From the NCBI GenBank assembly GCA_020443325.1, contig JAGRIK010000094.1, positions 1-32,691 on the forward strand: DNA of 32,691 nucleotides. Reading direction: 5' to 3'. Under the pieces are notes generated by a model. The model saw only the letters and a list, made by a program, of their open reading frames with translations, was not told the origin of the DNA and ran no database searches. This stretch comes from Halioglobus sp. Lineage in GTDB: Bacteria > Pseudomonadota > Gammaproteobacteria > Pseudomonadales > Halieaceae. A program made the position numbers and the translations under genes. Below are positions 1 through 32,691 of the stretch, in pieces; the stretch's first letter is position 1, and every line of letters begins with the position of its first letter.

Positions 1-35
1 AGCTGGTCCAGCGTTAACTCACAAAGGAAGCATTA

Positions 36-803
36 ATGACACGATTAGCGGGTAAAGTCGCAATTGTCACCGGGGGCGCACGGGGAATGGGTGAAGCAAC
101 AGTCCGCCTGCTCGTGGAACACGGTGCGAAAGTCCTAATCGCGGACGTTCTGGATGAGCCCGGGCAGGCACTCGCCAGTGAACTCGGCGACAGCGCGCGC
201 TATATCCACCTCGATGTCTCAAGCAAAGTCGACTGGGAAGCCGCTATTCCGGTCGCAGAGAAGCTTGGCTCCCTGTCCGTACTGGTCAACAACGCCGCCA
301 TTATCTTCCAGAAGACCATTATGGATACCACCGAAGCTGACTTCATGAAAATTGTCAGCGTCAACCAGCTGGGCGTCTTCCTGGGTATGCAAACCGTATT
401 TCCCAGCCTGAAAGCGAACGGCGGGGGCTCCATCATTAATGTCTCATCGATTGACGGCCTGCAGTCCAAGAATTCACTGGTCGCCTACTCATCCACCAAG
501 TGGGCGGTGCGCGGGATGACGAAAGCCGCTGCGATGGAAATGGGCAAGTACAACATACGCGTGAACAGCGTCCATCCGGGCGGCGTGTATACCGCCATGC
601 ACGGCTCCGATGTGATGTCACAACAGGACGCCGACAAGTTTTACCAACAGCACGCCCTGCCCCGCGTGGGTCTGCCGCGAGAAGTTGCGGCATTGACCGC
701 ATTCCTGGCGTCTGACGAGGCCACTTACAGCACCGGCGCAGAATTTATTGCCGACGGCGGCTGGAGCGCAGGGCTGGTCAACGAGGCCCTTCCCCAGCTC
801 TAA
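36..803 (+). CDS. SDR oxidoreductase, 3-alpha/20-beta-hydroxysteroid dehydrogenase-like
   Basis: This is a classical short-chain dehydrogenase of 255 aa, the usual family length. The cofactor loop TGGARGMG is at residues 12-19, Asp37 at the end of strand beta-2 favours NAD(H), NNAA is at 85-88, the catalytic Ser is 137/138 and Tyr151-x3-Lys155 (YSSTK) completes the active site. From memory the overall sequence (GGARG, ADVLDE near 36-41, LDV, SVHPGG, DGGW) resembles Streptomyces 3-alpha/20-beta-hydroxysteroid dehydrogenase, so a hydroxyl/keto interconversion on a steroid-like ring is likely, but SDR substrates cannot be read reliably from sequence. An AAAGGA Shine-Dalgarno lies about 9 nt before the ATG. 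A second SDR follows on the same strand after 99 nt holding two hairpins. Family call is secure; substrate is inference. Confidence 0.9.
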   Translation: MTRLAGKVAIVTGGARGMGEATVRLLVEHGAKVLIADVLDEPGQALASELGDSARYIHLDVSSKVDWEAAIPVAEKLGSLSVLVNNAAIIFQKTIMDTTEADFMKIVSVNQLGVFLGMQTVFPSLKANGGGSIINVSSIDGLQSKNSLVAYSSTKWAVRGMTKAAAMEMGKYNIRVNSVHPGGVYTAMHGSDVMSQQDADKFYQQHALPRVGLPREVAALTAFLASDEATYSTGAEFIADGGWSAGLVNEALPQL

Positions 804-814
804 CCCGAGACGAT

Positions 815-860
815 GGCCGCAGGTGAACTTGCGGCCCCGCGCAACGCGTTATCGTTGCGC
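815..860 (+). repeat. Two tandem hairpins between the SDR genes
   Basis: Two perfect-stem inverted repeats stand 2 nt apart. The first (815-836) pairs GGCCGCA with TGCGGCC around an 8-nt loop; the second (839-860) pairs GCGCAACG with CGTTGCGC around a 6-nt loop. Neither is followed by a T-run, so they are not ordinary intrinsic terminators. They could stabilise or attenuate the transcript between the two genes, or be a REP-like element. Confidence 0.6.
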
Positions 861-902
861 CGCCATTCCCCGAAGCCGAACGCACCACAAGGAGCAGCAA
901 GC

Positions 903-1652
903 ATGTTACAAGGCATTTCCTTTGACTATTCCGGTACCACCGTGTTGATTACCGGAGGGACGAGTGGTATCGGGCTCGGGTGCGCACTGGAGTACCGGGA
1001 TGCAGGTGCCGACGTGATCGTGACCGGCCGCAAAGCATCAGCCGGGGATTACGCTTCAGATCTCGGTGGCTTGTCCTACAGGCAATTGGATGTCAACGAC
1101 CGGGCGGCGCTCTACGCACTGGCTGACTCCCTGCCCAGGCTCGACATCCTCGTCAACAATGCCGGCGGCATGCAGGGTAACGAATGGGAAGCGGATGCGT
1201 TCGACCAATCTATCGCTGTCAACCTGTCCAGCGTGTTTCACCTCAGTTCGGCCTGCAAGGACCTGCTGGCGGCCAGCGCGTTTCCCGGTGGCGCGAGCGT
1301 GATCGGCATTGCCTCGATGACCTCTTACTTCGGTTTCGAGTGGACGCCCGGTTACGGGCCCTCCAAAGCAGGACTGGTGCAGCTGATGAAAACCCTCGGT
1401 ATGAGCTGGGGCAAGCTGGGTATTCGCGCCAACGCGGTGGCGGCGGGACTCACTCGCTCCAATCTTACTGCACCGGTACTGGATGGCATGCCGGAAATGA
1501 TCGACGAGACACTGCTGCGGCAGGGATTGAAACGGACGGGTGAACCGCAGGACATTGCCGCTGCCGTGCTGTTCCTCACTTCGCCGGCCGCATCCTGGAT
1601 TACCGGGCAGACACTACCTGTGGACGGTGGTTTTTCGACTGGAATGACCTGA
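903..1652 (+). CDS. SDR oxidoreductase, NADP-type
   Basis: Second short-chain dehydrogenase, 249 aa. It shows TGGTSGIG at residues 17-24, NNAG at 85-88, a catalytic Ser at 138, Tyr151-x3-Lys155 (YGPSK) and the C-terminal ITGQTLPVDGG pattern. Arg43 after strand beta-2 (VTGRK) suggests NADP(H) preference, unlike the preceding SDR with Asp37. The frame is open upstream to 813, but the ATG at 903 has AAGGAG 8 nt before it, while the upstream one would start inside the first hairpin, so 903 is chosen. It is probably co-transcribed with the SDR before it; two SDRs of opposite cofactor preference could act on one alcohol/ketone pair. Substrate unknown. Confidence 0.88.
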   Translation: MLQGISFDYSGTTVLITGGTSGIGLGCALEYRDAGADVIVTGRKASAGDYASDLGGLSYRQLDVNDRAALYALADSLPRLDILVNNAGGMQGNEWEADAFDQSIAVNLSSVFHLSSACKDLLAASAFPGGASVIGIASMTSYFGFEWTPGYGPSKAGLVQLMKTLGMSWGKLGIRANAVAAGLTRSNLTAPVLDGMPEMIDETLLRQGLKRTGEPQDIAAAVLFLTSPAASWITGQTLPVDGGFSTGMT

Positions 1653-1750
1653 AGCCGCACACTGTGATCCCTACCCCGGCAGACTCTTGACGTTACCCGG
1701 CTGCTGAAATGGGCAGGGGCAGGACAACCGATACAGGAGTATGACTGCGC

Positions 1751-2404
1751 TCACGCGTCTGACTTGTCCCCACCGGCTACCGATTCCACCATGGACATTA
1801 CTGTCTGCCAGCCCTCCTCAGTATCCAGCGCAACCCCATTGTAGTTTGGTGACGCATGTGCGCGCAGCGCCAGGTAGTTGGCCGCTGCCTGGAGCACAAA
1901 AATCAGCGCCACATTTTCTTTGCTGGCAAATGCCGGGTCGGAAGTAACCAGAGCTTCGTGCGACCGACCGATCTGCATACGGACATCCTCGAGCAGAGCG
2001 GGCAGCGATGCACCCGTCTTCAGGTCCTGGGCGAGAATTTCACAGGCCGCCGGTCTATTTCGCAGCATCGTCGCATAATTGCTGTGTATCTTCGCCAGTC
2101 GCTCGCGAGCCGGAAGCTGACGAAACTCCTCCAGATCCATCCCTGCGATCTCTTCCTCAGAGGGTGCCAGTTCAGCACGTTTCATCCACTGGCTTGCCAG
2201 CCCATCCAGACCGCCAAAGTAGTGATAAATCAAGCCTTTACCAACTTCTGCCTCACTGACGATCGCATTGATACCCAGGCCATCAACACCATCGCGCACC
2301 AGCACACGCTCGAATGCATCCATGATTCGATTCTGTGTCGCGCGGCGCTTATCGCCCTTCTTGCGGCGCAAGGGCTTGGCGGCGACAGTTTTTTCCTTCG
2401 GCAT
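1751..2404 (-). CDS. TetR/AcrR-family transcriptional regulator
   Basis: A 217-aa repressor-type protein with a basic N-terminal tail (KPLRRKKGDKRR) and a TetR helix-turn-helix over about residues 23-69, including GINAIVSEAEVGKGLIYHYFG, where the last part is the recognition helix and YHYF is the typical end. The rest is the all-helical ligand-binding domain, which does not reveal the ligand. It is transcribed divergently from the TonB-dependent receptor at 2580, and the inverted repeat at 2451-2466 between them is the obvious operator candidate, so it probably represses itself and the receptor. It is convergent with the upstream SDR gene (98-nt gap, no clear terminator). Confidence 0.9.
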   Translation of the reverse strand: MPKEKTVAAKPLRRKKGDKRRATQNRIMDAFERVLVRDGVDGLGINAIVSEAEVGKGLIYHYFGGLDGLASQWMKRAELAPSEEEIAGMDLEEFRQLPARERLAKIHSNYATMLRNRPAACEILAQDLKTGASLPALLEDVRMQIGRSHEALVTSDPAFASKENVALIFVLQAAANYLALRAHASPNYNGVALDTEEGWQTVMSMVESVAGGDKSDA

Positions 2405-2450
2405 AGTATCTGTTTCCCAATTCAGGGCGGCACTATACTATGAAATAAAA

Positions 2451-2477
2451 TTGACCGCTCAGTCAAAAACAGATAAT
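2451..2477. promoter_or_regulatory. Operator-like inverted repeat overlapping divergent -35 boxes
   Basis: TTGACCGCTCAGTCAA at 2451-2466 is an imperfect palindrome with outer arms TTGAC/GTCAA. Read rightward, its left arm is a good -35 (TTGACC) followed after 15 nt by GATAAT (2472-2477). Read leftward, its right arm is TTGACT with CATAGT 18 nt further. A TetR dimer bound here would block both the regulator and the receptor promoters. The short 15-nt rightward spacer makes the exact promoter uncertain. Confidence 0.55.
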
Positions 2478-2579
2478 CTGCCCCGCAATCTCCAGTATTA
2501 ATGACCTATACCTATAACATTATTTCAAAGCGAGGCTTTTGGCCTCATCAAAGCCTGGAACAAGGCGGGAGAAATAAAA

Positions 2580-5171
2580 ATGAAAAAACTGACACTAAAG
2601 ACAGTTACTAGCGGGCATTCAGCAGCTGTCTGCGCGCTTTTAGCTCTCGGAGCCAACGGTGCCAAAAGTAACGAGCCGGTGGCCCTGCCGCTTGAGGAAA
2701 TCGTGGTGTCCGCACGCAAACGGGAGGAGAGTCTGCAGGATATTCCGCTGTCAGTTGACGCGTTTAACAGCCAGCAGATCGAGCAGCTCAATATCCGTCG
2801 TACCGAGGACCTGGCAAACTTCACACCGGCACTTACCTTCGATGTGGGTGCCCTGCCCAACGATACCCGGCCCGTCATTCGCGGTGTAAATGCCGCCAGG
2901 GGTAGACCTAACGTCGCCATACTGGTTGATTTCATCGATGTCTCGAGCGAAGCGATGACCGTGGCCGGGGGCGGTATAACCGCCAACCTGCGCGCGATGG
3001 ACCTGGAGCGTATCGAGGTGGTCAAGGGCTCTCAAAGCGTTCTGTATGGCCGATCAGCATTCGCCGGTGCCATTAACTACATTACTCGTCGCCCATCTTC
3101 CGAATTCGAGGGCCGCATAGGCGCTGATTATGACGAGCACAATACTTACACCACCGACCTTTCTGTGTCCGGCCCCCTGATCGAGGACACTCTCAGCGGC
3201 AGGGTGACGCTGGCTTACTACGATACCGATGGCTGGTATGACAACCCCAATACCGGCGGCGATCTTGGCTCGGGCGATTCCAAAGGCGGCTCCCTCGCGC
3301 TGCAGTGGACCCCTAATGACGATCTCAACGCCTATCTGCGTGGGGAGTATACCGAGGACAAGTTCTCACCTCGCGCTGAGGCATTCACACGCTCCATGTC
3401 ACAGTATTTCGATCCCGCCATCAACCCCTACGGTACGGGCACGGTCACTGATGCGGCCACCCAGTTACCTTACGACTTCAACGGAACCGTATGTAATGGC
3501 CTGGACCGGCAACAACCGTATTTCGACAGCTTTGGTGCAGGTCCCGCCTGCCGCCCCATCGTCACGGGAGAATTAAAGGCCGACGAGAATGATATCGACC
3601 TGTCACCCGACCCGCGAACGGGTCGCGATTTTGATGGAACCAACTCCAAGAATGGCCGCGTCAGCCTCGACGTAGAGTATCTGGTTGGAGAGGTATCCGT
3701 TAACTATCTGGGTGGATATACCCACAGCGATCTCCACATCCAGCAGGATTTCGACATGACTAATTACGATATTCTTGCCTTTCCACAGCAATTCGTTAGC
3801 CAGTTCGGCATGTCAGCCATGTCCCAGCAGGACGTCAAGACAGACCAGTGGAGCCACGAACTGCGAGTTTCCGCAGACCATGACCGCTGGCACTGGATGG
3901 CCAGCGCACTGTACTGGAAAGAGAATATGGACGTCGATTTCGATGACGAGTGGTGGCTGCGCGAGGGCGCCGATGAGCAACTGGTACTCGACATGTTGAA
4001 TCAATTTGTCTTCTCTTACCTGCCACCCCCCGGCATGACGTACATCGCCACTGGCCCAGGCAATACACCGGCCACCCCGCTGAAACGGGATACTGAACAC
4101 TGGTCCGTTGCCGGCAGCATTGGTTATGACATAACAGACGCGCTTCGCCTGACAGTAGAGGGACGCTACCTCGATGAAAGCATCAAGTACAGCGGCCGGG
4201 CGGAAGATGTCTCATTCTTCTCGCTGTTTGGCCAGGATCCGAACTTCGGCTCATTCCTGGGACCGGGGATGATGACGCAGAACAAGGTCGACGGATCGAA
4301 GTTTCTACCCCGGGTAACCGTAGACTGGGAAATCAACGACGAGCAGATGGTTTACGCGTACGCCGCAAAGGGATTTAAACCGGGCGGTGTCTCCACAGTC
4401 GATGCCAACGGGGATGTTTCTACTGGCGAGTATGATTCCGAATCGATCTGGACCTATGAAATCGGCTACAAGTCATTGTGGCGTGACAATTCGGTACGCT
4501 TTAACACGGCAGCCTTCTATTACGACTACACCGACCAGCAGGTACCGTATTTTTTCACTGACCCTGTTACCGGCCTCCTTAATTCCACGGTGCTCAATGC
4601 CGGGGAAACGGAAGTGAAGGGTGTGGAACTGGAGTTGTTATGGAATTCAGCTTTTATCAGCGGCTTGTCAGCACAGGTTTCCTATGTTTACTCAGACGCG
4701 GAATACTCCGATTTCAACACAGGTGAGATCCTCGCCAAAGCGGGCGGAACACCGGATGACAACACCCTGGCGCTTGCGGGCAACGCTGAAGGCGATTTCA
4801 GTGGCAACCAGGTGATGGGTTCGCCAGAGCATTCGGGCCTGCTCGGTGTCCGCTACGAACGCGACCTGGGCTACTCACTGGATGGCTATATTGAGATGTT
4901 CGGCCGCTATGAATCAAAACGTTATGTGGATCTGGGCAACCGCGCCTGGCTGCCTTCGCGCTGGACCGGGGATATCTTCGCCGGTGTTACCAGAGACTCG
5001 TGGGATGCGACCGTATACGTGACCAATGTCTTCGATAATGATGATATCGCCAGCGGCGTGAGCAACGTTGATTACGGCTTCCTTCCCGACGCGCAGAACG
5101 TTTCTTCCGCGACCAACCTGGTGATTCCGCAACCGAGAACGTTCGGCATCCGTGCGAGCTATCACTTCTGA
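2580..5171 (+). CDS. TonB-dependent outer-membrane receptor
   Basis: An 863-aa outer-membrane receptor. The N-terminus has a Lys-rich start and hydrophobic stretch (signal peptide, about residues 1-28), then LEEIVVSARKREE, the conserved TonB-box/plug start of this receptor class, a plug domain to about residue 160 (RPVIRGVNAARG, RIEVVKGSQSVLYGR, GAINYITRRP) and a long beta-barrel with alternating aromatic strands ending in a C-terminal Phe (ASYHF), the outer-membrane insertion signal. It imports a large or scarce substrate using TonB energy; this class is common next to genes for complex hydrophobic substrates, but the ligand is not deducible. GGGAG precedes the ATG by about 8 nt. A TetR gene is divergent and a membrane-protein gene follows immediately. 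Confidence 0.95.
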   Translation: MKKLTLKTVTSGHSAAVCALLALGANGAKSNEPVALPLEEIVVSARKREESLQDIPLSVDAFNSQQIEQLNIRRTEDLANFTPALTFDVGALPNDTRPVIRGVNAARGRPNVAILVDFIDVSSEAMTVAGGGITANLRAMDLERIEVVKGSQSVLYGRSAFAGAINYITRRPSSEFEGRIGADYDEHNTYTTDLSVSGPLIEDTLSGRVTLAYYDTDGWYDNPNTGGDLGSGDSKGGSLALQWTPNDDLNAYLRGEYTEDKFSPRAEAFTRSMSQYFDPAINPYGTGTVTDAATQLPYDFNGTVCNGLDRQQPYFDSFGAGPACRPIVTGELKADENDIDLSPDPRTGRDFDGTNSKNGRVSLDVEYLVGEVSVNYLGGYTHSDLHIQQDFDMTNYDILAFPQQFVSQFGMSAMSQQDVKTDQWSHELRVSADHDRWHWMASALYWKENMDVDFDDEWWLREGADEQLVLDMLNQFVFSYLPPPGMTYIATGPGNTPATPLKRDTEHWSVAGSIGYDITDALRLTVEGRYLDESIKYSGRAEDVSFFSLFGQDPNFGSFLGPGMMTQNKVDGSKFLPRVTVDWEINDEQMVYAYAAKGFKPGGVSTVDANGDVSTGEYDSESIWTYEIGYKSLWRDNSVRFNTAAFYYDYTDQQVPYFFTDPVTGLLNSTVLNAGETEVKGVELELLWNSAFISGLSAQVSYVYSDAEYSDFNTGEILAKAGGTPDDNTLALAGNAEGDFSGNQVMGSPEHSGLLGVRYERDLGYSLDGYIEMFGRYESKRYVDLGNRAWLPSRWTGDIFAGVTRDSWDATVYVTNVFDNDDIASGVSNVDYGFLPDAQNVSSATNLVIPQPRTFGIRASYHF

Positions 5172-5172
5172 T

Positions 5173-6096
5173 ATGGAAACTATCGCGCAGGCAATACCCG
5201 ATAAAACGCAGCCGACAAGCAGGCTGCGTAAGGCTCCCTTCCTCGGAATACTCCTCCTGGGACTAATGCTGGGCGAAAAAATGCTCGCCCATACTTACAC
5301 GGTACTCACTATCTACGTGCTGCCTGAGCCCTGGAAGTACTGGGTTCCGTTCATCGTCGGTCTGGCGGGTTTTTGGCTGGTGATGCGCGGCATGGGTCGG
5401 GACGAGGTTAAGGGATCGTTACTTGGTTATGCCGGTGCAGTGTTAATCTGGATGTCCTGGTTCGAAAGCGGCCTTCCGCTGTTGGCAGCATACAATGAAG
5501 TACCGGTATTCCTTCCAACCGAGGGCAACAAGATGGCAGGGCTGCTGGGTGAGCATGTGATATTGCAGGCCAGCGGCATCTTCTGCCTGGTGACACTGTT
5601 CTTTATCATGCTGAACAAGGACGTACGCTGCAGGATGTTGATCTGGATCCGCCGTCGCCTCGGCATGACCGTTATCGGCAAACCCACCCAGGGATATCGA
5701 CCCAATGTGGCGCGGGTGGCCGCGTTTGAGTATATCTATGTCACCTGGTTCATGTATGTGCTGACCCTCGTGCTGGTTGACCCGAGACTGCTGGGCCTCT
5801 ACCACCCTCTGACCTATGTGCTTTGCGGGCTGGTCATGCTTTGGGGGGTATACCTGGGCTACAAACTCACGACACAACGTGAAGTGGGTTTAAGTGTTCG
5901 CTACGCGATTGGTGCGGTAGGAGTCCTGTGGTTTATTCCCGAAATACTCGCGTTGTACGAGGTTTTTTACGAATTCTATCTCCGGGTGGACAAACACCCC
6001 GTGGCCATGAGCATCGTGCTATTGATGGTGATATGGATCTGGCGGGTGTTGTGGAAAACACCTGTAAACCCATCCACGGGCAAGTCGCTGACCTAG
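5173..6096 (+). CDS. Polytopic membrane protein of unknown function
   Basis: A 307-aa very hydrophobic protein with about eight predicted membrane helices (roughly residues 21-42, 58-76, 85-108, 128-150, 190-213, 218-236, 248-270 and 283-300), a polar N-terminal tail and a basic loop (about 155-175, with IRRR) that is probably cytoplasmic. I recognise no known family motif. The ATG lies one base after the receptor stop codon, so translation is probably coupled to the receptor; an in-frame GTG at 5152 would give 21 bases of overlap and is the alternative start. The position suggests an inner-membrane partner in uptake or sensing of the receptor's substrate, but that is inference only. Confidence 0.8.
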   Translation: METIAQAIPDKTQPTSRLRKAPFLGILLLGLMLGEKMLAHTYTVLTIYVLPEPWKYWVPFIVGLAGFWLVMRGMGRDEVKGSLLGYAGAVLIWMSWFESGLPLLAAYNEVPVFLPTEGNKMAGLLGEHVILQASGIFCLVTLFFIMLNKDVRCRMLIWIRRRLGMTVIGKPTQGYRPNVARVAAFEYIYVTWFMYVLTLVLVDPRLLGLYHPLTYVLCGLVMLWGVYLGYKLTTQREVGLSVRYAIGAVGVLWFIPEILALYEVFYEFYLRVDKHPVAMSIVLLMVIWIWRVLWKTPVNPSTGKSLT

Positions 6097-6113
6097 CAAA
6101 TACTGTGGCCTTC

Positions 6114-6140
6114 TGGCGCACGGGATTTTTCCGGGCGCCA
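6114..6140. terminator. Hairpin between convergent genes
   Basis: Arms TGGCGC-a-CGG and CCG-g-GCGCCA pair around a GATTTTT loop, giving nine base pairs with one mismatch. It sits between the ends of two convergent genes (6096 and 6155). There is no long T-run after either arm, so it is at best a weak bidirectional terminator. Confidence 0.35.
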
Positions 6141-6154
6141 AAATCGGCAGCGGG

Positions 6155-7879
6155 CTAGAACGGAAAAAACCTCGGCAGCATAAAAATGACCACTGCGGAG
6201 AAGACCACGGATATGGGTAGGCCCGTCCGGAAATAATCCCGGAACTCGTAACCCCCCATATTCTGCACCATCAGGTTGGTGGTGTAGCCAAAGGGTGTCA
6301 TGAAACTCGCGCTGGCACCGTAGGCGACCGCCATTACAAACGGCATATAACTTACGCCGTAGCTTTGCGCGAGCCCGAAGGCCAGCGGAAAACAGAGTGC
6401 CGCCGCCGCGTTGTTGGTCATCGTCTCGGTCAGTAACAGCGTGAAGAAAAACACGCCGATCATCGCGCCAAAGGGGCCCAGCACCACGAGGTGATCCTGC
6501 AGTGCATCCGTCAGCAATGTCACAACACCGGAGTTGGCCAGGGCCTGTGAGATCGTCAGCGCGGATGCGATGATCAACCACAGCTCGAAGGGAAACCGAC
6601 GTCGCAGCTCGGACCCGGTGACTACACCCAGGAACAGCATACCGATCAGCAGGAATGCTGCACCCTTGATGAGCGGCACAAGTTCCAGCGATGCCAAAGC
6701 CACCACCAGCAGTAATGCGCCGGTAACGAAATAGTTCTGGAACGTTGTCAGTTGAATCTTGCCGATGGAATCGTTGGTGATGACAAAGTTCTTATCGAGG
6801 TTCTTGCGCTCATTAAAATCCGGTCCTACCGCCAGGATCATGCTGTCACCGGCGGCAATAGTGATATTACCCAGCTTGCCCGACAGGCGCTTGCCGCCTC
6901 GGCGGACACCGACAACAGCAGCATCAAACACGGAGCGAAACGCGCTTTCCTTGACCGTCTTGCCTTCTATGGACGCGTTCGGGAGTACGATGACCTCCTT
7001 CATGTTCGCACTCAGCAGGCCCTCTTCCACGGCGAAAAGGCGCAGGCCGTCGAATGATTCCAGTACCTGTACCTGCCGGATATCGCCCGAGAAAATCAGT
7101 TTGTCCCCGGCCTCGATAGGTTCCTGCGGCGACACGGGCGATATCAGGTGTTTACCCCGCACAATTTCTACGAGGAAGAGATCCTCGAGGTCACGCAGCT
7201 TGTTCTGCAGGATCGTCTTGCCGATCAGGGCGGAGTCCTCGGCGACTTTCGCCTCGATCACGTATTCATCAATGTCCATGGTGGGCGCACTGCCTTTTGG
7301 CAGCAGTCGCGAACTTAAGAGTAAGGTGGCCAGGCCCAGTACCGTGGCGGTGATGCCGATCGGGAAGAAATCCCAGAACCCGAGTCCGGTGCCGGTAGCA
7401 TCCTCGAGAAAGCTGTTAACGACCAGGTTGGTTGAGGTCCCTATCAATGTCATCGTACCGCCCAGGATGGTCGCGTACGACAGCGGTATCAACAGCTTGG
7501 AGGCCGGATGAAGCTTGTTGTTGCGCACGGTGTGCGCCAGCGCGGCGACGACGGCGGTGTTGTTGACAAACGCAGAAAAGATCGCGGTGACAGACCCCAT
7601 ACGCACCAGGGTTCCCCCGTAACTGGGCACGATCAGTTTGTGTGACATTTGCGTCAGCCAGGAAACCTTTTCAATACCGGTAGAAACGAGCAACAGCAGC
7701 ACCAGCGTGATGACACCGCTGTTGGATGCCTTGTCCAACACATCTTCGGTGCTCACCAGCCCAGTGAAGTAGGTCGCCAGCATGATGCTGACAAACACCC
7801 ACTCGGCTGCCCATTTGGTGAAAATCAGACCGTAGAGCAGCGCTATAAATAGAACTGTTATCAGTAGCTGTTCACTCAT
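6155..7879 (-). CDS. SLC13/DASS-type anion transporter with two RCK_C domains
   Basis: A 574-aa inner-membrane carrier. Membrane helices at both ends carry the paired signature elements of the divalent anion:Na+ symporter group: VNNTAVV at about 105-111 with GTSTNLVVN at 147-155, and TMTNNAAAAL near 485-495 with TPFGYTTNLMVQ later. Between the halves are two cytoplasmic RCK_C (TrkA-C) domains, about residues 205-275 and 287-357, each with the IEAGD/IAAGD-L-I/M pattern. This is the architecture of bacterial sulfate/dicarboxylate permeases (SLC13/YfbS type). The substrate may be sulfate, a dicarboxylate or another anion; the sequence alone does not decide. GTGGA lies just before the ATG. It is divergent from the redoxin gene across 148 nt. 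Confidence 0.88.
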   Translation of the reverse strand: MSEQLLITVLFIALLYGLIFTKWAAEWVFVSIMLATYFTGLVSTEDVLDKASNSGVITLVLLLLVSTGIEKVSWLTQMSHKLIVPSYGGTLVRMGSVTAIFSAFVNNTAVVAALAHTVRNNKLHPASKLLIPLSYATILGGTMTLIGTSTNLVVNSFLEDATGTGLGFWDFFPIGITATVLGLATLLLSSRLLPKGSAPTMDIDEYVIEAKVAEDSALIGKTILQNKLRDLEDLFLVEIVRGKHLISPVSPQEPIEAGDKLIFSGDIRQVQVLESFDGLRLFAVEEGLLSANMKEVIVLPNASIEGKTVKESAFRSVFDAAVVGVRRGGKRLSGKLGNITIAAGDSMILAVGPDFNERKNLDKNFVITNDSIGKIQLTTFQNYFVTGALLLVVALASLELVPLIKGAAFLLIGMLFLGVVTGSELRRRFPFELWLIIASALTISQALANSGVVTLLTDALQDHLVVLGPFGAMIGVFFFTLLLTETMTNNAAAALCFPLAFGLAQSYGVSYMPFVMAVAYGASASFMTPFGYTTNLMVQNMGGYEFRDYFRTGLPISVVFSAVVIFMLPRFFPF

Positions 7880-8027
7880 TAATCCACGCCCCGAAACCCA
7901 CTGTGAAGATAAGAAAGACTATCTGCGGTAGAGTATGCCAAAAATAGCGGGGCAGTATCGGTGAATATTGGGCTAAACTCCCATTTTGCGATGTGATTCC
8001 CCTCCTGGAAACGCGGGCACAACCCCT

Positions 8028-8669
8028 ATGAAAACTGCATTCAAGATTATCGTCGCCCTGGTTGTACTGGCGCTCGTTCTCGGTTACCTGTTTCGCGAGC
8101 CGTTGAGGGAGATGGCATTTGCGCGCTTCACACAGGACATGTTTGTCGCCGCCGACAACGATGACTTCGATCCGGGGCCCGCTGTGGGTTCACGGTTTCC
8201 CGGCCTGCAGGCCACCTACAACGGGCGCACGGTGACGCTGATCGACGAATTCGCCGGTCCCCGCGGTACGGCGTTCATCGCCAGTCGCTCCGTCGACTGG
8301 TGTCCCTATTGCATGCGCCAGATGATCCAGCTACAGGAAAACAAGGCGGGGTTCGACGCGGCGGGTATCGGCATGGTCGCCATTACCTATGATGAGCCCG
8401 CATTACAGCAGGCTTTTATCGAGAAACATGGTATTACGATTCCCCTGCTGTCAGACCAGGATGCGCTGAGTTTCAAAACCCTCGGCATTCTGAACGACGA
8501 CTACGCGCCGGGCGATTTTCAATACGGCATCCCGCATCCGGGGATGATCGTCATCGACACCGAGGGTCGTGTTGTCGGCAAGCAGTTCCTGGAGGCCTAC
8601 AGTTCGCGCGTAGACTCTGCAGCGGCCCTTGCGTTCGCCAGGGAAGTGCTCGGCATCGCGTCACAATAA
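8028..8669 (+). CDS. Membrane-anchored redoxin (AhpC/TSA-thioredoxin fold)
   Basis: A 213-aa protein with one N-terminal hydrophobic helix (residues about 5-21) acting as an anchor or uncleaved signal, followed by a redoxin-type thioredoxin fold. The active site is WCPYC (Cys92 and Cys95), preceded by a strand (TAFIASRSVD) and followed by AITYDEP, IPLLSDQD and PHPGMIVIDTEGRVV, typical of the AhpC/TSA and TlpA-like group. A CxxC site favours thiol-disulfide exchange over peroxide reduction. An upstream TTG at 7986 is in frame, but the ATG at 8028 starts exactly at the usual charged MKTAFK signal start. The gene ends 17 nt from the convergent SDR gene. The partner protein is unknown. Confidence 0.85.
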   Translation: MKTAFKIIVALVVLALVLGYLFREPLREMAFARFTQDMFVAADNDDFDPGPAVGSRFPGLQATYNGRTVTLIDEFAGPRGTAFIASRSVDWCPYCMRQMIQLQENKAGFDAAGIGMVAITYDEPALQQAFIEKHGITIPLLSDQDALSFKTLGILNDDYAPGDFQYGIPHPGMIVIDTEGRVVGKQFLEAYSSRVDSAAALAFAREVLGIASQ

Positions 8670-8686
8670 ACCAGCGCTGACCAGGC

Positions 8687-9511
8687 TCACACCACTTTGC
8701 CGGAGGTCGATCCGTAGCGCTGGGCGTGGGCGTCGAGCGCGGCGAGAATGCCATCGTGACGCATCGCAATGATATCGCGGTAATCGTCGTGGGTGATCAC
8801 GTAGAAGCTGCCTTCACGCACGGCATCCATCACCTGCTCACCGACAGACAGTGGCGAGATGCCATTGGCCACATCGGGCGCCACTTGCTGGTGATCTATT
8901 CCGGAGTTGAGTTCTTCTGGGCGCACGGCAAATGATTGGGTAATAAGATTGGTGTTAACCAGGCCCGGGCACAATACGGATACACCCACACCCTTGTCAG
9001 CCACTTCCATGACCAGTGCTTCTGATAAACCCACGACCGCGAATTTCGTCGTCGTGTACAAGCCCTCGGGCGGCCCGGAGATCAAGCCGCCCATCGAGGC
9101 GGTATTCACGATATGCCCCTCCCCCTGCGCCACCAACAGGGGCAGGAAGGCTTTGACACCGTGAATCACGCCATACAAATTGACGTTGATCAGGTACTGC
9201 CAATCCTTGATATCCGCATCGTGCATCATTGCGCCAATCCACACACCCGCGTTATTACACAGCAAATGCACGCCACCGAATCGTTCCAGCGTCGCATCGC
9301 GCAGGGCTTCCACCGAGACCAGGCTGGACACATCCACCTTGTAGGCCATCGCGTTGTCACCGAGATCGGCGGCAACCGCCTGCGCCTTTTCGAGATCGAT
9401 ATCCGCAACCACGACTTTCATGCCGGCGCCGGCAGCAGCGCGCGCTATGCCCTCGCCGATACCTGATCCCGCACCTGTAACAACCGCAACCTTACCGTCT
9501 AAATCCTGCAT
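8687..9511 (-). CDS. SDR oxidoreductase
   Basis: A 274-aa short-chain dehydrogenase with TGAGSGIG at residues 12-19, Asp37 (ADIDLEKA; NAD(H) preference), NNAG at 86-89, Ser139 and Tyr152-x3-Lys156 (YTTTK). The C-terminal part (after about 185) is longer than in FabG-type enzymes and ends without the DGG motif, as in the group of SDRs acting on bulky alcohols. AAAGGGG lies about 6 nt before the ATG. It is 39 nt downstream of the Zn alcohol dehydrogenase on the same strand, so the two are probably one operon performing successive or alternative alcohol oxidations. Substrate unknown. Confidence 0.88.
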   Translation of the reverse strand: MQDLDGKVAVVTGAGSGIGEGIARAAAGAGMKVVVADIDLEKAQAVAADLGDNAMAYKVDVSSLVSVEALRDATLERFGGVHLLCNNAGVWIGAMMHDADIKDWQYLINVNLYGVIHGVKAFLPLLVAQGEGHIVNTASMGGLISGPPEGLYTTTKFAVVGLSEALVMEVADKGVGVSVLCPGLVNTNLITQSFAVRPEELNSGIDHQQVAPDVANGISPLSVGEQVMDAVREGSFYVITHDDYRDIIAMRHDGILAALDAHAQRYGSTSGKVV

Positions 9512-9550
9512 ATATACCCCTTTTATATGTTCCTTACCGATTCAGCCGCA

Positions 9551-10570
9551 TCACGCCTGGCAATCGATCATGACTTTTATTGCATTTTGTGGGTCGCGCG
9601 CCATCGCAAAAGCGGCCTCGATCTGCGACAGCGGGAAATGATGCGTCACCATCACGGTGGGATCGAATTTCCCCGACTGCAACATCGCGAAGACTTCCTC
9701 AAACTCCCTGTCGTAGCCCATGGCCGGAATGATGGCGACCTCCTTCGCCAGCAGCATCACCAGATCGACCGTCGCGGCTTCCTTGTGCACACCCGTGAGG
9801 CAAATACGACTGCTAGGGCCGGCGAGGGCCACGATATTCTCAAACACCGCACGCACACCCGTGGCTTCAAAGAACAGCGTACTCCCGGGCATGGGCATCC
9901 CAAAGAAACTCGATGTGCCGTGCTGTCGGATAATCTCCTGCGTCAGCTGTGGATCGTCGGCGCGCAGCGGTATTGCACCCATGGCACGCGCTGCATCCAG
10001 GCGTCGATCCGAGAGGTCGACCACCACGACATTTTCCAGGCCGCGGTAGTGCAGCACCTGCACCATGGACAAACCGATCGGTCCGGCGCCAAAGATAACG
10101 GCCTTATCGACGGCACTGGCTGCTACCCGGTTCGCCCCGTGCTGGGCGACAGACAAGGGCTCCACCAGTGCACCGTAGTTCTCCGGCAGTTCCTGCGGAA
10201 CCTTGAGTGTACTGCCCGCATCCAGTGCGGCGTTGCGCACCAGCAAGTAAGGTGAGAAGCCGCCCTCCCCGCCGCCGTTGCCGATATTGTTGCCATTGCT
10301 CATCGGTTGCACGACGACCCGGTCACCGGCCGCCACATGTATCACGTTTTTCCCGGTCTCACTCACCTCACCCCACAGTTCATGGCCCAGGGGCATTGGC
10401 GTGTCCGGCCCCGTCAATCCACCCATCGCGAGGTAACCCAGATCGGAGCCGCAGATACCGCACTCGCGCACTCGCACAATGAGGTCATCGGGACCGCACT
10501 GCGGCGGCGCTATCTGATCGAGGCGCAAATCGTTAACGCCGTGAATTTGGGCCAGTGGGATGGTACTCAT
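9551..10570 (-). CDS. Zn-type medium-chain alcohol dehydrogenase lacking the structural-zinc loop
   Basis: A 339-aa medium-chain dehydrogenase. The catalytic zinc site is visible as Cys37 (CGICGSD, 37-43), His63-Glu64 (GHE) and Glu137 (EPLS), and the Rossmann loop is GAGPIG at 161-166 followed by VVVDLSDRRLDAA, where the Asp suggests NAD(H). The usual four-cysteine structural-zinc lobe (about 90-110) is replaced by a Gly/Asn-rich segment with no Cys (SNGNNIGNGGGEGG), as in some threonine/sorbitol-dehydrogenase-like members. It heads a minus-strand operon with the SDR at 8687 and is divergent from the flavoprotein/Rieske operon across 177 nt. Substrate probably a secondary alcohol; not determinable. 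Confidence 0.88.
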   Translation of the reverse strand: MSTIPLAQIHGVNDLRLDQIAPPQCGPDDLIVRVRECGICGSDLGYLAMGGLTGPDTPMPLGHELWGEVSETGKNVIHVAAGDRVVVQPMSNGNNIGNGGGEGGFSPYLLVRNAALDAGSTLKVPQELPENYGALVEPLSVAQHGANRVAASAVDKAVIFGAGPIGLSMVQVLHYRGLENVVVVDLSDRRLDAARAMGAIPLRADDPQLTQEIIRQHGTSSFFGMPMPGSTLFFEATGVRAVFENIVALAGPSSRICLTGVHKEAATVDLVMLLAKEVAIIPAMGYDREFEEVFAMLQSGKFDPTVMVTHHFPLSQIEAAFAMARDPQNAIKVMIDCQA

Positions 10571-10747
10571 GGAGAGGCTCGCTGCGGTGGGTCCGAGTGT
10601 GGGTGTTGCTGACCATAGAACCGGCTTCGCCTGCGGTCAACCACTGCGGCCGGAATATTGAACCGAACAACCGCATTTGTGGCGAATGCTGGTTCATCCC
10701 GGCCAGCGCTGCCACACTGCAGCGCAAGACCTTGCAGGTGGAACGGT

Positions 10748-12463
10748 ATGGCAGAAGAGAACCCGGACGTAGCGGTTGACTGGCTGGTAGTGGGCGCAGG
10801 TGCTGCCGGCATGACCGGCGCCGTGGTCGCACACCAAGCGGGCGGCTCTGTGCTGGTGGTGGAGAAAGAGGCCGTCTACGGCGGCACCACAGCGAAGTCC
10901 GGGGGTGTGGCCTGGATTCCGGCGAACCATCGGCAGGCCGCGGTGGGTGTCCAGGACAGCGTCGAGGAGGGCTACGCCTACCTGAAAGCGTTGATCGGCG
11001 ACAGCGTCAGTGACGCACGGATCCGCGCCTACGCCAACCGCGCCCGCGAAATGTTACTGTTCATGACGACCCACAGCCACGTGGCCTATTCGGCGCTGCC
11101 AAAGTACATGGACTACTACGAACACCTGCCGGGGTATAAAAACGGAGGGCGCTCCATGGACAACGCCCCCATCGACCTGCGCAAACTGGGCGCGGATGCC
11201 GCAACCATCAGGCTGGGGCACTACGATGGATTGTTACTGCCCTTCAATGTCACCGTGGAGGAAGGCCAGTCCCTGCAGGAGATGAATGCGGGCGCCTATT
11301 TAACCGGTTTGCGCCTGCTGCTGCGCTACCTGCTGGACATCCCCGCCCGACTGAAGCGCCAACGTGACAATCGCCTGACGCTGGGCCCGGCACTGGTGGC
11401 CAGGTTGCGGCTCTCTCTACAGGATCGGGATATTCCCCTGTGGCTGAACTCGCCTGTGCGAGAGCTGTTGCAGGACGATGGGCGCGTCTGCGGTGCACTG
11501 GTGGAACACGAGGGCAAGGTGCAACGCATCCATGCGCGCCGTGGTGTGTTGCTGGCCACCGGCGGCTTCTCCCACAATACCGAAATGCGTCAGCAGTACC
11601 AGCGCGCGCCCATCGGCAGCGAGTGGACCGCTGCCGCACCGGGGGCCACCGGAGACGCCGTGACGATGGGCACACAGATCGGCGCTGCACTCGGTTTTAT
11701 GGAGTGTGCCTGGTGGTCGCCCACCTACACGATTCCGGATGGGCGCGTGCTGGCGTTGATCGCCGGTAAATCCAACCCGGGGTCGATCATGGTCAATCGC
11801 CAGGGCAGGCGTTTTGCCAATGAGGCACAGCCCTATGAAGACCTGGTCAAGGCACAATATGACAGCGAAGCCCGCGGCGAGGGGGCCATCCCCTGTTACC
11901 TCGTGTTCGACGCAACTTACCGGGCCAAATACGCTGTCGGCCATTTGAAGCCGGGAAAAGTGGAACGCGACGCCGGGCTGCCGCCAGAGAACTTTACCTC
12001 CGGGTTACTGACGAAGGGCGAGACGCTGGAGGAACTGGCGGACGCGCTAAACATTGACCGTGCGGCACTGTTGCAGACCGTGGAGAATTTCAATCGCCAC
12101 GCCCGCAATGGTGAAGACCCCGAGTTTGGCCGTGGCGCAACGCAGCACGATCGCTATTACGCCGATAAAACCGTGTCGCCCAATCCCTCGCTCGGGCCGC
12201 TTGAAACTGCACCCTACTACGCGTTGCGCTGTGACCCGGGCGACCTGGACACCAAGGGCGGTTTGCTGTGTGATGAGTACGCCCGCGTGCTGGATACCCA
12301 CGGCGAAATTATCGAGGGGCTCTATGCAGCGGGTAATGCCAGTGCCGCCGCAATGGGAAACACCTATCCCGGCGCGGGCGCGACCATTGGCTCGGCGATG
12401 ACGTTTGCCTATATCGCCGCGCGCCATGCGTTCGGCATTAATGACGATCAGGAGCCAACATGA
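10748..12463 (+). CDS. FAD-dependent 3-ketosteroid delta1-dehydrogenase-like protein
   Basis: A 571-aa FAD_binding_2 flavoprotein. The dinucleotide site is VVGAGAAG (14-21) with Glu39 binding the ribose, followed by GGTTAKSGGVAWIPAN (45-60), matching the SGG-x-WxPxN element of KstD. Near the C-terminus APYYALRCDPGDLDTKGG carries the Tyr (490/491) equivalent in place to the catalytic Tyr487 of Rhodococcus KstD1, and the protein ends with GNASAAAMGNTYPGAGATIG, the FAD-closing motif of that family. Known members desaturate the A-ring of 3-ketosteroids, but fumarate-reductase-like relatives also exist, so the exact substrate is inference. AGGTGG precedes the ATG at 10748; the frame is open to 10658 (TTG, no Shine-Dalgarno). 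The stop overlaps the next start (ATGA). Confidence 0.87.
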   Translation: MAEENPDVAVDWLVVGAGAAGMTGAVVAHQAGGSVLVVEKEAVYGGTTAKSGGVAWIPANHRQAAVGVQDSVEEGYAYLKALIGDSVSDARIRAYANRAREMLLFMTTHSHVAYSALPKYMDYYEHLPGYKNGGRSMDNAPIDLRKLGADAATIRLGHYDGLLLPFNVTVEEGQSLQEMNAGAYLTGLRLLLRYLLDIPARLKRQRDNRLTLGPALVARLRLSLQDRDIPLWLNSPVRELLQDDGRVCGALVEHEGKVQRIHARRGVLLATGGFSHNTEMRQQYQRAPIGSEWTAAAPGATGDAVTMGTQIGAALGFMECAWWSPTYTIPDGRVLALIAGKSNPGSIMVNRQGRRFANEAQPYEDLVKAQYDSEARGEGAIPCYLVFDATYRAKYAVGHLKPGKVERDAGLPPENFTSGLLTKGETLEELADALNIDRAALLQTVENFNRHARNGEDPEFGRGATQHDRYYADKTVSPNPSLGPLETAPYYALRCDPGDLDTKGGLLCDEYARVLDTHGEIIEGLYAAGNASAAAMGNTYPGAGATIGSAMTFAYIAARHAFGINDDQEPT

Positions 12464-13515
12464 GTGGACGCAAGTACGCCTACCTTGAAGCGGGCCGGTA
12501 TGCGCGGGGCTGGCACATCGTACTGTTCTCACAGGAGTTACTGGTTGGCGAGGTGAAACAACTGCGCTATTTCGACCAGGATCTCATCGCCTACCGGGGC
12601 GAGTCGGGCAACGTTGCGATCCTGGACGCGCACTGCCCCCACCTCGGTGCCAACCTCGGCAGTGGCGAGGGCCGGGTGCGCGGCGACAATATTGCCTGCC
12701 CCTTCCACGGGTGGACCTTTAACCCGCAGGGCCAGTGCGTGGACATCCCCTATGCGAAGAGTATCCCGCAGAACGCCGTCAATGCACTGAAGGGCTGGCC
12801 CGTACTGGAGCAGGATGGTTTTATTGCACTGTGGTACGGGCTGGCCAGCGAAGAGCCGGAAGACTACCTGCCCCGAATCACCGAGTGGGGTTCGCAGGAC
12901 TGGGGCGACTGGCAGTTCTACCGCTCCCGCATTCGCGCCAGGCCCTGTGACATCATTGAGAATATCGTCGATATTGCGCACTTCCCCCATGTACACGGTG
13001 GGCGGGTTCAGTCCTGGGAAAATCGCTTCGGGGAGCGCACTGTCACCCAGTTATCGACCGTAAAGCGCGACCCGCAGGCCAACATGATCATCCCGCCCGG
13101 TGTCGTGTTTGATGTCGAATCAGCACGCGACGAGGCCGGGCAGGATGCCGATGCCTGGGGCGACGCCACTTATCATGGGCCGTCCATCATGTACTACTAC
13201 ACAGAATCCCGAAGCCCGGATGTGAGTTTCAGGAGTTGGTGGGTAAACTGCCACACCCCGGTAAACCAGGATGAAGTAGACCTGTGTTCGGCGGTGATCG
13301 TCAGCAGCCTGGGCGATACGCCCCTGCCGGTTGAATTTGCGGAGTTGTACCCACAGATGGCCCATGCTGCGTTTGGCCAGGACGTGGAAATATGGAAGGA
13401 CAAGATCTACCGTGAAGATCCCATCCTGTGTGATGGGGATGGCCCGATCAACAAACTGCGCCGCTGGTACGAGCAGTTTTATCTCCCCATCGATAAATCC
13501 GGAAGGAAGAAATAG
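12460..13515 (+). CDS. KshA-like Rieske non-heme iron oxygenase
   Basis: A 351-aa oxygenase component. The Rieske [2Fe-2S] ligands are Cys59-x-His61 (CPH) and Cys80-x2-His83 (CPFHGW). The mononuclear iron site is Asp171-x2-His174-x4-His179 (DIAHFPHVH) with Asp308 (QDVEIWKDK) as third ligand. The C-terminal GQDVEIWK...LRRWYEQFY block is close to that of 3-ketosteroid 9-alpha-hydroxylase oxygenase KshA as I know it, and the iron-ligand spacing also fits. KshA hydroxylates C9 and, with KstD, opens ring B; the upstream KstD-like gene overlaps by 4 nt and supports that role. No reductase (KshB) gene is in the window, so electrons must come from elsewhere. Substrate is inferred from family similarity. 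Confidence 0.88.
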   Translation: MSGRKYAYLEAGRYARGWHIVLFSQELLVGEVKQLRYFDQDLIAYRGESGNVAILDAHCPHLGANLGSGEGRVRGDNIACPFHGWTFNPQGQCVDIPYAKSIPQNAVNALKGWPVLEQDGFIALWYGLASEEPEDYLPRITEWGSQDWGDWQFYRSRIRARPCDIIENIVDIAHFPHVHGGRVQSWENRFGERTVTQLSTVKRDPQANMIIPPGVVFDVESARDEAGQDADAWGDATYHGPSIMYYYTESRSPDVSFRSWWVNCHTPVNQDEVDLCSAVIVSSLGDTPLPVEFAELYPQMAHAAFGQDVEIWKDKIYREDPILCDGDGPINKLRRWYEQFYLPIDKSGRKK

Positions 13516-13524
13516 ACGGGCAAT

Positions 13525-13559
13525 AAAAAAGCCCGCGCTGCGAACAGGGCGGGCTTTTT
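13525..13559. terminator. Bidirectional intrinsic terminator
   Basis: The stem GCCCGC (13531-13536) pairs with GCGGGC (13549-13554) around an 12-nt loop, flanked by A6 on the left and T5 on the right. It therefore works as an intrinsic terminator in both directions, for the Rieske operon (+) and the convergent cold-shock gene (-). Confidence 0.85.
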
Positions 13560-13571
13560 ATCGTGCGGGGA

Positions 13572-13772
13572 TTATACCGCTACGATGTTTTCTGCCTGGG
13601 GGCCTTTTTGGCCTTGTGTGACAGTGAATTCAACTTTCTGGCCTTCAGCCAGAGTCTTGAAGCCTGAACCTGAAATCGCGCTGAAATGCGCAAATACGTC
13701 AGGGCCGGATTCTTGCTCGATAAAACCAAAGCCTTTAGTTTCGTTGAACCACTTAACAGTTCCAGTAGCCAT
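13572..13772 (-). CDS. CspA-family cold-shock protein
   Basis: A 66-aa single cold-shock domain, the full family length. The RNA-binding motifs are RNP1 KGFGFIE (13-19) and RNP2 VFAHF (about 26-30), after the start [14 protein letters not shown]. It is an OB-fold nucleic-acid chaperone in the cytoplasm, keeping RNA single-stranded. AGGAAG lies 6 nt before the ATG. A strong promoter at 13929-13956 implies a leader of about 150 nt, as in cold-inducible csp genes, so thermoregulation by leader structure is likely. It is unrelated to the catabolic genes around it. Confidence 0.95.
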
Positions 13773-13928
13773 AAATACTTCCTATTTTTTCAATGGTAAT
13801 TGATGCCTTTCAAGAAGGCGGGTTGTGCTTGAAATGCGAAGAAATTACTTATGAAAAACAGGGCGAGGTACTTACTGATAGACTTCGAGATGGTATACAT
13901 AAGATCGTTTTGCGTACAAGCAGGCGGC

Positions 13929-13956
13929 AGTATACAGCTGCTGACAGGCAAGTCAA
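13929..13956 (-). promoter_or_regulatory. Sigma-70 promoter of the cold-shock gene
   Basis: On the minus strand TTGACT (13951-13956) is followed after 16 nt by TATACT (13929-13934), five of six consensus bases in each box. The predicted start is near 13922, about 150 nt before the cold-shock ATG. The leader (13773-13922) carries no other gene. Confidence 0.7.
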
Positions 13957-14041
13957 CAGCTATATAAGGGTTTTAGGGCGTGCCTCGCGCGGGCTGGTAA
14001 ACAAAGAATCGGTCCACACGGTTATAACGTTGCGCCGCCAG

Positions 14042-14242
14042 CTATGAAGCCGCTGTCTTGTTTCCGAGTTTGATATGTCGGTTTGCCGCCATGGAGGGCT
14101 GGCCGCTGATACCGGATTTGATGACATCGATCTTGTTGCCGGACTTCAGGAACTGCTTGGTTTGTTCCTCGATGGACTGTGAGGTTTCCACTGCCGCCGG
14201 TTGCTTTCTCTTGGCTGGCGCTCTTGTGGGTTTGCGTGCCAT
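14042..14242 (-). CDS. Small basic conserved-type hypothetical protein
   Basis: A 66-aa protein with a Lys/Arg/Pro/Ala-rich N-terminus (MARKPTRAPAKRKQP) that is probably disordered, followed by a short helix (SIEEQTKQFLKSGNKIDVI) and a basic tail ending NRHIKLGNKTAAS. I do not recognise a named family; the SIEEQ...FLKSGNKID...SG pattern resembles small hypothetical proteins of other marine gammaproteobacteria as I recall them, which may bind nucleic acid or ribosomes. The frame runs upstream to 14470, but the ATG at 14242 has GAGAGG about 10 nt before it and a consensus TATAAT box 34 nt upstream, so the short form is chosen. Confidence 0.7.
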   Translation of the reverse strand: MARKPTRAPAKRKQPAAVETSQSIEEQTKQFLKSGNKIDVIKSGISGQPSMAANRHIKLGNKTAAS

Positions 14243-14276
14243 GTTATTACGACCTCTCTGGATGGGGGAGCCGGGC

Positions 14277-14282
14277 ATTATA
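14277..14282 (-). promoter_or_regulatory. -10 box for the small basic protein
   Basis: A perfect TATAAT on the minus strand places transcription start near 14270, about 28 nt before the ATG at 14242. The best -35 (TCAACC, 18-nt spacing) is poor, so promoter strength is uncertain. Confidence 0.5.
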
Positions 14283-14460
14283 CACAATATCGGCCCGAAT
14301 GGTTGAGAAAACTCTGCCGCAGTCGGTGGCAAGACGCGAACCCCTCGAACCAGATGCGCCTGTTCACCACTGCCCACAGGCCCTCCACGGCAGTTGTATT
14401 GGTGAAAATCATCCCGTATGTTCACCTGCACTCCCCGACACCCCGGCACAGGACATTGCA

Positions 14461-15930
14461 GTGACGACAAACCGCGAGGGTTGGCAAGCCCTATTAACCC
14501 AGTTGCAGGAGCGCACCGAAACGGCGATGGCCATGGGCGGCCCTGAGAAAGTACACAAACAGCGCGAGCGGGGCCGACTCAATGTTCGCGAGCGCATCGC
14601 CTGTTTGTGTGACGAGGACAGCTTCAGCGAGTACGGTGCACTGGCTGGCGGAAACCCACCGGGTGATCAGGAACCCTTGGCCGGTGACGGTGTGGTGGGT
14701 GGCACCGGCCGCATCGATGGTCGCAGCCTGATCGTCATCGCCGAGGATTTCACGGTAAAAGGAGGCTCCATTGGCCATCCCAATGCGGCCAAGCGCACGC
14801 GACTGGTTCGCCTGGCGATGGAACAGCGCCTGCCATTGGTACTGATGCTCGATGGCGCCGGCGAGCGAGCCGGGAACCAGACGGAGCGCTACCCCAACTG
14901 CCCCAACGACCTGCAACTGGTAGCCGACCTCAAAGGCAGGGTACCTGTCGTCACACTGGTATTGGGCACCTCAGCAGGTCACGGTGCGTTGACGGGCATG
15001 TTCGCCGACCTCATCGTCATGTCAGAAGGCTCTGCGATGTTTTCCGCCGGCCCGCCGCTGGTTCGGGCCGCGCTGGGTGTTGAGGCCACACCCGCTGAAC
15101 TGGGCGGCGCCCACCTGCACACCCGCGACAGCGGCGTCGCCCACAACCTCGGGAAGACCGAGCAGGACTGCATTGCAATGGCGCGCTACTTCCTCTCACT
15201 GTTGCCGCCGCGCTCAGGTGACCCCTTACCCGAACTGCGCGAACACCCCGGGGCCGCCCGTCGCCCAGTAGAGCGCCTCGTGGATATCATCCCACCGCAG
15301 GCAAACCAGTCCTACGACATGCGACAGGTGCTGCACGAACTGGTCGACGAACAATCGCTGTTCGAACTGCAGCCCGATTACGGCCGCAGCATGATTGTGG
15401 CCCTGGCACGCATCGGTGGTGTCCCCTCCATGCTGATTGCCAATCAGCCCACCGTACAGGCGGGTGCCATCACCCGGGAAGCGGCGGAAAAAGCCCGCCA
15501 TTTCATCGAGGTGGCAAGCGACTTCGGCCTCCCGCTGATTTGCCTGCTGGACAACCCCGGCGTCATGCCCGGACCCGCGGCTGAAAAATCCGGCGTACTA
15601 AAGGCTGCCAGCCAGATGTTCCGCGCACAACGTCGCTACCGCGGGCGCAAAATCGTCGTGACGCTGCGCAAGGCCTTCGGCTTTGGCAGCTCAGTGATGG
15701 GCATGAACCCCTGGGACGGCCAGCTGGTCAGCCTCGCCCTCCCCAGTGTGAATCTCGGCGGCATCCCTGCGATAGGCGGTGCCGAGGCAGCACGCGCCAG
15801 CGACGAGGACGCGGCCAGGCTCAGGGAAATCCAGTCCGGCGCCTGGGTGCCCGCAGATGCGATGGCCTTCGACAAGGTGATCGCGCCTGCGGAGTTGCGG
15901 AATGAGATCATTGCGGCCCTGCATTTGTAG
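14461..15930 (+). CDS. Acyl-CoA carboxylase, carboxyltransferase (beta) subunit
   Basis: A 489-aa carboxyltransferase of the biotin-dependent acyl-CoA carboxylase group (propionyl-, methylcrotonyl- or geranyl-CoA type). AMGGPEKVHKQRERGRLNVRERI (24-46) is the typical N-terminal signature, GTSAGHGA (169-176) and GGAHLHTRDSGVAH (215-228) mark the N-lobe acyl-CoA/oxyanion region, and LLDNPGVMPG plus FGFGSSVMGMNPWDG mark the C-lobe. It transfers carboxyl from biotin to an acyl-CoA. The GTG start has AGGA 7 nt before it and begins right at the conserved domain; the frame is open to 14179 but that extension looks non-coding. No biotin carboxylase or biotin-carrier gene is adjacent, so its partner is outside the window. 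Confidence 0.88.
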   Translation: MTTNREGWQALLTQLQERTETAMAMGGPEKVHKQRERGRLNVRERIACLCDEDSFSEYGALAGGNPPGDQEPLAGDGVVGGTGRIDGRSLIVIAEDFTVKGGSIGHPNAAKRTRLVRLAMEQRLPLVLMLDGAGERAGNQTERYPNCPNDLQLVADLKGRVPVVTLVLGTSAGHGALTGMFADLIVMSEGSAMFSAGPPLVRAALGVEATPAELGGAHLHTRDSGVAHNLGKTEQDCIAMARYFLSLLPPRSGDPLPELREHPGAARRPVERLVDIIPPQANQSYDMRQVLHELVDEQSLFELQPDYGRSMIVALARIGGVPSMLIANQPTVQAGAITREAAEKARHFIEVASDFGLPLICLLDNPGVMPGPAAEKSGVLKAASQMFRAQRRYRGRKIVVTLRKAFGFGSSVMGMNPWDGQLVSLALPSVNLGGIPAIGGAEAARASDEDAARLREIQSGAWVPADAMAFDKVIAPAELRNEIIAALHL

Positions 15931-15949
15931 CAGGCGCTGGCCTTTTTTT
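15915..15949 (+). terminator. Probable intrinsic terminator of the carboxyltransferase gene
   Basis: CCTGC (15918-15922) pairs with GCAGG (15930-15934) across the stop codon, an outer GGCC/GGCC pair extends the stem with a bulge, and a run of seven T follows (15943-15949). The bulge makes it imperfect. Confidence 0.5.
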
Positions 15950-16022
15950 GGGCCGAGATAGTGACAGCGGGTGCCTTTCATGCCAACATCGTCGCTCGCC
16001 TAGGGACCAATCCGGAAATCAC

Positions 16023-17339
16023 GTGACGATAACAAAAACCACGCAGCAATTCTTTGCCGGCTTGTGCGCGATTCTGTTCGCATCGTTGACATTCGCCGCC
16101 GTCAATACCGTACCCAACTACGGCTATCCGATAAAGGATCGCTTTGCCGCCACGGTCGTCGGGACACCGGAGGAATACCGGGCCAAATTGCCAGACGATG
16201 TCCCGTTTAAAGGCCGCAGCATTACGATATTCCCCGAGCGCGTGACACCGGACGTGTTCTTTTACGGCCATGAGCTGCTTTATTCGGTTGCACTGCAGGA
16301 TAAGGAAGCGCCCCTGATCTTCCTCATCGCAGGAACCGGCGCCTCGCACAATGGCGCCAAGAATACCGATATGGCCAAGGCGTTCTACCAGGCTGGCTTT
16401 CACGTCGTTTCAATCTCGTCCCCCACCTATAACAATTTTGTTATCGCCGCGTCCAAGACGGGCGTTGTTGGTCACGCCGAGAGGGACGCTGAAGATATCT
16501 ACCACGTCTTTGAGATGATCTGGGCTGAGCTGAAGAACGAGATCACAGCCACGTCCTTCAATGTGACCGGTTATAGCCTGGGTGCCTTCAACGCGGCCTT
16601 TGTCTCGAAACTGGACGAAGAGCGCAAATCATTCAATTTTAAACGTGTACTGCTGATCAATCCGCCGGTATCGCTGTACAACTCTATTTCGCTGCTGGAC
16701 CGGATGACCCAGGATATCCCGGGCGGCGTCAACAACTTTGACAAGTTCGTTGACAAGCTGATGCGCGCCTATACCACGACCCTCGAATCCACCAGTTACA
16801 AGGATACCGCCGATGCCGGTGGAGATGACTTCCTCTACAAGACCTACAAGGCGTTGCATTTAAAAGACGAAGAACTGGCCGCGCTGATTGGCACGTCATT
16901 CCGCGTCTCGTCCGCCTCCCTGGTGTTCACCTCTGACGTTATGGCGGATTACGGTTATATCAAGCCGAAGGGAATGGTGCTGAACCGCTACAGCGATCTC
17001 CGTCTCTACAATGATGTCTCACTGCGGCTGGGCTTTACCGACTACTACCACGAGTTTTTCTACCCCTACTACAAATCGGAATACCCCGATATGACCCGGG
17101 ATGAGTTTATCCACTCGATGAGCCTGACCAGCATTGAGGACTACCTGAAAAGTGCGAAAAAAATTACGATGATGGGGAATGTCGACGACGTGATCCTCGA
17201 ACCCGGGGAGATTGATTTCTTCCCCAGGGTGTTCGGCGACAGGGCCACTATTTATCCCTACGGCGGCCACTGCGGCAACATGAGCTACACGGATAATGTA
17301 GCCCACATGGTAGCCGCATTTACCGAGGGGACAATGTGA
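16023..17339 (+). CDS. Exported alpha/beta-hydrolase (serine esterase-like)
   Basis: A 438-aa protein with an N-terminal signal sequence (hydrophobic residues about 9-26, ending FAA) and an alpha/beta-hydrolase core: oxyanion-region loop LIAGTGASHNG (101-111), nucleophile elbow GYSLG (183-187, Ser185) and a C-terminal catalytic His near 416 (YPYGGHCG). It is likely a periplasmic or envelope esterase/lipase; no closer family is recognised. The GTG at 16023 has GGAA 6 nt upstream and begins the signal peptide; the frame opens at 15948. It heads an operon: its stop overlaps the MlaA start, so it probably acts on envelope lipids or on an ester substrate handled by the same proteins. Confidence 0.82.
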   Translation: MTITKTTQQFFAGLCAILFASLTFAAVNTVPNYGYPIKDRFAATVVGTPEEYRAKLPDDVPFKGRSITIFPERVTPDVFFYGHELLYSVALQDKEAPLIFLIAGTGASHNGAKNTDMAKAFYQAGFHVVSISSPTYNNFVIAASKTGVVGHAERDAEDIYHVFEMIWAELKNEITATSFNVTGYSLGAFNAAFVSKLDEERKSFNFKRVLLINPPVSLYNSISLLDRMTQDIPGGVNNFDKFVDKLMRAYTTTLESTSYKDTADAGGDDFLYKTYKALHLKDEELAALIGTSFRVSSASLVFTSDVMADYGYIKPKGMVLNRYSDLRLYNDVSLRLGFTDYYHEFFYPYYKSEYPDMTRDEFIHSMSLTSIEDYLKSAKKITMMGNVDDVILEPGEIDFFPRVFGDRATIYPYGGHCGNMSYTDNVAHMVAAFTEGTM

Positions 17340-18106
17340 TGATGAAGTCAGTCCTTTCGCTCTTTTCGATACCCGTTTTGGCGCTGGCATTGGGTGCCTG
17401 CAGCAGCGGCCCACAGCCACAGCAACAGGCCTCCGACTATCCTGAGCCAATCTTTACCGCCAAGCGCCTTCTGCCTCCGGAGCAAGAAGACCTGGACGAC
17501 CTGACAGCGGTCTATGACCCCTGGGAAGGCATGAACAGACATATCTATAACTTCAATTACCATTTCGACCAGGCGGTATTCCTGCCGGTGGTGCGCGGCT
17601 ATGAGACAGTTGTCCCGAGTGTCGGCCGAAAGGGTATCGACAACTTCTTCAATAATTTTGTCGATATGCTTACGGTAATGAATTCAGCGCTGCAACTGCG
17701 CACCGGCAAATTCCTGCAGAGTACCAGCCGTGTGCTCGTTAACTCCACGATCGGCCTGTTTGGCCTGATCGACGTGGCGAGCGCAATGGATATTCCCAGG
17801 CCTGTAGAAAGCTTCGGTGACACCCTCGGGCACTATGGTGTAGGCCAGGGGCCATATCTGGTTATCCCCTTCCTCGGGCCGTCAAACCTGCGCGATGGCC
17901 TGGGCCTTTTGCCCGACGTAGCTGTACAGAGTTCAATCAAGAGCGCCGTTTTATCACAACCGCTCAACCTCACAACAACAGTACTTTTTCCCATTGATAC
18001 ACGGGCCAACACCTCGTTCCGCTATTACGAGAACGGATCCGCCTTTGAGTACCAAATGGTTCGCTGGCTGTATTCAACCAAGCGCAAGCTGGATGTAAAA
18101 CAATAA
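17339..18106 (+). CDS. mlaA: MlaA (VacJ) phospholipid-handling lipoprotein
   Basis: A 255-aa outer-membrane lipoprotein: signal peptide with lipobox LGAC (Cys21 acylated), then the MlaA domain beginning DPWEGMNRHIYNFN, with RKGIDNFFNNFVD, NSTIGLFGLIDVA, FGDTLGHYGVGQGPYLVIPFLGPSNLRDG. MlaA forms a channel with an outer-membrane porin that removes phospholipids from the outer leaflet and passes them to MlaC. Here it is not with mlaBCDEF but between an exported hydrolase and a binding protein, so it may be a paralogue with a dedicated job. Start chosen as the ATG overlapping the previous stop (TGATG), 8 nt after GAGGGG; a GTG at 17336 is the alternative. The next gene follows after about 13 nt. 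Confidence 0.93.
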   Translation: MMKSVLSLFSIPVLALALGACSSGPQPQQQASDYPEPIFTAKRLLPPEQEDLDDLTAVYDPWEGMNRHIYNFNYHFDQAVFLPVVRGYETVVPSVGRKGIDNFFNNFVDMLTVMNSALQLRTGKFLQSTSRVLVNSTIGLFGLIDVASAMDIPRPVESFGDTLGHYGVGQGPYLVIPFLGPSNLRDGLGLLPDVAVQSSIKSAVLSQPLNLTTTVLFPIDTRANTSFRYYENGSAFEYQMVRWLYSTKRKLDVKQ

Positions 18107-18119
18107 AGTGGGGACGAAC

Positions 18120-19289
18120 GTGATTCGCTATTTACTCCTGACCTCTTTTATCCTCGCGCTGGCGAATGCCCGCGTGGCGTATTCAGCGGATCCCAGCCAG
18201 CCGCTGGAACCCGTGAGGATAGGCACAACGCAGTCGCTCACCGGGCATTATGCTGAATTCGGCATCGAGCAGTTGCGCGGGCTGCAAATGTGGGCAGCGG
18301 ACGTGAATGCGCGCGGCGCCCTGCTGGGCCGCCCTGTTGAAATCGTGCACTACGATGACGGCTCCCGCAGTGCTGGCACGGTCACGGGATTCACGCAGCT
18401 GATTGGCAAGGACAATGTGGATATCCTGGTCGGCCCCTACTCCTCGGCGCTCACACTCAAGGCCAGCCTTGTTGCCGAGAAATACGATATACCCATGGTC
18501 ACTACCGCCGCTTCCGACGAGGAAATCTGGAGCAGAGGCCTGGTCAATGTTTTCGGTGCCGACACCCCCGTTGGCGACTACCTGAATGGCCTTGACGTGG
18601 CCGTCGATGCGGGTGTCAAAACAGTGGCGTTTATCTATGCTCGCACTGACTTTGGCGAGGATCTGGCAGCCGTATCCAAAACCCGATTTGCGGACCGTGG
18701 GCTCACAGTGGTATTGAGTGAAGGTTACGCGCCGGAGCAGCGCGACTTCTCCGCGCTGGCCAAGCGCTTGCGCGAGGTAAATGCCGATATGGTCTTCGGT
18801 GTCTCCTACCTGGAAGATTCCATCGCAATCACACGCGACCTGAAGAAGGAAGGTGTGAGGCCAAAAATGCTGGGCTTCACCATAGGTCCGGGGCTGCGCG
18901 AATTTGCTGACGAACTGGGCGCGGAAGCAGAAGGTATTTTGGGCATCGTCCAGTGGCTGCGCAGTTCGCGGGAGCCGGGCGCACAGGATTTCGCCTACCG
19001 CTTCGCCCAGCGCTACGGCTACCATCCGGGTGTTTACGCGGTAATAGGTTACAGCGCCGGTGAAATACTGGAAGCTGCTATTCGCCTGGCCGGCACCACC
19101 GACCACGCCGCAGTGCGCGAGCAACTCAGGACCATGTACTTCCAGGCGTTGATAGGCTCCTACCACGTCGATCAAACCGGCCGACAGATAGGTCGCCGCA
19201 ACCTTGTGATGCAGTGGCAAAACAACGAGCGGCGCCTGGTCGCCCCCGAACAGTTGGCTAACAGCCCGTTAATCTATCCAAGAAAGTAA
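18120..19289 (+). CDS. Periplasmic LivJ-type substrate-binding protein
   Basis: A 389-aa type-I periplasmic binding protein with a signal peptide (about residues 1-22, ending AYSAD) and the two-lobe Peripla_BP_6 fold: VRIGTTQSLTGHYAEFG at the start, DDGSRSAGTVTGFTQLI, ILVGPYSSALTL, MVTTAASDEEIW and VAFIYARTDFGEDLA. Members of this family bind branched-chain amino acids, but also aromatic acids and other small organics, for ABC import. No permease or ATPase gene is adjacent, so it either serves distant ABC components or works with MlaA and the hydrolase in a ligand relay. The GTG at 18120 has GGGGA 6 nt upstream; a GTG at 18108 without one is rejected. Ligand unknown. Confidence 0.88.
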   Translation: MIRYLLLTSFILALANARVAYSADPSQPLEPVRIGTTQSLTGHYAEFGIEQLRGLQMWAADVNARGALLGRPVEIVHYDDGSRSAGTVTGFTQLIGKDNVDILVGPYSSALTLKASLVAEKYDIPMVTTAASDEEIWSRGLVNVFGADTPVGDYLNGLDVAVDAGVKTVAFIYARTDFGEDLAAVSKTRFADRGLTVVLSEGYAPEQRDFSALAKRLREVNADMVFGVSYLEDSIAITRDLKKEGVRPKMLGFTIGPGLREFADELGAEAEGILGIVQWLRSSREPGAQDFAYRFAQRYGYHPGVYAVIGYSAGEILEAAIRLAGTTDHAAVREQLRTMYFQALIGSYHVDQTGRQIGRRNLVMQWQNNERRLVAPEQLANSPLIYPRK

Positions 19290-19302
19290 GCTGCTGGATA
19301 CG

Positions 19303-19707
19303 TTATGTTGAGCGGTGTTGTTGCCACCACGATTGCACAACAACCTGATACATCTCCGCCGCAGACTTGATCGACTCACTGGCGCCTTCTGGCAGGCCGC
19401 TCGACTCTGTTGGAATAAGGGGTGACGCCCCGGTGACAGGATCAACCCATTCCATCTCAAGGCTCCTGATCATGGACGCAAAATCAAAGCCTTCGTGGTA
19501 GTCGCTGATCTGGTGCTGTAGAAAAGATAGCCGGTCAGTAAAGCTCAGCAGGCAGTAGTAAAAACTGGGGCGAGCACCACGAAAATACTCATACCGCACA
19601 CAGTTTGGCTCTTCCGCGTGCGTTCGGCGGTACATCTCTTTCATCACCTCCTCGAATTCTTCTTCCTTCCCGGGATTTATCTCAATGTGACAGAGCAGTG
19701 TTGCCAT
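19303..19707 (-). CDS. ABM-domain (quinol/antibiotic monooxygenase-fold) protein
   Basis: A 134-aa protein whose first about 95 residues form a dimeric alpha-beta-barrel ABM domain: LLCHIEINPGKEEEFEEVMKEMYRRTHAEEPNCVRYEYFR, then YYCLLSFTDRLSFLQHQISDYH. Such proteins are small cofactorless monooxygenases or heme-degrading or stress-related enzymes, but many have no known reaction. A C-terminal tail of about 35 residues (from PEGASESI) is an extra not typical of the domain. GAGG lies 9 nt before the ATG. It is convergent with the binding-protein gene and divergent from the carotenoid-oxygenase gene. Confidence 0.8.
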   Translation of the reverse strand: MATLLCHIEINPGKEEEFEEVMKEMYRRTHAEEPNCVRYEYFRGARPSFYYCLLSFTDRLSFLQHQISDYHEGFDFASMIRSLEMEWVDPVTGASPLIPTESSGLPEGASESIKSAAEMYQVVVQSWWQQHRST

Positions 19708-19891
19708 GGTTTTGCGCCTCTATGAATTTATGCGGACCCAATGGGCCGTCTGGCGCCCATCAGGCCCGGGGCAAGACAAGGGCGAAAGATAACACAGCCC
19801 CTTTCTGGTAGTATCACCCGAAACCGCTTGGGTGTTGATAACCACCCTGCACTGCGGCTTCGGCAGCAATTCTGAACGACCAGGGGACGAT

Positions 19892-21358
19892 ATGAGCGAT
19901 ACCGGAAGCGCAACCCGAAACACCACCTCTACCCCCTGGGACGACCCCAACCTGGCCCATGTCTCCGGCTTTCGCACGGCCACCGACAACCTTGCCTATG
20001 AAATCAGCGCCGAGGAGATCAGGGGCAAAATCCCCGAAAACCTGCATGGCATATTCCTCCGCAACGGGCCGGCCCGCAATGAGTTGGCAGGCAAACCCTT
20101 TGGGCACTGGTTCGATGGGGATGGCTGCGTGCATACGTTTCGTATTGAAAATGGCAAAGTCGATTACCGCTGCAGTTTTGTTAAAACACCGAAGTACGTC
20201 GATGAGACGGCGGCCCAGGCCGTGAAATATCGAAGTTATGGGCACAACGCACCCGGCGGATTCCTGAAGAACCTGCACATGCCCGCCAATGCGGCCAATA
20301 CCAGCATTGTTTATCACGGCGGCAAACTGCTGACCCTGTTTGAAGGCGGGCTGCCCTGGCAGCTCGACCTGGACACCCTGGATACCATCGGGCCGGAGAA
20401 CTTCGACGGTGCACTGAAGTCCCTGGATACTTTCAGCGCCCACGGCAAGCTGCATCCGCGCACCGGCAATTATTTCAACTTCGGTATGGGTATGGGTATC
20501 AGGCCTAAAATCAATCTGTACAAGATTTCCCCCGAGGGCAGGATGACAAACCGAAGCGCGGTTGCCATCGAGCGGATGGCGTTTTGCCACGACAACGCGA
20601 TGACCGAAAACTACCTCGTGTTTATGGTCATGCCTGTCAACTTTACCAGCCCGCTCAAAGTGTTATTGGCACGGGATACCATCGACAGGAACATGGTCTT
20701 CCAGCCCGAGGAAGGCATGAAGGTGTATGTGGTCTCCCTGAATGACTTCAGCCTTGTTCGCACCTTCGAGGTAGAGCCCTTCATGTTTGCCCACAGCTCA
20801 AACTGCTGGGAGCGCGATAACGAGTTGTTTATCGATGTCATTGCCATGTCGGATAAGGACGGCGAGGAAGGCACCCTGTGTGCTCGCAACATCTTCACCC
20901 AACCGCGCCCTTCCACGGGCCAGCTGACACGCTATCGCTTCGACATGAAAACCGGGGCATCGAAGAAGGAGGTGTTACCCAGCGGTATTCCCAGCGAATT
21001 CCCGCAGTGGGATTTGCGCAAAACCGGCTCTGAAAGCCGCTATACCTACACTGCCGGCATCTGCGAGAACGAGACTCCCGGGTTCTACAACGCGCTGCAG
21101 CGTGTTGACTATCGAACCGGCGAAACAAAAGTCTACGACTGCGGCCCGGGGCGGTATACCTCGGAACCGATATTCGTACCCCGGCACCCGGATTCCGATG
21201 AGGCCGACGGGTATATTCTCTGTGTCATCTATGACGCGGCCACTGAACTCTCGGAGCTGATGATTCTGGATGCGGCGTCAATGGCCGATGAAATCGCAGT
21301 GGTGCCCCTGAAAAACCACATACCGCATGGCTTCCACTGTGGGTACACTCCGCTGTAA
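19892..21358 (+). CDS. Carotenoid-cleavage-dioxygenase-family enzyme
   Basis: A 488-aa member of the carotenoid oxygenase (RPE65/CCD, lignostilbene dioxygenase) family. The four iron-ligand histidines of the seven-bladed propeller are visible as His188 (KLHPRTG), His233 (FCHDNAMTENY), His301 (MFAHSSNCW) and His482 (PHGFHCGYTPL). The N-terminal P-E-N-L-H-G-I-F-L-R-N-G-P motif (about 48-60) is the family start. The enzyme cleaves an alkene C=C bond with O2 to give two carbonyl products; the substrate could be a carotenoid/apocarotenoid or a stilbene. The adjacent alcohol dehydrogenase (21416) may process the resulting aldehyde. AGGGGA lies 6 nt before the ATG; the open frame from 19832 lacks a good ribosome site. 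Confidence 0.93.
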   Translation: MSDTGSATRNTTSTPWDDPNLAHVSGFRTATDNLAYEISAEEIRGKIPENLHGIFLRNGPARNELAGKPFGHWFDGDGCVHTFRIENGKVDYRCSFVKTPKYVDETAAQAVKYRSYGHNAPGGFLKNLHMPANAANTSIVYHGGKLLTLFEGGLPWQLDLDTLDTIGPENFDGALKSLDTFSAHGKLHPRTGNYFNFGMGMGIRPKINLYKISPEGRMTNRSAVAIERMAFCHDNAMTENYLVFMVMPVNFTSPLKVLLARDTIDRNMVFQPEEGMKVYVVSLNDFSLVRTFEVEPFMFAHSSNCWERDNELFIDVIAMSDKDGEEGTLCARNIFTQPRPSTGQLTRYRFDMKTGASKKEVLPSGIPSEFPQWDLRKTGSESRYTYTAGICENETPGFYNALQRVDYRTGETKVYDCGPGRYTSEPIFVPRHPDSDEADGYILCVIYDAATELSELMILDAASMADEIAVVPLKNHIPHGFHCGYTPL

Positions 21359-21415
21359 TCCACAACACTTAACCTGTCCCGCCAATAGCGATAGCTACAG
21401 CAGAGGAATCGACCG

Positions 21416-22426
21416 ATGATTAATGCGTTTGCGGCACTTGAGGCAAAGGGACTGCTGGAACCGTTTCAGTATGATCCGGGCCCAATCGGGAACGCCGAGG
21501 TGGAAATCGCGGTTGAATACTGCGGTATCTGCCATAGCGATGTCAGCATGATCGATAACGAATGGGGGCGATCAACCTACCCACTGGTCCCTGGCCATGA
21601 GGTGATCGGCACCGTCGCTGCAGTGGGAGCGGGCGTGACGACACTCTCTCCTGGCGACGTAGTTGGTCTTGGCTGGCACGCCGACTACTGCATGACCTGC
21701 GGAACCTGCATGTCAGGCGATCACAATCTGTGCCTGAAGGTGCAACCGACCATTGTAGGGCGCCACGGCGGCTTCGCTGACAGGGTTCGCGCCTCAGCGG
21801 CCAGTGTGGTGCGATTGCCTCCGGGAATAGATAAAGCCTCGGCAGGCCCGCTGTTTTGTGCGGGCGTTACCGTTTTCAATCCGCTCGTTCAATACGATAT
21901 CCAGTCCACAGACAACGTGGCAGTGATAGGCATCGGCGGTCTGGGACACCTGGCCCTGAAATTCCTGCATGCCTGGGGCTGTGAAGTCACCGCCTTCACG
22001 TCCAGCGAGAGTAAAAAGCAGGAGGCGCTGGCCATGGGTGCCCACCACACCATTGACTCCCACAAGCCTGAAGAACTCGAGAAGCACATCAACACGTTCG
22101 ACCTGATTATCTCTACGGTGGATGTACAGCTGGACTGGACGGCTTACCTCAACACGCTGAAGCCTAAAGGCCGACTGCATTTCGTCGGCATACCCCTGCA
22201 ACCGCTGAATATCGGCGTGATATCGCTGCTGCGGGGCCAGAAAGCCGTATCAGCATCACCTGTCGGCTCGCCGCAGACCCTTGCCAGGATGCTTGATTTC
22301 GCGGCACTGCATAACATTACGCCGGACGTTGAGGAGTACAGCATCGACCAGATCAACGAGGCGGTCGCGCGATTGCGCAGTGGCGCTGCCCGGTATCGAG
22401 TCGTTGTGAATATGAATCGGGGCTGA
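21416..22426 (+). CDS. Zn-dependent alcohol/aldehyde dehydrogenase (CAD/YahK type)
   Basis: A 336-aa medium-chain dehydrogenase with a full zinc set: catalytic Cys36 (CGICHSD), His61-Glu62 and Cys148 (FCAGVT), and structural Cys92, Cys95, Cys98 and Cys106 (CMTCGTCMSGDHNLC). The nucleotide site is GIGGLGH (172-178), followed by TAFTSSESK (193-200), which favours NADPH as in YahK/cinnamyl alcohol dehydrogenases. It probably interconverts an aldehyde and a primary alcohol. It lies 57 nt downstream of the carotenoid-oxygenase gene, same strand, and is a natural partner for its carbonyl products. AGAGGA lies 9 nt before the ATG. Confidence 0.9.
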   Translation: MINAFAALEAKGLLEPFQYDPGPIGNAEVEIAVEYCGICHSDVSMIDNEWGRSTYPLVPGHEVIGTVAAVGAGVTTLSPGDVVGLGWHADYCMTCGTCMSGDHNLCLKVQPTIVGRHGGFADRVRASAASVVRLPPGIDKASAGPLFCAGVTVFNPLVQYDIQSTDNVAVIGIGGLGHLALKFLHAWGCEVTAFTSSESKKQEALAMGAHHTIDSHKPEELEKHINTFDLIISTVDVQLDWTAYLNTLKPKGRLHFVGIPLQPLNIGVISLLRGQKAVSASPVGSPQTLARMLDFAALHNITPDVEEYSIDQINEAVARLRSGAARYRVVVNMNRG

Positions 22427-22476
22427 AAGCCATACTCTGGCCTGTAATCCCGACCTATCGGAACTTTTATACTGCC

Positions 22477-23568
22477 ATGTCCCAGCCAGCAAATACTTTC
22501 GAGCGGCCATTGCTGACAATGTTTCCGGAGTTGCGGTCGCAGATAGCCATTGAGAATATCGCCTCACTGCCGACACCCGTAGAGTCGTTGTCGTTTTCAG
22601 AACACGCATGGATCAAGCGTGATGACCTGACACATGAGGAATACGGCGGCAACAAGATTCGCAAGCTCGAATTTATCGTGGCAGATGCCATTCGCAAAAA
22701 CGCCAAAAGGATAATCACTGTCGGCGCCATAGGCACGAATCATGGCGTAGCCACGGCCATGGTCTGCCAGCAATTCGGGCTGGAGTGCATCGTGTACCTT
22801 TTCGACCAGCCGCTGAAAGCCACCGTCACGCAAAACCTGCGCCTGATGCAGGCCTACGGTGCCAGGCTCATCTATAAAGGTTCGCTGTTCAAAGCCATGC
22901 TGGCCTATTACAGCAGCCCTTACAGGCTGCAAAGCGGCTCCTATTTTTTATTTGCCGGCGGCTCCAACCTGTATGGCACACTGGGATTTGTAAACGCGGC
23001 CTGCGAATTGCAATTGCAGATCGAACAGGGGGACTGCCCTCCCCCCTCAGCCATTGTCTGCGCTGTGGGCTCCGGGGCCACACTGGCGGGATTAGCCTAT
23101 GGCTGCCAACTGGTCGGGCTGGAAGCGGATGTGATCGGAGTGCGGGTTGCGCCGAAGAAACTGGGACCGATTCCGGCCTGCACGCCGGGCACGGTGTACC
23201 AGTTGATGATGGAAGCGTGGCGATTCCTGGAAAACCATTGTCACAAAGCGATACCCAGGCCGGCAGCCGCCACACTCCTCGACGATTACTACGGTGATGG
23301 TTATGGTGTGGCCACCGAAAAAGGCCTGCAGGCGCTTAAGCGTTTTAAAGCGATGGGAATAGCCCTGGAGCAAACGTACACCGCCAAGGCTGCGGCTGCG
23401 TTTCTCGACCAGTTGGAGCGCAACAGGGGACCAGTGCTGTTCTGGGACACGTATAACTCCCGGGACATGACGGCCAGATACTCAAACATCGCGCCGGGGG
23501 ATCTACCGCGCAATCTGCCTGAATCTATCAGGGACGCCACCACGGGACACTCCGGCGGAGCGCGATGA
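22477..23568 (+). CDS. PLP-dependent D-cysteine desulfhydrase/ACC-deaminase-like enzyme
   Basis: A 363-aa fold-type II PLP enzyme. The Lys60 that binds PLP lies in YGGNKIRKLEF (57-66), preceded by KRDDLTHEEYGG, and GAIGTNHGVATA (83-94) corresponds to the GAI-x-SNH loop of D-cysteine desulfhydrase/ACC deaminase. VCAVGSGATLAGLAYG is the phosphate-binding Gly loop. It lies 50 nt after the alcohol dehydrogenase on the same strand and may be co-transcribed, but no metabolic link is clear; it could release sulfide and pyruvate from a D-cysteine-type substrate or deaminate another amino acid. The Shine-Dalgarno (GGAA, about 14 nt before ATG) is weak. Exact substrate uncertain. Confidence 0.83.
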   Translation: MSQPANTFERPLLTMFPELRSQIAIENIASLPTPVESLSFSEHAWIKRDDLTHEEYGGNKIRKLEFIVADAIRKNAKRIITVGAIGTNHGVATAMVCQQFGLECIVYLFDQPLKATVTQNLRLMQAYGARLIYKGSLFKAMLAYYSSPYRLQSGSYFLFAGGSNLYGTLGFVNAACELQLQIEQGDCPPPSAIVCAVGSGATLAGLAYGCQLVGLEADVIGVRVAPKKLGPIPACTPGTVYQLMMEAWRFLENHCHKAIPRPAAATLLDDYYGDGYGVATEKGLQALKRFKAMGIALEQTYTAKAAAAFLDQLERNRGPVLFWDTYNSRDMTARYSNIAPGDLPRNLPESIRDATTGHSGGAR

Positions 23569-23594
23569 CAGTTACTGCGTGATTCGGAGGTATC

Positions 23595-24179
23595 CTAGTA
23601 ACCGAACAGTTCAAAATCCTTCTTGAAAATTCGTTCTATCCGCTCTTTCGACGACGGGCTGAGAGATTCGATCTGACCGCGCTCCTGCCTGCTGACGTTC
23701 AGTAGTGGCAACGTTATCGGAGCGAGGCCCAGGCGACTGCAAATATGATCGAAGTCGGATTGCAAGGATTCAACCCTGCCGACAAAGTCGACCATCACAG
23801 TACCGAGTTCGTCACAGATAAAATCCGATTGTTTCAACATGAAATCATTCTTGTTAAACGTCTGGACGAATTCATCGAAGCTTATATTGCCGGTATAGCG
23901 GTGGTGAAATTTGTGAGCGGGATCTTTCAGCGCATCCCGCTGCCGAAAGCGATACCAGGAATACATCCAGTCGAAAGGCTCACGAACAATCGCAGTCTTG
24001 AAGCACTGGTCCCAGAATTCATCGCCCAGTTCACTTTTCAACAACCTGGCGGGACTGTGTTTCTTCACACCAGCGGACAGGCGCTCACTGACGTACTCTT
24101 TCAATGCAGCTTCCATGCTGCTGCTTCCCGTCTTCGGTACGGCAATATAGATAAACTGCAAAGATTCGGAAATGATCAA
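23595..24179 (-). CDS. Small sulfotransferase (sulfotransferase family 2-like)
   Basis: A 194-aa protein with the two PAPS-binding signatures of sulfotransferases: VPKTGSSS (14-21, the 5'-phosphosulfate loop) and IVREPFDWMYSWYR (the 3'-phosphate motif). It transfers sulfate from PAPS to an alcohol or sugar; the acceptor is unknown. It is short for the family (about 250-300 aa is usual), but ends with a helix-rich segment after FVGRVESLQSDF, so it looks complete. The TTG at 24179 has GGGAG 8 nt upstream; a TTG at 24209 extends it by 10 residues without a ribosome site. It is convergent with the PLP gene and faces a 250-nt gap to a TetR gene. Confidence 0.82.
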   Translation of the reverse strand: MIISESLQFIYIAVPKTGSSSMEAALKEYVSERLSAGVKKHSPARLLKSELGDEFWDQCFKTAIVREPFDWMYSWYRFRQRDALKDPAHKFHHRYTGNISFDEFVQTFNKNDFMLKQSDFICDELGTVMVDFVGRVESLQSDFDHICSRLGLAPITLPLLNVSRQERGQIESLSPSSKERIERIFKKDFELFGY

Positions 24180-24405
24180 ACCCTGAGCTCCCGATTGGCT
24201 GGCTGGCAAATAAGCCGTGTAGCATAAGCGGATAAACCGGGGCAGTCTACAAAGCGGATTAATGGAACACTCGCACGGAAAGTCACATTGACTTCAATGG
24301 TCGGCTGCACCGCGACGACAGTGCGCGCGTACGCTGATCACTGCCCCAATCACCACACCCTGCACGACAGACCCAGGGTGAAAACCTCACGCAGACTACT
24401 GACCG

Positions 24406-24422
24406 ATAGAATGACGTTCTAT
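24406..24422. other. Inverted repeat downstream of the second TetR gene
   Basis: ATAGAA and TTCTAT pair around a 5-nt loop just past the TetR stop codon. No T-run follows, so it may be a weak transcript end or a binding site. Nothing else is identifiable in 24210-24428. Confidence 0.35.
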
Positions 24423-24428
24423 ATGCAG

Positions 24429-25049
24429 TTAGCTTGTCTGCCCCTGCGCCGTGCAATCCCGATCCCAAACCGCAGACAGAAGGTTCCTGCACAGGTCTGC
24501 CAGATCTGTAGAAATTTCATCGAACGTTAATTTTCCGGTCGTTGCTAATATAAAACTGCCCAACAGATACCGGAAGATGGTGCTTTCTACTTTACCCCGG
24601 TTGGCGACCGGAACTTCACCCAGCACACTGCCGAAGATCCCACTAATCAGGCGCTCAATCTCGTGTTGCGCATCGATCACCGCCGGATCTTCGGATGCAA
24701 TATTGTTTACGCAGACGGCCAGCAGTGTGCTGCTGCCCGCAGCCAGCGTACTGACTTGCGCGCACAACGATGAAATTTTTCCCCCCACGGTGCGTCCCTG
24801 CGGCGGATGTTGTTCCAGAAATTCAATGAGCCGGTAGCCCGCATCGAGCGTCACATCGGCAATCAGGTGCTCGCGCGACGTGAAGCTCCTGTAAAGCGTA
24901 CTCCGCGAGGTCCCGGCCATTGCGGCCACCGCTTCCATGGACATCGTAGCGCCCTGTTCCAGTATCAACTGCCTGGCACAAGCAATAATGTGCTGCCGCC
25001 GCTCCTTTTGCTGGGGACTGATGCGGCGCTTGATGATCTGTACCTCCAA
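24429..25049 (-). CDS. TetR/AcrR-family transcriptional regulator
   Basis: A 206-aa TetR protein; the helix-turn-helix spans about residues 14-60 (MSMEAVAAMAGTSRSTLYRSFTSREHL). The ligand domain is of normal length and gives no ligand clue. The TTG start has AGGAG 6 nt upstream. It is divergent from the P450 gene, and a 16-bp perfect palindrome overlapping the P450 -35 lies between them, so repression of the P450 and autorepression are likely. Confidence 0.9.
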   Translation of the reverse strand: MEVQIIKRRISPQQKERRQHIIACARQLILEQGATMSMEAVAAMAGTSRSTLYRSFTSREHLIADVTLDAGYRLIEFLEQHPPQGRTVGGKISSLCAQVSTLAAGSSTLLAVCVNNIASEDPAVIDAQHEIERLISGIFGSVLGEVPVANRGKVESTIFRYLLGSFILATTGKLTFDEISTDLADLCRNLLSAVWDRDCTAQGQTS

Positions 25050-25123
25050 CCTGCTCTCCTACTTCCCTAGTTCCATGGTGAATGCGCGAGATAGGCTCTT
25101 CATAACGCGCAATGATACTAGTG

Positions 25124-25140
25124 TTGACACACGTGTGTCA
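25124..25140. promoter_or_regulatory. TetR operator candidate on the P450 promoter
   Basis: TGACACACGTGTGTCA (25125-25140) is a perfect 16-bp palindrome. TTGACA at 25124-25129 is a consensus -35 for the rightward P450 promoter, though its -10 (TTTATC, 16-nt spacing) is weak. A dimer on the palindrome would block polymerase. Confidence 0.65.
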
Positions 25141-25188
25141 CCTGCTTTATCGTCTCCCGCAAGCCATGCCTATTTTCAGGAGCCGCGC

Positions 25189-26367
25189 TTGAATAAACAG
25201 GATCAACTGGCCCAGGATTTTTCAACCTGGGAACTGCCCGGCCTGGAACTGCACCGGTTCATGGATGAACTCCGCCAAATGGGTTCTGTGGTCCCCATCA
25301 CCTATTACGGTACCAGCGGCTACCTGGCGACGACCCATGACGCCTTGACCCGCGCGTTCAAGGATACACAGAACCTGCCTCCGGAGCGGGCCTACCAGTT
25401 AGGTATCGCGCCGCTGATTGGCGAAAACTTTCAATCCATGTCAGGAGAGCGCCATCGGCTGTACCGAAAGCTGGCAACACCGACGTTTCGGCCCAAAATG
25501 GTCGATAAGATGGACAGCGCCATGCTCAAGGATGTTGCCAACGAACTCATCGATAAATTTGTCGCAGCGGGTGAAGCCGATCTGACGAAAACGTTCACCC
25601 TTTTATATCCTTACATCGTAATTGCCCGCATGCTGGGCATACCCCGCGACGAGGAGACAAAGTTTGCCGACTGGGTGGTCGGCCTGCTGCATTTCACTTC
25701 GGACCCGGAACGCGCTTACAGATGCCGCGATGAGCTCTGGACTTACCTCGATCCTGTAATTGAGGATCGTCGGCGCAGCCCGAAAGGCGATGTTATCTCC
25801 CAGTTGATTCACGACGAGGTCGACGGGGTAAGAATGGATGATGCCCTGCTCAAGTCCCATATCGGCATTATGTTCAGTGCCGGCTCATCGACGACTCACG
25901 ACTCGCTCGGCAATCTCCTCTATGCCCTGCTAACGACAGGAAACTGGGCGAGAGTACGCGACGATGAAGCACTTCGCGATAGTGCGATTGATGAGGCCCT
26001 GCGCTGGGAAGCCGCGGTATCCTTCCTGCCACGCATGACGCCGGAGACGACATCAGTAGTAATCGAAGGCGTAGAAATACCCTCCAACACATTTGTATTC
26101 ATGGGCATTGCGTCTGCAAACCACGACCCGGCCAGGTTTGACAACCCCCATGTATTTGCCATCGACCGTACGGAAGAATCCAAGTCGATGACCTTCGGCC
26201 ACGGCCCCCGGATGTGCCCAGGCATGCACCTGGCGCGCATGAACCTGCGCACCACTCTGGACTCGCTGCTGGAACGTCTGCCAAACCTTGAGCTAACCAG
26301 CCTGGAGGGAGCGGCGCCAAGCGGCACAATCTTCAGGCACCCCACGAAGTTGCTCTGCCGGTTCTGA
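25189..26367 (+). CDS. Cytochrome P450 (soluble bacterial type)
   Basis: A 392-aa class I-type P450. The I-helix oxygen site is SAGSSTTHDS, the K-helix ExxR is EALR and the heme loop is FGHGPRMCPG with Cys343. Size and the CPG-x-H-L-A-R-M-N-L pattern place it among soluble bacterial P450s that hydroxylate small or medium hydrophobic molecules. The TTG at 25189 has CAGGAG 6 nt upstream; the frame is open to 24937, but that part contains the divergent promoter and palindrome. A divergent TetR gene suggests substrate-induced expression. The ferredoxin at 30802 is the only redox partner in the window and belongs to another P450 operon; this P450 may share it. Substrate unknown. Confidence 0.9.
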   Translation: MNKQDQLAQDFSTWELPGLELHRFMDELRQMGSVVPITYYGTSGYLATTHDALTRAFKDTQNLPPERAYQLGIAPLIGENFQSMSGERHRLYRKLATPTFRPKMVDKMDSAMLKDVANELIDKFVAAGEADLTKTFTLLYPYIVIARMLGIPRDEETKFADWVVGLLHFTSDPERAYRCRDELWTYLDPVIEDRRRSPKGDVISQLIHDEVDGVRMDDALLKSHIGIMFSAGSSTTHDSLGNLLYALLTTGNWARVRDDEALRDSAIDEALRWEAAVSFLPRMTPETTSVVIEGVEIPSNTFVFMGIASANHDPARFDNPHVFAIDRTEESKSMTFGHGPRMCPGMHLARMNLRTTLDSLLERLPNLELTSLEGAAPSGTIFRHPTKLLCRF

Positions 26368-26597
26368 TAAGGAAGAGCCGGTAGTTGCCAGAGCGAACCA
26401 CACCCGTCACTCCCCCCTCGCCAAGGGGCACGTTCTGGTAGGGGAAAAAACCACCGCTTCATCCAGCATGTGCGCAGCCGCAGTCACTACTGGCTCGCAG
26501 ATGAACAATAGTCTGTGGACGGTGACAATGCCGAACCCGACCCCATGACGCTAAAGGTCATCAATAATTCCATCAGACAAGTACCTTTCGGTCGATT

Positions 26598-28862
26598 TTA
26601 TAGCCCAAAGTTATAGCTTAGGGTAATCCCGTAAGTGCGCGGGGCAATCTGACTTCTGATTTCGACATAGGGCGAAGGGACCATCACGCCAGTTGAGTAA
26701 TCGGGTATATCAGGAAGCGACCTGTCCTTTAACTTTGCGCTCTCATCCGCAATATTTTTAACCCAGACATTGACGTCCCATACCGCATCGACAGATCGCA
26801 AACCCACATACAGATCCAACGTGACATAGCTGTCCAGGTCATCACGGAAGACGGGCGAGTAGTACTCAGTCTCCGCATTGAGCAAACCGCGCAGATACCA
26901 CTCGCTGGAAATACTTCTAACGCTACCCCAGTATTCGGAGGACACATTGGCCGACCATTCTGGCAAGCCGCTGGCTCTTTCCCCAGTCAGGTCACAGGTA
27001 TTGAAGGACCAGACCGCCGCACCAATAGGCTCTCCATCGGTACACGGTACGTCACCGGCGTCAGTCAATTCCGTCTGGTTGAAGCTTAAAGACGAATTTA
27101 GATTCCAGTGCTCGCTGATTAATACAGAGAAGTCGGTATCAAAACCGTAGGACTCGGCCTCATCCACATTGACCACGGGATCAGAGAGTGAGATGTTGCC
27201 GTCCTGATCCCTGTAGGACACACTCGCAGCCTGGTACTGGAACTGATCGTAAAGCTGGTAATATGCAGCGAAGTTAAACAGGCCACGGCCATCCCACAAT
27301 TTCCACTTGAAACCGATTTCCAGGTTATAACTATCCTCTGAATCGAAGGCCCCGAATACAGGCGGCTGTGGATTTCCAGCAATGTTGGCCGAACCGTCCC
27401 GCCAGCCTGTATCGAAAGCCGTATAGGCCATCAGGTCGTCATGAAAATTATACTGGTACTTAAGTGATCCAGTCACAGCATTGTCGGAGAGATGCTGCGC
27501 GCCTGGTAGAACACCATCCGTCTCCCTCGACTGGACCAGCAGTTCCCCCGCAGGCGTCAGCAGGTATACATCTGTCAAAAACGGCTGAGCCGCGTCGCGT
27601 TTGACATCGTTGTAACGCAGACCAACGGTTAATGTTCCGTTCTCGCTTACGTTTATCGAATTATGCGAGAACAATGCCCAGTCTTCGCCCGTCAATGATG
27701 CTGACGAGTCTGTATCGGCACGCACTACGGTTCCCTGAATACGGGGGTCGAACAGATAGGTACTGACATCTACCTTTGTATTTGAATCAGAGTCTCCATA
27801 ATAGGCACCCACGGTCCAGTTCCAGAAATCGTTGTCCTGCGAGGCGAGACGCAACTCATAAATATTGGCCTCGGTTGGCGAAGGCACATATTGCTCACGC
27901 GCCTGCACAGCCGTTGCATCCTGGTCGTAATAGCGATCAATCGCTGCATCTTGGTAGCTGTAGGAGAATGTAGCGACCCACTCATTGGAAAACGTGTAGT
28001 TACTCTCCAGAATCAGGAATTTAGCTTTGTTCTTATAGGTGGAATCAAATTCCGCCAATGCGATCCGATCATCAAAGTCCAGACCTGCACCCTCGACGAC
28101 CGGGTCAGCATCCGCATCATCCTTAATATGGTGCCAGGATAAACGCGCGTCAAAATTATTCGTGGGCTCCCATAACATAACCAGGCGATAGGCTTTGGTT
28201 TTCGTCTCTGCGTGTTTGTCCAGGGTACTGTTATAGACATCGCTGTCTTCATTGTTGTCGTACAGCCCCGATACTCGCAGACCCAGTTCGTTCTTTATCA
28301 GCGGCAATGATGCCGCAACCTGTGTATTGGTCCCATCCCGGTCATTAAAGCTCTGCCTGATCGATCCGTCTATCTTTTCCAGATTCGGGTTGGCGGTTCT
28401 TATCGTTAACGCGCCCGCCGGCGAGCTTTTTCCATACAGCGTCCCCTGGGGACCACGCAACAGTTCCAGTTGCTGAAGATCGAACAGGCCGCTGTACAGG
28501 TTGCGGGATTGCGAGATAAATGTCCCATCCATATATGTGGTGACACGCGGCGAAACGGGGGCGTTCAGATTGGTGCCCATGCCACGTGTCGCGATGTCAG
28601 TATCGAAATTCGTGCCGTTGATAGTAAGGCCGGCGGTCATGTTGGAGAGTTCATCAAAACTGAAAATGGCATATTCATCCAACGCCTCTCCCGTTACCAC
28701 GTTGATAGTGATGGGGGTATCCTCCAGCGACTCCAGGCGTTTCTGTGCCGTGACGATAATCTCCTCCAGCACCAGAGAGGACTCAGCCTGCACTTTGGCA
28801 TGGAATGTCACCGCAAGAGATAAGACGGTGCTGACCAGTAATGGATAGTTTTTTACTCGCAT
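26598..28862 (-). CDS. TonB-dependent outer-membrane receptor
   Basis: A 754-aa receptor with a signal peptide (about residues 1-26), LEEIIVTAQKRLESLEDTP at the TonB box/plug start, plug motifs DIATRGMGTN, LELLRGPQGTLYGKSSPAGALTI, and a beta-barrel ending SYNFGL, so the usual terminal Phe is followed by Gly-Leu. It imports a large or hydrophobic substrate; this sub-class is typical of receptors in terpenoid/steroid and sugar degraders. AGGTGG lies 8 nt before the ATG and a promoter with an inverted repeat is at 28898-28926. It is the last gene of a minus-strand block with the duplicated-domain protein, ferredoxin and CYP51-like P450, though with its own promoter. Confidence 0.95.
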   Translation of the reverse strand: MRVKNYPLLVSTVLSLAVTFHAKVQAESSLVLEEIIVTAQKRLESLEDTPITINVVTGEALDEYAIFSFDELSNMTAGLTINGTNFDTDIATRGMGTNLNAPVSPRVTTYMDGTFISQSRNLYSGLFDLQQLELLRGPQGTLYGKSSPAGALTIRTANPNLEKIDGSIRQSFNDRDGTNTQVAASLPLIKNELGLRVSGLYDNNEDSDVYNSTLDKHAETKTKAYRLVMLWEPTNNFDARLSWHHIKDDADADPVVEGAGLDFDDRIALAEFDSTYKNKAKFLILESNYTFSNEWVATFSYSYQDAAIDRYYDQDATAVQAREQYVPSPTEANIYELRLASQDNDFWNWTVGAYYGDSDSNTKVDVSTYLFDPRIQGTVVRADTDSSASLTGEDWALFSHNSINVSENGTLTVGLRYNDVKRDAAQPFLTDVYLLTPAGELLVQSRETDGVLPGAQHLSDNAVTGSLKYQYNFHDDLMAYTAFDTGWRDGSANIAGNPQPPVFGAFDSEDSYNLEIGFKWKLWDGRGLFNFAAYYQLYDQFQYQAASVSYRDQDGNISLSDPVVNVDEAESYGFDTDFSVLISEHWNLNSSLSFNQTELTDAGDVPCTDGEPIGAAVWSFNTCDLTGERASGLPEWSANVSSEYWGSVRSISSEWYLRGLLNAETEYYSPVFRDDLDSYVTLDLYVGLRSVDAVWDVNVWVKNIADESAKLKDRSLPDIPDYSTGVMVPSPYVEIRSQIAPRTYGITLSYNFGL

Positions 28863-28887
28863 AATCTGACCACCTGAGGCGTATTTT

Positions 28888-28926
28888 TATAGTTTTGACT
28901 ATATTGTACGGCAGCAACATTAACAA
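28888..28926 (-). promoter_or_regulatory. Promoter and operator-like repeat of the second TonB receptor
   Basis: On the minus strand TTGTTA (28921-28926) is followed after 17 nt by TATAGT (28898-28903). An inverted repeat TATAGT-CAAA-ACTATA (28888-28903) overlaps the -10, which would place a bound regulator on the start site. Confidence 0.65.
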
Positions 28927-29106
28927 GTTGATTTTTGGCGGGGAAGGTGAAAACACCAGAATCAGGCTAACGGCTGCCAAAATGGGCGGCCCCGGCGACC
29001 GACCCGAGGCACCGCCTCTCCCTCTCTGCCGTTGTCCGATTCGGCTCCGTGCCCCGGCCATTGACGGTTCTATTGCCTGAACCTATGGAGCAGCAATCAC
29101 GCTTGA

Positions 29107-30456
29107 CTAACCGCGGGCGATTACGCCGGGCATACGGCGCCTTTCAAATTTGAAATTTACGCCGCCGCTACTTCGAGCAATCTGCATCTCAAACGGCTCC
29201 TTCATGGGCGTATTCTGTTCATCGATCACGATATCCCAGGCAAAACCAGAGCCACCATAATCGTCAACTTTATGACAGCGTGCGCGGGGATTGACGTGCG
29301 CTGCAATAGACTCCAGCGCGGGATGAGGGTCCGCCGACAACTGGCTGAACCAGTTGTGCTTTACCGCTTCAGCCAGCGCAGGGCAGTCGCCGATACTGAG
29401 GCGCAAACTGTTTGGCCCGGTAATATCGACATTGAAATCAACATAGGTGCGAGGGTAGAAATTCGGGTGCAGCTGGAAGATTTTCGCCATGGTCTCGATA
29501 TCGTCACCGTCCAGCCCCAGGTTCTTCTGAAAACGCTCCACCGCTACCCTACCATGACCTACCCATGACCGCTCCGAGAATCGACGGCCTACCTCGTCAC
29601 CATAATTAATGGTCTGGCTGCGGGTGTAACTGTGCGACAGCAGAAGTGCCTGAACGGCGTTTTCCTGAATAATGGTCTGCAGGGCGCGGTGCGAAAAATC
29701 CTCAAACTGAAGGTGCGGGTCAAATTGCCCGCTGTAGTCGTCGAGGCCGCCGGTCTCTCTTGTTTCCTCAGGCGCTACCAGCGCGATACCTGCCAGCAGA
29801 CTCTTCTGCAACTCATACATAATGGAGTGATGCTCAAAGGTAGTATCTTCCTCCTCTTTATACACTTTCCAGCGACAGTGCGGATAACGCCCGACGCCGT
29901 TCCCGCCATCGACATCAATTCGCGGTGGACGATGCAGGGGCCGCACGACGATGCGCGGATGTGTAGCGGCCGCTGTGGCATCGAAGGTCGGATCCTCTAT
30001 GTCATGGCACATCGCCTGAATAAATCCGGTGTCATTGCCGTTGTTCTCCAGGTCCATCAACGCACCGCAGTGCGCCAGCCAGAACTCACCGTAATCGGGT
30101 TCATCCAGACGAAACTGGAAGTCCATGAACTGCTGTGGAGAGCCCACCTCGAGTTGAATGTTTTTGAACACCGTCTCCACGGTATCACCCTCGAAACCGA
30201 GCGCGCGCTGCATACGCTTCGAATAGATAGGGCTAGCACCCTGCCACTCCTCAATCCCCGATCGGGTAAAGCCTTCGCGGCCATAATCAATCGCCACCAA
30301 AGGCTGAGCCACTCGATCAAACAGGTGCCCAATCAAATTAAACTCGTGCGCCAGGCGAGAGAGAAAATCTCTGGAGAAATCCTCCAGCATTAATTGCGGG
30401 TCGAATGCACCGGAGTAATCATGCCTCAGGTCGGGCTGTTTACTTTGCTTACTCAT
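29107..30456 (-). CDS. Unrecognised protein made of two diverged copies of one domain
   Basis: A 449-aa soluble protein with no signal or membrane segment. It is a tandem duplication: repeat 1 (about 13-200) and repeat 2 (about 240-425) both begin DYSG-x-FDP-x-L-x2-EDFS, followed by a helix-rich stretch, then a DYG/NYG element, a block ending in G-x-D-G/T-x-ET and Q-L, and a Cys-x-ALx(E/D) site (Cys130 and Cys358) and DPxxx(D/E)-x-A-A-x3-P. The conserved Cys and nearby Asp/His in both copies suggest a catalytic or cofactor role, but I know no named family. AGGAG precedes the ATG by 8 nt; a TTG one codon earlier is the alternative. It lies between the ferredoxin/CYP51-like operon and the receptor, all minus strand. 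Confidence 0.85.
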   Translation of the reverse strand: MSKQSKQPDLRHDYSGAFDPQLMLEDFSRDFLSRLAHEFNLIGHLFDRVAQPLVAIDYGREGFTRSGIEEWQGASPIYSKRMQRALGFEGDTVETVFKNIQLEVGSPQQFMDFQFRLDEPDYGEFWLAHCGALMDLENNGNDTGFIQAMCHDIEDPTFDATAAATHPRIVVRPLHRPPRIDVDGGNGVGRYPHCRWKVYKEEEDTTFEHHSIMYELQKSLLAGIALVAPEETRETGGLDDYSGQFDPHLQFEDFSHRALQTIIQENAVQALLLSHSYTRSQTINYGDEVGRRFSERSWVGHGRVAVERFQKNLGLDGDDIETMAKIFQLHPNFYPRTYVDFNVDITGPNSLRLSIGDCPALAEAVKHNWFSQLSADPHPALESIAAHVNPRARCHKVDDYGGSGFAWDIVIDEQNTPMKEPFEMQIARSSGGVNFKFERRRMPGVIARG

Positions 30457-30801
30457 CAAATCTTCTCCTGTGTAAAAACTCCCGGCAATTCCTTAACACG
30501 ATGCCGCTCCAACGCTGTGTAAATGAGTAAACTCTCCACCGCTTCCTTCGCACCGTGCCCCGGTTCATTCTATCCCGGACGTCAACTGTGAAATGTTGAC
30601 TTCAGATGACGGAGCCCCCTGACGGGGACAGAATGACATCCATCATCTGATGGGCAAGCCGGTAAAGCAATTCACAACACTAAAGCGCAAGCCGGTCGAG
30701 AACATTTATACACCAACAACTGGAGCGGCAGTGGCGTTTCGGTGCAGGACTCGCGACTACGTCGCCCAGACTCCCCAACCGACCCGGAAATTCCAATAGC
30801 G
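30457..30801. other. Intergenic region with small hairpins
   Basis: This 345-nt gap holds no credible gene. Three inverted repeats are visible: CCCC-x5-GGGG (30615-30627), CCATCA-TC-TGATGG (30640-30653) and GCGAC-TAC-GTCGC (30753-30765). None has a T-run, so no clear terminator for the ferredoxin gene is seen; the gap must include the promoter of the duplicated-domain gene, whose boxes I cannot place with confidence. Confidence 0.4.
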
Positions 30802-31026
30802 CTAATCCTCGTCGAGTAACAACAGGGTGATAACCTTGTTCGGACAGTACTTCGCTGCAGCTTCAACTTTTCCGCTAAGGCTACTATCCGGCCTGGACTG
30901 CAGCACCCGCACCCTGGGATAGACCGCGGTTTCATAGTCTATCGCAAACACTTCTGGCGCCTCCTCGGCACACTCGCCGTGGCCCTGGCATAATTGCATA
31001 TCAACTTTAATACAGTACCGTCCCAC
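30802..31026 (-). CDS. [3Fe-4S]-type ferredoxin, P450 redox partner
   Basis: A 74-aa ferredoxin. The first two cluster ligands are in CQGHGEC (C-x5-C, where the residue normally giving the fourth ligand is His/Gly), and the last is in KYCPNKV, the single-cluster pattern of P450-associated [3Fe-4S] ferredoxins. It passes electrons from a ferredoxin reductase to the P450 encoded just upstream. The GTG start shares one base with the P450 stop (TAGTG) after GGGAGG, so the two are translationally coupled; the longer frame starting at 31065 would overlap the P450 by 40 nt. The same P450-ferredoxin order is known for cyp51 in mycobacteria. No reductase gene is nearby. Confidence 0.9.
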   Translation of the reverse strand: MGRYCIKVDMQLCQGHGECAEEAPEVFAIDYETAVYPRVRVLQSRPDSSLSGKVEAAAKYCPNKVITLLLLDED

Positions 31027-32360
31027 TAAGCCTCCCGCCTGCGACGCCGATATCGCAACATGCACGGCGCACTCGGCCGTAAAATCAAAGAGGGCATGAT
31101 ATCGGTATAACTCTCCGGGGCATCAACTGTTTCAAAGGTATATCGGTGCAACAGTGCGCAAAATATTGCCTTTACCTGCAGCAGCGCGAAGGCATTGCCG
31201 ACACATTTTCGATGTCCCCCTCCAAAAGGGATAAACGAGAACACGTTGTCCGGATGCTTTCGCGCTGGATCAAACACTTCGGGGTGATCATAGAACGCTT
31301 CCAATCGATGGGCTACATAAGGGGACACCATCACGTTCTTACCGGCTTCGATGTGGTAATCCGCATAATCAAAGCCCTGCATCACCCTGCGAGTGAGCGT
31401 CACCAGGGGCGGGTGCAGTCGCAACGTCTCCAGTATAAAAGCATCCAACAGGGGAATTTCCTTCAACGCATTGCGACTCAACTCCGTGGTGTGGCGGAAA
31501 AGCTCATCGATCTGCAGAGTAATGTCTCCAGCGAGTTCCGCATGGCGAGCCAACTCCACAGCCGCCCAGCTGGATGTGTTACCGCTGGTATGATGGCCAG
31601 CAAACATGAACCAGATCACCATACCGCATATTTCATCATCGCTAAGCCCGGTACCATCTTCATAGGTGGCATCCAGGTATACCTGCAACATATCGTCGTA
31701 TTCCTGATTATCCTGTCGGCGCAAGGCAATCCGCTCGCCAATGAGCTCCCCCAGCCTTGCCCGTGCAATATCACGCCTGACAGCCACTTGTTCCTGCCCC
31801 TGGGGGTCCCGCAAGGCAGCCGGGCTGACCGCATATTCCAGGTCGTGGTACAGATCCGCAAATTCATCTGTCAGTGAGTAACGAAACTCTGAGCCCATGA
31901 GGCAATGCGTGGAAGTCTTCAACGTCAAACGCGTAAAGGCGTCGTAGATATCCAGTTCTCCTTCATCACCCCAATCCGATACCCAGTCCTCGACTTCTTT
32001 GGCGATGACCGCCGCATAGGTTTTCATCCGATCCTGGCGCAGTCCGCGTGCCTGCATCTTGAGCTGCTGGCGTTCTATCTGGGGGGGCGCACCATACTGA
32101 ATGCCTTGCCCAAACACGGGCACCATCATCTGGTAGGCCTCGGCCGCACTAAGAAGGTCATCTGGCGCTCGGAAAACCGCCTCCTGTGCCGCCGGGGACA
32201 CCATCAGGACCGTTTTAAGGCCGGCGAGGTCAAACTCACACACCTCACCGTTTTCGTTATAGGCACGCTGCAAGAAAAGCGCCGGGTTATCGCAAAACTC
32301 CTCGTAATGGCCCATGTTCTTCTGTGCGCCACTGACCTGGGGAATGGGTATTGATTTCAT
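31026..32360 (-). CDS. CYP51-like cytochrome P450 (sterol 14-alpha-demethylase family)
   Basis: A 444-aa P450. The I-helix signature FAGHHTS (253-259) is diagnostic of CYP51, ETLRLHPPL (311-319) is the K-helix, PFGGGHRKCVG holds heme Cys386, and the C-terminus PCMLRYRRR resembles that of mycobacterial CYP51. The B-C region AYQMMVPVFGQGIQYGAP (75-92) aligns with the sterol-contact motif Y-x-F-x2-P-x-FG-x2-V-x-(F/Y)-D: Tyr76, Phe83 and Tyr89 are kept, but residue 78 is Met and residue 90 is Gly instead of Asp. CYP51 enzymes remove the 14-alpha-methyl of sterols in three oxidations; the substitutions suggest a related rather than identical substrate. GAGAAG precedes the ATG. A ferredoxin gene overlaps its stop by one base. 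Confidence 0.9.
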   Translation of the reverse strand: MKSIPIPQVSGAQKNMGHYEEFCDNPALFLQRAYNENGEVCEFDLAGLKTVLMVSPAAQEAVFRAPDDLLSAAEAYQMMVPVFGQGIQYGAPPQIERQQLKMQARGLRQDRMKTYAAVIAKEVEDWVSDWGDEGELDIYDAFTRLTLKTSTHCLMGSEFRYSLTDEFADLYHDLEYAVSPAALRDPQGQEQVAVRRDIARARLGELIGERIALRRQDNQEYDDMLQVYLDATYEDGTGLSDDEICGMVIWFMFAGHHTSGNTSSWAAVELARHAELAGDITLQIDELFRHTTELSRNALKEIPLLDAFILETLRLHPPLVTLTRRVMQGFDYADYHIEAGKNVMVSPYVAHRLEAFYDHPEVFDPARKHPDNVFSFIPFGGGHRKCVGNAFALLQVKAIFCALLHRYTFETVDAPESYTDIMPSLILRPSAPCMLRYRRRRREA

Positions 32361-32601
32361 GCGCTTCTCAATTCACTCCTTTCACATTTTGTAGAGTGAT
32401 AAACGTTTATCGAGTGTAGACGATATGATTCACTGACAAAATAGAAATCCGGTGAGGGTGTTAACTCACTGTGGATAGGAGGGCATCATCAATCGGATAC
32501 GTATGAATGCCCATCCCCATTAGTGGAGTAGAGCCGAGTTGCAAAGGGCCACTGTTGAGGCCATTTATTCGCCACAATTTAGCCTAGCGTGAGCCCCAAC
32601 G
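32361..32601. promoter_or_regulatory. Upstream region of the CYP51-like operon with palindrome
   Basis: GATAAACGTTTATC (32398-32411) is a perfect 14-bp palindrome 38 nt before the P450 start, a plausible operator. A GTGAG/CTCAC inverted repeat is further upstream near 32452-32469. I cannot place a confident -35/-10 pair. No open reading frame of substance is present up to the terminator at 32602. Confidence 0.5.
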
Positions 32602-32631
32602 AAAAAAGCCGAGATTATCGATAATCTCGGC
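32602..32631 (-). terminator. Intrinsic terminator downstream of the tRNA
   Basis: A perfect 24-bp palindrome (32608-32631, starting GCCGAGATTATC) followed on the minus strand by six T (32602-32607). It is a strong terminator for the tRNA gene to its right. Confidence 0.85.
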
Positions 32632-32665
32632 CTTACATAATGCTCTGTTTTCTAATGGGAATAAT

Positions 32666-32691
32666 TGGTCGGGACGGCAGGATTTGAACCT
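32666..32691 (-). tRNA. 3' part of a tRNA, probably tRNA-Pro (truncated by window end)
   Basis: On the minus strand the T-arm loop TTCAAAT with pairing AGG/CCTGC, then acceptor strand CGTCCCG, discriminator A and an encoded CCA are visible. A G72 that would pair with C1 and A73 fit tRNA-Pro; the anticodon lies outside the window, so identity is inferred. A strong terminator follows after about 35 nt. Confidence 0.75.

Follow-up and report, generated by a model that had tools for sequence, protein, structure and literature searches.

The gene at positions 29,107 to 30,456 of the window, which is the whole 32,691-nucleotide stretch of Halioglobus DNA analysed here, encodes a protein that we call V4R2. 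This protein represents a genuine, unnamed family of doubled DUF6125/V4R-like domains that is tied to bacterial CYP51, and it very probably belongs to a CYP51 module. As for its function, we infer that it binds a sterol and, with a likelihood that falls a little short of even, we tentatively read it as a carrier of sterol intermediates from CYP51 to the soluble enzymes acting after it.

In the mechanism proposed, V4R2 would work in the cytosol as part of a module centred on CYP51 in marine sterol degraders, and this module would strip the 14-methyl group from sterols acquired outside the cell. The N-terminal half would bind a hydrophobic sterol intermediate in the pocket of its domain and would be stabilized by a site for a metal, probably zinc, formed by C130, C150, E154 and C194. 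The C-terminal half, as a degenerate copy, would complete the structure. V4R2 would hold the water-insoluble product of CYP51 and hand it over to the next soluble enzymes, namely an NTF2 protein resembling 8,14-Bsr and a 3beta-HSD-like dehydrogenase. The gene and the relevant neighbours are as follows.

29107..30456, minus strand: tandem-domain protein V4R2, 449 amino acids (open reading frame, ribosome-binding site, 11 homologues)
30465..30469, minus strand: Shine-Dalgarno-like AGGAG upstream of V4R2 (read directly)
31026..32360, minus strand: CYP51, sterol 14alpha-demethylase family (the PDB matches quoted below are all named P450 51)
30802..31065, minus strand: ferredoxin, CYP51-type partner (best PDB matches: ferredoxin part of 6mcw, 8amp)
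26598..28862, minus strand: TonB-dependent receptor, same strand as V4R2 (Pfam PF00593, PF07715)
10658..12463, plus strand: 3-ketosteroid-delta1-dehydrogenase-like (KstD-like) flavoprotein (NCBIfam PRK12844, 598 bits, below the cut-off of 789)
12460..13515, plus strand: KshA-like Rieske oxygenase (Pfam KshA_C, 2.1e-54)

The first-pass annotation, made from the letters alone, had the reading frame, strand and coordinates of V4R2 right: as read from the window, the frame runs on the minus strand from an ATG at 30456 to a stop ending at 29107. It had also placed the gene between a P450/ferredoxin pair and a TonB receptor, and these neighbours are confirmed by the PDB search and by Pfam. The order on the minus strand, from upstream, is CYP51, ferredoxin, V4R2 and TonB receptor. 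Gaps of 345 bp to the ferredoxin and 244 bp to the receptor separate V4R2 from its neighbours, so that a single transcript or operon can at most be called possible; a scan for promoters and terminators gave nothing above chance. The KstD-like and KshA-like genes lie 16-18 kb away in the same window.

The P450 of the window scores 379 bits against 7jj1, 6mi0 and 6mcw and 333 bits against 1e9x, all of them P450 51. Among the first 56 of 89 PDB matches, 55 bear the name CYP51 or sterol 14-demethylase; the remaining one is 9wat (Cytochrome P450). By these matches the protein is a CYP51, with a predicted sterol 14-demethylase activity.

V4R2 consists of two homologous halves.

29848..30420, minus strand: N-terminal DUF6125/V4R-like domain, about residues 13-203, residue set complete (hhalign with DUF6125-type proteins)
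29110..29739, minus strand: C-terminal repeat of the domain, residues 240-449, with an incomplete residue set (matches the N half in blastp and hhalign)

That the protein is a duplicated single domain, as had been proposed, is borne out by both kinds of comparison. In blastp the halves are 29% identical across 194 amino acids, with 70.1 bits, against a best score of 29.3 bits for 1000 shuffled versions of the C half; in hhalign, one half-profile matches the other at 99.3% (12 sequences) or 99.9% (36-row alignment). The shared features that had been pointed out are present as well: the opening block reads DYSGAFDPQLMLEDFS at residues 13-28 and DYSGQFDPHLQFEDFS at residues 240-255, Cys130 and Cys358 stand opposite each other (C130-GALMD aligns with C358-PALAE), and the DP..AA..P block occurs in both halves, as EDPTFDATAAATHP and ADPHPALESIAAHVNP. 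In Nonomuraea gerenzanensis there is a single-domain homologue of 221 amino acids, which shares 45% identity with the N half and 27% with the C half. Given this single-domain form and its closer identity to the N half, the doubled V4R2 looks derived from a single domain, with the N half as the better kept copy.

The view that no named family covers the protein still stands: Pfam and NCBIfam models give no match to the window protein, and DUF6125 is reached as a remote relative by profile comparison only. By hmmscan, the window protein has no match to DUF6125 (PF19620), and all family members scanned score under its gathering threshold of 27 bits, the best of them 21.4 (L010). The single-domain Nonomuraea protein (L118) reaches 17.0 bits, with residues 18-181 on positions 2-161 of 164. 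When the halves are compared by hhalign with a set of five fetched DUF6125-type proteins, four of them above the cut-off, the N half matches at 88% (E 2.9e-6, residues 23-199) and the C half at 97% (E 9.6e-11), with ATC_hydrolase and NTF2 as decoys below 1%. C130, E154, P177, P178, C194 and W196 are in register with the DUF6125-type protein L064, whose middle Cys sits three columns off C150. In addition, the DUF6125 model matched five genomes among 140 from another phylum. It had no match in 114 genomes of the class, where no control matched either, so this negative is no evidence of absence. Identity with ATC_hydrolase (PF14196) was considered and rejected, as hhalign gives 0.3-0.5% and hmmscan no match for the family members scanned. 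By eye, its three-Cys pattern is similar to that of V4R2, and a DUF6125-like protein, L067, also matches ATC_hydrolase with 26.4 bits, below the cut-off of 28.1; through this protein, ATC_hydrolase is a possible remote relative. No paper naming DUF6125, and none that deals with V4R2 or pairs a V4R/DUF6125 protein with CYP51, was found among the open-licence matches listed.

The fold assignment depends on the full-length AlphaFold model (mean pLDDT 83.8, pTM 0.88), because the N half modelled by itself is poor (pTM 0.30). In the full-length model, both halves follow the same order of elements, with helices, a further helix, a beta hairpin, helices, two strands and a helix; the opening long helix is one in the N half and two in the C half. 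In Foldseek, TRAPP/Bet3, the V4R phenol sensors (PoxR, MopR, DmpR) or H-NOX account for 42 of the best 50 of 105 matches. These matches are weak, the best having E 0.035 and probability 0.97, with none at E <= 0.001 among the best 50 of 105. By profile, none of the V4R (PF02830), TRAPP Bet3 and H-NOX models has a Pfam match at E <= 10 in the family members scanned, and a PDB profile search with V4R2 returned one chance match only (0.086). From the model and these weak matches, a V4R-type fold is judged likely. PMC2253512 describes V4R domains as likely binders of hydrophobic ligands that signal in cis or in trans.

A scan of genome contigs gave 11 relatives with 51-80% identity, from Halieaceae, Halioglobus, Gammaproteobacteria, Myxococcota, Deltaproteobacteria and one source named only as a bacterium. 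L003 was discarded as a chance match, since the frame there looks by eye like diaminopimelate decarboxylase. Within the family, homologues occur in 26 of 140 genomes, at 40 places (E <= 1e-10), and all 18 genomes of the genus are included. By score they fall into three subfamilies, namely A (that of the window), B (about 35% identical) and C (about 28%), and the source genome has a second copy, of subfamily B (contig C130:5255-6463). More widely, among 398 sampled genomes of the phylum, the window's own is the only one with a match (E <= 1e-5), and in the phylum of L009, which is titled Myxococcota, 31 of 188 genomes have matches, several of them partial. None of 30 viral stretches has a match to V4R2, and the only match in a plasmid collection is Nonomuraea. 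The gene caller overlooked V4R2 in four loci (L008, L083, L085 and L092).

Invariance was counted in an alignment of 36 rows from subfamilies A, B and C. It leaves out two L036 rows (one a duplicate of L004, the other a piece cut by the region end), the 281-aa fragment L034, and rows sharing the same C-terminal stretch. The positions that stand out are the following.

30067..30069, minus strand: codon of C130, invariant Cys (36/36 rows)
30007..30009, minus strand: codon of C150, invariant Cys (36/36 rows)
29995..29997, minus strand: codon of E154, the Glu of EDPTF, invariant (36/36 rows)
29875..29877, minus strand: codon of C194, the Cys of C-x-W, invariant (36/36 rows)
29383..29385, minus strand: codon of C358, counterpart of C130 in the C half (35/36 rows)

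Further invariants include R48, W71, S75, P76, Y78, R81, K98, Q101 and W126 and, also in the N half, the motifs E154-D-P-T-F, R176-P-P and C194-x-W. C358 is replaced by S in L008, the sole exception. When the halves are aligned, no similar residue of the C half faces C150, E154 or C194. C394, which is invariant in the 12 A1 rows and absent from the B rows shown, stands opposite neither C150 nor C194. The three Cys and the Glu are all present in the single-domain Nonomuraea protein, which has EDGTF in place of EDPTF. It had been suggested that each half, having kept its Cys, forms an active or ligand site. This suggestion is not supported: only the N half has the three-Cys-plus-Glu set, EDPTF and RPP, and two equal active sites are rejected on account of the unmatched C150, E154 and C194. 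Since the C half retains the first Cys only, one intact site, in the N half, is likelier than two.

Perhaps this site binds a metal. In V4R sensors, zinc is reported to be bound by three Cys and one Glu (in the parts available of PMC7264223 and PMC10715001), in DmpR by Cys151, Glu172, Cys177 and Cys185 (PMC7264223), and the N half of V4R2 has the same residue set. Nevertheless, the order is Cys-Cys-Glu-Cys in V4R2 and Cys-Glu-Cys-Cys in DmpR as described there, so zinc can be proposed for V4R2 only as a hypothesis. By analogy with the sensors, we give a metal site in V4R2 even chances.

The same residues underlie the closest rival of the carrier reading, in which V4R2 would be an enzyme of the module and act on the sterol nucleus in another reaction that follows or accompanies 14-demethylation (for instance, the shift of a double bond or some part of the C-4 demethylation); the Cys/Glu/Arg cluster of the N half would be its active site. 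Against a carrier, the EDPTF, RPP and C-x-W motifs could equally mark a catalytic site, and C130, C150, EDPTF, R176-P-P and C194-x-W, found in 36/36 rows, are for the most part retained by the single-domain protein. A match to the enzyme-named ATC_hydrolase, if below cut-off, is also seen for the relative L067, and the gene clusters described below hold several sterol-type enzymes, with V4R2 as a conserved member that lacks a family name. By contrast, no enzyme family in Pfam or NCBIfam matches V4R2, the hhalign comparison with ATC_hydrolase is negative, and the solved relatives by fold, weak Foldseek matches as they are, are mostly binding, sensing and tethering domains. Overall, an enzymatic role is possible, if doubtful. 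Taken as a separate question, carrier or enzyme is judged to be evenly poised. A more specific proposal is rather unlikely, namely that V4R2 founds a new metal-dependent family of V4R/DUF6125-type sterol enzymes that would catalyse an undescribed step on the 14-demethylated nucleus and so complete the module.

CYP51 (E <= 1e-60) is present in 30 of the 140 family genomes: 24 have both V4R2 and CYP51, two V4R2 alone, six CYP51 alone and 108 neither. Outside the genus the corresponding counts are 7, 1, 6 and 108, with a Fisher p of 2e-7 that ignores relatedness. Half of the 40 places with V4R2 lie within 10 kb of a CYP51 gene, against a random expectation of about 0.3 for 4.2-Mb genomes, related genomes not being independent; the other 20, all likewise in Halieaceae, have no CYP51 within 10 kb, and several of these are on short contigs. 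Among the genomes reached through the loci of the contig scan, CYP51 was found in seven of eight, G647 being the one without a match.

The arrangement of the clusters recurs. In Halieaceae B clusters, genes for NTF2, CYP51 and the 3beta-HSD-like protein occur together a few kb from V4R2, and seven of 24 cluster CYP51 proteins are fused to ferredoxin. A co-directional CYP51-NTF2-V4R2 order is seen in L079, L080, L084, L085 and L086, and a 3beta-HSD-like gene comes next after V4R2 in all of these except L079. In Nonomuraea, CYP51, ferredoxin and NTF2 stand together on one strand; the single-domain gene is on the opposite strand, and one other ORF lies in the 2.3 kb that separate it from CYP51; a 3beta-HSD-like neighbour is not among the genes identified there. 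Homologues had been expected to co-occur with P450 or steroid genes; in 24 family genomes they do occur together with CYP51, and the two are often clustered. A role beside the P450 in handling a hydrophobic ligand, as first suggested, is plausible in light of the clustering with CYP51 and the weak V4R/Bet3 likeness of the fold.

This association does not amount to strict co-inheritance. In trees of 21 linked pairs, a nine-row B group is common to V4R2 (100/99) and CYP51 (99/97). For the window and L004, V4R2 groups with the Myxococcota type and CYP51 with other Halieaceae, a placement that carries a long-branch warning. The discordance points to at least one exchange of partners.

The NTF2 protein of the clusters connects them with a described pathway. 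According to the parts consulted of Lee, Giner and Welander 2026 (PMC13277303), 8,14-Bsr is an NTF2 protein that works after CYP51; its activity is lowered by mutation of Y43 or D133 and by Y37A and Y78A, and changes at Y80 and D136 have no effect. All 12 of the cluster NTF2 proteins compared show the pattern Y37, Y43, Y78, Y80, D133 and D136 of this partial account, with Y or F at the first position, and in Nonomuraea (L118) the spacing is identical to the published numbering. A PDB search with the NTF2 protein gave nothing at E <= 0.01 (L043) or <= 1 (L118), in a set that may hold no solved 8,14-Bsr, and the NTF2 profile found only yybH (0.033). A strong NTF2 class (E <= 1e-60, a cut-off picked post hoc from a gap in the scores between about 1e-61 and 1e-17) is present in 19 of the 140 family genomes, all of which have a V4R2 match, that in G053 being partial; at E <= 1e-10, NTF2 is found in 46/140. 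In the source genome, the strong match lies next to a second CYP51, on contig C184.

The sterol itself would come from elsewhere. Endogenous sterol synthesis in the genus is rejected, as the triterpene cyclase PF13243 is found in none of its 18 genomes; as a control, the model matched two of 14 control genomes. Seven of 19 further genomes have PF13243 matches, four of them strong and three weak (22-29 bits), and the strong ones are of the squalene-hopene type by their DxDDT motif. In addition, a Halieaceae isolate is described as able to grow with cholesterol in the part seen of PMC5790920. Considering the missing PF13243 cyclase, the KstD-like and KshA-like genes and the growth on cholesterol, the probable substrate is a sterol of eukaryotic origin that the cells acquire from their surroundings. 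That the TonB receptor is the sterol importer is a guess.

A further alternative is that V4R2 serves steroid or isoprenoid metabolism in general, and that it came to be linked with CYP51 as a side effect of large islands of steroid genes. Outside the family, 27 loci (L008-L014 and L078-L097) were inspected over the 7-21 kb fetched for each: CYP51 is present in eight, NTF2 in nine and a 3beta-HSD-like gene in six, and 17 have neither CYP51 nor NTF2 within that stretch, which speaks against the carrier reading as well. Subfamily C genes are also often without a CYP51 close by, and the KstD-like and KshA-like genes of the window, 16-18 kb off, would fit a broader steroid island. By contrast, clusters with CYP51 and NTF2 occur in both Halieaceae and Myxococcota, the genes are near one another in an actinomycete, and the presence of V4R2 tracks that of CYP51 and NTF2 over the family genomes. 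On balance, this explanation is improbable.

Least probable of all, and hardly to be expected, is a sensor role in which V4R2 would detect a ligand and control the cluster in the manner of the DmpR and MopR V4R domains, through an adjacent TetR or other partner. The ligand binding and signalling ascribed to V4R domains would agree with it, as would the TetR genes in 21 of 52 clustered loci, which adjoin V4R2 in many Halieaceae loci. It is made less likely by the scan of the homologues, which turned up no DNA-binding, kinase or ATPase domain, and by the window, where V4R2 has no TetR gene next to it; we also count against it that TetR proteins sense ligands on their own.

To our knowledge, why bacteria without sterol synthesis generally keep CYP51 is an open question. 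It is raised for Mycobacteriales in the available parts of PMC13277303, and V4R2 offers a direct handle on it, as it is a recurrent, unassigned member of CYP51 clusters of Halieaceae and Myxococcota and, in its single-domain form, is present near CYP51 in an actinomycete. If V4R2 carries or converts sterol intermediates, this would be the first sterol role for DUF6125/V4R-like domains, and a fold common to eukaryotic vesicle tethering (TRAPP) would be tied to bacterial sterol handling. We know of no earlier sterol role for such domains. If, instead, V4R2 proved to be a sterol enzyme, then together with CYP51, ferredoxin and 8,14-Bsr it would allow marine bacteria that make no sterols to strip and degrade eukaryotic methyl sterols.

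Among known systems, the overall fold of V4R2 resembles the V4R/TRAPP Bet3/H-NOX superfamily, by weak Foldseek matches. In contrast to the DmpR, PoxR and MopR sensors, V4R2 is a tandem duplication, with no signalling domain in the homologues scanned. Each of its halves is alike to DUF6125 by profile, and V4R2 differs from that family in its doubling and its link to CYP51. The bacterial CYP51-ferredoxin-8,14-Bsr clusters of PMC13277303 include, in the parts described, no V4R- or DUF6125-like partner; they do share with the clusters discussed here the same kind of CYP51, a ferredoxin that is either fused to it or a protein of its own, and an NTF2 protein that has all six residues. The nearest functional parallel for the carrier reading comes from another pathway, in the V4R protein BchJ. 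A role as a pathway chaperone has been suggested for BchJ, as yet unproven, in the section consulted of PMC7242693, and it is to this suggested carrier or chaperone role that the one proposed for V4R2 can be likened.

In addition to V4R2, the tandem-domain protein that adjoins the CYP51 and ferredoxin genes, the window carries a pair of adjoining steroid-ring genes:

10658-12463, forward strand, KstD-like flavoprotein (NCBIfam match of 598 bits, under the cut-off of 789)
12460-13515, forward strand, KshA-like Rieske oxygenase, adjoining the KstD-like gene

Against the 4beta-methylsterol monooxygenase SdmA, the KshA-like protein scores 70 bits, the cut-off being 600. At 24429-26367, a gene for a TetR regulator is divergent from one for a second bacterial P450, and the 5′ parts of the called ORFs overlap; the true start of this P450 may lie downstream of the listed ATG. 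Two forward-strand ORFs, of 314 aa (5152-6096) and 463 aa (15948-17339), have no Pfam match at E ≤ 1e-5, and the latter is flanked by a carboxyltransferase gene and an MlaA lipoprotein gene.

Outside the window, a cluster with V4R2 of subfamily B recurs in Halieaceae (loci L040-L043, L045, L046, L116 and L117). It comprises TetR, V4R2, a luciferase-like oxidoreductase, an NTF2 protein, CYP51 and a 3beta-HSD-like gene, with MaoC in most cases; some of the loci add a protein with PQQ repeats or a Rieske gene of KshA type. In locus L066, a single protein (1222-2124, reverse strand) is a fusion of two domains, one NTF2/SnoaL and one DUF6125-like, the two kinds that are found as near neighbours in CYP51 clusters.

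Plasmid p2 of Planktothrix agardhii (L119) encodes a CYP51-like P450 (38%). Its cluster, possibly a sterol or triterpenoid pathway carried on a plasmid, also has three other genes for P450s and three for Rieske proteins, besides one gene of the phytoene/squalene synthase family and one for a protein of the emopamil-binding family.

Finally, locus L038, on contig C40 of the Halieaceae genome G127, encodes a CYP51-ferredoxin fusion, NTF2, a 3beta-HSD-like protein and V4R2. Because this gene set resembles the Myxococcota type despite a host in the window's genus, it suggests that the CYP51 module has moved between phyla.

Follow-up and report, generated by a model that had tools for sequence, protein, structure and literature searches.

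We propose that the focal protein, which is encoded in the window (the whole stretch of 32,691 nucleotides of Halioglobus sp. DNA that was analysed), is a fused pseudo-dimer with an H-NOX/TRAPP-Bet3/V4R-type fold and a cytoplasmic partner of the CYP51-ferredoxin-8,14-Bsr set, a reading to which we assign a probability of about 0.5. That the protein is a component of the CYP51/8,14-Bsr sterol pathway is well supported and, in our judgement, very probable; its exact role may be that of a sterol carrier, an assignment that we place slightly below even odds.

Gene and genomic setting

The ATG of the focal gene is preceded at a distance of 8 nt by AGGAG, as read from the sequence (Table 1), and the end of the window is the end of the sequenced contig. 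The preliminary description, made from the DNA alone, had placed the gene between a P450/ferredoxin pair and a TonB receptor, and these neighbours were confirmed. The P450 and ferredoxin genes lie upstream of the focal gene on the same strand. The nearest solved structure of the P450 is a CYP51 (E 1.9e-112), and the closest match of the ferredoxin lies in 6mcw, a CYP51 entry of 551 residues. The gap between the ferredoxin and focal genes is 345 nt, and a scan for promoter-like sites (3 sites, 1.8 expected) and terminator-like sites (3 sites, 2.0 expected) gave no support in the window for a transcription unit shared by the two genes. Moreover, the window encodes a 3-ketosteroid dehydrogenase, which matches 7p18 (E 3.3e-135), and, adjoining it, a 3-ketosteroid 9-alpha-hydroxylase (KshA-type Rieske oxygenase), which matches 4qdc (E 1.2e-61); the two are likely a steroid ring-degradation pair. 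According to the accessible part of PMC5790920, a Halieaceae isolate from a sponge grows on cholesterol.

Table 1. Coordinates of the focal gene, its parts and its neighbours in the window
Feature	Position	Strand	Remarks
Focal gene, 449 aa	29107..30456	minus	ATG begins at 30456, stop ends at 29107
N-half, residues 1-229, conserved domain	29770..30456	minus	profile and conservation data
C-half, residues 230-449 and stop, most likely degenerate second domain	29107..29769	minus	profile and conservation data
Cys130 codon, candidate metal ligand	30067..30069	minus	kept in 66/66
Cys150 codon, candidate metal ligand	30007..30009	minus	kept in 66/66
Glu154 codon, candidate metal ligand	29995..29997	minus	kept in 66/66
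Cys194 codon, candidate metal ligand	29875..29877	minus	kept in 66/66
Cys358 codon, C-half counterpart of Cys130	29383..29385	minus	kept in 63/66
Ferredoxin	30802..31065	minus	best match is the ferredoxin part of CYP51 entry 6mcw
CYP51-like P450	31026..32360	minus	profile and solved-structure matches
TonB-dependent receptor	26598..28862	minus	downstream of the focal gene
3-ketosteroid dehydrogenase (KstD-type) and KshA-type oxygenase	10658..13515	plus	steroid setting

The focal protein is a tandem duplication with unequal halves

The preliminary description had recognised two halves with shared motifs, and the DYSG-x-FDP block, the C-x-A-L-x-(D/E) motif at Cys130 and Cys358 and the DP...AA...P block were all found again. 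In a local alignment, the halves scored 176, while 1000 shuffles gave a mean of 31.7 (sd 5.1) and a maximum of 63; similarly, the profiles of the N-half and the C-half, built from 37 homologs, aligned over 202 columns (hhalign probability 99.9, E 1.3e-34). Both halves also have their main helices and strands in matching order in the predicted model. We conclude that the focal protein is a tandem duplication.

The two halves are unequally conserved. Columns conserved at 95% or more number 36 in the N-half and 16 in the C-half (66 sequences), and 31 columns are invariant in the N-half compared with nine in the C-half (27 sequences, drawn from the 37 homologs). The homolog set leaves out the duplicates L004 and L006 and the fragments L031 and L032, and some of its members were trimmed to the homologous part; the 66-sequence set consists of these 37 and 29 of 31 further sequences, the duplicate L052 having been dropped and the single-domain L056 set apart. 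We take the C-half to be, most likely, a degenerate partner.

An invariant Cys/Glu set in the N-half

In the N-half, three Cys and one Glu are invariant (Table 1), and His151 is kept in 65 of the 66 sequences. Cys130, Cys150, Glu154 and Cys194 are also present in L056, the single-domain relative with 23% identity. The C-half differs: Cys358 is its only Cys column at 90% or more among the 66 sequences, and Ser374, His378 and Phe405 of the window protein, which align with Cys150, Glu154 and Cys194, are at variable positions that are not conserved as Cys or Glu (Glu occurs at position 378 in 4/66). Accordingly, the Cys noted earlier is indeed kept in both halves (Cys130 and Cys358), but the earlier proposal of two active or ligand sites is not supported in the sense of two equivalent sites, as Cys130 belongs to an N-half set of which three of the four invariant candidate ligands are missing from the C-half, and as the homolog from Nonomuraea is a single N-type domain. 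Strongly conserved charged residues of the N-half include R48, R81, K98, D155 and R176.

The ligand order in MopR differs from the Cys/Cys/Glu/Cys order of the focal protein, and a V4R-like tail pattern (E-x2-C followed by C) was found in none of the 66 focal sequences. By analogy with MopR-type domains, in which zinc is held by three Cys and one Glu (PMC10715001, accessible text), Cys130, Cys150, Glu154 and Cys194 may hold a metal.

Predicted fold and comparison with known families

An AlphaFold2 model of the whole focal protein, based on the 37-sequence alignment, had a pLDDT of 92 and a pTM of 0.93, and the N-half modelled alone had a pLDDT of 80.5. When compared with the PDB using Foldseek, the whole protein had best 25 matches that were all H-NOX, TRAPP, MopR/PoxR/DmpR or YslB, and the best 25 of the N-half (target TM up to 0.59) were entries of these same groups together with guanylate cyclase; one of the N-half matches, 3kxc, is labelled simply as a transport protein, and we take it to be TRAPP. 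None of the matches reached E <0.001, the rmsd was at least 5 angstrom in most alignments, and thioesterases and others ranked below the best 25. H-NOX is grouped by fold with V4R and Bet3. On these predicted models, the focal domains in all likelihood share an H-NOX/TRAPP-Bet3/V4R-type fold, the resemblance being one at the level of the fold.

The focal protein resembles each of these groups in part. With the sensor domain of MopR/PoxR/DmpR and with V4R it shares the predicted fold and three Cys plus one Glu as candidate ligands, and these relatives bind a hydrophobic ligand; it differs from them in having no sequence match, tandem domains and no regulator domains. With TRAPP subunit 3/Bet3 it shares the predicted fold (human Bet3 1sz7, target TM 0.59 with the N-half), and the palmitate-bound entry 6aq3 is among the best whole-protein matches; by contrast, there was no PDB sequence match to this group and no sign of a vesicle role. 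V4R and Bet3 are related, and Bet3-family proteins work as dimers (PMC2253512, accessible text). Finally, it resembles H-NOX in predicted fold (3tfg and guanylate cyclase entries) and differs in its haem site: Y-x-S-x-R, the H-NOX haem-binding motif, occurs in only 1/66 focal sequences, and an H-NOX-type haem site was therefore rejected.

In agreement with the earlier statement that the protein has no named family, no match was found in Pfam, NCBIfam, PHROG or PDB sequences at the thresholds used, nor in anti-phage libraries. A sequence scan detected no stretch resembling a membrane helix. Membership in V4R (PF02830) was rejected by sequence, as V4R was absent from the ten Pfam families listed for the 37 members at E up to 10, and by profile, as hhalign gave probabilities of 0.2 (N-half) and 0.1 (C-half) against five V4R-bearing proteins of seven loci. 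Similarly, membership in DUF6125 (PF19620), listed for 4/37 members in the Pfam scan, was rejected: the best match, to the C-half of L009, was weak (21.3 bits, E 2.8e-4) and below the curated cut-off of 27 bits, and the match to the single-domain protein from Nonomuraea (L113) was also weak (17 bits, E 0.006, model positions 2-161 of 164). DUF6125 is itself a family of unassigned function. In samples of 37, 150 and 8 genomes the family was not detected, and as the controls gave no match there either, these samples carry no information on its absence. Our literature search found DUF6125 unmentioned and V4R, sterol, P450 and gene cluster nowhere together; the family may be published elsewhere.

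It had also been suggested that the protein oxidises or binds a hydrophobic ligand. Binding agrees with the solved fold relatives, which include binders of hydrophobic ligands; for oxidation by the focal protein itself, nothing was found. Because the fold resembles those of phenol and gas sensors, and a TetR-type gene is present on part of the homolog stretches, we considered that the protein might be a sensor or regulator that reports sterol status to a transcription factor or to the P450. However, the two halves fill the whole window protein, and the Pfam scan of the 37 homologs, some of them trimmed, detected no credible DNA-binding or signalling domain; we regard this role as improbable.

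Subfamilies and single-domain relatives

The N-halves and C-halves of 27 of the 66 proteins were placed in one tree (quick method, SH-aLRT only, midpoint root). N-halves fell on one side and C-halves on the other, each with subfamilies A, B and C, which fits a single duplication before the subfamilies split. In the whole-protein tree, well-supported branches set apart three groups: B, C and the A sequences from relatives of the window. The last of these groups, which includes the window protein, is nested among Myxococcota-type A sequences, a position that suggests gene transfer.

The Nonomuraea gerenzanensis homolog consists of one N-type domain of 221 residues with its own stop. Its identity is 43-50% with the 20 A- and B-type N-halves that served for comparison and 38% with the best-scoring C-half, and in the tree it forms the basal branch of the N-halves (the remaining N-halves group without Nonomuraea at SH-aLRT 92). 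A frame-shifted two-domain gene was rejected, as the gene has its own stop and no family match lies downstream. The single domain represents either the state before the duplication or the loss of the C-half and, whether ancestral or reduced, it implies that the N-type domain can stand alone. The record that holds it (L113, NZ_LT559118.1) is labelled as a plasmid, yet is 11.85 million bases long. The more distant single-domain relative, L056 (1177-1869, minus strand; genome G464), lies beside a TonB receptor gene on a contig that also carries one A-type and one B-type focal copy.

Some homologs lie near CYP51 and 8,14-Bsr-like genes

The recurrent partner of the focal gene encodes a protein of the NTF2 superfamily that is non-homologous to the focal protein and resembles the sterol reductase 8,14-Bsr; it occurs in the same genomes as the focal gene and, in part of the loci, beside it and CYP51. 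According to the accessible text of PMC13277303, 8,14-Bsr acts on the CYP51 product, the genes for 8,14-Bsr and CYP51 co-localise and are likely inherited together, and six residues of 8,14-Bsr (Y37, Y43, Y78, Y80, D133 and D136) were tested, with a natural F37 being noted. Placed by spacing and not against the Methylococcus sequence, the equivalents of Y43, Y78, Y80, D133 and D136 are present in 23/23 copies of the NTF2 gene, and the Y37 equivalent is Y in 18 and F in 5 of these copies. The portion of PMC13277303 available to us contains no description of the focal protein, reports that 8,14-Bsr works in E. coli without a focal-type partner, and leaves open both its hydride donor and the delivery of its substrate.

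We analysed 42 stretches with focal homologs, 41 of Myxococcota type and one from Nonomuraea. Six of them (L116, L117, L122, L124, L128 and L131; L122 and L128 are closely related) have the order CYP51-ferredoxin-NTF2-focal on one strand, and the ends of the NTF2 and focal matches are separated there by 106-174 nt. Overall, CYP51 was present on 12 of the 42 stretches, in nine cases within 3 kb, and the NTF2 gene on 13, in ten cases within 3 kb; CYP51 was absent from 30 and the NTF2 gene from 29 of the fetched stretches, partly on account of contig ends, at which many stretches stop. A further 24 stretches came almost entirely from relatives of the window genome; of these, 13 carried CYP51, ten the NTF2 gene and 15 TonB. 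The expectation that homologs lie near steroid-type genes was borne out in part of the loci. By gene list, the surroundings of the Nonomuraea homolog (L113) resemble the mycobacterial CYP51 operon Rv0762c-Rv0771, as given in the accessible part of PMC10470581; common to both are a ferredoxin, CYP51, a second P450, ALDH, dehydrogenases and a carboxymuconolactone-decarboxylase-like gene.

Co-occurrence of the focal gene with 8,14-Bsr

Across 282 Myxococcota genomes, a focal gene (E <1e-50) was found in 39, a strong 8,14-Bsr (E <1e-85) in 37 and CYP51 (best E up to 1e-80) in 63 genomes. The focal gene and strong 8,14-Bsr were found together in 36 genomes, the focal gene only in three, 8,14-Bsr only in one and neither in 242 (Fisher p 7.9e-41; p-values overstate this association because the cut-offs were set after the gaps had been seen, the 8,14-Bsr profile derives from copies linked to focal genes, and related genomes do not count as independent). 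The P450 link proposed for the homologs was likewise recovered, with CYP51 in 34/39 focal-bearing compared with 29/243 other genomes. The one genome with strong 8,14-Bsr only (G551) contains a focal fragment at E 3.2e-5. Nine genomes with a distant 8,14-Bsr (1e-73 to 1e-41) had no strong focal match; one of them, G654, had a weak one. Weak focal matches (G551, G606, G644, G654 and G686) were scored as absent; all five are in CYP51-bearing genomes.

In 57 relatives of the window genome, an A- or B-type focal gene and 8,14-Bsr (<1e-40) were both present in 18, the focal gene alone in none, 8,14-Bsr alone in one (G052) and neither in 38, with an interrupted B-like fragment in G007 scored as absent. 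Four genomes with a C-type focal gene (G007, G022, G031 and G032) had no strong 8,14-Bsr. With the two samples pooled, the focal gene was present in 54/56 genomes with strong 8,14-Bsr, and in 54/65 when a single cut-off of 1e-40 was used. In a plasmid collection of 72,556 records, the single record with 8,14-Bsr (E up to 1e-10) was the single record with a focal gene, that of Nonomuraea. Among 274 genomes drawn evenly from the window's class, a focal match was detected in the window's own genome only.

Could this link reflect shared ancestry, with catabolic islands carrying along a focal gene that serves another substrate? The relatedness of the genomes within each sample, a C-type subfamily without a tie to strong 8,14-Bsr, and the general catabolic genes (ALDH, HIBADH-like and CMD-like) among the neighbours of the homologs are all consistent with such an origin. 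However, the pairing of the focal gene with 8,14-Bsr is not confined to Myxococcota: it recurs in the relatives of the window genome and in a single actinobacterial record. Moreover, it persists when only the 63 CYP51-bearing Myxococcota genomes are compared: 33 have both the focal gene and strong 8,14-Bsr, one has only the former, one only the latter and 28 have neither, so that presence and absence agree in 61. We therefore give shared ancestry little credence and favour a component of the CYP51/8,14-Bsr sterol pathway.

The window genome has a strong 8,14-Bsr on another contig (C184), and the window CYP51 is of a type with 54-59% identity to one Myxococcota set and about 38-45% identity to the operon-type CYP51 copies. 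Because 8,14-Bsr lies on another contig and the CYP51 type is different, the direct partner of the focal protein in the window may be the adjacent CYP51 rather than 8,14-Bsr. In the Myxococcota sample, window-like CYP51 (54-59%) was found without strong 8,14-Bsr in G676, G671, G686 and G709, and with strong 8,14-Bsr in G596, G518, G643 and G634; this distribution may point to a second CYP51 lineage that has a different set of partners.

Proposed action of the focal protein

Because the protein has no stretch resembling a membrane helix, has a fold associated with hydrophobic ligands and is present together with CYP51 and 8,14-Bsr, often next to them, it would most simply bind their shared sterol. 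We suggest that it works in the cytoplasm, where the fold cavity of the N-domain would bind a sterol intermediate from about the step of C-14 demethylation, that a metal held by Cys130, Cys150, Glu154 and Cys194 would brace this domain, and that the degenerate C-domain would replace the second subunit of a dimer. Binding the sterol and handing it over between CYP51 and 8,14-Bsr would be its most likely action, with catalysis of a neighbouring step as a close second.

This second possibility would make the focal protein an enzyme of the CYP51/8,14-Bsr pathway, in which the N-domain would use the metal or the conserved Arg/Lys/Asp/Glu set to catalyse a neighbouring step, such as an isomerisation, a C-4 step or a reduction with an unknown donor. 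The excess of invariant columns in the N-half (31 compared with nine), several of them charged, speaks for an enzyme, and conserved R48, R81, K98, D155 and R176 would also suit one and to that extent count against the carrier. In addition, an epimerase/reductase-type gene follows the focal gene in L116, L122, L124 and L128, and the reductant of 8,14-Bsr is not known from the accessible text of PMC13277303. On the other hand, no cofactor-binding motif was recognised on inspection of the focal protein. The matching solved structures are, to our knowledge, those of binders, sensors and tethering parts and not of catalysts, which also argues against an enzyme. We consider catalysis possible, if doubtful, and prefer the sterol-handing partner by a small margin. 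A more specific version is rather unlikely: here the family would be an unrecognised component of bacterial sterol C-14 demethylation that receives the CYP51 product, an 8,14-diene, and passes it on to 8,14-Bsr or itself provides the missing reducing or isomerising chemistry.

Bacterial sterol enzymes have repeatedly proved unlike eukaryotic ones. With its presence in nearly all genomes with strong 8,14-Bsr, and in fewer at the looser cut-off, the focal protein is a direct candidate for the question of the redox donor or substrate delivery. If such a sterol role is correct, sterol handling would join gas sensing, phenol sensing and vesicle tethering, the activities for which this fold is known, and the focal protein would, as far as we know, be the first protein of the H-NOX/TRAPP/V4R fold with a demonstrated action on sterols. 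The gene would also be a marker of sterol islands in Halieaceae-type marine bacteria and in uncultured Myxococcota, and the duplication would have turned a domain that acts singly in Nonomuraea into a fused pseudo-dimer.

Other genes of the window

Four further regions of the window, all on the plus strand, deserve mention. A second P450 is encoded at 24937-26367, with CYP125MRCA as the nearest PDB entry (E 4.1e-43); its longest frame overlaps a divergent TetR gene (24429-25049, minus strand), and the true start of this P450 is therefore probably further in. A 314-residue protein encoded at 5152-6096 appears membrane-like on reading and had no Pfam match at E 0.1. At 17336-19289, the gene for an MlaA-type lipoprotein adjoins that for a periplasmic binding protein, possibly for lipid uptake. 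Finally, the gene at 19832-21358 encodes an oxygenase of the carotenoid-cleavage type (RPE65; E 1.8e-120), which is surprising company for steroid genes.
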